A stretch of DNA of 46,365 bases from assembly GCF_000311725.1 (NCBI RefSeq), contig NZ_HE978516.1, positions 1 through 46,365 on the forward strand, in the 5' to 3' direction. The DNA is from Robertmurraya massiliosenegalensis JC6. Lineage in GTDB: Bacteria; Bacillota; Bacilli; Bacillales; Cytobacillaceae. Both the position numbers and the translations under genes were made by a program. Below, piece after piece: positions 1-46,365 of the stretch. The notes beneath the pieces are model-generated. The model had not been told where the DNA came from. It saw only the letters and a list, made by a program, of their open reading frames with translations, and searched no databases. How positions within the stretch are numbered: position 1 is the stretch's first letter; every line of letters starts with the position of its first letter.

Positions 1-131
1 GAAGTTCCAATGTCTGTCGAAGCTGTACAGTCGCCTTCACTATTATATGTTGACGTATGATTTGTTTAGTTTTCAAAGTACAAGTATCGCTTTTTACCTG
101 CAAAAAAAATCACTATCGCTTCAGAAGCGAC
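1..131 (-). promoter_or_regulatory. rRNA operon leader (transcribed leftward, continues outside window)
   Basis: Read on the minus strand, this segment follows a strong promoter and contains the boxA-like stretch TGTACTTTGAAAACTAAAC (complement of about 63-83), typical of the leader or spacers of Bacillus rRNA operons. A small hairpin (GTCGCTTC/GAAGCGA, about 115-130) lies near the predicted start. The 16S gene should lie beyond position 1. Assignment rests on the leader motif and promoters; no rRNA sequence is in the window. Confidence 0.7.
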
Positions 132-137
132 TTTATT

Positions 138-167
138 AATATAACACAATTCCTCGTTTTAAGTCAA
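138..167 (-). promoter_or_regulatory. rRNA operon promoter P2
   Basis: On the minus strand: -35 TTGACT (162-167), an 18-bp spacer and -10 TATATT (138-143). It is the promoter nearer the rRNA leader, and the spacing to the second promoter (about 96 bp between -10 boxes) is like the tandem P1/P2 pairs of Bacillus rrn operons. Confidence 0.7.
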
Positions 168-233
168 TAACTTTATAAAAAAGATTTTTGACTCATGCTA
201 TTAAAACAAGTTGTATTCTTGAGGACAAGAACT

Positions 234-262
234 AATATATCATGCTTCAAAAATGTTTTCAA
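234..262 (-). promoter_or_regulatory. rRNA operon promoter P1
   Basis: On the minus strand: -35 TTGAAA (257-262), a 17-bp spacer and -10 TATATT (234-239). It lies upstream of P2 in the same orientation. Together the two account for most of the 400-bp gene-free stretch at the left end. Confidence 0.6.
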
Positions 263-401
263 TATAATTTTCAACTTTTTTTGCAATAAAATTTGAAAGC
301 CAAATTTCGTCTACTTCATTACTATCTTTGTGGGAATAAAGAAGAAAGTTCTCTCATAATAATAGGAATGAGAGAAAACAATCAAGAAAGGATTGGGAGA
401 C

Positions 402-575
402 ATGCTAGAATCTGTAGCTTTATACCTATCATTTATCATGGCAATCTATTTATTCATTTATTCCTATATTGAGGGGATCAAAATCGCTAATTCAGAAGAA
501 AAGGTTAAAGGTGGCACTTTCATTTTTACGTTCACCTTGGCATTTATCTTTTCAGGATTTACGTATATTTTGTGA
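402..575 (+). CDS. Small membrane protein, unknown function
   Basis: A 57-residue protein with two predicted membrane segments (about residues 5-25 and 38-57) joined by a short charged loop containing NSEEKVKGG. I place the start at the ATG at 402, because AAAGGA lies 9 bp upstream. A TTG at 393 is also in frame but has no spacing from that Shine-Dalgarno. The gene stands alone, with the rRNA promoters diverging on its left and a convergent acetyltransferase on its right. I do not recognise the family. A real gene is likely because of the ribosome binding site and the perfect terminator directly after the stop. Confidence 0.6.
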   Translation: MLESVALYLSFIMAIYLFIYSYIEGIKIANSEEKVKGGTFIFTFTLAFIFSGFTYIL

Positions 576-626
576 AAAGAAGATAGGAGAGGCGTTTTTT
601 ATAAACCACCTCTCCTATCTTCTTTT
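575..626. terminator. Bidirectional terminator overlapping the end of the acetyltransferase gene
   Basis: Perfect 18-bp arms at 575-592 and 609-626 flank a loop containing six T. The rightward arm starts at the stop codon of the small membrane protein. The other arm encodes the last residues of the convergent acetyltransferase. Confidence 0.7.
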
Positions 627-1168
627 AAAATGGAACAAATAAACGCATCCATATATTTATCTTTACTATAAAATCTTTTTCTTAGTAATCCTTCTTCTAT
701 AAAACCGTTTTTCTCAAGAACTCTCTTACTGGCGTAATTTAAAGGAAAATAAAAAGCCTCAATACGGTTTAACTCCATTTCATTAAATCCGTATTCAACC
801 ACTTTACCAACCGCTTCTGTCATATACCCTTTTCCCCAATATTCCGAGTCGAGATCATAACCAATTTCTACTTTTAAATGTTGCTCATCTAGTGAATGAA
901 AGCCACAGGTTCCAATGAGTTCTTCTTCTCCCTTAAGTGTAATTCCCCACCTAATTTGTCTTCTTGATTGATATCGAAAAAAGAGATTTTCAATGATATC
1001 AACTGCTTCTTGATATGAAGTAAGTGCCTCGATATCATAGTGCTCGACTACATTTTTTTTAGATAGATAATGATATAACCTGGTAGCATCTTGTACATTC
1101 AATTCTCTTAGCCTTAATCTACTTGTTTCTATTTGTGGAAATTCCACAAAGGTATCATCCCACCCCAT
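599..1168 (-). CDS. GNAT family N-acetyltransferase (RimJ/RimL-like)
   Basis: A 189-residue protein with the layout of RimJ/RimL-type GNAT enzymes: ETSRLRLREL near residue 15, an acetyl-CoA-binding strand and loop YWGKGYMTEAVGKVVEYGF around 110-128, and the late motif NYASKRVLEKNGFIEEG around 145-160. The family transfers acetyl from acetyl-CoA to protein N-termini or small amines; the substrate here is unknown. The start has GAGGAGA about 5 bp upstream. It lies downstream of and in the same direction as the EamA transporter (29-bp gap), so the two may be co-transcribed. Its last codons form half of the shared terminator. Confidence 0.85.
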   Translation of the reverse strand: MGWDDTFVEFPQIETSRLRLRELNVQDATRLYHYLSKKNVVEHYDIEALTSYQEAVDIIENLFFRYQSRRQIRWGITLKGEEELIGTCGFHSLDEQHLKVEIGYDLDSEYWGKGYMTEAVGKVVEYGFNEMELNRIEAFYFPLNYASKRVLEKNGFIEEGLLRKRFYSKDKYMDAFICSILKEDRRGGL

Positions 1169-1197
1169 TGTCTTCTCCTCATTTCTATTGAACTAAC

Positions 1198-2100
1198 TCA
1201 ATGTTCATTTCCCAGCTTTACCTTCGTTCTCGTCAATTTTCCCTCTATTAAAAAGAAAGCCAATGACGCCATTACGATTAAACCACCAACGATTTGAGTC
1301 AACATAATTTTTTCATTCAATAAATAATAGGCTAAAACCGTTGCACCTACTGGTTCTAATAAAATGGCCATAGAGATAGTAGAAGTACTTAGCCATTTAA
1401 CGGACCAATTAAATAAGGTGTGGCCCAATAAAGTCGGAATAATAGCAAGTAAAACAAAATAAACCCAATCACTAGTAGGATAATTCGTGAGCGGGCGCCC
1501 TAAAATGAGCACATATACGAAAAGCGTTACCGCACTAATTGCATACACAACAAAAGTATAGGTGATGAGTGAAACTCTTTTACGCACTGTTTGACCAAAC
1601 ATTAAATATGCGGTAATCAAGGCACAGGCGATAAGAGCAAGTATGTCTCCGAATAACGCAGAACCACTAATTTTAAAATCACCCCAACTGATGATAAAGC
1701 TTCCGATAATCGCCATAATCCCACAGAGTATTGCTCGCATCGTAAACTTTTCTTTAAAGAAGACGTATGTTCCAACAAAAGCAAATAGTGGTTGCAATGT
1801 TACCAATACGGTAGAACTTGCAACAGAAGTATAATTTAATGATTCAAACCAGAGAATGAAGTGAAATGCTAGAAACACTCCTGCAATCAAAGAAAACAGC
1901 CAATCTCTCTTCGTAATAAGTCGTAGTTCATTAGCATACTTTAATAAAAACACAGGAAGCATAATCAGAACTGAAAAAAATAACCTATAAAAGGCGATGA
2001 CCTCTGAAGGTGCGGTTGATACTTTCACCATTATGGCCGAAGTTGAGACTGAAATGACTCCAATGGCTAAGATAAGATACGGATTTACTTTTGGCCCCAT
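1198..2100 (-). CDS. EamA/DMT family transporter
   Basis: About 300 residues with ten hydrophobic segments arranged as two five-helix EamA repeats, the usual size for the drug/metabolite transporter superfamily. Recognisable stretches include FYRLFFSVLIMLP in the first repeat and ILLEPVGATVLAYYLLNEK in the second. Substrate unknown. I prefer the ATG at 2100 over the TTG at 2103 because AAAGGAG lies 9 bp upstream of it. The gene is followed closely by the acetyltransferase and diverges from mgtC. Confidence 0.85.
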   Translation of the reverse strand: MGPKVNPYLILAIGVISVSTSAIMVKVSTAPSEVIAFYRLFFSVLIMLPVFLLKYANELRLITKRDWLFSLIAGVFLAFHFILWFESLNYTSVASSTVLVTLQPLFAFVGTYVFFKEKFTMRAILCGIMAIIGSFIISWGDFKISGSALFGDILALIACALITAYLMFGQTVRKRVSLITYTFVVYAISAVTLFVYVLILGRPLTNYPTSDWVYFVLLAIIPTLLGHTLFNWSVKWLSTSTISMAILLEPVGATVLAYYLLNEKIMLTQIVGGLIVMASLAFFLIEGKLTRTKVKLGNEH

Positions 2101-2201
2101 CAAATTGAACTCCTTTAAAAGATATAGATATCATCATTTTACAACCTTTAACTAGATAATTACTATGAAAATATATTGGTCATCGAAAAGGTGGGAATAT
2201 C

Positions 2202-2897
2202 ATGTTCGGGTTTGAAATGGAAATTCTCATTAAGTTAGGGATCACGGCTTTTTTAGGGTTGATTATCGGGCTGGAAAGGGAATTAAAAAGAAAACCGGTT
2301 GGACTGAAAACAAGTCTTGTGATCTCAATTGTGAGTTGTCTTCTCACTATTGTATCGATTGAATCAGCTTATATGGTGCCATCTCGAGATGATATTAATA
2401 TCACGATGGATCCCCTTCGTTTAGCTGCTCAAATCATTTCAGGAATTGGTTTTCTTGGAGCTGGCGTTATTTTAAGAAGAGGAAATGACAGTATTTCTGG
2501 TCTTACAACTGCAGCCATGATTTGGGGAGCAGCTGGGATTGGGATCGCAGTAGGTGCAGGATTCTATCTTGAAGCAGCAGTTGGAGTCGCATTGCTCATC
2601 ATCAGCGTTGAAATTGTACCTATCATTATGGGGGTTATCGGCCCACGTCAATTACGCGAAAAAGAAATTAAACTACAGCTAAATGTGAAAGACAAAAATA
2701 GAATTGTAGAAATCATTAATTACTTAAAAGATGAAAAAATATCACTTAAGCACTTACGGATTAAAGATTTAAACGATGATGATCATCTCGTCCAATTACG
2801 AGTAACCGTTAATTATAAAAGACTAACGACAGACGTGTACTATACCGTTTCAAAGATAGAAGGTGTTCGCGGTGTCGAGATCGAAAGCATTGACTAA
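2202..2897 (+). CDS. MgtC/SapB family membrane protein
   Basis: A 231-residue protein. The first 145 residues form the MgtC membrane domain, recognisable from LGLIIGLERELKRKPVGLKT (about 18-37) and the glycine-rich IISGIGFLGAGVILRRG (about 78-94). The remaining 80 residues look like the soluble ACT-like domain common in longer MgtC proteins (RIVEIINYLKDEKISLKHLRI). MgtC proteins affect magnesium-limited growth and, in some bacteria, membrane ATPase activity; a transport role is not established. The start has AGGTGG upstream. The gene stands alone ahead of a tRNA. Confidence 0.85.
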   Translation: MFGFEMEILIKLGITAFLGLIIGLERELKRKPVGLKTSLVISIVSCLLTIVSIESAYMVPSRDDINITMDPLRLAAQIISGIGFLGAGVILRRGNDSISGLTTAAMIWGAAGIGIAVGAGFYLEAAVGVALLIISVEIVPIIMGVIGPRQLREKEIKLQLNVKDKNRIVEIINYLKDEKISLKHLRIKDLNDDDHLVQLRVTVNYKRLTTDVYYTVSKIEGVRGVEIESID

Positions 2898-2966
2898 AAA
2901 TTACTAGATTCCCTCTTGATTTTTCAAATGATTTCCCTATATAATAATCGTTGTACATCACCATAC

Positions 2967-3039
2967 GGGGGATTAGCTCAGCTGGGAGAGCGCAACGCTG
3001 GCAGCGTTGAGGTCAGGGGTTCGAGCCCCCTATTCTCCA
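2967..3039 (+). tRNA. tRNA-Ala (anticodon GGC)
   Basis: A complete 73-nt cloverleaf. Acceptor strand GGGGGAT pairs with ATTCTCC, giving the G3-U70 wobble that identifies tRNA-Ala. D arm GCTC/GAGC. Anticodon stem CAACG/CGTTG with loop CTGGCAG (anticodon GGC). T arm AGGGG/CCCCT with loop TTCGAGC. The 3' CCA is not encoded. Confidence 0.97.
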
Positions 3040-3043
3040 TTAC

Positions 3044-3092
3044 AAATAAACAGAGTCCCTTGCGATAAAAACGTAAGGGACTCTGTTTATTT
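3044..3092. terminator. Terminator after tRNA-Ala
   Basis: Perfect 18-bp inverted repeat (3044-3061 and 3075-3092) with core CAGAGTCCCTT/AAGGGACTCTG; the arms end in AT-rich sequence. It begins five bases after the tRNA. Confidence 0.85.
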
Positions 3093-3235
3093 CGATTATA
3101 ATTCAAAATATTCTTCATTCAACCACAATCCTCGCTTAACTATTCCTCAATAATTGCAGAATTTTCCATAGAAAAATGAAACTATTTTATTCTCTCCATC
3201 GTATTTCTGTTATAAAGTACCCAGAGGTGATTATG

Positions 3236-3424
3236 ATGTTTAAAGCAGAATATATGAACAGAGTTGTTAGTATCATTGGCACGGTTGTTTTAATGGTAAT
3301 TTTGTTACAGCTTGCATCTTCCACTTTCTCCAAGATCTTCTTTATCTCAATCCTTTCACTAAAGATTGCTATCGATTTTTATAAAATAATTAAAACGAAA
3401 AGGAATGTTACAAAAGAGAGTTAA
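3236..3424 (+). CDS. Small membrane protein, unknown function
   Basis: A 62-residue protein with two hydrophobic stretches (RVVSIIGTVVLMVILLQLA and KIFFISILSLKIAIDFYKII) and a basic C-terminus. The start is decided by GAGG at 3224-3227, 8 bp before the ATG at 3236; an ATG at 3233 is also possible, and a longer version from 3176 lacks a ribosome binding site. It is the first of three consecutive small membrane genes, and the next begins 27 bp later. Family not recognised. Confidence 0.55.
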   Translation: MFKAEYMNRVVSIIGTVVLMVILLQLASSTFSKIFFISILSLKIAIDFYKIIKTKRNVTKES

Positions 3425-3450
3425 ACAAAATTTAATAATAGGTGAATGAA

Positions 3451-3918
3451 ATGGGATTTTCAATAGTAGGATTGACAATTGTGATGTGTATTCTAGCTCC
3501 AAATATACTGTATTCTATCTATCCTCCCTACAATATTCCAGCAGGAATGAAAGATAAAGAATCAATCTTTACTATCTTCGAAAGGCTAGGGCAATTCGGG
3601 TGTATATTCTTATTGATTGTTTTAAAAGATTCTATCGATGACAACGCCATCGATATCTACTTCATACTCATGACAATATGTATCGTATTTTATTATTTTT
3701 TATGGATTCGTTACTTTGTTCAAGGGAGAAGTTTATCATCTTTATTTAAACCGCTGGGGATGATTCCGATACCAATGGCTTTTTTTCCTGTGTTAGCATA
3801 TGCCTTTGCAGCCCTTTGGCTTCAATCAATCTGGCTCGCTGTTGCCGTCATATTACTAGCCATTGGGCATTTGGTAAATAGCTGGAAGACGTATACTTAC
3901 ATAAAAGGCAATCATTAA
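3451..3918 (+). CDS. Integral membrane protein, unknown function
   Basis: About 155 residues with five or six predicted membrane helices. Features include PPYNIPAGMKDKESIFTIFERLGQFG between helices 1 and 2 and a PLGMIPIPMAFFPVLAYAFAA segment near residue 110. The ATG at 3451 follows GGTGA by 5 bp; a GTG at 3442 is the alternative. It follows the small membrane gene at 3236 on the same strand and may be co-transcribed with it. I do not recognise a characterised family. Confidence 0.65.
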   Translation: MGFSIVGLTIVMCILAPNILYSIYPPYNIPAGMKDKESIFTIFERLGQFGCIFLLIVLKDSIDDNAIDIYFILMTICIVFYYFLWIRYFVQGRSLSSLFKPLGMIPIPMAFFPVLAYAFAALWLQSIWLAVAVILLAIGHLVNSWKTYTYIKGNH

Positions 3919-3983
3919 TGGATAAGAATTAGAATAACTGAAACACTATTAAAGAAGGTGAATGAACGTGTAGAGGTGTTAGA

Positions 3984-4274
3984 ATGGAGACTTTCCCGGT
4001 TATACATACAAATTTTTGGGATGCCATTATTGCTGTTCCATTAGTGATGATCGCAACACAAATTTTAAAGAAGCTATTCGATATTTCTAAACCATATATT
4101 CCTATGCTCGCAAGCATTACAGGACTTATTATCTCCATTTTCTTTGCGCATCGAGATAATCTTTGGGTAGGAATATTTATGGGCTTCTTTTACGGAAATG
4201 CTGGGGTTGGTTTGTATTCATCTTTAAAGACGCAATTAATGACCTATAGAAATTCTAGAAACGATTTTGAATAA
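3984..4274 (+). CDS. Small holin-like membrane protein, unknown function
   Basis: A 96-residue protein with two or three membrane segments: IIAVPLVMIATQILKK, then PYIPMLASITGLIISIFFA, then a glycine-rich IFMGFFYGNAGVGLYSSLKT. This small, glycine-rich layout ending in LYSSLKT resembles phage-holin-like chromosomal proteins, but that is only a similarity of shape and no endolysin is adjacent. GAGGTG lies upstream of the ATG. It converges with the gene at 4284-5135, only 9 bp away, with no clear hairpin between them. Confidence 0.6.
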   Translation: METFPVIHTNFWDAIIAVPLVMIATQILKKLFDISKPYIPMLASITGLIISIFFAHRDNLWVGIFMGFFYGNAGVGLYSSLKTQLMTYRNSRNDFE

Positions 4275-4283
4275 GTGTATCTC

Positions 4284-5135
4284 TTACCCATTCCCCTCTA
4301 AAGGAGACAAAAGATATTCCCATTTATGCGTACATTCTTCTAACATATAGTAGCCTTGCTCTTCATTTCGAATAATTCGTGAACATTGTTGCCTTGGGAT
4401 CGCACCTTCGTCATGATCACTTGTTACATCAATCCAGCTCTGACCAGTTGGTTCATCGAAACGGATCGTTAACACATTTCCGTTAATCATGATCGATTGA
4501 CCGTCCTCTTTTTCTTCTACCATTTTGATAAATGCTTCCATTTCCTCACCCTGTTCCATTTTGCGTTCTTCTGATTTGACTACTGTCTCAGATGCTTTCA
4601 AATGTACTTCTTTCACCCCCTTCAATGTTGAAAAACGGACAAAATCCTTCGTGGGCCATTCCCCTCTATCCACACCTAATACATCTTCTGCATCTATTTT
4701 CTCTGGATATTCCGTGCCACCTATCACGATCGTAATCGATTGATCGTCAAGCTTTTTCCCAATTAACCCAAATCTAGTTTTATAAAAATCATAACTATAT
4801 GTTGTTTCACCGAGTATAAAATCTCGGTATTCAATAACTAATGATTGCTGATTATGGGGAGAATCTATTTTTGTATAATGATGATCGGAGAGCAAAATCA
4901 TGATGCTATGTAGTAATAATATCGGTATAAAGACAACTAAGCCGACGATCATCCAGTCATTTTGGATATGGGGAGTACGAAACCCTATTATGGATAAGAC
5001 GATGATATTTAATATCAAAGGGACGATGTAACCAGTCGGTTTCAAAAAAAGAATAAAGTTACCCGTTACATGTAAGATGATGATCATTAAGTCTATAGCG
5101 CCCAATACAATGAGTGTCCAGGTTATTTTCGACAT
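4284..5135 (-). CDS. Membrane-anchored protein of unknown function
   Basis: A 283-residue protein. Residues 1-85 hold three predicted membrane helices (ITWTLIVLGAIDLMIIILHV, TGYIVPLILNIIVLSIIGF, DWMIVGLVVFIPILLLHSIM). The remaining 200 residues are hydrophilic and strand-rich. The soluble part carries no motif I can match to an enzyme. The start has GGGGAA about 6 bp upstream. It is a single gene, convergent with its left neighbour and divergent from its right neighbour. Confidence 0.6.
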   Translation of the reverse strand: MSKITWTLIVLGAIDLMIIILHVTGNFILFLKPTGYIVPLILNIIVLSIIGFRTPHIQNDWMIVGLVVFIPILLLHSIMILLSDHHYTKIDSPHNQQSLVIEYRDFILGETTYSYDFYKTRFGLIGKKLDDQSITIVIGGTEYPEKIDAEDVLGVDRGEWPTKDFVRFSTLKGVKEVHLKASETVVKSEERKMEQGEEMEAFIKMVEEKEDGQSIMINGNVLTIRFDEPTGQSWIDVTSDHDEGAIPRQQCSRIIRNEEQGYYMLEECTHKWEYLLSPLEGNG

Positions 5136-5265
5136 GAATGATTCCCCATTTGTTTTCTTTTTATTATATCTTAACTTCCCCGGAGTGCTAAATATTCTAA
5201 TAAATTCCTGATAAAATATTTCTTTTCGTTAACACTACTAATAAAACACGAAGGGAAATTGTCAA

Positions 5266-5718
5266 ATGCTAAATCAACTCATTTTATGGGCAATGCTGAT
5301 TCTCCCATGGGGACTGCTATTTTTTTTAGATAAAGAGCGAGTAAGTAAGTTCTTACCTGCTGGTTTACTGTCTGGACTATTAATAACGATTATTTTTCAA
5401 ATCTATGATAGGTGGGATATTGTCAATGTGAAGGAAACCATTTTTCCATTGTCAAATGTTCCACCAGCAACGTATGGCCTATACATTGTTTTACCAATGT
5501 TTTTTCTCTATATTTCTTTTGGTTACTTTTGGTTTTATTTTCTTTTGAACCTAATCGGTGACCTCACTTATTGTTTTGTGTTCATGGAAATTTATGAACA
5601 CCGAGGGATATTTGAAATTATAAAAATCAATCATTTTGGGGTATTTTTAATCCAGCAATTTTTTTCTATCCTCATTTACTTATTTCAAATTTGGTATATG
5701 CGATTGCAAAAGAAATGA
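5266..5718 (+). CDS. Membrane protein, possibly CBO0543 family
   Basis: A 150-residue protein with four or five membrane helices. The start ILPWGLLFFLDKERVSKFLPAGLLSGLL resembles the small Bacillus membrane proteins grouped as CBO0543-like, whose function is unknown. The middle is aromatic-rich (FLYISFGYFWFYFLL) and the end is basic (YMRLQKK). It is a single-gene unit with its own terminator just after the stop. Confidence 0.6.
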   Translation: MLNQLILWAMLILPWGLLFFLDKERVSKFLPAGLLSGLLITIIFQIYDRWDIVNVKETIFPLSNVPPATYGLYIVLPMFFLYISFGYFWFYFLLNLIGDLTYCFVFMEIYEHRGIFEIIKINHFGVFLIQQFFSILIYLFQIWYMRLQKK

Positions 5719-5728
5719 ATGCTCTACA

Positions 5729-5763
5729 GGTTCTATCCTACCAATCAGGGATAGAGCCTTTTA
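5729..5763 (+). terminator. Rho-independent terminator
   Basis: Hairpin GGTTCTATCC / GGGATAGAGCC (one G-U pair) followed by TTTTATTT, 10 bp after the stop of the preceding membrane gene. Confidence 0.8.
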
Positions 5764-5842
5764 TTTGTACAACACACCAAACAAATCTGTATTGCATAAC
5801 ATGCCTACGAAGATTTTAAATGAGAAAAAGAGGTGAAATCAT

Positions 5843-6451
5843 ATGACTGCCTATTTGGATTATACATCTCCATCACTGCAGTATACTTTCGACTTGAATA
5901 AAAGTACATTATTCAAAAAAGACAACCAAAATCTCATCAATATATTAGGGATCCAACAACTTAATACACTGGAAAATGTATCTTTGCTGGATATTTACTT
6001 AAGTACAAATAATGTCGTTGAACCCCATTATCATCAAAATGCAGCCGAACTTGTTTACTGTATTTCAGGTGCTGCAATCGTATCGATACTTAACCCATTT
6101 ACGAAGCAAGTACACAACTATCCGATAACTCCTGGTCAAGTCGCAAATGTTCCTCAAGGTTGGTGGCATTATGAAGTCGCCACAACTGATGAAACTCATT
6201 TACTAGCGATTTTTGATGCTCCCACGCCAGAAGTAATATTAGGCTCCGATCTTCTCAAATTCACACCTGCAAACATTATGGCACACACATATTGCATCGA
6301 TGAAGAAAGTTGGATGAAAGTGACACATTTTGTACAACCAAGCACATATATTGGTCCATATAAAGACTGCCAGCAAAACAAGAAGAAGACTCGTCAATTC
6401 TCCCCCATTATCCATCCTTTTGCTCATCAACAACCCGAGCATCGTTTTTAA
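5843..6451 (+). CDS. Cupin domain protein
   Basis: A 202-residue protein with a single germin-like cupin fold at about residues 45-135. The first metal-binding motif is EPHYHQNAAELVYCISG (about 54-70), with two His and a Glu in the expected places. The second motif is NVPQGWWHYEVA, giving the third His. This bicupin-half layout resembles oxalate decarboxylase or germin-type proteins. The C-terminal 60 residues are basic and His-rich and have no recognised domain. Substrate unknown. GAGGTG lies upstream of the ATG. The gene is monocistronic, with a possible terminator about 190 bp downstream. Confidence 0.75.
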   Translation: MTAYLDYTSPSLQYTFDLNKSTLFKKDNQNLINILGIQQLNTLENVSLLDIYLSTNNVVEPHYHQNAAELVYCISGAAIVSILNPFTKQVHNYPITPGQVANVPQGWWHYEVATTDETHLLAIFDAPTPEVILGSDLLKFTPANIMAHTYCIDEESWMKVTHFVQPSTYIGPYKDCQQNKKKTRQFSPIIHPFAHQQPEHRF

Positions 6452-6639
6452 TGAACGCTGTTTTCGTATAGATTGTGTCCAGAATCTTTTTTCCATTAGA
6501 TCACGGTTATGACGATACATGAAGTGTGCGACGGTACTTTTCGCTTCCTAAATCAGACATTTTGTTTTATCGGCTTTCCATAATGAGTTCATAACAAAAC
6601 TCGTTCTTAAAAAAGCTTCTGGAAATGGATTTCAAATGG

Positions 6640-6672
6640 ACGTATAAACGCGCATACGTCTTTTTCTTTTTT
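6640..6672 (+). terminator. Rho-independent terminator in a gene-free stretch
   Basis: Hairpin GACGTAT / ATACGTC followed by TTTTTCTTTTTT. It lies about 190 bp after the cupin gene, inside the 390-bp gap before yitT. I see nothing else convincing in that gap. Confidence 0.7.
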
Positions 6673-6841
6673 CATGCTCTATACGATGTTGAGATCATTT
6701 ATCTGATGGCTTATTCCCCATAACTATACGAATCTAGGGACATTAACTTTAATAAAAGTTGCAATTTTTATTGGCATCTTCACATCTTCAAATCTATTTA
6801 CACATAGAATAGGAACATGTCCAGTATTTGGAGGTGTTCCT

Positions 6842-7420
6842 ATGTATTTTCTAAAAAAAGGGATAATCATTGTTTTCGGTAGTATTTTCATTTCTTTAGG
6901 AATTAACCTTTTTCTATCACCTTATGAGGTACTGGATGGAGGAGTTATTGGAATCGGGCTCATTCTTAATTATATTTTGGGATTAAAAACCGGACTTATG
7001 ATTCTATTATGCAGTATACCGATCTTCACGATTGCTTGGTTTTATTACAGAGAATATTTTTATAATAGCTTACATGGGATGATGATTTCCTCATTGTTTA
7101 TTGATCTCTTAGAACCTGTTCGCTCCATCTTTCATATTGAAGCTATCTATAGCTCCATTATTGGCGGAGTACTCATCGGGGCAGGTATTGGTGTGATGTT
7201 ACGATATCGGACGAGCACAGGCGGCACCGACTTAATTGCCCAATTTATAGGTGATAAAACGGGCATAAATGTCGGGCTTCTTATCCTTTTTATGGATTCC
7301 ATTATTCTACTAATTGGAGGCGTTTTATTATCCTCCGATACCATTTTCTTCTCTGCTATTACAATTCTAGTAGTAGGTCTCATCACTAGTCTTATGACAA
7401 AAAATCTTCCTGCAGCATAA
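6842..7420 (+). CDS. YitT family membrane protein (short form)
   Basis: A 192-residue membrane protein with five or six helices and the YitT signatures: a start like GSIFISLGINLFLSPYEVLDGGVIGIG (about 13-39) and GIGVMLRYRTSTGGTDLIAQ (about 116-135). Usual YitT proteins are about 280 residues with a C-terminal soluble DUF2179 domain; this one stops at the end of the membrane part. Function unproven; homologues are sometimes described as transporters. The start has GGAGGTG upstream. A second short YitT lies at 13737-14357. Confidence 0.85.
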   Translation: MYFLKKGIIIVFGSIFISLGINLFLSPYEVLDGGVIGIGLILNYILGLKTGLMILLCSIPIFTIAWFYYREYFYNSLHGMMISSLFIDLLEPVRSIFHIEAIYSSIIGGVLIGAGIGVMLRYRTSTGGTDLIAQFIGDKTGINVGLLILFMDSIILLIGGVLLSSDTIFFSAITILVVGLITSLMTKNLPAA

Positions 7421-7448
7421 AAAAGCACCCACCTTAAGTGAGTGCTCC
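7419..7448 (-). terminator. Terminator of the cotD-like gene
   Basis: Imperfect hairpin GCACTCAC / GTGGGTGC read on the minus strand and followed by TTTTTT, 12 bp after the stop of the coat gene. It overlaps the end of the convergent yitT gene. Confidence 0.75.
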
Positions 7449-7460
7449 TTGACATATCAA

Positions 7461-7757
7461 TTACAAGCTAAACAAATTGCCGCTTCGTCTACATCTTGGA
7501 TTATTAGGGTCAGTTCCACAATTAAAGTTTTCCTGTACTACTTCATTTACCTGTCTTTCAGTTACAGGGAAGAAATTTTCATTTCTAACGACTGTTCTGT
7601 TGACGTTGATAATTTCAGTAGGATGGATTCGTCTTACAGTACGTTTCGTTGTATTCACCCTCACGATTGTTTCTGTCGGTTCAACGATCGTTTTAACGTC
7701 TTGAGCTCCTTGAACATTCCCTCGATGATCATTGCATCCACAATGATTTCTACTCAT
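7461..7757 (-). CDS. cotD: CotD family spore coat protein
   Basis: A 98-residue protein. After a Cys/His start (NHCGCNDHRG) comes the typical CotD layout: a region rich in Val, Thr and Arg with PTEIINVNRTVVRNENFFPVTE at about 46-67, then VVQENFNCGTDPNNPRC. This parallels the PTH...VN...FPHT pattern of the inner spore coat protein CotD. The start has GGAGGGAG about 6 bp upstream. It is a single gene with its own terminator, and sporulation-specific expression is inferred from the family only. Confidence 0.75.
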   Translation of the reverse strand: MSRNHCGCNDHRGNVQGAQDVKTIVEPTETIVRVNTTKRTVRRIHPTEIINVNRTVVRNENFFPVTERQVNEVVQENFNCGTDPNNPRCRRSGNLFSL

Positions 7758-7949
7758 AGCATCTCCCTCCTTTCTATCTCTAATTTGTCTTACACTATAT
7801 GCTATGTAAGCAAGGCAAGCTTGTCCTTAGATAGATTTATTATTTTTCCGTAATTGATGATAGAGCCTTTTGCTGTTTCAATAGATTAGATGTATAAAAA
7901 TTCCATTCAAGCACATCATATGATTAAAATAGTGGAAGGAGTGTGTTCT

Positions 7950-8495
7950 TTGCCAAACAAATTTGAAGCATTATTCGATTACTTAATTACGAGATTTGAT
8001 TCAGAACCAAAGTCAAAACTCCATATCGGTGAAGCAATGGGTTGTTGGCTTTATTACACCGCTATAGCAGAAGAAATTCCTTTGATAGAAACTTCCATAA
8101 ATTCGACAACAGATAATGTTTTAATTGAGCTTTTAGAAGATGCAAAGAAGTTGGCCACTCATCAAAAAAATGTCTTAGCGGAATTGATGCTAAAGGAAGG
8201 TGTTCCGCTCCCCGAAACATCAGAGCATAAGCCCGATTCAGATCCGAATAGCGTTCCACTAGGTGTGAAAGCAACAGATAGTGAAATCGCCAATCTATTA
8301 AGTGCAAAGGTTGCTTCCAATATAGTCATGTGTTCAACAAATATAAGCCAAAGTGTTCGCAGTGATATCGGTTTGATGTGGATCAGATTTCACTCAGAAA
8401 AAGCAGTTTTTGGAATGGATATTAAGACAAAAATGAGGGAGCGTGGTTGGATCAAGGTTCCTCCAAGCTACTATCCACCAGGGGCACCGAATTAA
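7950..8495 (+). CDS. DUF3231 family protein
   Basis: About 181 residues, mostly helical. It contains the DUF3231 pattern: a helical start (LHIGEAMGCWLYYTAIAEE), an acidic linker with VPLPETSEHKPDSDPNSVPLGVKATDSEIAN, and helices with NISQSVRSDIGLMWIRFH, ending WIKVPPSYYPPGAPN. The family is common in spore formers and is likely ferritin-like in fold; its function is unknown. I place the start at the TTG at 7950 because AAGGAG lies 8 bp upstream; an ATG at 7890 has no ribosome binding site. Most family members have two such domains; this has one. Confidence 0.75.
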   Translation: MPNKFEALFDYLITRFDSEPKSKLHIGEAMGCWLYYTAIAEEIPLIETSINSTTDNVLIELLEDAKKLATHQKNVLAELMLKEGVPLPETSEHKPDSDPNSVPLGVKATDSEIANLLSAKVASNIVMCSTNISQSVRSDIGLMWIRFHSEKAVFGMDIKTKMRERGWIKVPPSYYPPGAPN

Positions 8496-8611
8496 ATTAA
8501 ACTCATGTCATTAAATATTACAGATTTATTCATAGTCTGTTCATAAATCTCCAATAAAATAGAAAGTAAGAAAAGCTCGTCTTTTCATTTACCCTCATAG
8601 TAATACTTTCT

Positions 8612-8648
8612 AATATCCAGCAAAGAGCTGGATATTTTTCTTTTTGTT
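8612..8648 (+). terminator. Rho-independent terminator
   Basis: Perfect 10-bp arms AATATCCAGC / GCTGGATATT (8612-8621, 8627-8636) followed by TTTCTTTTTG. It is about 115 bp downstream of the DUF3231 gene. Confidence 0.8.
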
Positions 8649-8713
8649 AATCAATTCTCAATGACCGAAATACGCAATAGGCATATGTTATAGGGAAGTG
8701 GAGGGGATGAGAA

Positions 8714-9130
8714 GTGAGGCTCAACATGAACCATTTTCAGAAAGAACAAACGCCTACCTTAAATGAAGAAGAAAAAAACATAAGAATATTGAAATTAAGA
8801 CAGCAGGTTGTTGCAAATGTGTGGATTCAAGCCATCGCAGGACTATCAGAGGCTGCTGCTGTAACGAAATTATATTATCTAGAAGAACAAGTCCCAGGTT
8901 CTCTTGAAATCGTTCACGGAGTATGGATTCAAGTAATCGGTACAATTCTTGAAGCAATTGGTCTATCTGAACAACTTGTAACCGAAGATGATTCAGAATT
9001 CTTTTATGGACAAAGGCATGCAGTTACTGGTGATTGGATTCAATCACTCGGAGGCATTATTGAGGCTGTTGGTGGAGAAAGAGTCTTACAAGATGCCATC
9101 CGACAAAGAGATGAAGATCTTGTTCCATAG
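8714..9130 (+). CDS. Repetitive protein with three WIQ repeats
   Basis: A 138-residue soluble protein built from three copies of a unit of about 35 residues. Each copy contains a W-I-Q core followed by a small hydrophobic stretch and Glu-Ala: VWIQAIAGLSEAA (Trp37), VWIQVIGTILEAIG (Trp71) and DWIQSLGGIIEAVG (Trp108). It may belong to the Bacillus repetitive group called DUF6944, but I am not certain. No catalytic motif. GGAGGGG lies 7 bp before the GTG at 8714; an ATG at 8726 is the alternative. It is a single gene with a bidirectional terminator. Confidence 0.65.
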   Translation: MRLNMNHFQKEQTPTLNEEEKNIRILKLRQQVVANVWIQAIAGLSEAAAVTKLYYLEEQVPGSLEIVHGVWIQVIGTILEAIGLSEQLVTEDDSEFFYGQRHAVTGDWIQSLGGIIEAVGGERVLQDAIRQRDEDLVP

Positions 9131-9135
9131 CAAAA

Positions 9136-9172
9136 GACCCCGATTTGCAAAAAAGATCGGGGTCAAATTTAT
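9136..9172. terminator. Bidirectional terminator
   Basis: Perfect 9-bp arms GACCCCGAT / ATCGGGGTC with AAATTTATTT on one side and a T-containing tract on the other. It separates the WIQ repeat gene from the convergent diguanylate cyclase. Confidence 0.85.
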
Positions 9173-10368
9173 TTAGAGAAATTTGTTTGTAGGTGTTGAA
9201 ATATTCGCCTGATAACGCCATCTTTTTTCATCGGTTGCTCTGGAAGGGCTCTCGTATAAAATTGAATATTATTTTTCCCCTTACTTTTAGCATAATACAT
9301 CGCCTTGTCTGCATTATTTAATAAGGTTTCTTGATCGATCCCATCCTCTGGATACATAGCCACTCCGATACTTGGAGTTACTTTCGGTTTCTTATCACCA
9401 AATAAGTAAGGTACTGAAACATTTGTTAATATCCGATCAGCAATTTCTAGTATATCCGTTTTGTTCGTTTCCTCAAATAAAATGATAAATTCATCCCCAC
9501 CTAATCTAGCAATGAAATCCTCATCTCTTACCGTGTCCTTTAGTCTTACTGCCACTTCTTTCAAAAGAAGATCGCCTGTTTCATGCCCCATTGTATCATT
9601 TACTTGTTTAAATCCATCTAAATCAATAAACATCACGCCTAACGGTTGATTTATCCGCTTAGAACGAGAAAGTGCCTTCTTGAGATGTCTTTCTAAAAGA
9701 GTTCGATTCGCCAAATCGGTTAACTCATCAAAAAAAGCCAATTGCTTTAATTTCATTTCTAGCATCTTTCTTTCAGTTATATCAATGATCTGTCCAGTAA
9801 TATTTATTACATGGCCCATATTATTTTTAACAGGAGTTCCTCGATAAATAATCCATCGTTCCTCACCATCTGGACGCAAAATACGTAGCTCGGTCGAAGC
9901 ATGCGTCCCTGTCGTTAATCGCCCAATCTTCCTTTCAATTTCTTCCATATCTTCAGGATGAACAAGAAGCTTCCATAAGTTCAAATCCTCTCTAATCTCT
10001 CGGTACGGATAACCATATATTTTTTCAATTCCCTTCGAAATATAAAAGTCACCCGTTTCCAGATGATAAGAAAAGACAGCAATATCATCCACTAAATCTA
10101 AAGCCATTTCGATTAAATCCTTCTCATTCACGATCATTTGATATTTTTCATTAACATCATCTAGCTCTTGCTTAACAGATTCATACATTATCGCTTTCTT
10201 ATAAGATTTTTGATATAAGTGTCCCACCCACCACATGATGATGGCGCCAATCAAAATGATCATGACTGTGACACTTGTAATCGACTTAACTAATATATAA
10301 TTATGGATAAGTAGTGCCATTGTAAAAATAAAAATGCTAATTAATTTTATTACTTTAGGGCTTTCCAT
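9169..10368 (-). CDS. Membrane-bound PAS-GGDEF diguanylate cyclase
   Basis: A 399-residue protein. Two membrane helices at the start are followed by a short coiled segment, a PAS domain with a PAC tail (about 80-200, ending INITGQIIDITERK), and a GGDEF domain (about 210-380). The active-site motif is intact (ARLGGDEFIILFEE), and an RxxD inhibitory I-site (RDED) lies exactly five residues before GGDEF. The protein should make cyclic di-GMP from two GTP and be subject to product inhibition. The start is the ATG at 10368, preceded by AAGGAGGG; an upstream in-frame start lacks a site. It is monocistronic. The signal sensed is unknown. Confidence 0.9.
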   Translation of the reverse strand: MESPKVIKLISIFIFTMALLIHNYILVKSITSVTVMIILIGAIIMWWVGHLYQKSYKKAIMYESVKQELDDVNEKYQMIVNEKDLIEMALDLVDDIAVFSYHLETGDFYISKGIEKIYGYPYREIREDLNLWKLLVHPEDMEEIERKIGRLTTGTHASTELRILRPDGEERWIIYRGTPVKNNMGHVINITGQIIDITERKMLEMKLKQLAFFDELTDLANRTLLERHLKKALSRSKRINQPLGVMFIDLDGFKQVNDTMGHETGDLLLKEVAVRLKDTVRDEDFIARLGGDEFIILFEETNKTDILEIADRILTNVSVPYLFGDKKPKVTPSIGVAMYPEDGIDQETLLNNADKAMYYAKSKGKNNIQFYTRALPEQPMKKDGVIRRIFQHLQTNFSK

Positions 10369-10452
10369 TATGCCCTCCTTGCTCAAAATTTGTCGATAAA
10401 ACAGCACAATCGTAATCGTACCACTTGTCGGAATCTAAAACAATCCAATTAT

Positions 10453-10482
10453 AAAAAAAGTGAGCCGATTGGGCCCACTGTT
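10453..10482 (-). terminator. Terminator of the small acidic protein gene
   Basis: On the minus strand an AGTGGGCC / GGCTCACT hairpin is followed by TTTTTTTA. It is 10 bp past the stop of the gene at 10492. Confidence 0.8.
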
Positions 10483-10491
10483 TCTTTCAGT

Positions 10492-10782
10492 TCATTCCTC
10501 TTCTTCATCTTTCAACTCCACTTTCTTACATCCAACATAGAGGCAGGAATAAATTTCTACTCCTTCTTTTGCTTTCGCTAACCCTTTTAAATATGGCTTA
10601 ACTAAATCTTTAAAATCCTCTCTTACTCCTTCTTCTTCCAAAATGCCATAGACATAAAGCTTTTTCTCGTCAAATAATAAAGCCACATTTCCTACAGCTT
10701 TATTCGCAGAATTGACTACATTCAACACCTGAAATTCTGGGGTGATCACTTCAGGTGAAAAATATATTTGCACATCGCTCAT
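10492..10782 (-). CDS. Small soluble protein, unknown function
   Basis: A 96-residue acidic protein with an alternating strand and helix pattern. It starts MSDVQIYFSPEVITPEF and ends in a run of Glu. Two Cys occur in YSCLYVGCKKV. No signal peptide or membrane segment. AAAGGAG lies upstream of the ATG, and a terminator follows closely, so this is a single-gene unit. I do not recognise the family. Confidence 0.65.
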   Translation of the reverse strand: MSDVQIYFSPEVITPEFQVLNVVNSANKAVGNVALLFDEKKLYVYGILEEEGVREDFKDLVKPYLKGLAKAKEGVEIYSCLYVGCKKVELKDEEEE

Positions 10783-10846
10783 CTCCTTTATGGGGCCTTA
10801 AAGATTGATCAAAAATCAGATACAGACGAAAGAGATTATCATCCGA

Positions 10847-12097
10847 TTACGTAAATTGGAGCTTCTCAAAGAGTGAGTCACGATCGTTTTCTTCAGAAGT
10901 TTTCTTTTTACTAACATGAATAAAGAGCATCGAAAGTAGACTAACGAATAAGGTTAGTCCAGCCGTTGTTAAAAACATTCCCGTACGCGACCATTCCATC
11001 AACGTACTATAAACGGGGGGACCCACAGCAACACCTAAGAACCGCACTGAACCATACAAGGAAGTCACAAATCCTCTTTTATCTGTCGAAACCGAACCAG
11101 TAATAAAACTATTAATACAAGGGAGAACAAGCCCTGTTCCAATGCTACTAAGAACCAAAATAGAAAAGAATGGAATTAATTTTTCAAAAAAGACGAGAGT
11201 GGAAAAAGAGATCGTCATCAAAAGAAGTCCGAGGACAATCAGTGTTTTCATTAATTTCATCTTTTTCCCAATCTTGCTCCCTGTAATATAAGAAGTCGTC
11301 GTCATGAACAGAAGCGGGATGGCCAATATCCCTCCCTTTAGTACACCATCAATTTGATGATCTTTTTCAAGAATATCGGAAATATAAAACAATATACCAA
11401 AGAGTGTAAATAAACATGTAGCACCTGTTAAATACGACACAAAAAGCCACCGACCCTCTGTTTTAAAAACGGAGACGAGACCCTTAATATATTTCCCAAC
11501 AGGAGGTGGTTCCTTCTTTGCCTTCTTTTCTCTAATAAAAAAGATCGTTAAAAGAACGGATAATAAACAGAAAACAGGAAAGGCAAAAAATGCAGCATAC
11601 CAAAATAGAAGGGCAAATAGCGAGCCTATGAGAGGGCTTATTACTTTTCCAAATCCATTTGATGCTTCAACAAGACCAAGTACTTTACTCTGCTCTCCTC
11701 CCTTAAATAGATCTCCTGTCAAAGCCATGGCAATAGGAGCCGTTCCCGCTGCTCCTAAACCTTGCATAATTCTTCCCGCAATAATCCACATATAGGCATT
11801 TGAAAACCACGCTGCAGCTGCCCCTGCAAGCAAACCGCCACTCCCGTAAAGAATGAGCGAAGGGATGATCACAGCTTTACGAGAAAAACGATCCGATAAA
11901 TATCCTAGTATAGGGATCGAAATCGCTGCGGCAATAGAAAACACAGATATAATCAAACTAACTTTGAATTGTGAAATATCCAACTCTGTTTTCATCTTTG
12001 GAAGAATCGGAATAAGCATAGAATTCCCCAAAACCAGAATGAGTGGGATTGAGCCAATTGCAAAGATCGTCATTCCTTTATGTTTTTGCTCTGCCAA
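10847..12097 (-). CDS. MFS transporter (drug-efflux-like)
   Basis: A 416-residue protein with twelve predicted helices. The loop between helices 2 and 3 has the MFS motif A ([12 protein letters not shown], about 65-76). Helix 5 carries an antiporter-like motif C region ([13 protein letters not shown]). These features suit a proton-coupled drug antiporter of the DHA1 type; the substrate is unknown. The start is a TTG at 12097, with AGAGGTG 8 bp upstream. An ATG closer to the site is out of frame. It is a single gene. The 276-bp gap to its right shows no clear regulatory site. Confidence 0.85.
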
Positions 12098-12373
12098 TGC
12101 TCATACACCTCTTAGATGAAAATCAAGATTTTTTTATAAAGCACTTTTTTATTGTTTGGATTGGTGAGACAGTTTATTCATCCCGTCTTCGAAAGTAAAT
12201 TCAAGGCAAAAAAAGCCCATTATATACACATCCACCTAATTTTTGAATAGGCTAATTTTACAGGTAGCGCTCAAAAATCATACTTAAACTGATTGATTAA
12301 AAAAAGATAACACTTAATAACACAAGCTAAGTAGACAAAGGGAACGGTCAAATAATGAGGAGGCACGATCCAA

Positions 12374-13144
12374 ATGGATTTTTTGCAATTACCAAATCGA
12401 ACAAATGGTACTAGAAGTTATGGGCTCACTTCAATTGTTGACTTTGGAACGCCAATTGGAGAACTTGAACATATTCTTAAGGATTACCATCAACTTATTG
12501 ATATCGCTAAATTAGGAATTGGTACTGCTTATGTTTTTCCTAATCTAAAAGATAAAGTAAAGCTCTATCAGCAATACAATATTAAGACCTATTGTGGTGG
12601 GACATTATTTGAAAAATGTTACCAACAAAACAAAATAGATGAATACCTTAAATGGCTTAAAGAATTAGCTATCGACTGGCTGGAAGTTTCCAATGGTACA
12701 TTAAATATCCCTCTCCAAGAACGACTTCATCTTATTTCAGAAGTAAAAGATGATTTTCACGTTATTGCAGAAGTGGGATCAAAAGATTCATTTGACGATA
12801 TGCCTATCTCCGAATGGAAAGCTGAAATGAACGCACTGCTTGAAGCTGGATGCCAATACGTGATAACGGAAGGGAGAGATTCTGGCACGGCTGGAATTTA
12901 TGATAACAGCGGGGCCATTAAATCGGAGCTGATATTTGAACTTATTCGAGATATTGACTGGAAGAAAGTTATTTTCGAGGCACCAACGCCAAAGCATCAA
13001 ATGTTTTTCATTAATTGTATTGGCACAAATGTGAATTTAGGAAACGTCAAGATATCAGATGTTTTAATATTAGAAACACAACGTCGTGGTCTAAGAAGTG
13101 AAACCTTTAATTTGGAGGAACAGGAATGGAAATTACCGTTATAA
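12374..13144 (+). CDS. comA: Phosphosulfolactate synthase (ComA/YitD family)
   Basis: A 256-residue TIM-barrel protein matching ComA, which adds sulfite to phosphoenolpyruvate to form phosphosulfolactate. Motifs seen: GLTSIVDFGTP near the start, KLGIGTAYVFP (about 46-56), VIAEVGSKD (about 130-138) and YVITEGRDSGTAGIYD (about 158-173), all in the expected family order. In Bacillus this path yields 3-sulfolactate, abundant in spores; in archaea it leads to coenzyme M. GGAGG lies about 10 bp before the ATG. The last 19 bp overlap the start of a histidine phosphatase gene, so the two are translationally coupled. Confidence 0.85.
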   Translation: MDFLQLPNRTNGTRSYGLTSIVDFGTPIGELEHILKDYHQLIDIAKLGIGTAYVFPNLKDKVKLYQQYNIKTYCGGTLFEKCYQQNKIDEYLKWLKELAIDWLEVSNGTLNIPLQERLHLISEVKDDFHVIAEVGSKDSFDDMPISEWKAEMNALLEAGCQYVITEGRDSGTAGIYDNSGAIKSELIFELIRDIDWKKVIFEAPTPKHQMFFINCIGTNVNLGNVKISDVLILETQRRGLRSETFNLEEQEWKLPL

Positions 13145-13665
13145 GACATCTCCCAACGGAATGGAATAGAAAACAGGTGTTACAAGGAAAGAAAGATATC
13201 CCCATTCTTCCTCTTACTGAGAAGGAGCAATCAAAAATCGCAGAAAACCTTCAACTAATACAGGAGAAATTATTTGACCTCGCCCTTTGCAGTAGCCTTG
13301 TCCGTACTAAGCAAACGGCAGAACATTATGGTCAGAAAGCGATTCCTGAACCATTACTGGATGAACTAGATTTCGGTCCATTTGAAGGACGGCCAAAAAA
13401 AGAATTAGTCTCAATATACGGAGAGCTTTGGAGTGAAAAGCCAGCAGAAATCATCCTTGGGGAAAGTCTTGTGAATCTCGAAACGAGAATCAAGCTATTT
13501 TTATCTAAATACAACCATATGTCGCAATTGCTTGTATTCGGTCACGGTTCTTGGATAAGAGCGCTCAAGTCCTATCATCAATATGGACATATAAATGCAA
13601 TGAATAAAACAACAGTTAAAAATAATGAGTGCATTTCATTAGAATTCATCACCGTTGAAGCATAG
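13126..13665 (+). CDS. Histidine phosphatase family protein
   Basis: A 179-residue phosphoglycerate-mutase-like protein. The phosphorylated His lies in VIRHLPTEWN (about 5-14), where the usual RHG is RHL. Other family residues follow: SSLVRTKQTAEHY (about 55-67), the acid in LDELDFGPFEG, and the second His in VFGHGSWIRAL (about 138-148). TTTGGAGGA sits just before the ATG, inside the end of comA. The Bacillus phosphosulfolactate phosphatase is normally the unrelated ComB, and none is visible here. This enzyme may supply that step, but that is inferred from coupling only. Confidence 0.8.
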   Translation: MEITVIRHLPTEWNRKQVLQGKKDIPILPLTEKEQSKIAENLQLIQEKLFDLALCSSLVRTKQTAEHYGQKAIPEPLLDELDFGPFEGRPKKELVSIYGELWSEKPAEIILGESLVNLETRIKLFLSKYNHMSQLLVFGHGSWIRALKSYHQYGHINAMNKTTVKNNECISLEFITVEA

Positions 13666-13714
13666 CAATGGTGTAATTACTCTACTCACATGTTAACTAA
13701 GCTCAAGACAAACA

Positions 13715-13740
13715 GGAGATCCGTTCACGGATCTCCTTAT
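13715..13740. terminator. Hairpin between converging genes
   Basis: Perfect 10-bp arms GGAGATCCGT / ACGGATCTCC, followed by TTATTTCTTT on the plus strand. It lies between the histidine phosphatase and the convergent yitT gene, and just touches the latter's stop codon. Confidence 0.65.
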
Positions 13741-14357
13741 TTCTTTCTCCAACTCGGAGTTAAAAGTGTAGTCGAATAAATTTTTAATTGATAGATTAAA
13801 TCAATCACATTGGTCGAAATAAATTGACAGATGATCGCATAGAACACGATTTTGAAATCAATGACAAGCGCTGTTAAGAGGAAGATCAATAAATTGATCC
13901 CCATCATCACCTTGCCAGGACTCCAATTCTTATAAGTAGCAATCATTAATGCTGGAATGACCATACCTCCACTCGAGGCACCAGTGCGAATCAGAATTCC
14001 TACACCAATTCCAAAAAACATACTTCCCGCCATAATATCAAGAATAATATGCGTATGGGGAATCGCAAAGAAATCGTTCGAAAGCAATGTAACCGTCGTC
14101 GAAGTAGTAGCGACCGCAAGTATCGTCCTAAATGTCCATGTGTAGCCAAAATACTTTAAAGCAAAGACAAGAAATACGACATTGGATAACCATAAAGAAA
14201 AACCTAAAGGTAAATGAAACCAATGGTTCACAAGGATGGCGATACCTGCTGCCCCACCCGATGGAATCGAATGCGGAAACAGAAAGATAGCCATCGCCAT
14301 TCCTTGAAGAATAGCACCGATTAATAGGAAGGAATAAATCAGAATTGTTTTCTTCAC
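13737..14357 (-). CDS. YitT family membrane protein (short form)
   Basis: A 206-residue membrane protein with five or six helices. Family marks: GMAMAIFLFPHSIPSGGAAGIAILVN at about 19-44 and GIGVGILIRTGASSGGMVIPAL around 116-137, which align with the same regions of the paralogue at 6842-7420. As there, the C-terminal DUF2179 domain of standard YitT proteins is missing. The second half continues with a hydrophobic helix and a basic end (TLLTPSWRKK). Function unknown; monocistronic. Confidence 0.8.
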   Translation of the reverse strand: MKKTILIYSFLLIGAILQGMAMAIFLFPHSIPSGGAAGIAILVNHWFHLPLGFSLWLSNVVFLVFALKYFGYTWTFRTILAVATTSTTVTLLSNDFFAIPHTHIILDIMAGSMFFGIGVGILIRTGASSGGMVIPALMIATYKNWSPGKVMMGINLLIFLLTALVIDFKIVFYAIICQFISTNVIDLIYQLKIYSTTLLTPSWRKK

Positions 14358-14496
14358 TTTAGTCGAATCTGTCTCTCAATTTTACATACAACCCATTCAT
14401 CGCATTCCCTCCTATAGGACTTCTACCCTTGTCCATTTTATGAGACAAGAAAGAAAAATATGATCCTTTTCAAATGGCGAATGGGTTCAGTTCGTA

Positions 14497-16023
14497 TTAT
14501 GCTTTTGCTTCTGGTTTCTTTCGCGGCTTTGGTTTATGGTAAAGCCCAAGTTCTTTTTTCTCTTTTGTTAACGATTTAAATAAGGAAAGCATCATCAAAA
14601 GCATAATAAATGAAAACGGGAAAGCCGCCGCAATTAAGGCGTTTTGTAGTGCTTGTAATCCTCCACTATATAGAAGGACTAAAGCGACTGTCGATTGCGC
14701 AATCCCCCATGTGTATTTGACTCGGTTAGGAGGCATTAATGAACCATTTGTTGTTTGCATACCAAGAACAAATGTCGCCGAGTCAGCAGAGGTAATAAAA
14801 AATGTACTGACAAGCAGGAGCGCCACAATCGACAAGACCATGGACCAAGGAAATTGGCTAAAGACAGCAAACAACACCTCTTCTGTCGCAAATTGTGTTA
14901 AATCTAATACACCAGATGATTGAATGGAAATAGAAGCATTTCCAAAAACTGCAAACCAGAAAAAGCTTACTAGGGCAGGTAATAAAAGGACACCTATGAT
15001 AAATTCCCGAATCGTCCTACCTCTAGAAACTCGTGCAATAAAGATTCCGACGAAAGGTGACCAGGAAATCCACCACGCCCAATAAAAAATCGTCCATCCG
15101 TTAATCCATGAGCGATGGTCTTCATTTAACGGAGCGATTCGGAAGCTCATTTGAATGATATTTTGAATGTAGCCTCCAATTGTATCTGTAAACATATCAA
15201 GGATTAAAATGGTCGGTCCTACGATAAACATCAGAACTAATAAAGCAACTGCTAACAACATATTTGCGTTGCTCAAATATTTAATTCCTTTTCCAAGACC
15301 TGTACCAGCGGAAATCATAAACAAAACGGTAACGACTAAAATGATGATGAATTGAGTAAGAAAATTAGATGGCACTCCAAATAAATAAGAAAGCCCACCA
15401 TTAATTTGAGCTGCACCAAAACCAAGCGTTGTTGCGACTCCAATCACTGTAGCGAAGACGGCTAAAACATCTACAACTGTCCCTAAATGTCCTTCCATTC
15501 TTTTTCCAAGGATCGGTCTAAGAGTTGCCGATACAAGTCCAGGCTCCCCTTTTCTAAATTGAAAATAGGCTAGTGCTAATGCGACCAATGCATAGATTGC
15601 CCAAGCATGTATTCCCCAATGGAAAAAGGTGTAACGCATTGCTTCTTTTTGAGCAGCATTTGTTCCTCCTTCTGCCAAAGGCGGATCCATGAAATGCGAC
15701 AATGGTTCAGCTGCTCCCCAGAAGACAAGACCAATTCCCATTCCTGCACTAAAAAGCATCGCAAACCACGATGCAGTTGAAAATTCTGGCTTTTCGTCTG
15801 GTTTCCCTAATTTTATCGCCCCTACTGGACTAAATATAAGAAATAGGCAAAAAACGACGATGATCGTTACCAAAATTAAATAATACCAACCAAAAGAAGT
15901 TGTGATAAACTGCTGAACATTTCCTGTTGCTTCTTCAAAGGTTTTAGGTGCAGTTGCACCAAATATGACAGATGCTAGAACAAGCGCAACTGAAATCCAA
16001 AAGACATTTGTAATTTTTTTCAT
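14497..16023 (-). CDS. BCCT family transporter (glycine betaine type)
   Basis: A 508-residue protein with twelve helices and clear betaine/carnitine/choline transporter features: [18 protein letters not shown] at about 94-111 (glycine-rich binding segment) and the signature [25 protein letters not shown] around 314-338, with aromatic residues that form the substrate box. The basic tail ([13 protein letters not shown]) resembles the osmosensing C-terminus of BetP/OpuD. The glycine motif favours sodium-coupled uptake of glycine betaine, but the exact substrate is not proven. A role in osmotic protection is inferred. Single gene. Confidence 0.88.
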
Positions 16024-16242
16024 TATTACTCCCTTCTCCCTTTGTAAAATAATAAATAAGAAAGTCTAAGTTATTTTTTCTTAGATCAAAGAGATTTATG
16101 TAGATACGATGTACGATATTTCCAATCCATCAGTTCGCTTTAAAAGACATCAGTAATTATTGTAAAATAACTATGAACAATCTACAACGAAGATGACCTT
16201 TTTCATGAAATATGTACAATTTTAAATCTATTTAACAAAATA

Positions 16243-16278
16243 AAAGGGCCTATCCTTGTACTAAAAGGATAGACCCAA
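16243..16278 (-). terminator. Terminator of the cwlO-like gene
   Basis: On the minus strand GGGTCTATCCTT pairs with AAGGATAGGCCC and is followed by TTTTATTTTG, 15 bp after the stop. Minus-strand transcripts of the peptidase gene should end here. Confidence 0.85.
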
Positions 16279-16291
16279 TAGATTTTATAAA

Positions 16292-17485
16292 TTAAAAGTT
16301 AGCAACTCTTCTTACATGTCCACTAAAATGGTCTTTATAATAGCCTGAGTTCATGTTCGCAATCGCTACACCTGTAGATGATTGAGAACCGATGAAATTG
16401 CCCCCGCCAAGATAAATTCCAACATGTCCATCTTTTTTATAGGTATCAAAGAATACTAAGTCTCCAGGACGTGCTTCACTTAGAGATATTTTAGAACCTT
16501 GGTTTCTTAAAGCACTTGTACTTGAACCAATACTGATACCAGCTTGTCTAAATGCCCAGCTCACAAAACCAGAACAATCGAATCTTCCATTTGCTACATC
16601 ATATGAAGTTCTTCCGCCACCAAATACATAAACCGAATTTCCGATATATTTATAGCCAGCTTGTAAAATCGTGCTAAGACTTCCATCATTTGCTGGTGCT
16701 GTATAGGCTACTTTTGAACTGCTTTTTGAAGTTGAACTTTCTGAAGAAGAGCTAGATCCGCTATTAGTCAGCGCTGCCTGAGCTTCCAATTGAGCTTGAC
16801 GCTGTGCTTCTGCTTCCTGACGAGCTTTTTCTTCAAGTTCATCTAATTTCTCTAGATTTCCTTTTTGAGCTTGCTCTAAGGAAACCTTCATTTGGTCATT
16901 TTCTTTCTTTTGTTCAAGCATTTGAGCTTTCATACCTTCAAGTTCTTCTTTCTTACCTGTCAATTCAGCAAGCTTTTGATCCACTTCAGCTTGTTTCTCC
17001 TCAACAGCCGCTTTATCTAACTCATGTTGCTTTATTAAATCACTATCCGCATTTGCAATTTGTGTTACAGCAAATACACGATCAATAAAATCACTGAAGT
17101 TCTCCGAACCTAAAAGCACTTCTATATAACTCACCTTTCCACCTGATTCTTGGAAGGATTGAGCACGTTTTGCTAACACTTCAGTTCTTTTTGCGATTGT
17201 GTCATTTAATACTGCGATTTCTTCATTTAGCTTTTGAATCTCTGCTTGAGTAACTTCAATTTCTTTTTCAGTAGTTACAATCAATTTATTATTATCTTCA
17301 ATCGCTTCATTCATTTTTTGAATCTTTTTCTCTAATTCAGCGATTTTAGCATCAGTTTCATCAATTTTCTGTTCTACTTGTTGAATTTGTGAAGAATAGT
17401 TTGCGCTCACAGTTGGGACAGTGACTAAGCTTCCTATTCCCAAGATGATAGTGGTGTTGAGAGCTATAAATTTCTTTTTCATCAT
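16292..17485 (-). CDS. cwlO: CwlO-type peptidoglycan DL-endopeptidase (NlpC/P60)
   Basis: A 397-residue secreted wall hydrolase. A signal peptide (cleavage near VSANYSSQ) is followed by a long coiled coil (about 30-225), a Ser/Ala-rich linker, and a C-terminal NlpC/P60 domain (about 270-397). The catalytic Cys is in RFDCSGFVSWAF and the His in DGHVGIYLGGG. This is the arrangement of Bacillus CwlO, which cuts D-Glu-mDAP bonds and is needed for growth with LytE; the coiled coil is the region contacted by FtsEX. GGAGG lies 8 bp before the first ATG. It has its own promoter about 235 bp upstream and a terminator downstream. Confidence 0.9.
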   Translation of the reverse strand: MMKKKFIALNTTIILGIGSLVTVPTVSANYSSQIQQVEQKIDETDAKIAELEKKIQKMNEAIEDNNKLIVTTEKEIEVTQAEIQKLNEEIAVLNDTIAKRTEVLAKRAQSFQESGGKVSYIEVLLGSENFSDFIDRVFAVTQIANADSDLIKQHELDKAAVEEKQAEVDQKLAELTGKKEELEGMKAQMLEQKKENDQMKVSLEQAQKGNLEKLDELEEKARQEAEAQRQAQLEAQAALTNSGSSSSSESSTSKSSSKVAYTAPANDGSLSTILQAGYKYIGNSVYVFGGGRTSYDVANGRFDCSGFVSWAFRQAGISIGSSTSALRNQGSKISLSEARPGDLVFFDTYKKDGHVGIYLGGGNFIGSQSSTGVAIANMNSGYYKDHFSGHVRRVANF

Positions 17486-17726
17486 TCTCTTTTCCTCCGA
17501 CCTTCATGTTTTCGACAAGTTCTATTAAATATGTACTTAACTCTAATTCTATTAAGCTACAAAATTTTTAATTTAAAACTCAGCATTACTTATAATGACA
17601 AAATACATCTAAAACTAACAATTTTCTACTCCCCTAGTACTATAGCAGTCAATCATAACAGCAAGATGATAAACATATTACAGTTATATTTCATTTCTTT
17701 AGCACCAGGTACTATTTTATGCAAAA

Positions 17727-17756
17727 AATATAGGAGAATCGTAGGATAAAAGTCAA
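17727..17756 (-). promoter_or_regulatory. SigA-type promoter of the cwlO-like gene
   Basis: Minus strand: -35 TTGACT (17751-17756), an 18-bp spacer and -10 TATATT (17727-17732). The predicted start gives a leader of about 235 nt before the ATG. I looked for a known riboswitch fold in the leader and did not find one. No clear WalR repeat pair (TGTWAH-N5-TGTWAH) was found. Confidence 0.65.
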
Positions 17757-17829
17757 TTTATATCCGTAAAAATAATTAGTCACAAAAACGCAACATATTT
17801 TTCAAAATGAATAAACACTAAAAAATTTG

Positions 17830-17877
17830 TCAAAAAAAATAAAGAGACTGTCCTAGCAAATTGCTAGGACAGTCTCT
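17830..17877 (-). terminator. Terminator of ltaS
   Basis: A perfect 17-bp stem (AGAGACTGTCCTAGCAA and its complement) on the minus strand, followed by TTATTTTTTTT. It lies directly after the ltaS stop and before the cwlO promoter. Confidence 0.9.
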
Positions 17878-17891
17878 AAGCACACCTTCAA

Positions 17892-19874
17892 TTATTCGTC
17901 CGTTGGTGTTTTAGTTTCTTTTGTCTCTTTATCAGAAGTATTATATTCATACTTTGAACGATCAATTGGTGTGAAGTCGGCTGGAGAATAGAAACGTAAT
18001 AAATCTCCATTGACAACTTTATCTGAAAGATGCAATTTATATTCTACAACCTCTTGGAACTGTAATCCTTTTTCCATTTGTTCTTCTTGCTCCTCACTAA
18101 TTAGCTCACCTGTCACGGAATCATAAAATTTACCTCCGACCGATGAAATGGTCGGACTGACAAAGTCCCCATTACGGAATGGAACTAATGAATCATGCTC
18201 TTCTGATAATAAGTCTGTACCTAGTTGGATATACTCTTTTGTATCAATACCAACTAAGTGAAGCAATGTTGGAAGAAGGTCAATTTGACCACCATACTCA
18301 TGGTTGACTCCACCTTCCATTCCAGGTACACGGATAAAGAGTGGAACTCGTTGCAAACCTGCTGCACTATCAAATGTAGATAGTTCTTTATCTAATACTT
18401 TTTCCATCGCTTTATTATGATTTTGCGAAATTCCATAATGATCTCCATACATAATAATAATGGAGTTATCATATAATCCAGATTCTTTTAAATCTGTGAT
18501 AAATTGCTCTAATGCCTCATCTGCATAACGAGCAGTTTGGAAATAATTGTCAACAGATTTATCACCTGTAGTATGTGGAGCAATCGTTGTTTCCTCTTGA
18601 TTCATTGAATAAGGATAGTGATGCGTTACTGTAATAAACTTCGTATAGAATGGCTGTGGCAATGTTTGTAACAATGAAAATGATTGTTCAAAGAATGGCT
18701 TATCCATCAATCCATACTCAGCCATTTGGTCTCCTTCAGCTTCGTAATAGCTTAAGTCAAAAAACTTATCATAACCAAATGATTTATAAATCTCATTTCT
18801 GTTCCAGAAACTTCCTGAATTGCCGTGGAATACCGCTGACGTATATCCATTCTGTCCTAAAATAGCTGGAGCAGCTTGGTACGTATTAAGTCCTTTTGTT
18901 GTATAGGCTGAACCTTGTGGCAGTCCATACAATGAGTTTTCAAGCATGAATTCTGCATCAGCCGTCTTCCCTTGTGCTGTTTGGTGGAAGAAGTTATCAA
19001 AATACATTGTATTCTCATCTCTAATCATTGAGTTTAAGAATGGTGTTACCTCTTCACCATGCAGCTGATAGTCCATTAAAAATGATTGAATCGACTCAAG
19101 GTGCAGATAAATCACGTTCATGCCTTCACCAACACCGAAGTACTCAGGATTTGGTTCTGCATAGTTTGATTTTGTAAAGTTAATGACTTCCGTTACATCA
19201 CTACTATCAGCCATAACTCGCTGTGCAGATGCTTTCGTGCTTTGAACTGCATCATAAATGGTATAATTGTACATTCCTAAATATTTTACAATGTAATTTC
19301 GGTCGAATCCTCTTGTTAATAGCTCAGGTCTATCGGCTTCAGCAAGCGCCAAGTTTAAACTTGAAAAACCTAATGCTAATGATAAGACAGCAATGACTTT
19401 TCGACGTCCCATATCTTTCGCTTCAATTTTTACTACTTTAAATAGAAGTAGACCAAGCAAGAATAGGAAATCAATGAAAAAGAATATGTCATATGGTCTT
19501 AATAATGACAGAACACTGCTACTTACATCTCCGAAATTTTGTGTTTGAAAAATGGTTGGTAGCGTAATGAAGTCGTTAAAGAAACGATAGTAAACGACAT
19601 TTGCATAAAGTAAAAATGACAAGATAAAATAAATCGTCATTAACGCACTATATTTTTTTCTACCCTTAAAGAATAGTGCAAATCCAAGAAATAAAAGGGA
19701 AGAACCTAATGGATTCAAAAACAACAAAAACTTTTGAATGCCATTTTCAACACCTAGTTCGAATTGATTCAATTGAATGATATATGTTTTTAACCATAGG
19801 AATACAACGGCAACAAGAAAAAAGCCGATATATTTTTGTGATATATTAAATCGTTTATTTAAAGTTTTATTCAT
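17892..19874 (-). CDS. ltaS: Lipoteichoic acid synthase family protein (LtaS)
   Basis: A 660-residue protein with five N-terminal helices (about 1-180) and an extracellular sulfatase-fold domain (about 235-600). The catalytic Thr is in QTAQGKTADAEFM (about 305-317). Metal residues occur at YLHLESIQSF (Glu) and at MYGDHYGIS (Asp-His). The junction LNLALAEADRP has the Ala-X-Ala-like site where LtaS is cleaved to release the active domain. It polymerises glycerol phosphate from phosphatidylglycerol to build lipoteichoic acid. The C-terminus is a charged tail (KETKETKTPTDE). It is monocistronic with its own promoter and terminator. Bacillus has several paralogues, so which one this is cannot be said. 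Confidence 0.9.
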   Translation of the reverse strand: MNKTLNKRFNISQKYIGFFLVAVVFLWLKTYIIQLNQFELGVENGIQKFLLFLNPLGSSLLFLGFALFFKGRKKYSALMTIYFILSFLLYANVVYYRFFNDFITLPTIFQTQNFGDVSSSVLSLLRPYDIFFFIDFLFLLGLLLFKVVKIEAKDMGRRKVIAVLSLALGFSSLNLALAEADRPELLTRGFDRNYIVKYLGMYNYTIYDAVQSTKASAQRVMADSSDVTEVINFTKSNYAEPNPEYFGVGEGMNVIYLHLESIQSFLMDYQLHGEEVTPFLNSMIRDENTMYFDNFFHQTAQGKTADAEFMLENSLYGLPQGSAYTTKGLNTYQAAPAILGQNGYTSAVFHGNSGSFWNRNEIYKSFGYDKFFDLSYYEAEGDQMAEYGLMDKPFFEQSFSLLQTLPQPFYTKFITVTHHYPYSMNQEETTIAPHTTGDKSVDNYFQTARYADEALEQFITDLKESGLYDNSIIIMYGDHYGISQNHNKAMEKVLDKELSTFDSAAGLQRVPLFIRVPGMEGGVNHEYGGQIDLLPTLLHLVGIDTKEYIQLGTDLLSEEHDSLVPFRNGDFVSPTISSVGGKFYDSVTGELISEEQEEQMEKGLQFQEVVEYKLHLSDKVVNGDLLRFYSPADFTPIDRSKYEYNTSDKETKETKTPTDE

Positions 19875-19902
19875 CTTTGTTGCACCTACCTTCTAACAAA
19901 CT

Positions 19903-19931
19903 ATTATACTTTTTTTAGAATTCATTTTGAA
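19903..19931 (-). promoter_or_regulatory. Putative ltaS promoter
   Basis: Minus strand: -10 TATAAT (19903-19908), a 17-bp spacer and a moderate -35 TTCAAA (19926-19931). The predicted transcript starts about 22 nt before the ATG. The rest of the 470-bp gap to tatA holds only the tatA terminator and AT-rich sequence. Confidence 0.45.
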
Positions 19932-20244
19932 TATGCGCTTACTCCCAGACAAGCTATTTACTATCATAATTGTAAAATATGAACATTTTATGAAATTATG
20001 TTCCTAAATTTACATTTGCTTAATATTTACATGCTTGAACACAAAATATTAATATACTCCTTTTTCACAAAATGTCAAGTCTTCACCGATGGTCTTCCGC
20101 TTGAAATCATGACTACAGTGCGATTCAACACTGTTTCAACTGTTTCCTCATTAAGGATAGTTAAAGTAAGATGGATATTTTTCTTTACACATTATTAATA
20201 GACGTTTTACCCTTCCAAAAGGTTTCATTAAACATTATTTACAT

Positions 20245-20281
20245 AAAAAAGGCTAATGATGGAAAACAACCATCATTAGCC
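20245..20281 (-). terminator. Terminator of respiratory operon 1
   Basis: On the minus strand GGCTAATGATGG pairs perfectly with CCATCATTAGCC and is followed by TTTTTT. It is about 65 bp after tatA and is the first terminator downstream of the torD-dmsA-dmsB-dmsC-ferredoxin-tatA string. Confidence 0.85.
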
Positions 20282-20345
20282 CAAAAATGACTTTCTTCTA
20301 TATAATAAGATATTCAAAAAAATAAGTGTATGTCCTATTTATCGC

Positions 20346-20549
20346 TTATACTTCACTCTTCTTTTGTTCATTTACTGTTTTATCATCTTCTGATTTATCA
20401 TCTTCCATAATCCCTTTTGTAGAGTTCTTAAACTCTTTTAGAGATTGTCCAACAGCTCTTCCAATTTCAGGTAATTTTTTTGGTCCAAAAATGATAAGGG
20501 CCAGAACTAGAATTAAAATTAATCCTGGAATTCCAATATTTGATAACAT
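20346..20549 (-). CDS. tatA: Twin-arginine translocase subunit TatA
   Basis: A 67-residue protein with the TatA layout: a short N-terminal helix ([17 protein letters not shown]), the [21 protein letters not shown] amphipathic hinge, and a charged tail. TatA forms the pore-forming oligomer of the Tat system, which exports folded proteins. It is 72 bp downstream of the polyferredoxin and in the same direction as the dms genes, whose catalytic subunits carry Tat signals, so it probably exports them. No tatC is in the window. GGGAGTG lies before the ATG. Confidence 0.93.
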
Positions 20550-20621
20550 CTTTTCTTCACTCCCTTAATCTTCATATGACTCATCCAGCTATCTATCCAT
20601 GTGCATTGTAACATAACATGA

Positions 20622-21527
20622 TTACCTTGTAATGAGAAACTGCGATTTTTTCATACAAGGGACACAAAGTTCTTGATTCTCTGATAATGTATGGAAACTT
20701 TTGTGACAACTTGAGCAAACACTTGTAAAAAACGGATACTTGACCTGTTCATATGGTGATATTTGTTCGTTAACAGTTATTGCTTTTTCAGGACAAATGT
20801 CTGCACATAATTGACAGTTTGAGCAGCTTTGCGCTGATATAACAAATCCTTCGTCGTTTATTTCAATACATTTTTTATCACAAAGTTTTTCACAAGCATG
20901 GCATAATGTACATCTTTCAGTATTCAGTTGAATGTTCGCAAACTGATGGTTGGGATAATAACGGGATAGTTCAAGAGCTGTTTGATTGAACCGCCATTTT
21001 GCTGGAGCCATTTCTTTAAGTAATGTCTGCGTTCCTTCTTTCCAAGAAAAGAAAAGCTCTCGTCTTGATATACACTCTTCCGTTTTCTCCAACTTAGTCC
21101 GCTCTACCGTTAACAATGGTTCTTCAAGTTGCTTCAATAATACATTTGCTTCATCTACTGCTTGATTCCATCGGCTATCAATCTCTTCTTCGCCAATTAT
21201 TCCTTTAATTCCCTTTTTAGCATAAACCACTAATTCCTTAGCAGAAGGGGGGGAACTCTTCCCAGCAACCAACCGCCCTTGATGGAATTCCCTCTTTGGA
21301 AATATGCCAGCAATCGCCTGAACAGGACATGAAACCATGCATTTTCCACACTCATTACAACCCTTATAATTGATATGTGGAATCCCTTTTTTTATTTCTA
21401 TCGCATTTAATTCACATGCATCAATACAATGGGAGCATGTTGAACGAGGGCTTTTATTCCTAGAGCAGGTTGACAATATTTCATATTGATAATCTAAACT
21501 CTCTACCCATTTACTAAAAAGACCCAT
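20622..21527 (-). CDS. Polyferredoxin with four [4Fe-4S] motifs and a C-terminal zinc ribbon
   Basis: About 301 residues, no signal peptide. One pair of cluster motifs lies near the start (CSHCIDACEL and CNECGKCMVSCPVQAI, about 30-75) and another pair near residue 215-265 (CTLCHACEKLCDKKC and CSNCQLCADICPEKAI). The two are separated by about 130 residues without Cys except one. The C-terminal CSSCHKSF...CVPC looks like a zinc-ribbon or rubredoxin-like knuckle. I prefer the ATG at 21527; a GTG at 21536 is in frame but abuts the ribosome binding site. It follows dmsC1 by 28 bp in operon 1 only; operons 2 and 3 lack it. It probably carries electrons or helps maturation in the cytoplasm, but its partner is unknown. 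Confidence 0.8.
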   Translation of the reverse strand: MGLFSKWVESLDYQYEILSTCSRNKSPRSTCSHCIDACELNAIEIKKGIPHINYKGCNECGKCMVSCPVQAIAGIFPKREFHQGRLVAGKSSPPSAKELVVYAKKGIKGIIGEEEIDSRWNQAVDEANVLLKQLEEPLLTVERTKLEKTEECISRRELFFSWKEGTQTLLKEMAPAKWRFNQTALELSRYYPNHQFANIQLNTERCTLCHACEKLCDKKCIEINDEGFVISAQSCSNCQLCADICPEKAITVNEQISPYEQVKYPFFTSVCSSCHKSFHTLSENQELCVPCMKKSQFLITR

Positions 21528-21555
21528 CGTTAACACACCCCTTTCTTATTTTTCT

Positions 21556-22389
21556 TTAAGCGCCTAATACATAAAACACATAGCGGCTCATGCCTTCTGC
21601 GAATAGAAGGACAGCCAGTGCCACATAAGCAAGTGAGAACGATACTTTTTGCTGCTTTGCCACGGAAAGATATCCTAGGAATGCTACACCTACTACTTCA
21701 ATAATCCAACGAATTGCTACCGTTGTTTGGTAGTCTGCTAGTGAGGCTAACGCATTCGTTCCTTCAATCATATTAACCTCTGGCATCACGGAACCAAATA
21801 AGGCGACACCCACTAATTGAAGAGCAATCCCTCCTAACGAAATATAGAAAGCGATTTTGATTAAACTTTGTGCCTTTTCCTTTAATACAGGTGCTAGTAA
21901 GCTGACAACGAGAACCGGTCCTAGAACGAGAGCCGTTCCATAAAACGATGTAAACGTATTGACGGAATTCCAACCGCTGACTAAAGAATTCGAATAAATC
22001 ATTGCCATACAGTAAATATCGACTAAACCGATGAGCGCTGATACAATCAATAACCATTGATTAACTTTCTTTTGCACAAGTGCCAGACCAGCTGTGACAC
22101 AGGCAGCTCCAATAAATAATCCTGTCACCAAAATCTCACGACTCATCCAAGAAGAACCAAGATTGCGAATCGAATTTAAAGCATGTGACGGTGTTCCTAA
22201 GTGAGCGAAGGAAGCGATTAATCCAATCAACGATAATGCTGCAATGACGATTAATGGGATTCGCATCGCTTTAAATGCTGTTTCTTCGCCTAATTTATTT
22301 ATTCCTTTATAGAAAATCGCTAGTGTCAATATTCCACCGATGGCGATTTGCACACAAACTGTAAAGATTAACAATGCCCATTCATGCAT
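21556..22389 (-). CDS. dmsC: DmsC-type membrane anchor of molybdoenzyme 1
   Basis: A 277-residue protein with eight predicted helices, no soluble domain. The start MHEWALLIFTVCVQIAIGGIL and the LGTPSHALNSIRNLGSSWMSRE loop (about 64-84) mark the DmsC family, which oxidises menaquinol and passes electrons to the DmsB ferredoxin. It is almost identical to the copies at 26463-27296 and 31235-32068: compared with copy 2 it differs only at residues 38 and 179. It is 18 bp after dmsB1. Unlike the other two, it is followed by a polyferredoxin and not by a terminator. Confidence 0.9.
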   Translation of the reverse strand: MHEWALLIFTVCVQIAIGGILTLAIFYKGINKLGEETAFKAMRIPLIVIAALSLIGLIASFAHLGTPSHALNSIRNLGSSWMSREILVTGLFIGAACVTAGLALVQKKVNQWLLIVSALIGLVDIYCMAMIYSNSLVSGWNSVNTFTSFYGTALVLGPVLVVSLLAPVLKEKAQSLIKIAFYISLGGIALQLVGVALFGSVMPEVNMIEGTNALASLADYQTTVAIRWIIEVVGVAFLGYLSVAKQQKVSFSLAYVALAVLLFAEGMSRYVFYVLGA

Positions 22390-22407
22390 AGGAATAACCT
22401 CCTTTAT

Positions 22408-22986
22408 CTATTTTGCATTTCTATGTGCACCAATGACGATACTTGGATTGGTAATTGATGAATCTGGAAGACCTTTAATATTGTTAACATCACCGTATTT
22501 TTCTCGAAGTTCCTCAATCGGTCCATAATCAAGGGCACGCATCGGACATGATCCTACACAAGCTGGGTTTTCACCAACTTCAATTAAATCAATACAGAAA
22601 TTACATTTTGTCATTTTACCGATGACTTCATTATATTGTGGAGCTCCATAAGGACAATTCCACATACAATATTTGCAGCCAATACATTTTTCATGGTCAA
22701 CTAATACAACGCCATCCTCTTCACGTTTATGCATGGCTCCTGTAGGACAATTTTCTACACACTTAGGATTTTCACAATGGTTACACGAAATTGAAGTGAA
22801 GAAGGATTGAACATTTTGTATGAACGCTTCATCACGTTCGACATAGTCTCCTTCCGATTGTTCATACACTCGGCGATAGTTGACACCAACTTCAAGGTCA
22901 TTTTTATCTTTACAAGCAACTACACATGCTTTACATCCTGTACAATATTCATTATTTATATAAAAGCCTAGCTGTACCATTACCAT
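22408..22986 (-). CDS. dmsB: DmsB-type four-cluster ferredoxin subunit of molybdoenzyme 1
   Basis: A 192-residue protein with sixteen cluster Cys in four groups typical of DmsB: CTGCKACVVAC, CNHCENPKCVENCP, CIGCKYCMWNCPYGAP and CNFCIDLIEVGENPACVGSCP. It should carry four [4Fe-4S] clusters linking the DmsC quinol site to the catalytic subunit, outside the membrane. It has no signal and travels with the Tat-exported DmsA. Two in-frame ATGs lie six bases apart (22986, 22980); alignment with the paralogues cannot settle which is used. It follows dmsA1 by 16 bp. Confidence 0.93.
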   Translation of the reverse strand: MVMVQLGFYINNEYCTGCKACVVACKDKNDLEVGVNYRRVYEQSEGDYVERDEAFIQNVQSFFTSISCNHCENPKCVENCPTGAMHKREEDGVVLVDHEKCIGCKYCMWNCPYGAPQYNEVIGKMTKCNFCIDLIEVGENPACVGSCPMRALDYGPIEELREKYGDVNNIKGLPDSSITNPSIVIGAHRNAK

Positions 22987-23002
22987 TCACACCCTTCTTT
23001 TT

Positions 23003-25402
23003 CTATGCCTTCTGAACTTCGACTAAGTTAGTATGTTGAGGATTTCCCTTAGCTAATGCAGATGGACGTTGACTTGTTAACGTGTTAATATTTCCGCGTT
23101 GATCAATGCCCTTATTATCTGGTGACCACCAAGCTCCCTGTGGAATTGCCACTGTTCCTGGAATAATTCTGTTCGTGAGTTTAACAGGCATATGAACTTC
23201 TCCACGATCATTGAAGATTTTCACTTTGTCACCATCTTTAATCTTTCTTGCTTTTGCATCTCTTTCATTCATCCACATCACTTGTGGTCCCGCTTCCTCT
23301 AACCACTTATTATTATCAAAAGTTGAATGACAACGGCGTTTGTAATGCCAGCCAATTAGCTGTAGTGGATATTTTTCAATTAATGGATCCTGTGGTCCCT
23401 CCCACGAAGATACATATTTCGGAATGGCTGGAATCTCCTCCAACTCATCCATATCCCAAAGCGCTTTCGAGAAAATTTCAATTTTACCTGAAGGTGTTTC
23501 AAATTTATGATTTTCCGGATCTTTAATCTGATCTTCAAAAGCTATTACGGCGTTATTTTCCAAAGAAACCTGATAAACTCCAAGTTTTTTGAATTCGTCA
23601 AAAGTTGGGAAATTCGGATCTACCTTTCGAGATTCCTCAATTGACCATTTCACCCAATCTAGTTCAGTTCTTCCTTCTGTAAATTCATTTTCAACTCCAA
23701 GCTTTTTCGCTAACATTGTGAGCCATTCATAATCTGATTTCGTCTCAAACAAATTTTCGATACACTTTTGAGACAATATTGCTTGTTGTGAAGGTGCCCA
23801 AGTTGATCCGATATCCCATCTTTCCATAAATGAATTAGATGGCAATAAAATATCTGCAAATTTCGCACTTGGTGTCATAAAGAGCTCACTGACTACAATT
23901 AGTTCAAGCAAAGACTCATCCTGTAAGATTTCAGCCGTACGATTACAGTCGGAATGTTGATTTATTAACGTATTTCCAGCTAAATTAAACATTGCTTTTA
24001 TATTTGATGGAAGTGTTTCTTGTCCTTCTGGTAAACCTTTCACTCCATCCTTCGCTCCCATTTCTGTTCCACGAACAACAGCGTCTGTCCAAAGGAAACA
24101 CGGGATCGTTAAACCACCTAATGGATTATCACCTTTTGGTACGGCAGTTGTTTTTACTAGACTGACATAACCGGCACCGGAAGCCCATCCACCTCGAACT
24201 CCTACATTCCCAGTAATGGCAGCAAGTACTGTACCACCTCTCACAAATTGTTCACCGTAAGCTTGTCTTTGTGGACCCCAACCTTGTAATAATGCTGAAG
24301 GTTTATTAGTTGCGAATTCTCTAGCAAGCTTTCGAATCGTATCAGCAGGTACTTTACAAATCTTTGATGCCCATTCAGGAGTTTTCTTTATTCCATCCTT
24401 TTTACCCATAATGTAGCTAACAAGAGATTCCCCTTCAGGTACACCTTCTGGCATATGTTCCTCATCAAATCCAACACAATATTTATCAACAAAGTTTTTA
24501 TCATATAGGTTTTCAGAAATAATGACATATGTCATTGCGTCCATCATGGCATTATCAGTAGTTGGAGCAATCGGGATCCACTCATCTGCTAATGCTATAG
24601 CTGTATCAGATTGTCTTGGATCAATAACAACGATCTTTACACCTGCTTCTTTTGCTTTTCTTACATAAAAGTCTGTTACACCCCAACGTGTTTCAACGGG
24701 ATTATGTCCCCATAGAATAATAAGCTTTGAGTCAGATAGGGTATTAAGTGTGCTCCCTGTTTGCGTCGTTCCATAAGTGAATGGTGTTGCTTGTGAAGTT
24801 TGGGCAGAACTATAAGAGTTATGATAACCAAGGTATCCCCCAGTGAGACCTAAGATTTTTTGAATCATATTACCTGCTCCAATGATACTTCCTGAATGCC
24901 CACTTGCGTAATTACTGTAACGACTAGAAGGTCCATATTTTTTTGTTATTCTCGTTAGCTCTTTTTCAATGTAATCAATTGCTTCTTCCCAAGAGATTCT
25001 TTCAAATTTCCCTTCTCCACGCTTTCCTACTCGCTTCATTGGATATTTTAAGCGATCAGGATTATAAACGAATTGTCTGTAGCCTCTACCTCGAATGCAG
25101 GCACGAAGTTGTGGAAGTTCAAATGTATCTTCTTTCGTATCTGTCGTAAGACGTGTCACGACACCATCATTTATATGAGCTTTTATTAAGCATCTACCAC
25201 CACAGTTAACGGTCGAACATGTCGTTAATACTTGCTCATCGATATTTTTACTTGGTTCCTCTGCACTAACTTTAGAAAGCATTTTCGATCCTTGCACCGT
25301 ACCCCCGATTACGACTGGAGCCGTAACTGCACTTGACCACTTAATAAAGCTTCGACGAGACATTTTATTTTCTTTTATGCTGTCAAATATATCTTTACTC
25401 AT
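23003..25402 (-). CDS. dmsA: DmsA-type molybdopterin oxidoreductase catalytic subunit 1
   Basis: A 799-residue enzyme with a Tat signal (SRRSFIKW at 15-22). An N-terminal [4Fe-4S] cluster has Cys62, Cys67, Cys71 and Cys102. The molybdenum bis-MGD domain follows, with the likely Mo-ligand Ser in NSYSSAQ (about 195-201), the same place as in E. coli DmsA (TYSTAQ). The C-terminal cofactor-binding domain (about 680-799) includes GDKVKIFNDRGEV. The Ser ligand points to the DMSO/TMAO/S- or N-oxide branch, though the substrate is unknown. GGAGG lies 9 bp before the ATG. It follows torD1 and is followed by dmsB1. Confidence 0.93.
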   Translation of the reverse strand: MSKDIFDSIKENKMSRRSFIKWSSAVTAPVVIGGTVQGSKMLSKVSAEEPSKNIDEQVLTTCSTVNCGGRCLIKAHINDGVVTRLTTDTKEDTFELPQLRACIRGRGYRQFVYNPDRLKYPMKRVGKRGEGKFERISWEEAIDYIEKELTRITKKYGPSSRYSNYASGHSGSIIGAGNMIQKILGLTGGYLGYHNSYSSAQTSQATPFTYGTTQTGSTLNTLSDSKLIILWGHNPVETRWGVTDFYVRKAKEAGVKIVVIDPRQSDTAIALADEWIPIAPTTDNAMMDAMTYVIISENLYDKNFVDKYCVGFDEEHMPEGVPEGESLVSYIMGKKDGIKKTPEWASKICKVPADTIRKLAREFATNKPSALLQGWGPQRQAYGEQFVRGGTVLAAITGNVGVRGGWASGAGYVSLVKTTAVPKGDNPLGGLTIPCFLWTDAVVRGTEMGAKDGVKGLPEGQETLPSNIKAMFNLAGNTLINQHSDCNRTAEILQDESLLELIVVSELFMTPSAKFADILLPSNSFMERWDIGSTWAPSQQAILSQKCIENLFETKSDYEWLTMLAKKLGVENEFTEGRTELDWVKWSIEESRKVDPNFPTFDEFKKLGVYQVSLENNAVIAFEDQIKDPENHKFETPSGKIEIFSKALWDMDELEEIPAIPKYVSSWEGPQDPLIEKYPLQLIGWHYKRRCHSTFDNNKWLEEAGPQVMWMNERDAKARKIKDGDKVKIFNDRGEVHMPVKLTNRIIPGTVAIPQGAWWSPDNKGIDQRGNINTLTSQRPSALAKGNPQHTNLVEVQKA

Positions 25403-25456
25403 ACTCTAAAACCTCCTAATTTCCCATAAATTTACTATTGCAACCTTGTAATTAGG

Positions 25457-26143
25457 TTAAAAATACAATTCATCGATAACATCTATGTCAAAATCAATAA
25501 ATTCTTCCATCATTTGCGCAGAAGAAGAAAATAACGACGATTTTGCATGGCTTTGTATATCCTTAGAAAACTGTGGTATCCATTTAGCTAAATGATCGTT
25601 TAGCATTTTCTTCTGTCCATCTAGCAAGTGATTATAGATAGTTATATTACTTTCTTGTTCTGCTCTTTCAATTAATTGAAGCATGAACAAGAGCTCATAT
25701 CCTATATGATCTTCTGCTTCATTATGTTGGTTTGTTTTTTTCTCTAAGGACAAATCGTATGTCTTAAATAGTTCCTTCACTTCAAAAGTTGGGAAATCAA
25801 AAAGACATTTATCCTTACCTCTATATACTGATTCCCACGGTGGTGCCAATAAAGAATCCGGTCCAATAAATAAGCGGAAATAGTCCTCTCTTGCACTTTC
25901 AATTGCTACTTCAATATCACGACTATTAAAGTAATGATGGAATTGCTCGCCACCACCTATTCCCATTAATCCTTCAATATTAAATCCTTCTTTAATATGC
26001 AGATACAACTCTTTATTCATTGGCTGAGTAAACAGTATATATTGGAGTTGATAAAATTCTTTTCTAGCTTTTAATAGTGGCGCATTCTTATCTTTAATCA
26101 TGTCTGCCGTAAAAGTCATTTTCCTCACCATCTCCAATCTCAT
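25457..26143 (-). CDS. TorD/DmsD-type chaperone 1
   Basis: About 228 residues, all helical. TorD-family marks are LAPPWESVYRGKD at about 111-123 and NEAEDHIGYELLFMLQ around 147-162. These chaperones bind the Tat signal of a molybdoenzyme and help insert its cofactor before export. As the first gene of operon 1, just upstream of dmsA1, it probably serves that enzyme. The start is uncertain: the ATG at 26143 gives this length, but a later ATG (nine residues in, position 26119) has GTGAGG nearby. Confidence 0.88.
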   Translation of the reverse strand: MRLEMVRKMTFTADMIKDKNAPLLKARKEFYQLQYILFTQPMNKELYLHIKEGFNIEGLMGIGGGEQFHHYFNSRDIEVAIESAREDYFRLFIGPDSLLAPPWESVYRGKDKCLFDFPTFEVKELFKTYDLSLEKKTNQHNEAEDHIGYELLFMLQLIERAEQESNITIYNHLLDGQKKMLNDHLAKWIPQFSKDIQSHAKSSLFSSSAQMMEEFIDFDIDVIDELYF

Positions 26144-26236
26144 TCATAATTTTTGCTTATAAATCTCTTCTATTTAACAAGCAAATTTCTGTGCTGCCGC
26201 TTTGAATCTTACTTTCACATCCTTCATAACTCATTA

Positions 26237-26368
26237 TGTGAATGTCATCACAATATTTATCACATCTTCATTATAAAATTGAAAACAAAGAAATAATACG
26301 TATCGCGTATACAAAAATAGGGGATGAATTTTGTTTAGGCTAACCAAACAATTTTTACGAACTTGTGA
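26237..26368 (-). promoter_or_regulatory. Operon 1 promoter and shared regulatory module
   Basis: Read leftward, elements in order: a distal block CCAAACAATTTTTACGAAC..TGTGA (plus-strand 26344-26368; -81 to -105); a palindrome ATACG-TATCG-CGTAT (26296-26310, centred at -40); -10 TATAAT (26270-26275) with no matching -35; and an FNR-type box TGTGA-ATGTCA-TCACA (26237-26252, +12 to +27). The same parts and spacing occur before operons 2 and 3. The lack of a -35 and the palindrome at -40 suggest an activator-dependent promoter. The box sequence matches the Bacillus Fnr consensus. Confidence 0.75.
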
Positions 26369-26410
26369 AGTCAAAATTTGGAGAAGAAAGAGGGTGGATT
26401 GAAATGTGAT

Positions 26411-26456
26411 TTTTTTATGAAGAAGAAAGAAGGAATATTACACTATCCCTTCTTTC
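26411..26456 (-). terminator. Terminator of respiratory operon 2
   Basis: 9-bp arms GAAAGAAGG / CCTTCTTTC (26425-26433, 26448-26456), directly after the dmsC2 stop. The minus-strand tail is TTCTTC and then A-rich, so it is weaker than the terminator after dmsC3. Confidence 0.55.
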
Positions 26457-26462
26457 ATACCA

Positions 26463-27296
26463 TTAAGCTCCTAATACATAAAACACGTAGCGGCTCATGC
26501 CTTCAGCGAACAGAAGGACAGCCAGTGCCACATAAGCAAGTGAGAACGATACTTTTTGCTGCTTTGCCACGGAAAGATATCCTAGGAATGCTACACCTAC
26601 TACTTCAATTATCCAACGAATTGCTACCGTTGTTTGGTAATCTGCTAGCGAGGCTAACGCATTCGTTCCTTCAATCATATTAACCTCTGGCATCACGGAA
26701 CCAAATAAGGCGACACCCACTAATTGAAGGGCAATCCCTCCTAACGAAATATAGAAAGCCGTTTTGATTAAACTTTGTGCCTTTTCCTTTAATACTGGTG
26801 CTAGTAAGCTGACAACGAGAACCGGTCCTAGAACGAGAGCCGTTCCATAAAACGATGTAAATGTATTGACGGAATTCCAACCGCTGACTAAAGAATTCGA
26901 ATAAATCATTGCCATACAATAAATATCGACTAAACCGATGAGCGCTGATACAATCAATAACCATTGATTAACTTTCTTCTGCACAAGTGCCAGACCAGCT
27001 GTGACACAGGCAGCTCCTATAAATAATCCTGTCACCAAAATCTCACGACTCATCCAAGAAGAACCGAGGTTGCGAATCGAATTTAAAGCATGTGACGGTG
27101 TTCCTAAGTGAGCGAAGGAAGCGATTAATCCAATCAACGATAATGCTGCAATGACGATTAATGGGATTCGCATCGCTTTAAATCCTGTTTCTTCGCCTAA
27201 TTTATTTATTCCTTTATAGAAAATCGCTAGTGTCAATATTCCACCGATGGCGATTTGCACACAAACTGTAAAGATTAACAATGCCCATTCATGCAT
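26463..27296 (-). CDS. dmsC: DmsC-type membrane anchor of molybdoenzyme 2
   Basis: A 277-residue eight-helix DmsC protein, near identical to copies 1 and 3. It differs from copy 1 only at residues 38 (Ala to Gly) and 179 (Ile to Thr), and from copy 3 at three places. Copies 2 and 3 also share the region with the ribosome binding site just before the ATG (AGGAGTGATCAAAG). It takes electrons from menaquinol for DmsB2. It is the last gene of operon 2, 19 bp after dmsB2, and is followed by a hairpin. Confidence 0.9.
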   Translation of the reverse strand: MHEWALLIFTVCVQIAIGGILTLAIFYKGINKLGEETGFKAMRIPLIVIAALSLIGLIASFAHLGTPSHALNSIRNLGSSWMSREILVTGLFIGAACVTAGLALVQKKVNQWLLIVSALIGLVDIYCMAMIYSNSLVSGWNSVNTFTSFYGTALVLGPVLVVSLLAPVLKEKAQSLIKTAFYISLGGIALQLVGVALFGSVMPEVNMIEGTNALASLADYQTTVAIRWIIEVVGVAFLGYLSVAKQQKVSFSLAYVALAVLLFAEGMSRYVFYVLGA

Positions 27297-27315
27297 CTTT
27301 GATCACTCCTTTAAT

Positions 27316-27894
27316 TTAAATTGCCGCATCTTTATGTGCATTAATCACAAGATTTGGCTTTGTTATATTCGATGAAGGAATTCCCTTAATATCTGCATTT
27401 TTTCCATATTTTTTGCGGAGCTCGTCAATTGGACCAAAATCAATTGCGCGCATAATACAAGCGGCAACGCAAGCTGGCTTTTCTCCTGCTTCACGAAGAT
27501 CCAAACATGTATCACATTTTGTCATATGTCCTAATTCTTCATTAAACTGTGGTGCGCCATATGGACAGTTCCATTCACAATAACGACAACCAATACATTT
27601 TTCACTATCAACTAGAACAACGCCGTCTTCTTCACGTTTATGCATCGCCGTCGTTGGACAACCTTGTACGCAACCTGGCTCATCACAATGATTACAAGAT
27701 AAAGAGATATTAAATGCAGCAACATTATTGATCCATGCTCCATCCATGTCCTTTGTAAACTCTCCAGATTCCTCTACATAGACGCGACGAAAATTGATTC
27801 CGACTGCATTATCATTTTTGTCTTTACAAGCGATCGCACAGGCGTTACATCCGTTACATCTTGCTTGATTAATATAAAATCCCATTTGTACCAT
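27316..27894 (-). CDS. dmsB: DmsB-type four-cluster ferredoxin subunit of molybdoenzyme 2
   Basis: A 192-residue protein with four Cys groups: CNGCNACAIACK, CNHCDEPGCVQGCP, CIGCRYCEWNCPYGAP and CDTCLDLREAGEKPACVAAC. This gives the same four [4Fe-4S] relay as DmsB1. Its sequence is clearly diverged from DmsB1 although the neighbouring anchors are near identical. GGGGAGGG lies before the ATG. It sits 14 bp after dmsA2 and 19 bp before dmsC2. Confidence 0.93.
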   Translation of the reverse strand: MVQMGFYINQARCNGCNACAIACKDKNDNAVGINFRRVYVEESGEFTKDMDGAWINNVAAFNISLSCNHCDEPGCVQGCPTTAMHKREEDGVVLVDSEKCIGCRYCEWNCPYGAPQFNEELGHMTKCDTCLDLREAGEKPACVAACIMRAIDFGPIDELRKKYGKNADIKGIPSSNITKPNLVINAHKDAAI

Positions 27895-27908
27895 TTTCTA
27901 TCCCTCCC

Positions 27909-30305
27909 CTAAGCTTTTTTAACTTCTGCTAGATTAGTATGTTGAGGATTACAATGGAACGGTGAAGCTTCTAATCCAGTTAACACATTAATGGCTCCAC
28001 GTTTATCAATCCCATTTTGATCCGGATTAAACCATCCACCTTGAGGAACACAAACGACACCAGGCATAACTCTGCTTGAAACCTTGGCTGGCAATTCAAT
28101 CGTGCCACGCTCATTAAACGCCTGAACTTTATCTCCATCTTTAATCTTTCTTTCTTTTGCATCAATTGGATTAATCCATAGCTCTTGGGTTTGAACCTCT
28201 TCCATCCAATCGCTTGTATCCCATGTTGAATGACAACGTCTTTTCACATGCCAACCGAAAATTTGCAACGGATATTTGGATGTTAATTCACTTTCAGGAC
28301 CTTCATTAACAGCAACATGCTTTGGTATCGCTGGAATATCCTCAGGTCGATTCATATCCCAGAGAGCCTTTGAAAATAGTTCAATTTTCCCTGATGGAGT
28401 ACTAAAAGGAACATTCGCCGGATCTTCAATTTGTTCTTTGAATTTCACCACAGTAATTTCCTTGAATTTATGAACGCCGTTCTTCTGCATTTCTTGAAAG
28501 GATGGGAAGGTTGGATCATTCTTTTTCGATTCCTCTATCATCCATTTAACCCAATCATCTTGAGTTTTTCCTTCGGTAAATTCCTTTTCAATGCCAAGTT
28601 CTTTCGCAAGCTTTGCCATCCATTCATATTCAGTTAATGAACCATATAGTGGTTCTACTACCTTTTGAGATAAGAACATATGCTGACCATAGCTCCATGG
28701 ACCGACAACATCATTTTGCTCAAAGAATGTACAAGTTGGTAAAATAATATCAGAGTACTTTGCAGATGGCGTCATATAGATATCTGATGTCACGATGAAT
28801 TCACATAAAGTTTCATCCTTTAAAATCTCTGTTGTTTTATTAATATCTGAATGCTGATTGACTAAACAATTTCCTGCCATATTAAAAATCATTTTAATAT
28901 TCGAAGGTAATGTTTCTCCTTCTTCCAGACCAACTACTCCATCTTCTACTCCCATTTCAGTACCACGAACGATTGCATCTGTATATTTAAACACAGGGAT
29001 TGAAATGCCTAGTGGATTTTCCGGAATAGGGAAACCTTGAAATTTTGCTATACCAGGCGCATTTGGACCTGCCCAACCTCCGCTTATGCCAATGTTTCCA
29101 GTTAATGCTGCAATCATAGAACTCGCACGTGACATTTGCTCCCCGTTCATATGACGATTAATTCCATTTCCTTGAATCCATGCCATCGGCTTAGTTAACG
29201 CCACTTCACGTGCTAGTTGGATAATTCTGTTTGCTGGTAGGCCTGTAATTTTTGCAGCCCATTGTGGTGTTTTAGGCGTCTTGTCTTTTTCTCCTAGCAC
29301 ATAGCTATAATAGGATTCTCCAGCTGGTACTCCTTCAGGCATGTGATTTTCATCATGTCCTAGGCAATATTTATCAAGAAAGTCTTTATCATGTAGATTC
29401 TCTGTAAACATGACATAGGCCATTGCTGCAATTAGGGCATTATCTGTTCCCGGTTTGATCGGGAACCAATCATCGGCAAGTGCCACATTGGTATCTGTCT
29501 TTCTTGGATCCAATGTATAGATTTTTGCTCCTTTTTCTTTTGCCATTCTTAAATACATGTTCATATGACCAAATATTGTTTCTGCAGGGTTCATCCCGTG
29601 TAGAATAATCAATTTCGAATCTAATAAAGTATTACAACTACTTCCAGCCGCAGTTTCCCCAAATGTATACGGTGTCGCAGCCAAGTGCTGTCCAGAGCTA
29701 TAGTTGGAATAACGACCTAGAAAGCCTCCATCTAATGCAAGCACCCTTTGTATAACAGTATCTCCACTTCCAACCGTACCCGATTGACCTGTTGCATAGA
29801 GACTGAATCGTGAAGCTGGACCATACTTTTGCTTAATGCGATTATTTTCTTCAGCAATGATTTTAATCGCTTCATCCCAAGAAATTTCTTCAAATTTGCC
29901 TTCGCCACGTTTCCCAACGCGTTTTAATGGCTTTTGTATACGGTCTGGTGAATAGACGTGTCTTCTGTATCCTCTTCCTCGAACACAGGCACGAATTTGT
30001 GGATATTGTTCATTATCTGCATTTTCATCCCGAGGATCGTCGTCTGTGCTTATCCGCACAATTTGTCCATCCTTAATATGAGCCTTAATTAAACATTTCC
30101 CACCACAATTGAGCGTGCTGCATGTAGGAATAATGATTTCTTCCGCACTACCCTCAACTGTATCTGCACTGACCTTTTGAACAAGCTTATTTGATACGGT
30201 AACTCCACCTACTAAAGCTGGTACTGTGATAGCGCCAGACCATTTTAGAAAAGAACGACGCTTCATTTTTTTATTCGTTAAGCTATTCATTAAGTTCTCA
30301 TCCAT
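27909..30305 (-). CDS. dmsA: DmsA-type molybdopterin oxidoreductase catalytic subunit 2
   Basis: A 798-residue paralogue of DmsA1 with the same domain order. The Tat motif is KRRSFLKW near residue 16. The cluster Cys are in CSTLNCGGKC and RACVRGRG. The Mo-ligand Ser is in SNYSSGQ (about residue 200), and the C-terminal domain has GDKVQAFNERGTI. The ATG at 30305 is preferred to the TTG at 30311 because AAGGAGGG lies 8 bp upstream of it. It overlaps the end of torD2 by 8 bp (ATGGATGA), so the two are coupled. Substrate unknown; most likely another S-, N- or metalloid oxide. Confidence 0.93.
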   Translation of the reverse strand: MDENLMNSLTNKKMKRRSFLKWSGAITVPALVGGVTVSNKLVQKVSADTVEGSAEEIIIPTCSTLNCGGKCLIKAHIKDGQIVRISTDDDPRDENADNEQYPQIRACVRGRGYRRHVYSPDRIQKPLKRVGKRGEGKFEEISWDEAIKIIAEENNRIKQKYGPASRFSLYATGQSGTVGSGDTVIQRVLALDGGFLGRYSNYSSGQHLAATPYTFGETAAGSSCNTLLDSKLIILHGMNPAETIFGHMNMYLRMAKEKGAKIYTLDPRKTDTNVALADDWFPIKPGTDNALIAAMAYVMFTENLHDKDFLDKYCLGHDENHMPEGVPAGESYYSYVLGEKDKTPKTPQWAAKITGLPANRIIQLAREVALTKPMAWIQGNGINRHMNGEQMSRASSMIAALTGNIGISGGWAGPNAPGIAKFQGFPIPENPLGISIPVFKYTDAIVRGTEMGVEDGVVGLEEGETLPSNIKMIFNMAGNCLVNQHSDINKTTEILKDETLCEFIVTSDIYMTPSAKYSDIILPTCTFFEQNDVVGPWSYGQHMFLSQKVVEPLYGSLTEYEWMAKLAKELGIEKEFTEGKTQDDWVKWMIEESKKNDPTFPSFQEMQKNGVHKFKEITVVKFKEQIEDPANVPFSTPSGKIELFSKALWDMNRPEDIPAIPKHVAVNEGPESELTSKYPLQIFGWHVKRRCHSTWDTSDWMEEVQTQELWINPIDAKERKIKDGDKVQAFNERGTIELPAKVSSRVMPGVVCVPQGGWFNPDQNGIDKRGAINVLTGLEASPFHCNPQHTNLAEVKKA

Positions 30306-30987
30306 TTTCAATACCCTCCTTAAGTTCTTTTATATATTCATAGTCTTCAGAAATAAATGTTTGTAACAAGGTGGCAATCCCTTTGTAAAAATCACTTGTT
30401 CCAGATGACTGAATATCCTTAACAAATGCCGGAATCCATCGATGTAAGTGTTCTTTATGTAGCCACATCTGGCTATAAATACCACGTACATAGTCTTCCT
30501 TTTGTCCTGATTCGATTGCTGTAACCGTATGGTTTATTAAAAAGCGGATAAACTCTAATTCAATCGCAATATGATCTTCTGGTTGTGTATTTTCTTCAAT
30601 TGAATGGAGATCAAAGCTGGCTAACATTTTTCTTAGTTGAAATACCGGCTCTCCGAACATAGACCGATCTTTCGTTACATAAACGGATTCCCATGGTGGT
30701 GCTGGAATTTTTCCTTGCTCATTTAAAATATAGAATGTAGCTAGATAGGCCTCCTTTTCTTTCCGTTCGATCTCTTTCATATTTCCGATTCGTAGAGTTT
30801 GAAAAAAATTTTTTAGATCCTCATTATTTGCCGAAATGAGATCCATGAACTCTGTTGTAAAATGTTCTCTCCAGTTACACAGCGTTTCCAAACTCAACGG
30901 TTCTTGTAATGAAAGGTTTAAAAAAGAGTAAATGGCTTCTCTTTCTTTACTAATGGAAAGAAATTCTTTATCAATTAATAGTTGCAT
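30298..30987 (-). CDS. TorD/DmsD-type chaperone 2
   Basis: 229 residues, helical, with TorD marks IPAPPWESVYVTKD (about 107-120) and QPEDHIAIELEFIRFL. It should bind the Tat signal of DmsA2. I place the start at the ATG at 30987 because GGGGGGA lies 6 bp upstream; a longer version from 31020 lacks a site. It overlaps dmsA2 by 8 bp. It is the first gene of operon 2 and follows the shared regulatory module. Confidence 0.88.
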   Translation of the reverse strand: MQLLIDKEFLSISKEREAIYSFLNLSLQEPLSLETLCNWREHFTTEFMDLISANNEDLKNFFQTLRIGNMKEIERKEKEAYLATFYILNEQGKIPAPPWESVYVTKDRSMFGEPVFQLRKMLASFDLHSIEENTQPEDHIAIELEFIRFLINHTVTAIESGQKEDYVRGIYSQMWLHKEHLHRWIPAFVKDIQSSGTSDFYKGIATLLQTFISEDYEYIKELKEGIENG

Positions 30988-31022
30988 AATTGTCCCCCCT
31001 ATCATAAAAATAAAATGCATGT

Positions 31023-31154
31023 TGTGAAATAGATCACATTATTTATTTCATCTTCATTATAGAATTGAGGGATTGCAATTCATACGTATTACGTATACAA
31101 AAATAAACGTTGAATTTTGTTTGCGGTGACCAATCATTTTTTACAAACCTGTGA
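31023..31154 (-). promoter_or_regulatory. Operon 2 promoter and shared regulatory module
   Basis: Read leftward: distal block CCAATCATTTTTTACAAAC..TGTGA (31130-31154; -81 to -105); palindrome ATACG-TATTA-CGTAT (31082-31096, centre -40); -10 TATAAT (31056-31061); FNR-type box TGTGA-AATAGA-TCACA (31023-31038, +12 to +27). The box is a perfect match to TGTGA-N6-TCACA. Spacing is identical to the modules before operons 1 and 3. Confidence 0.78.
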
Positions 31155-31186
31155 AGGTAATAACTGGAGAAGAATGAGGAATTTTT

Positions 31187-31230
31187 CAAAAAAAAGAAGA
31201 AAGGAATGGTACACACATCCCTTTCTTCTT
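31187..31230 (-). terminator. Terminator of respiratory operon 3
   Basis: Perfect 11-bp arms AAGAAGAAAGG / CCTTTCTTCTT (31194-31204, 31220-31230), followed on the minus strand by TTTTTT. It starts just after the dmsC3 stop. Confidence 0.9.
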
Positions 31231-31234
31231 ACAT

Positions 31235-32068
31235 TTAAGCTCCTAATACATAAAACACATAGCGACTCATGCCTTCAGCGAACAGAAGGACAGCCAGTGC
31301 CACATAAGCAAGAGAGAACGATACTTTTTGCTGCTTTGCTACGGAAAGATATCCTAGGAATGCTACACCTACTACTTCAATAATCCAACGAATTGCTACC
31401 GTTGTTTGGTAATCTGCTAGCGAGGCTAACGCATTCGTTCCTTCAATCATATTATCCTCTGGCATCACGGAACCAAATAAGGCGACACCCACTAATTGAA
31501 GGGCAATCCCTCCTAACGAAATATAGAAGGCCGTTTTGATTAAACTTTGAGCCTTTTCCTTTAGTACTGGGGCAAGTAAGCTGACAACGAGAACCGGTCC
31601 TAGAACGAGGGCCGTTCCATAAAACGATGTAAACGTATTGACGGAATTCCAACCGCTGACTAAAGAATTCGAATAAATCATTGCCATACAGTAAATATCG
31701 ACTAAACCGATGAGTACTGATACAATCAATAACCATTGATTAACTTTCTTTTGCACAAGTGCCAGACCAGCTGTGACACAGGCAGCTCCAATAAATAATC
31801 CTGTCACCAATATTTCTCGACTCATCCAAGAAGAACCGAGGTTGCGAATCGAATTTAAAGCATGTGACGGCGTTCCTAAGTGAGCGAATGAAGCGATTAA
31901 ACCAATCAACGACAATGCTGCAATGACGATTAATGGAATTCGCATCGCTTTAAATGCTGTTTCTTCGCCTAATTTATTTATTCCTTTATAGAAAATCGCT
32001 AGTGTCAAAATTCCACCGATGGCGATTTGCACACAAACTGTAAAGATTAACAATGCCCATTCATGCAT
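31235..32068 (-). CDS. dmsC: DmsC-type membrane anchor of molybdoenzyme 3
   Basis: The third near-identical 277-residue, eight-helix anchor. It differs from copy 1 at residues 118 (Ala to Val), 179 (Ile to Thr) and 205 (Val to Asp). The Asp at 205 is in a predicted loop near MPE-NMIEG. It follows dmsB3 after an unusually long 84-bp gap, and ends at a strong terminator. It is predicted to be the menaquinol-oxidising subunit for the third reductase. Confidence 0.9.
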   Translation of the reverse strand: MHEWALLIFTVCVQIAIGGILTLAIFYKGINKLGEETAFKAMRIPLIVIAALSLIGLIASFAHLGTPSHALNSIRNLGSSWMSREILVTGLFIGAACVTAGLALVQKKVNQWLLIVSVLIGLVDIYCMAMIYSNSLVSGWNSVNTFTSFYGTALVLGPVLVVSLLAPVLKEKAQSLIKTAFYISLGGIALQLVGVALFGSVMPEDNMIEGTNALASLADYQTTVAIRWIIEVVGVAFLGYLSVAKQQKVSFSLAYVALAVLLFAEGMSRYVFYVLGA

Positions 32069-32152
32069 CTTTGATCACTCCTCTTTCAAAGCTTCTTATA
32101 TTTTCAAATTCAGACAAATGCCTCATTTCTCATCACTAGCTCTGATCCCTGA

Positions 32153-32689
32153 TTAAGCATTAATGATAAGATTCGGCTTCGTAATCGAAGATGATGGAAT
32201 TCCCTTAATATCTGCATTGCTGCCATATTTTTTACGTAATTCGTCAATGGGTCCAAATTCAATGGCGCGCATAATGCAAGACGAAACACACACAGGATCT
32301 TCCCCTTTTTCTCGTAAATCAAGACATGTATCACATTTTGTCATTTTTCCAAGTTCTTCACTGAATTGCGGAGCTCCATATGGACAATTCCAGACACAGT
32401 ATTTACACCCTATGCATTTATCATGGTCAACTAACACCACTCCATCTTCAGATCGCTTATACATTGCTCCTGTTGGACACCCTTGTACACAGCCTGGTTC
32501 AGTACAATGATTACAGGAGATGGATACATGTGTGAAAGATGGTTTCGGAAATGTTCCTTCCTCAAAATCATACACTCTACGAAAATTCCGTCCTACTTCT
32601 AAATCATTTTTATCCTTACATGCTACCGTACACGTTTTGCATCCCACACATTCAGCAACATTTATATAAAAACCTAATTGAGTCATCAT
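32153..32689 (-). CDS. dmsB: DmsB-type four-cluster ferredoxin subunit of molybdoenzyme 3
   Basis: A 178-residue protein with the four Cys groups intact: CVGCKTCTVACK, CNHCTEPGCVQGCP, CIGCKYCVWNCPYGAP and CDTCLDLREKGEDPVCVSSC. It is shorter than DmsB1 and DmsB2: the paralogues continue after INAH or IGAH, but here the reading frame stops after LIINA. All cluster ligands are present, so it should be functional. AAGGAGGG lies before the ATG. The 84-bp gap after it has no gene. Confidence 0.9.
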   Translation of the reverse strand: MMTQLGFYINVAECVGCKTCTVACKDKNDLEVGRNFRRVYDFEEGTFPKPSFTHVSISCNHCTEPGCVQGCPTGAMYKRSEDGVVLVDHDKCIGCKYCVWNCPYGAPQFSEELGKMTKCDTCLDLREKGEDPVCVSSCIMRAIEFGPIDELRKKYGSNADIKGIPSSSITKPNLIINA

Positions 32690-32705
32690 TCATTCCCTCC
32701 TTCTT

Positions 32706-35282
32706 CTAAAACTTGATAATTCGCTGCTCCCACTTTACATCCTCTTCTAAAGGCTCGCCATTCCATTTTTCTACATTACAATGTGCTGAGTTAAATCCTG
32801 AAGAGCCAAGTCCTTTTGGGATGTGCGCAACAAATAAGTTGTCTGCTCCCGCACGATCAATACCCGTTTTCTCATCAATATCGACCCACGCACCATGAGG
32901 TAAACCAATTGTTCCAGGAATAATACCTTCTGTAATTTTTGCTGGACGCAGAGATTTTCCATATTCATTTGACATTAATACCGTATCCCCATCCTTTATG
33001 CCCATTTCCTTCGCATCTTTTTGACTAATATATACAGGATTTGGCCATGCCTCACGCAACTGTGGAACATTATCAAATGTACTGTGTGAGCGTCTTAAAT
33101 AATGTGGATTAATCACTTGATAAGGATATTTTCCTTTTTTCTTCGTTTTCCAATCTTCAAAAGTGGTTTCATAGCCATGAACTTTTTCCTCATATTTAGG
33201 AATTGGAGCAATTTCAGAGTATGCTTTTTTTGATAACTCATTAATCGCTTTACAATAAATTTCAAATTTCCCACTTTCACTTGATACAGGATGGCCCTCG
33301 GGATCATCAATAAAATCCTTATAGGCAATAAAGCCAAAATTATCACCTGATTTTCTCGGGATCTGATAAATTCCTTGATCAACAAATTCTTTTAGAGGAA
33401 TTCTTCCTTGTTGCGGAGTACCTTCAACTCCCCACTCTTTTATATCATTCGCAGTAATCGTACATAATGGTTCATAATCAACCCCATTTTCTTTTACGAC
33501 CATGCTCCCAGCAAGTTGATTGAAATATTGTTGTTTCTCAGATAATGGGAATACTTTCTTAGGGTCTTTTCCAAGTGCTTTCAATAAACCTTCAGCAATT
33601 TCTTGATCTGTTTTCGATTCATATAGCGGCTCAATAATTTTTGACCAAGTAATGAGAATTTCACGATTACCGCCTTTTACTGCACCTTCTGTTTCCCATT
33701 GCGTTGCGACTGGTAATACAATATCTGCATATTTCGCATTTGTTGTAAGTGCATAGGCATTCGTTACTACAAACTCAACCTTACGATGAGCTTCAATTCC
33801 TTTGGCAATATTACTTCTTGTTTGTAATGTGTTGTTATAATTGTGATAAATGAATTGAATATTGGCCTTTCTTTCTCCCTCATAACGTTGAAGGAATTTA
33901 CCATCTAATACAGCATCCCAAATTTCATTTTCATTGATCATATTATCAACGGCATTAGGTACCCGTTCAGTTCCAGCTCCTCCAGAGGTTAAAAGCATTG
34001 GTCCCATATTTCCTGCGTATTCCCAACAGCTGACACCTGTCATATTCCCAGAACTCCCCATGTGTCCCGTCATCATACCGAGAGTTGAAAATGCTTGAAC
34101 CCAACCCTCGCCATTGCTAATTCGAGCAGGTGCCCATGCTGTTAGTAATGACACGCGCTCAGTACCCCCAATGTCTCTTGCCAATTCACGGATTTTACTC
34201 GGTTCTACACCACAGATTTCCGATGCCCATTCAGGCGTTTTAGGTTGGCCATCATATGTTCCGAGAAGATAATCTTTAAAATTATCCTTTGGATCGGCAC
34301 CTTCTGGCATATGCTCCTTATCAAATCCTATCGTGTATTTATTTAAGAAATCCCATTTCACAAGCGGATTCGTTACTGGATGATCTTCGTCTAGCAATGT
34401 ATACATCATCCCAAATGCCAATGCATCATCTGTTCCCGGCCTAATCGGGACCCAATCTGCATCAAAAACATTTGCGGAATCCGTATACATTGGATCGATG
34501 GAAATAAAACGCGCTCCTGCTTTCTTTGCTTGAAGATAATTGTATGTCACACTTCCCATTGTGCTCCAAGCTGGATTCGCTCCCCAAAGAACAATTAATT
34601 GTGAATTGCGCAGATCAAGACGATCGTTTATTCCGTTGACAGCTAACCCTTCGCCAACACCCATATTTTCGTAGATCCATCTCCATGCCCCCCATGAAGA
34701 ACTACCATAGCATGCAGAATATCCACCCACTTCAGACATGACATTCGTAATATTGATGTCTCCTCCTGTTACAAGGATCGACTCATTCCCATACTTCTCT
34801 GTAATTCGTTTCGTTTCTGCTGCAATTAACTCTAAAGCTTCATCCCAAGAAATCCGGACCCATTGATCATTTCCCCGAAGTTCCTTCTTGCCGCCACCTG
34901 GCTCCCAATTCTTTCTTTTCATTGGGTATTTTAAACGATCAGCATTAAATACTTGTTTTCGCTGAGAGCGCCCTCTTAAACATCCTCGTTGCTGTGGATA
35001 ATCCGGACTATCTGGATGGGTATCATCCGTTTTTTGCCGAACAACAACTCCATCCTTAATTAGCACCTTGTTCAAGCAACGACTCCCACAGTTATGCCAG
35101 CAAGCTGCGGTTTTCCAAATTCCCTCACCATCGCTGTCCTCTATACCAATGCTTGCATCTGCTTTCGCTATTAGACCCCGGCTTACCGGAATAGTAGCAG
35201 TAGCGGCAATGGCAGAAGACCAACCAATGAAAGATCTTCTAGACATTTTAAATTCATTTGCTTTTTTTAATAGGTCAAACAT
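32706..35282 (-). CDS. dmsA: Tat-exported molybdopterin oxidoreductase catalytic subunit 3
   Basis: An 858-residue enzyme from a different branch than DmsA1 and DmsA2. The Tat motif is SRRSFIGW (about 14-21). The cluster Cys are in ACWHNCGSRC and RGCLRGR. The Mo-ligand Ser is in CYGSSSWGAW (about residue 195-205), where DmsA1 and DmsA2 have SYSSAQ or NYSSGQ. Insertions around 125-140 (WEPGGGKKELRGNDQW) make it longer. The C-terminal domain includes GDTVLMSNEYGKS. It is likely to use a different oxidised substrate from the other two. It lies between torD3 and dmsB3 (16-bp gap). Confidence 0.92.
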   Translation of the reverse strand: MFDLLKKANEFKMSRRSFIGWSSAIAATATIPVSRGLIAKADASIGIEDSDGEGIWKTAACWHNCGSRCLNKVLIKDGVVVRQKTDDTHPDSPDYPQQRGCLRGRSQRKQVFNADRLKYPMKRKNWEPGGGKKELRGNDQWVRISWDEALELIAAETKRITEKYGNESILVTGGDINITNVMSEVGGYSACYGSSSWGAWRWIYENMGVGEGLAVNGINDRLDLRNSQLIVLWGANPAWSTMGSVTYNYLQAKKAGARFISIDPMYTDSANVFDADWVPIRPGTDDALAFGMMYTLLDEDHPVTNPLVKWDFLNKYTIGFDKEHMPEGADPKDNFKDYLLGTYDGQPKTPEWASEICGVEPSKIRELARDIGGTERVSLLTAWAPARISNGEGWVQAFSTLGMMTGHMGSSGNMTGVSCWEYAGNMGPMLLTSGGAGTERVPNAVDNMINENEIWDAVLDGKFLQRYEGERKANIQFIYHNYNNTLQTRSNIAKGIEAHRKVEFVVTNAYALTTNAKYADIVLPVATQWETEGAVKGGNREILITWSKIIEPLYESKTDQEIAEGLLKALGKDPKKVFPLSEKQQYFNQLAGSMVVKENGVDYEPLCTITANDIKEWGVEGTPQQGRIPLKEFVDQGIYQIPRKSGDNFGFIAYKDFIDDPEGHPVSSESGKFEIYCKAINELSKKAYSEIAPIPKYEEKVHGYETTFEDWKTKKKGKYPYQVINPHYLRRSHSTFDNVPQLREAWPNPVYISQKDAKEMGIKDGDTVLMSNEYGKSLRPAKITEGIIPGTIGLPHGAWVDIDEKTGIDRAGADNLFVAHIPKGLGSSGFNSAHCNVEKWNGEPLEEDVKWEQRIIKF

Positions 35283-35339
35283 CGTGATCTCAATCTCCTT
35301 CCGTGCTTTTCTTTTTTGTGAAATTCATCACATAAATAG

Positions 35340-36056
35340 TTATGTTTGAACTTCATTTGGTGTAATTTCTATATTCAATAGTTCTTTAAGAACTGCTGAA
35401 TCCACGGTTAAATAGTGCATCAAAATTTTAGCTAATCCTCGATAAAATGGAGTCTCTGCATTTGCAATCATCTTTTCACAAAATGCTGATGCGAATTTCA
35501 TTAAATGCTCATGCAAAAATTCTTCTTGAGCTTGTAACAAGTATGTCACTTCATGCAATTGCTCTTCTTTTGTCGATTCGATCGTTAATTTGTTTAAATG
35601 GTAAATAAAATCGAGTTCTAATCCAATATGGTCCTCTGCTTCTACATGTTGCTTTGTCATTTCAAACCCAAATTTTTCATACATTTTCCGAACACTGATC
35701 GTACAATTTTGAAAAAGCATAGGTTCTTTTTGAACATAGATCGATTCCCAAGGTGGTACTGGTAACTCAAATGGTCCAATCAACATTCTTGTATAATCCC
35801 AGTGCAAATCATCAAAATCTTGTTGATTAAAAAGCACATCATATTCTTGAAAATATGCCTTTAACTCTTTAACACCTTCTAAAATCCCTTCAGAATCTCC
35901 AGCAAAAGGAAATTGTTCAACCATTTTATGTTGAATAAAGATCTTCAAATATTCTTGTCTAGGTTCTTCAATAAAAAATCTTCTTAACACGTCATATGCA
36001 TACTCTCTTCCATAGAGAATATTTGTTAAACTAGACAAATCAATCTTTGTATTCAC
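35340..36056 (-). CDS. TorD/DmsD-type chaperone 3
   Basis: About 238 residues, helical, with the family marks LPVPPWESIYVQKE and VEAEDHIGLELDFIYHL. It should handle DmsA3. A GTG at 36056 is the likely start because AAAGGAGG lies 8 bp upstream; a longer version from 36086 would overlap the radical SAM gene by 29 bp. With this start, only one base separates it from the stop of that gene. It is diverged from the other two chaperones, in line with a dedicated chaperone for each enzyme. Confidence 0.87.
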   Translation of the reverse strand: MNTKIDLSSLTNILYGREYAYDVLRRFFIEEPRQEYLKIFIQHKMVEQFPFAGDSEGILEGVKELKAYFQEYDVLFNQQDFDDLHWDYTRMLIGPFELPVPPWESIYVQKEPMLFQNCTISVRKMYEKFGFEMTKQHVEAEDHIGLELDFIYHLNKLTIESTKEEQLHEVTYLLQAQEEFLHEHLMKFASAFCEKMIANAETPFYRGLAKILMHYLTVDSAVLKELLNIEITPNEVQT

Positions 36057-36057
36057 T

Positions 36058-37404
36058 TCATTCTCCTCCTTTAACATCCTTCTCAAAAATATCCTCTAAT
36101 TCAAAGAAGGAAGATGTTGTCCAGTCCAAACCAATTTCTCGAAGATAGCGTTCTCCTTCACTCTCTTCTGCAACTAGCGACGAAATAGATATCTCCAAAT
36201 CTCTATTTTTTAAATGATGGATATCTAAGACGGAAAACTGGATAAAATCATGATCGGTGTTTTCAATATAGAAAATATTTTCTCGATCAAACAATGCTTT
36301 CGCTTTCCTTATTTCTTTTCCAAATACTTTTGCCGTTTTTATAAAATAATCCTTATCGGAAAAAGTATAAGTTTTATCAGGGGTATGCTGATAATTTTGC
36401 TGGTATACTTGACCGGTATGCTTATTCTCAAGAGAGCAATAATGAACCCCGAGCTTTAATTTTTCATTCAAAGCAAATTCCAAAAGCTCCAAACACTCTT
36501 TTTCACTGTCGGCAACGGCAAGTCCACCTGCGTACCAATAGTTGTAATACATTTCATACGGTGGATATTTTAGCTGAAGTCCTCTTTCCTTAAAGGCATC
36601 AGCGTTCCCTAATGGAAAGCAAAGTTCTAATAGATTTATCCCAAAGATATCTAATTTCTCAAGCTTTAAAAGCAGATCTTTCATATCCTCTAATGTTCCA
36701 GGGATGACTGGCATTTCTACAAGAATATTGGGAATAAACTCTCTTGAAAGGGCAATTTTCTCCAATAAGAAATTAATTCTAGCTACTGAGTCATCCATTT
36801 TGACACTAAAACGGATTTCGTTTAGATTGGCATTTTTTAATTGTTTAAGTAATTCTTGATCAAGTAGGTCTCCTGTTGTATAAAGTCTTGTATAGGTTTC
36901 TGGCGACTCCTTGTGAGCCGTTTCAAAGAATTCGACAACCTCGTCCTTAAACAACAATGGCTCACCACCAGTAAGCGCCAAATGTTTCAGTTCAATCCCT
37001 TGTGCTAATAAATCGAGAAGTTCTTTTTTAATGTCTTTTTGCTTATTTTTATAAAATAGATAGTCATCTTGATTTGGGTTAAAACAGAAGAAACAATTTC
37101 TATGACATTTTAATGAGGGGTACGTTGTATAACTATTACTTCCTGTTTGACAGGCTTCACATGCACTAGAAATCCGATTAACGACCACACTTTTATTATT
37201 ATTTCTAACGGATGCACCAGCACGTTCTAAACTTTTCAATCTTTCATTTTTTTCATAGAATGCAGATTCTTGTTGAAACGGAAGTCCAAAGGTTTCGATC
37301 TGATGGATTGTTTCACTTTCAATATTCGTATAAATTTGAGCATAATGAATAAAAGCTTTGTTTTTAATTGAATACACATTGTCCATTGTTATTTTCCGGA
37401 GCAT
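36058..37404 (-). CDS. Radical SAM protein, first gene of operon 3
   Basis: About 448 residues. The radical SAM cluster motif is LKCHRNCFFCF (CX3CX2C, about 108-118), preceded by a Cys pair in SACEACQTGSNSYTTYPS. The SAM-binding GGE is in LALTGGEPLLF. The barrel runs to about 300, and a C-terminal region of 150 residues has no extra cluster Cys group. The likely start is the ATG at 37404, with AAAGGA 9 bp upstream. Its stop is one base before torD3, so it is in the same operon. Function unknown; it may mature the reductase or its cofactor, or act on a related substrate. Nothing like it precedes operons 1 and 2. Confidence 0.8.
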   Translation of the reverse strand: MLRKITMDNVYSIKNKAFIHYAQIYTNIESETIHQIETFGLPFQQESAFYEKNERLKSLERAGASVRNNNKSVVVNRISSACEACQTGSNSYTTYPSLKCHRNCFFCFNPNQDDYLFYKNKQKDIKKELLDLLAQGIELKHLALTGGEPLLFKDEVVEFFETAHKESPETYTRLYTTGDLLDQELLKQLKNANLNEIRFSVKMDDSVARINFLLEKIALSREFIPNILVEMPVIPGTLEDMKDLLLKLEKLDIFGINLLELCFPLGNADAFKERGLQLKYPPYEMYYNYWYAGGLAVADSEKECLELLEFALNEKLKLGVHYCSLENKHTGQVYQQNYQHTPDKTYTFSDKDYFIKTAKVFGKEIRKAKALFDRENIFYIENTDHDFIQFSVLDIHHLKNRDLEISISSLVAEESEGERYLREIGLDWTTSSFFELEDIFEKDVKGGE

Positions 37405-37428
37405 ACTCTCACATCCTTTTATCAATCA

Positions 37429-37469
37429 TGTGAAACAGATCACATATTTTATTGCACTTTCATTATAAA
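37429..37469 (+). promoter_or_regulatory. Candidate FNR-activated promoter of the divergent regulator
   Basis: On the plus strand the FNR-type box (37429-37444) is followed, after 19 bp, by TATAAA (37464-37469). This puts the box centre about 40 bp upstream of the predicted start, as in FNR-activated Bacillus promoters. It would drive the PucR-type regulator and perhaps dmsA4. The two opposite -10 boxes share the same few bases. Confidence 0.5.
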
Positions 37470-37560
37470 ATTGAGACAACAGAATTGATACGTACCTCGT
37501 ATACAAAAAAAGTGAATGAAATTTGTCTATTGCGCCCAATCATTTTTTACGATCTTGTGA
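37429..37560 (-). promoter_or_regulatory. Operon 3 promoter and shared regulatory module
   Basis: Read leftward: distal block CCAATCATTTTTTACGATC..TGTGA (37536-37560; -81 to -105); palindrome ATACG-TACCT-CGTAT (37488-37502, centre -40); -10 TATAAT (37462-37467); FNR-type box TGTGA-AACAGA-TCACA (37429-37444, +12 to +27), only about 25 bp before the radical SAM start codon. The short distance rules out an FNR-activated promoter downstream of the box. Confidence 0.78.
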
Positions 37561-37651
37561 CTTTGATTGTTGAATGACAGTGAGTGATTTAAGATGAAGA
37601 TGAATCTATTAAAGATGAAGAAAGGAATGAAACAACTTGGAGGAGAGGTTT

Positions 37652-38851
37652 TTGGTTCCACCATTGATTCACGACTTGCTTATGGCCTCTCACGACGGGC
37701 TTAGCGGGTTAGCGAATAAACTATCCGAAGTTTTATCTTATCCAATGATTATTACGGATTCTTTCTATCATGTATTAGCTTCTTCATTTAATAAAGAATC
37801 GTTAGAAATCCTGGTTTCAACTTCTTTTGAAAACTATTCCCATACAGTTTTTTTTACATGCACGCTAAATATAGAGGGAATCGATTACCAAGCCTACGGA
37901 TATCCAATTAAATTAGGGAATCATAATGTGGGAAATCTTTTTTTATTGCTAGAAAATGAGGAGCAATTAGAAATCGAAAATTATGAATCGATTATCCAAT
38001 ATGGGTCATCTCTATGTTCTTCTCGCATCAAGCAAATGGTTGATTTAAAGAAAGAAAGCCAACGCTATAAAGATGCATTTCTATTTGATCTCCTCTATGG
38101 AAACTTTAAAAATAGAGAAGATATTTTAGCTTATGGTTCACTCTGGAAATGGGATTTTAATCAACCACATGCTGTTATCGTTCTTTCGATGATTGAATAT
38201 AATCCTTATTCAGAAGATAAGCAGCTCATAGATACATTGCTGTATTTAACAGAAAAAGCACTCGTTCAACATGGGTACGAACCTATTGCGATTCGCAAAC
38301 AAAGTGAGGTTGTCCTAATTCTTCCCGTTAATAAACAGACAAACTTCACTCAACCTTTTAAGCCTTGTGAGCTTATTTCATATATCATCAAACAAACAAA
38401 AGAAAGTCCTATCGGAAACAGAGTAGCATGTGGTGTCGGACAAGTGTACGAAAATCCAGGGGAACTATTTCGAAGCTATCAGGAAGCAAAAGTCTCCTAC
38501 GAAATTGGTTTGTTATTAAAAATCGAAATTCCTTATTTTCATAATATGGGACTTGAAAGAATTTTATATAAGCATGATCTCCAGGATCTAAAAGAATACT
38601 ACAATCATATTTTAGGTCCACTACAAAAATACGATGAAACGCAGGAAGGTGATTTAATGTTCACCCTCGAAAGCTTTGCTCATCATCAATTTGATTTAAA
38701 ACAAACATCAGATGCAATCTTTTTACATCGGAACACCTTGAGATATCGCATCAAAAAAATCGAAGAAATATTAAATATAAAATTAGATGATGTCAATAAC
38801 CGCTTAAATATTGTCGCTGCTCTAAAAATTAAGCAGCTCCATAAAATTTAA
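37652..38851 (+). CDS. PucR/CdaR-type transcriptional regulator
   Basis: About 399 residues. The N-terminal half has a GAF-like or sensory region (LSEVLSYPMIITDSFYHVLASSF and following), and a GGDEF-like CdaR middle region lies about 160-300. The C-terminus (about 335-395) has the PucR helix-turn-helix pattern FLHRNTLRYRIKKIEEIL. The start is taken as the TTG at 37652 with GGAGG 8 bp upstream; a TTG at 37637 is also possible. It diverges from operon 3 across the regulatory module and lies directly upstream of the fourth oxidoreductase. It is a good candidate to bind the ATACG-N5-CGTAT palindrome, by location only. Confidence 0.85.
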   Translation: MVPPLIHDLLMASHDGLSGLANKLSEVLSYPMIITDSFYHVLASSFNKESLEILVSTSFENYSHTVFFTCTLNIEGIDYQAYGYPIKLGNHNVGNLFLLLENEEQLEIENYESIIQYGSSLCSSRIKQMVDLKKESQRYKDAFLFDLLYGNFKNREDILAYGSLWKWDFNQPHAVIVLSMIEYNPYSEDKQLIDTLLYLTEKALVQHGYEPIAIRKQSEVVLILPVNKQTNFTQPFKPCELISYIIKQTKESPIGNRVACGVGQVYENPGELFRSYQEAKVSYEIGLLLKIEIPYFHNMGLERILYKHDLQDLKEYYNHILGPLQKYDETQEGDLMFTLESFAHHQFDLKQTSDAIFLHRNTLRYRIKKIEEILNIKLDDVNNRLNIVAALKIKQLHKI

Positions 38852-38906
38852 CAATCACAAATGTGAAATGATGAACATTTACTGATTTGGAAAGGAGGCG
38901 ACTGCT

Positions 38907-40911
38907 GTGCAAATTCATCGAAATGTCTGCCCTAGAAATTGTTATGGTACATGCAGCATGCTTTCTTATACGGAAAATGGGAAACTAGTCAAAGTATCCG
39001 GTGATCCGATGCACGGCTTTACGCAGGGACATTTATGTGCTAAAGGCTATGCATACACCCAATATGTCTATAATCCTTTACGACTAAAATACCCGATGAT
39101 GCAAACCGAACGTGGTTCTGGCAATTGGGTCAGAATCTCTTGGGAGGATGCATACAGTATCATTGCTGAAAAAATGCTAGAGCTCTACTCTCGCTATGGC
39201 TCCAACCTTGCTAGTGGCTATAATAAATTTTCTGGAAATATAGGACTTCTCCATTACGCAGTTGAGGGAATGTTTAATAGCATCGGTCCCCATACAAAAG
39301 CCTTTGGAAATCTTTGTTTAGCAACAGGGGAACAAGCGGTAAAAGAATCATTCGGTAATCTCAACAGTCCAAGCCCTGAGGAAATGGCTGAGTCAAAAGT
39401 GATCTTTATCTGGGGAGCTAATCCTGCTGTAACGAATATTCACCAAATGAAATTCATCTATGCAGCAAGAAAAAATGGGGGAAAACTTGTCGTTATCGAT
39501 CCGATTTTTACAGAAACAGCTTCAAAGGCAGACTTATTTGTACAAATTAAACCTGGTACTGATGCCTTACTAGCTCTAGGGATCGCAAAATGCTTGCTTA
39601 CTGACGATCAGATTGAGATTACAAAGACGCAGTGGAACGGCTGGGAAGAATACAAGCAAATTTTACAGCAACTTGATTTAGCTACCGTAGCTGAATTGAC
39701 TGGAGTTAATACTGACACCATCCAAGAACTGGCTATGCTCTACGGTACCATTAAACCTGCAACAACTTGGAATGGACTTGGAATCCAACGAAACAAATAC
39801 GGCGGACTAAGTATCCAAGCTATTAATTCATTAGCTGCTATGTCTGGAAATCTAAATATGCCCAATGGCGGAGTTTATTTTACTCATTCGGATTGCGAAG
39901 ACTTCCCGATGAGCCTGTTAAACTTTCCTGAAAAAAAACATCCTAAAATTGAAAGTTCAAGGTTCAAGAATGATTAATTGTGCAAACTTTGCAACAGAGG
40001 CAAAAAATCTGAAAGCACCGCCACTTAAGCTATTGTGGATTGCTTCTCGTAGTCCTCTTTCGCAAGATATGAATATTCATGTTTGGCAAGAGTTATTTAA
40101 AGAGTTAGAACTGATTGTCACCGTAGATCTCTTTATGACAAATACAGCAAAACTCTCCGACATCGTCCTCCCAGCAGCGAGCCATTTTGAGGAGGAAGAC
40201 CTAAATGTTGGCTATTGGCATCATTGGCTCTCTTTAAATCAAAAATCAATCCCAGCCTATTATGAAACAAAAAGTGATTTAATGATTGCTCGGGAGCTAA
40301 CAAAAAAATTAAATGAGTTAAGTCCAGGTTTCTCCACATTTCCCCATGAACGTGAGCCTCAAGATTGGATTGAACTGGAATTCTCTGAAGAGATTAAAGC
40401 CTTGTATGGTGTTAGCTCTTATAAAGACTTATTAGCTGGTCCAAGGCCAAGACAAGTGACAAATAGAGAAGATAAACACTTTTCTTTTATCCAGCTAGAT
40501 GATGTGAAACCTTTATTAACAAACATGGAATCAGACTTAAATATGAAGTCGACAGCTTATCCGTTCAGACTGCTATCGCCACAAGCATTACTAAAAATAC
40601 ACTCCCAATTTACTTTATTAACTTGGCTTTATCCAAAACCAGATGAAACGATAATAGAAATTAACAGTGAAGTGGCGAAGAAATTGAAGATTAGCGACGG
40701 AGAAAAAATAAAAATTTGTAACGAACATGGCTTTATTATTGCAAAAGCTCAAACAAACCAACATCTTCCTTTAGATGTCGTTCTAGTAAGTCAAACGGAC
40801 GAGAACTCTATTAATCAATTAATTGGATCGCAGCTGCAAAAACAAGAAGAACTAGCGAGTACACATTTTTATGATTGCTTTGTTGATTTAAAGAGTTTAA
40901 AAAGTCTATAG
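38907..40911 (+). pseudogene. Molybdopterin oxidoreductase 4, no Tat signal, frameshifted at an A8 run
   Basis: Two overlapping frames encode one enzyme. The first (38907-39977, 356 residues) has the [4Fe-4S] site CPRNCYGTC and GHLCAKGYAY and the central domains. The second (from about 39949 to 40911) begins VQGSRMINCANFATEAK and has the expected LSDIVLPAASHFEEED and C-terminal domain. Removing one A from the eight at 39931-39938 joins them into about 667 residues, the usual size. There is no Tat signal, so the product would stay in the cytoplasm, and the region aligned with the Mo-ligand Ser is unclear. AAGGAGG lies before the GTG start. It could be a broken gene, a sequencing error or a slippage site. 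Confidence 0.8.
39931..39938 (+). other. A8 homopolymer at the frameshift point
   Basis: Eight A (after CCTG and before CATCC) within codons GAA AAA AAA CAT. The downstream frame is +1 relative to the upstream one, so a deletion of one A, or loss of one A during transcription, restores the long frame. A standard -1 ribosomal slip would not. Confidence 0.75.
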
Positions 40912-40929
40912 TAGAAATGAGATGATTAC

Positions 40930-41472
40930 ATGTCTAAACAACTAGGTTTTATTTTCAATGCTGACGACTGTATCGGATGTACGGCATGTGAAATTGCCTG
41001 TCGAAACGAAAACCAAACAGAAGGGGACGTACGTTGGCGGAAAGTATCAAAGCAAACAGAAGGATTTCTTTCGATGTCGTGTAATCACTGTAATAGTCCT
41101 GAGTGCTTTCGTGTTTGTCCAGAACATGCATTTATTAAGCGACATGACGGAGTTGTTCTAATTGATTCCAACCTATGTACGGGCTGTAAGCTTTGTATAG
41201 CAGCTTGCCCTTATGATGCACCTCAATTTGACTATGAAACAAATAAAGTAAGTAAATGCCAGATGTGCTATCCGAGACAGGATCAAGGTCTTCCACCTGC
41301 ATGTGTAGAAGCTTGTTCGACATTAGCCTTACAATTGGTTGATCTGGAAGACTTCTATGACCCGGAAGCAGTTCCAACCATTACCGGAGTTCCCGATGTT
41401 CGAATTACACAACCATCTGTCGTGTTTTATCCAATTACCGAAAAGAAAAGACACTTTCTTGTTCATTCGTAA
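40930..41472 (+). CDS. dmsB: DmsB-type four-cluster ferredoxin subunit of oxidoreductase 4
   Basis: A 180-residue protein with four Cys groups: CIGCTACEIACR, CNHCNSPECFRVCP, CTGCKLCIAACPYDAP and CQMCYPRQDQGLPPACVEACS. This is the DmsB layout, starting SKQLGFIFNADDC. It is the last gene of the plus-strand regulator unit, 18 bp after the oxidoreductase. There is no dmsC or chaperone gene here, so it may use one of the three nearby anchors, a soluble donor or none. Its ribosome binding site is weak. Confidence 0.9.
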   Translation: MSKQLGFIFNADDCIGCTACEIACRNENQTEGDVRWRKVSKQTEGFLSMSCNHCNSPECFRVCPEHAFIKRHDGVVLIDSNLCTGCKLCIAACPYDAPQFDYETNKVSKCQMCYPRQDQGLPPACVEACSTLALQLVDLEDFYDPEAVPTITGVPDVRITQPSVVFYPITEKKRHFLVHS

Positions 41473-41745
41473 AAGCTCTTTTTATACGAAAATGGGTTTT
41501 CAACTATTGTGGTGTCAAAAAAGACATGGGGTTTCGCAAACGTTGATGTTCTTTTAGTTATAAATCGCCTAAAAAAATAACTTATATAGAAGTTTAATAG
41601 TAGTGAAAAGGGCTGCGCAAACAATGTGTTGTTCAGATTTCAACTTCACTATCCTTATGATAAACTTAAGAAATCTCGAATTTTTTTATTTCGGTGTGGA
41701 AAATATCACTGAAACCTGTTAAAATTTGTATTAAAATGAAATAAG

Positions 41746-41787
41746 ACCCTTTATTGCCTTTGTTTGGGGAATAAGGGGTTTTAATTA
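41746..41787 (+). terminator. Likely terminator of the pucR-dmsA4-dmsB4 unit
   Basis: 10-bp arms ACCCTTTATT / AATAAGGGGT (one wobble pair) followed by TTTTAATT. It lies about 270 bp after dmsB4 in an otherwise gene-free 390-bp stretch. Confidence 0.6.
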
Positions 41788-41862
41788 TGGCATGCGATTA
41801 CAACCTTTGCGATGACATCCTTATTCATTCTACTATTTTCACTAATTTAAGGAGTTATTTAG

Positions 41863-42048
41863 ATGTCCAAGTCCTATTTAGAAGAATGCCTTTTCTGCAA
41901 AATTGAAACAGTAAGGAAAGAAATGATTACTACTGGAATAAGGGAAGGTCTAACAAGTAAAAATACAATACATTTAAGTCAATTGCTTGATCAATATGTC
42001 CTTCAATATCAAAAGCTCAATTTTACGAATTTGAAAAAGAACTTTTAG
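41863..42048 (+). CDS. Spo0E-like aspartyl phosphate phosphatase
   Basis: A 61-residue two-helix protein. It has the Spo0E pattern: helix 1 CKIETVRKEMITTGIREGL and helix 2 with the diagnostic SQLLD (here LSQLLDQYVLQYQKL), whose Ser/Asp residues act on the phosphorylated Asp of Spo0A. Such proteins drain phosphate from Spo0A and delay sporulation. TAAGGAG lies 8 bp before the ATG. It is a single gene with no obvious partner. Confidence 0.85.
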   Translation: MSKSYLEECLFCKIETVRKEMITTGIREGLTSKNTIHLSQLLDQYVLQYQKLNFTNLKKNF

Positions 42049-42242
42049 CAGATAAATCGATTCTGCATGATATAGAATACGATTATATTTATTATCTCTA
42101 CATAAATACCACTTTCGTTATTCTCTTCTCGCTCCATTTTACTTCTTCCGCATCATTAAGATTCAGAACAAAAGCTCTGGAGCTAGATGTAGATGTTACT
42201 AATAAAGGTTTCACACCTCTAAATCTATAATTTTCTAAAGCA

Positions 42243-42289
42243 GACAAAAGTAACCTAGAGGACAATTATCCTCTAGGCAAACTTTTGTC
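42243..42289 (-). terminator. Terminator of the lactate permease gene
   Basis: Nested perfect inverted repeats: outer GACAAAAGT / ACTTTTGTC (42243-42251, 42281-42289) and inner CCTAGAGGA / TCCTCTAGG (42254-42262, 42269-42277). It lies 7 bp beyond the lctP stop. Confidence 0.7.
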
Positions 42290-42295
42290 GAGCCT

Positions 42296-44080
42296 TTATT
42301 TAGGGGTATTGATCCCAGAATTATTCACCAATAGATTGGCTCTTTTTTGATTGGTTGCAATAATGTAAATCGCACCGATTGCAATTAAAATCGCCAAAAT
42401 CGAGCCGATATTAAACCAACCTTTCTCGGAAAACCACACGATGGAGTAGCCAAGTGAACCGGCAAATAATGAGTAGTAAGCGAACGGCAGAAGTGTTTTT
42501 CGAATGACCGTCCCTTCCTTCCCTACTAGACCTACTACTGCGGAAGCGGCTACAACATTATGAACACAAATCATATTTCCAGCAGCTCCCCCTACCGCTT
42601 GAAGTGCCACGACCCAAGTCGGATCAACACCAATTTGTGACCCAACGTCGTATTGGAATAGTGAGAACATCATATTACTTACCGTGTTACTCCCGGCGAT
42701 AAATGCTCCTAATCCACCGATAAAGGTGGCAAAAATAGGCCAGAAATCACCTGTAATAGCAGCTACAGCATTAGCTAATTCGATAGGCATACGCTCATAT
42801 CCTGCCGCTCCCCCGCCTGTGTTTAAGAAAACTTGAACCATTGGAACGGTGAAGATCAGCGCCGTTGAAGCAGAAAGCATTGTCTTTCCTGAATGTGACC
42901 ATGCTCTCCCATAAGCTTTTCCATTCATTCCATGTAGGAAATATGTGATAACAGAGACGAGAATAAATATGAATCCTGGTGAGTATAGAGGTTGGAAGCT
43001 TGTTGTAATTCCAGATCCGAAAATGTTCTCCCACTTTAAAGTCCATGATTGTGTCCATTCTAAAAATGGAAGCGATTGCAATCTAGTCAATACGAGAAAA
43101 ACTCCGATCAGTACATATGGAGTCCACGCCTTAACCATACTCATACTGCCACTTTTATGAGCAATATCTTTAATTTCTAATTTACCAATCCATTCAGGAT
43201 CCCATTTTGATTTTTCTTCAAAATCCCAAATATCATCTTCTTTAGGCATAAATAGTCCTTTTTTCGCTGCAAAAATCACAATGGCTAAACCGACTAAACC
43301 ACCAATCATAGATGGAAATTCAGGTCCAAGTGTATTGGCAACGATGACATAAGGGACGGTCATTGCAAAAGCAGAGAATAAAGCAAACTTCCAAATTTTC
43401 AACCCTTCAGTAAAAGATTTGTTTTGTCCGAAAAATCGAGTCATAAAAGCCACAACGATTAATGGGATGAGTGTGCCTGAAACCATATGAAGGATGGACA
43501 CCTTTTCAGCTATTTCGACGGTCAAAGCTAAAAAATTGTCGGAAAGGCTTGTATCTGCTGATAGTCCTGACTGAACCCCGACAAGCATTGGCGTACCTAC
43601 CGCACCAAAAGAGACCGGTGTACTTTGAATAATCATTCCTGCTACAACGGCGGCCATTGCAGGAAATCCTAATCCAACCATCAACGGAACAGCTACGGCA
43701 GCAGGTGTTCCAAATCCCGCAGATCCCTCAATAAACGAGCCAAATAGCCAAGCAACGATAATTACTTGGACCCGTCGATCTGGCGAAATATCTGTAAATC
43801 CTTGGCGAATCGTTTTAATTCCACCGCTCTCTTGAAGCGTATTCAATAATAAAATCGCTCCAAAAATAATGTACAATAATGTACCTGCGGTAAATAAACC
43901 GTGTAATGATGCCGCTGCCACATTTGCACTTGGAACCTTCCAAACAAATAGCGCCAGTCCAATTGCAACTAAATAGGAGATTGGCATCGCCTTACTTGCT
44001 GGCCATCTAAGCCCGACAAGAAAGATTGCTACTGCAATAATTGGCAATAACGATAAAAAAGCTAGCATACCTGTACTCAT
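42296..44080 (-). CDS. lctP: L-lactate permease
   Basis: A 594-residue protein with about 12-14 helices. LctP features include [27 protein letters not shown] (about 113-139) and the late [26 protein letters not shown] with [22 protein letters not shown]. It imports L-lactate with protons, and can carry glycolate or D-lactate in some family members. AAGGGG lies upstream of the ATG. It is preceded by a strong promoter with two palindromic operators, and the IclR regulator gene is next in line on the same strand. Confidence 0.9.
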
Positions 44081-44145
44081 AACATTTCCCCTTTCGTTTG
44101 CTAATAAAGAACAATAATTCCATTTGTTGCTTAACAGAAAACAAA

Positions 44146-44177
44146 GTTATATAACAATAAAATTTATGTTATATAAC
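44146..44177 (-). promoter_or_regulatory. Paired palindromic operators upstream of lctP
   Basis: Two identical GTTATATAAC palindromes (44146-44155 and 44168-44177), centres 22 bp apart, about two helical turns. They lie just downstream of the predicted start, at about +12 to +21 and +34 to +43. This position suits a repressor, possibly the IclR protein encoded next door. Confidence 0.65.
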
Positions 44178-44194
44178 AGTTGATTCCTATTTAA

Positions 44195-44222
44195 ATTATA
44201 CACGCTTTTTTTACAGTTTCAA
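44195..44222 (-). promoter_or_regulatory. lctP promoter
   Basis: On the minus strand: -35 TTGAAA (44217-44222), a 16-bp spacer ending in TG, and -10 TATAAT (44195-44200). The predicted start is about 44188. Confidence 0.75.
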
Positions 44223-44322
44223 TAATTTTTAGAAAATTTCGTTCATTTAATTATGACAAGAATCGCTCTAAACTATCATAATGTTTGTCGTTCATTCAAA
44301 TCTTCCTTTAGACAGCTGAAAT

Positions 44323-44389
44323 AAAAAAATTTGCTTGAAATATCGTTTTTGTAAATACATTCTTACAAAACAAGATTTCAAACAAATTT
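44323..44389 (-). terminator. Terminator of the IclR gene
   Basis: A long hairpin with outer arms ATTTCAAGCAAATTT / AAATTTGTTTGAAAT (one mismatch) and an AT-rich inner stem, followed on the minus strand by a T-rich tail. It begins just after the iclR stop, so lctP has its own promoter. Confidence 0.7.
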
Positions 44390-44393
44390 GCGT

Positions 44394-45167
44394 TTAAATC
44401 GTATGAACATGGCCAAGTCTTCCCGATATTTTTTTACCTGTTTCTTTCATCTTTATTTTTAATTGCTCCAATCTCTCTTCTGTCATCCGCATCGTAGGTC
44501 CAGAGATACTAACAGAAGCAATCACCTTCCCTAAATGATCAAAAAGCGGTACCGCTATACATGTAATTCCGTACTCATTCTCTTCTAAATCAAGGGCATA
44601 TCCCTTTTGTTTAATGCTCACTAATTCTTTTAAAAACACATCTTTTTCAGTGATCGTTGCTTCTGTATGAATCGGAAGCCCCTTTCGCTCAATGATGTCT
44701 TCCACAACATTCATCGGTAAATAAGCGAGAATGGCTTTTCCCACTGATGTACAGTGCATCGGAGCTCTTTTGCCAACCTTGGAATGCATCCGTAATGTTT
44801 GATTCCCATCAAGTTTTTCGATATACACGACTTCACCTTGATCCCATACAGCAAGATGGATAACTTCATTTGTTTCACGTTCCAGTTCCAACAAATAAGG
44901 CTTTGCTTCCGTTCTTATATCAATTGACTCCAATAGTTTTGAACTAATATCAAGAAACTTATAACCTAATTTATATCGACCTGTATCTTCGTCTTGTTCA
45001 ATATATCCATACTGAGCTAACGTGGAGAGGATGCGATAGACGGAGCTTTTATTGATATCGATTTGCTTCGCGATTTCTGTTACCCCTAGCCCCCCTTTTT
45101 TTGAACTAACAAGGGTAATAATATCCAATGCACGCCCCACTGACTTTACCATATTGTCTCTTTCCAT
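44394..45167 (-). CDS. IclR family transcriptional regulator
   Basis: A 257-residue protein. The N-terminal winged helix (about 5-65) contains GVTEIAKQIDINKSSVYRILSTLAQYGYIEQD. The C-terminal effector domain (about 80-250) has HCTSVGKAILAYL and GITCIAVPLFDHLGKVIASVSISGP, standard for IclR. AGGGGTG lies 7 bp before the ATG. It sits between a fumarylacetoacetate hydrolase-family gene and lctP, and probably controls one or both. The effector is unknown. Confidence 0.92.
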   Translation of the reverse strand: MERDNMVKSVGRALDIITLVSSKKGGLGVTEIAKQIDINKSSVYRILSTLAQYGYIEQDEDTGRYKLGYKFLDISSKLLESIDIRTEAKPYLLELERETNEVIHLAVWDQGEVVYIEKLDGNQTLRMHSKVGKRAPMHCTSVGKAILAYLPMNVVEDIIERKGLPIHTEATITEKDVFLKELVSIKQKGYALDLEENEYGITCIAVPLFDHLGKVIASVSISGPTMRMTEERLEQLKIKMKETGKKISGRLGHVHTI

Positions 45168-45193
45168 CTCATTTCACCCCTACTTCTAATCGA

Positions 45194-45223
45194 AAGGCTT
45201 TTTTTCCACTGAAAAAAAGCCTT
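45194..45223 (-). other. Hairpin between the hydrolase and IclR genes
   Basis: Perfect 13-bp arms (AAGGCTTTTTTTC / GAAAAAAAGCCTT) with a 4-base loop. It lies between the hydrolase and iclR genes. No run of T follows on the minus strand, so it may be a weak terminator or processing site. Confidence 0.45.
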
Positions 45224-45236
45224 CCCTTCCACCAGT

Positions 45237-46013
45237 TTAACGCTCCACTGAAACAGTCACTTTTACAAAAGGATTTTTCAGTGTCCCAATTTCCTCTATC
45301 TCACATTCTATCACATCTCCGGCATGAACAAACTCTGCTCCCACTGGACTACCTGTTAAAATTACATCTCCTGGCTTTAAGGTCATTACATGAGAAAGAT
45401 AGGAAACCATCTTTTGAGTCGAGATGATCATTAATTCTGGACCACTATTTTGTTTTTCTTCTCCATTTAATCTAGCTTTCACTCTAATGTCTAATGGATT
45501 CATTTCTGTTTCAATGAACGGTCCTAATGGAGTAAAAGTGTCAAATGACTTGCCAATCGTCCAATGGCCAGCTTCATGAAAAAAGGCAGGAGCGGTTACA
45601 TCATTGCCTACCGTATATCCAAACACATAATCAAAAACGTCTGCTTCTGATATATTTTTTGCCTCTTTTCCGATAATTACAGCTAGTTCCGATTCAAATT
45701 TTACAGTATCACAGCCTGAAGGAATAACAATATCATCTTCTGGACCAATGACTGATGAAGTTGGCTTAAAAAAGAATACCGGAATTTCTGGTAGCTCACT
45801 AGGCAGGTCATCTGTTGTAGCCACATAGTTTGCGCCAATCCCAATAATTTGATTAGGAGCTAATGGGGCTAGTAGCTTCACTTCACTCTTCGAAAAAACC
45901 TTCCCTGTATAATCCCAGTCTGTAAAAATATCACCTTTTATCTCTCTTATGACTTCATCCACTATGACACCTGTATATTCATTTGAATCCACAGTAAAAC
46001 GAGTAAATTTCAT
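45237..46013 (-). CDS. Fumarylacetoacetate hydrolase family enzyme
   Basis: A 258-residue protein of the FAH fold. Metal-binding acids are in FESELAVIIG (about 105-114), and IGKSFDTFTPLGPFI (about 154-168) and LTGSPVGAEFVHAGDVIECEIEEIG (about 218-242) fit the family. Members cleave or hydrate C-C bonds of 2-oxo acids or oxaloacetate. The length suits a single-domain 2-hydroxyhepta-2,4-diene-1,7-dioate isomerase or acylpyruvase type. GAGAGGAG lies before the ATG. It precedes iclR and lctP on the same strand. Its promoter is not in view and may lie beyond the repeats. Confidence 0.87.
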   Translation of the reverse strand: MKFTRFTVDSNEYTGVIVDEVIREIKGDIFTDWDYTGKVFSKSEVKLLAPLAPNQIIGIGANYVATTDDLPSELPEIPVFFFKPTSSVIGPEDDIVIPSGCDTVKFESELAVIIGKEAKNISEADVFDYVFGYTVGNDVTAPAFFHEAGHWTIGKSFDTFTPLGPFIETEMNPLDIRVKARLNGEEKQNSGPELMIISTQKMVSYLSHVMTLKPGDVILTGSPVGAEFVHAGDVIECEIEEIGTLKNPFVKVTVSVER

Positions 46014-46038
46014 TGTTCCACTCCTCTCTTTAAAAAAC

Positions 46039-46365
46039 GGGCTGTCCGAATTGCCCCTCTATTCGGACTTACTTATGTGTTTTACAGCTTGGGCTGTCCG
46101 AATAGCCCCTCTATTCGGACTTACTTATTTGTTTTACAGCTCGGGCTGTCCGAATAGCCCTTCTATTCGGACAAACTTATTTCTTTTACAGCTTGGGCTG
46201 TCCGATTAACCCCTCTATTCGGACTTACTTATTTGTTTTACAGCTTGGGCTGTCCGAATAACCCCTCTATTCGGACTTACTTATTTGTTTTACAGCTCGG
46301 ACTGTCCGAATTGCCCCTCTATTCGGACTTACTTATTTGTTTTACAGCTTGGGCTGTCCGAATAG
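46039..46365. repeat. 52-bp tandem repeat array with a hairpin in each unit
   Basis: Units start at 46039, 46091, 46143, 46195, 46247, 46299 and 46351: an exact 52-bp period, six full units and a seventh cut by the window edge. Each holds a CCGAATAG / CTATTCGG type inverted repeat (10-bp stem in the best units) with a C-rich loop, followed by TTACTTATTTGTTTTACAGC. Units differ by a few bases, mainly at the stem-loop junction. No gene is visible inside. Confidence 0.9.

Follow-up and report, generated by a model that had tools for sequence, protein, structure and literature searches.

Three promoter modules stand upstream of molybdoenzyme operons in Robertmurraya massiliosenegalensis JC6. They are probably dependent on a PucR/CdaR-type activator, most likely the product of the nearby pucR gene, with a redox brake acting downstream. 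The window analysed was a stretch of 46,365 nt (GCF_000311725.1, contig NZ_HE978516.1, positions 1-46,365 of the forward strand) from a genome of 4.96 Mb. Positions within the modules are given relative to the predicted transcription start.

Operons and module layout

The alpha subunits of operons 1 and 2 belong to the DMSO/selenate reductase family (TIGR02166, 1057 and 974 bits; cut-off 778) and that of operon 3 scored 513 bits, under the cut-off. The initial annotation placed one module before all three operons. This held for three molybdoenzyme operons, but at least one further such locus, on contig C2, is free of the module. The parts, order and spacing were as it had described. The three modules align without gaps over 132 bp, from TCACA at about -105 to the TGTGA-N6-TCACA box. 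TCACA and TATAAT were 93 nt apart in all three and the downstream box was at equal offset. The -10 without a -35 was also borne out, the mean best match to TTGACA being 2.46 of 6 (spacers of 16-18, 35 modules) compared to 2.56 in shuffled sequence. No Rfam matches at the gathering threshold were found between 20000 and 46365 in the window, and an RNA leader or riboswitch was dropped as an explanation.

Table 1. Features of the window (feature, position, strand, remarks)
Operon 1	20622..26143	(-)	TorD, DmsA/YnfE-type MopB, 4Fe-4S, DmsC, ferredoxin-type
Operon 2	26463..31020	(-)	TorD, DmsA/YnfE-type MopB, 4Fe-4S, DmsC
Operon 3	31235..37404	(-)	radical SAM, TorD, DmsA-like MopB (under NCBIfam cut-off), 4Fe-4S, DmsC
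pucR, PucR/CdaR-type regulator (GGDEF_2 + HTH_30), proposed activator	37637..38851	(+)	Pfam PF13556, PF17853
Module 1 upstream box TCACA-N4-CGTAA	26355..26368	(-)	about -105 to -92
Module 1 core dyad ACAAAA..TTTTTGT, 24 bp, centre -59.5	26311..26334	(-)	13/14 positions; 59 nt before -10
Module 1 palindrome ATACG-N5-CGTAT, centre -40	26296..26310	(-)	right half at conserved GNCCATA-like position
Module 1 -10 TATAAT, without -35	26270..26275	(-)	
Module 1 TGTGA-N6-TCACA box, Rex/Fnr-like	26237..26252	(-)	+12 to +27
Module 2 upstream box TCACA-N4-TGTAA	31141..31154	(-)	9/10
Module 2 core dyad	31097..31120	(-)	
Module 2 palindrome	31082..31096	(-)	
Module 2 -10 TATAAT	31056..31061	(-)	
Module 2 TGTGA-N6-TCACA box	31023..31038	(-)	
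Module 3 upstream box	37547..37560	(-)	
Module 3 core dyad	37503..37526	(-)	
Module 3 palindrome	37488..37502	(-)	
Module 3 -10 TATAAT	37462..37467	(-)	
Module 3 TGTGA-N6-TCACA box	37429..37444	(-)	

All three operons carry near-identical DmsC genes (18, 32 and 28 mismatches in 834 nt), so exchange between operons does happen. Recent duplication or gene conversion of the upstream regions, with no regulatory meaning, is nevertheless a very improbable source of the likeness of the modules. The near-identity ends close to the DmsC gene borders and the module flanks are mostly dissimilar, with pairwise identity of 0.1-0.55 in 20-nt windows and up to 0.7 in a few. The same geometry was found in other genera and families ahead of different gene orders, which contradicts duplication.

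The core dyad and the palindrome

The bases that separate the upstream block from the palindrome had been described as much less conserved. The opposite was found, as the best-conserved element sits there (ACAAAWTTCA-N5-TWTTTTTGT). The conserved core, which had been overlooked, is the dyad ACAAAAA-N10-TTTTYGT, 24 bp long with its centre at -59.5. All 43 modules match it at no fewer than 11 of 14 positions, these modules having been gathered by a model that contains the dyad. In the shuffle control, with modules likewise pre-selected by a model, 7% reached 11. The distance from the dyad start to the -10 was 59 nt in 41 modules and 58 nt in two. A GNCCATA-like element near -38 adjoins the dyad, overlaps the palindrome's right half and is conserved across modules. 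A TCACA-N4-CGTAA box is usually present farther upstream at a movable position, and scored below 8/10 in six of the 43.

Within the family, modules stand upstream of 22 of the 28 radical-SAM homologs. Alignment A1 omits the six module-less loci, L016 (uncertain -10), and L010, L011, L012 and L035, which are identical or nearly identical to other rows. The module lies between divergent genes at the same proportion of radical-SAM loci (22/28), an arrangement in which the block upstream of -70 could be the promoter of divergent pucR with no part in operon control. This is quite unlikely, as modules 1 and 2 and those of G081 C26 and G098 C1 have the upstream box too, with no pucR ortholog adjacent to any of them.

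ATACG-N5-CGTAT was found at five places in the genome, three in the modules and two inside ORFs; a control pattern was found at one. As the operator of the activator, the role proposed in the initial annotation, the palindrome was rejected on comparison, being present in just four of the 43 homologous modules and, in its long form, in two of 193 genomes. It is unlikely to be the main operator of another class II activator, such as a Crp/Fnr-like protein or a response regulator. Its class II position at -40, its perfection in all three copies despite a diverged centre and the placing of both further genome copies within ORFs would fit such a role. Elsewhere, though, its site reads GNCCATAY or alike beside the dyad and the remainder of the module persists. 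Judged by sequence comparison, ATACG-N5-CGTAT is a local variant, with the dyad at -59.5 and the GNCCATA-like element kept throughout.

The PucR-type regulator and its probable regulon

The pucR product has a C-terminal HTH_30 domain (PF13556, E 9.5e-19, above cut-off) and a GGDEF-like domain (PF17853, E 5.3e-16). According to excerpts of PMC7652997 the latter occurs in about half of the PucR/CdaR-type family. The protein is not AdeR or CdaR proper by NCBIfam models (88 of 700 and 59 of 612 bits required, respectively). R1, a sequence-only model of the module, scored the three copies alone as strong in the JC6 genome (E 6e-18 to 9e-17), the next independent site being at 0.02.

Strong matches (E<=2e-9; the next genome stands at 2e-5) were found in 29 of 193 genomes of the family, and a PucR ortholog (E<=1e-50) occurs in precisely these 29. 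Outside the family, five of five genomes with PucR at E<=1e-100 carry modules on the pucR contig, and four with weaker PucR (E 1e-67 to 1e-52) had no match beside that gene. Model R1 has 22 rows, all contributed by 20 of the 29 genomes with a strong match; the other nine gave it no row, one of them, G010, almost repeating a row. Twenty of the rows are sites adjoining pucR, and much of the co-occurrence is therefore linkage. The many-genome scans used stricter filters and lost weak matches. The agreement between genomes points to the PucR-type protein, already named as first candidate in the initial annotation, as the probable regulator. A putative inverted-repeat operator upstream in 43 of 43 modules and a -35 match not above shuffle in 35 are consistent with one shared module of activator type, as had been suggested.

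DMSO-reductase-type genes follow the strong modules examined. What the modules precede is either a DMSO-reductase-type operon or a gene for ferredoxin, in some cases distant from pucR. Before DMSO-reductase-type operons, matches not adjacent to pucR were found in G010 (E 4e-10, 3.6 kb off) and G124 (2e-7, 8 kb), on a contig other than that of pucR in G081 (6e-13) and G098 (8e-9), and far from pucR in G038 (2e-5, 0.45 Mb), G030 (4e-4, 1.3 Mb) and G039 (1.5e-3, 0.44 Mb). The commoner, more distant DmsA-type operons of the same genomes are module-free. A homolog of the operon 1 MopB (E<=1e-200) was present in 67 genomes. None of the 49 without PucR had a strong module, and weak matches in 11 of these were on a different contig or far from the MopB gene. 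In the 18 genomes with PucR, 10 of 28 homologs had an upstream match at E<=0.01 (7/8 at 64% identity or above, 3/20 below). One close homolog without a match, G030 C1:4302102, adjoins a different PucR-like gene. The regulon is selective, and the 10 of 28 make it narrower and leave the PucR assignment unchanged.

A dyad general to all HTH_30 regulators was unsupported in the window's genus. Across two genomes the full module was found at two of 20 HTH_30 hits, the pucR orthologs, with weak signals at L246 and L250 (14.6 and 9.6 bits). In the JC6 genome, with 12 hits, it was found at pucR alone within the fetched flanks (66.9 bits, best other 14.6). Most of the remaining HTH_30 paralogs in this genome lack a comparable dyad in their vicinity, so it does not mark the family as a whole.

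Weak R1 matches lie nearly all in other families. Of 46 matches listed, 23 were checked for HTH_30 neighbours (one, L185, comes from a genome with a pucR ortholog, and another, L197, from the window's family), 11 others were strong and 12 weak rows were left out. An HTH_30 gene adjoins 19 of the 23 loci compared to three of 41 control loci, two of those three being weak R1 sites. All controls were from the JC6 genome (15 TGTGA sites, 2 palindrome, 14 weak R1 and 10 Crp-family). The Fisher value of 1e-9 overstates independence because several of the 19 are closely related (L196/L205, L199/L206). The -10 search at weak-match loci slightly favoured spacings near 59. The dyad TGCACAAAAA-N10-TTTTTGTGCA, a GTCCATA-like element and a -10 placed 59 nt from the dyad start may well form a promoter grammar common to many Bacillales PucR/CdaR (HTH_30) regulators with unrelated targets. 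These targets would include DMSO-reductase operons, MalK-type ABC ATPases, M20 peptidases and an acyl-CoA dehydrogenase. In the window's genus the element beside the dyad would have become a further perfect palindrome, giving that genus its own version of the code.

Proposed mechanism and related systems

Each module would act as a sigma-A-type promoter with a -10 and no -35, needing an activator. A PucR/CdaR-type protein would bind the 24-bp dyad, touch the GNCCATA-like element beside the absent -35 and engage the movable TCACA-N4-CGTAA box near -98 as well. With a small-molecule signal present, PucR would recruit RNA polymerase.

A redox-type box follows the predicted start, with the majority form WTGTGAA-N4-TTCACAA in 35 modules. 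Against the Rex consensus TTGTGAA-N4-TTCACAA, 31 of the 35 scored at least 11/14; the box was unclear in four. The Fnr operator is TGTGA-N6-TCACA. The window copies read TGTGAT-N4-TTCACA, satisfying the Fnr pattern at 10/10 and the Rex consensus at 12, 12 and 11 of 14. Three Crp/Fnr-family proteins of this genome have a cysteine-rich C-terminal tail, like that of Bacillus Fnr. A site for Fnr, whose Fe-S cluster senses O2 or redox state, is a real possibility on these grounds. At +12 to +27 the box lies outside the positions from which Fnr activates, and this placement 3' of the start suits a repressor. Excerpts of PMC2883068 give the Staphylococcus aureus Rex operator as TTGTGAAW4TTCACAA, a form of Gram-positive Rex operator close to the majority box here; the window copies differ in a GAT left half. 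There were 22 TGTGA-N6-TCACA places in the JC6 genome, and the neighbours of the 15 listed did not separate Rex from Fnr. The NADH-sensing repressor Rex is more likely than Fnr to be the redox regulator of the TGTGAW-N4-TTCACA box. With Rex bound there, the enzymes would be made once reducing power builds up.

The closest layout is that of GabR (gabTDP, Corynebacterium glutamicum), described in parts of PMC7652997 as likewise a PucR-type activator with a divergent gene. Two inverted repeats mediate its binding between -87 and -23, a CRP-type repressor site lies 3' of the start, and the arrangement here is similar. GabR differs in having no GGDEF-like domain, one catabolic operon and a promoter with a predicted -35; in JC6 there are several respiratory operons, whose promoters have just a -10. 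In Bacillus subtilis, AdeR and PutR are HTH_30 activators with inverted repeats of 24 and 17 bp, respectively (excerpts of PMC7652997), compared here by site length alone; their targets are in amino-acid catabolism, unlike the respiratory operons. CdaR/SdaR of Escherichia coli is of the same family and acts in sugar-diacid metabolism. The same 2020 paper, in the parts available, states that few PucR/CdaR-type members had been studied, with sites for AdeR, PutR, PucR and GabR and without one for Srm22 or for CdaR, whose site it called undetermined. No paper on a regulator of Bacillaceae DMSO-reductase-type operons was found in the open-licence literature. A fixed, searchable operator would allow regulon prediction for uncharacterised PucR/CdaR-type members. 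It would also assign a specific regulator and a separate redox brake to some DMSO-reductase-type operons of the Bacillaceae.

The predicted promoter module and its operons

Operons 1, 2 and 3 lie consecutively on the minus strand of the window. With TCACA (-105) at one end and the TGTGA-N6-TCACA box (+27) at the other, their three modules align gaplessly, which bears out the initial annotation's claim of identical spacing. TCACA lies 93 nt from TATAAT in all three and the downstream box offset is equal, while the flanks are mostly dissimilar. The -10 had been described as lacking a -35, and no -35 signal exceeded the shuffle level. The palindrome ATACG-N5-CGTAT, proposed as a regulator site, was found at five places in 4.96 Mb, and the two outside the modules are inside ORFs. 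The bases between the parts had been called much less conserved. This did not hold for the bases that separate the upstream block from the palindrome. They include the most conserved part, which had been overlooked: a 24-bp dyad (consensus ACAAAAA-N10-TTTTYGT).

Features of the R. massiliosenegalensis JC6 contig NZ_HE978516.1
Feature	Position	Strand or orientation
Operon 1, DMSO-reductase-type	26143 to 20622	minus
DmsC anchor gene, operon 1	21556-22389	minus
Operon 2, DMSO-reductase-type	31020 to 26463	minus
DmsC anchor gene, operon 2	26463-27296	minus
Operon 3, DMSO-reductase-type, first gene radical SAM	37404 to 31235	minus
DmsC anchor gene, operon 3	31235-32068	minus
Fourth TGTGA-N6-TCACA box	35317-35332	minus
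Radical SAM gene	36058-37404	minus
pucR, PucR-type gene	37637-38851	divergent from operon 3
Molybdoenzyme gene, first frame	38907-39977	plus
Molybdoenzyme gene, second frame	39949-40911	plus

Against the NCBIfam model for DMSO/selenate reductase, the alpha subunit scored above the cut-off in operons 1 and 2 and below it in operon 3. The radical SAM protein opening operon 3 matched no NCBIfam family above its cut-off. A TorD homolog was present at 25 of the 28 family loci with this protein, within reach of the fetched flanks. The fourth box lies in the torD/mopB gap of operon 3, about 35 nt upstream of the mopB start. The three DmsC genes are near-identical (18, 32 and 28 mismatches per 834 nt) with largely unrelated DNA on both sides, which looks like gene conversion restricted to a single gene. 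The molybdoenzyme gene downstream of pucR consists of two overlapping frames and is a single ORF of 673-680 amino acids in four relatives (L011, L012, L222, L223). The split points to a frameshift, either in the JC6 genome or in its assembly.

Distribution of the module and PucR

Model R1, built from sequence only, spans the upstream box to the -10. In the own genome it detected three strong sites, with no other site comparable. Strong matches (E<=2e-9) and PucR orthologs (E<=1e-50) occupied identical sets of 29 of the 193 family genomes, a co-occurrence that is partly built in as all 22 R1 rows came from 20 of the 29 genomes and 20 rows were pucR-adjacent. The part not built in is formed by the nine genomes that gave no row (G010, G028, G032, G038, G039, G098, G116, G124, G149) and by reductase-operon matches away from pucR (G010, G124, G081, G098, G038; weak in G030 and G039). 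The pucR-adjacent module of G038 and G039 precedes a ferredoxin-type gene resembling the last gene of operon 1. Homologs of the operon 1 alpha subunit (MopB) were present in 67 genomes, 49 of them without a PucR ortholog. None of the 49 had a strong module; 11 had weak matches, none near the MopB gene.

Radical SAM homologs (E<=1e-60) were found in 28 of the 193 family genomes, own genome included, and 22 of the 28 had the module and a divergent PucR homolog upstream. Six loci (L021, L022, L023, L024, L039, L040) had neither upstream, and the genomes of three of these (G156, G058, G106) had no PucR at E<=1e-50. In G032, G098 and G124, whose radical SAM loci lack the module, PucR is elsewhere, and there the module separates pucR from a MopB operon, which in two of the three genomes begins with TorD. 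The module thus accompanies the regulator and the reductase, not the radical SAM gene. Loci L021-L024 have another motif in common, approximately TTTTCGTAAY-N16-TGTGAA with variants in L023, perhaps the sign of a different regulator.

A sample of 397 genomes represented the order. PucR at E<=1e-100 occurred in five non-family genomes. Each of them has a module match (E 8e-14 to 1e-6) on the same contig as pucR, and three have two. Four others with weaker PucR hits (G196, G459, G479, G555) had no module match adjoining the PucR-like gene. Two genomes without a close PucR ortholog (G335, G223) had matches below 1e-5, both adjoining another PucR-like gene.

The 18 PucR genomes with operon 1 MopB homologs hold 28 such genes, and 10 had an upstream match at E<=0.01: 7 of the 8 genes with 64% identity or more, and 3 of the 20 less similar ones. 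The sole close homolog without a match, in G030, adjoins another PucR-like gene. Another PucR-like/TorD/MopB locus, diverged from the first, is present on contig C2 of the own genome (~92500-104500; L254); it has a TGTGA box but lacks the module. Together with the unmatched MopB homologs, this implies that other DmsA-type operons of these genomes are controlled otherwise.

Predicted promoter anatomy and regulation

Alignment A1 (22 rows) gave the order GTCACA-N4-CGTAAAA, GYACAAAAAT-N8-ATTTTYGT, GNCCATAY or similar, and TATAAT. The dyad start lies 59 nt upstream of the -10 in 41 of 43 collected modules and 58 nt in two, placing the dyad centre at -59.5 with the -10 taken as -12 to -7. The upstream box matched at >=8/10 in 37 of the 43. 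It lies 33-34 nt upstream of the dyad in 28 of these, and nine have it farther away, at 40-41, 63-64 or 69 nt; some modules had two upstream boxes. The ATACG palindrome occurred in 4 of 43 modules. Its right half in the window's genus is the GNCCATA position and its left half is new. The downstream box (majority WTGTGAA-N4-TTCACAA; clear in 31 of 35 modules) begins ~17 nt or ~10 nt past the -10.

According to PMC7652997, most PucR-type regulators studied to date are activators; GabR uses two inverted repeats to bind -87 to -23, and a site for a CRP-type repressor lies downstream of the start. By analogy with GabR, the predicted target of PucR is the array from -105 to -35, where it would substitute for the missing -35; the downstream box would let a redox repressor block the promoter. 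As a candidate regulator of this box, Rex fits in majority sequence and position, the S. aureus Rex consensus given in PMC2883068 being the basis of comparison. Fnr is a less probable candidate, considered because three of the genome's Crp/Fnr proteins carry a cysteine-rich tail. The open-access literature searched yielded nothing on the PucR family with DMSO reductase in Bacillus or on a Bacillus DMSO reductase/selenate reductase regulator and promoter. The titles and abstract openings examined contained no description of this regulon or dyad.

Possible sites of other HTH_30 regulators

Weak R1 matches of the order search (E 1e-6 to 1e-3) are non-random. Another HTH_30 gene lay in the fetched flank at 19 of 23 examined loci, compared to 3 of 41 control loci. 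Regulator and match had the same orientation in 16 of the 19, and in the remaining three the opposite dyad strand yields a same-direction site with a spacing of 59. The dyad start was 59 nt upstream of the best -10 in 16 of the 23 weak loci, with scoring that slightly favors spacings near 59. The downstream genes scanned at 10 loci were five MalK-type ABC ATPases, three M20 peptidases, one acyl-CoA dehydrogenase and one familyless gene. The fetched flanks of the remaining HTH_30 genes of the own genome contained nothing comparable, so the grammar is not universal. Based on the HTH_30 neighbors, orientation, 59-nt spacing and varied targets, the dyad, in combination with its spacing from the -10, appears to form a grammar common to a group of PucR/CdaR regulators.
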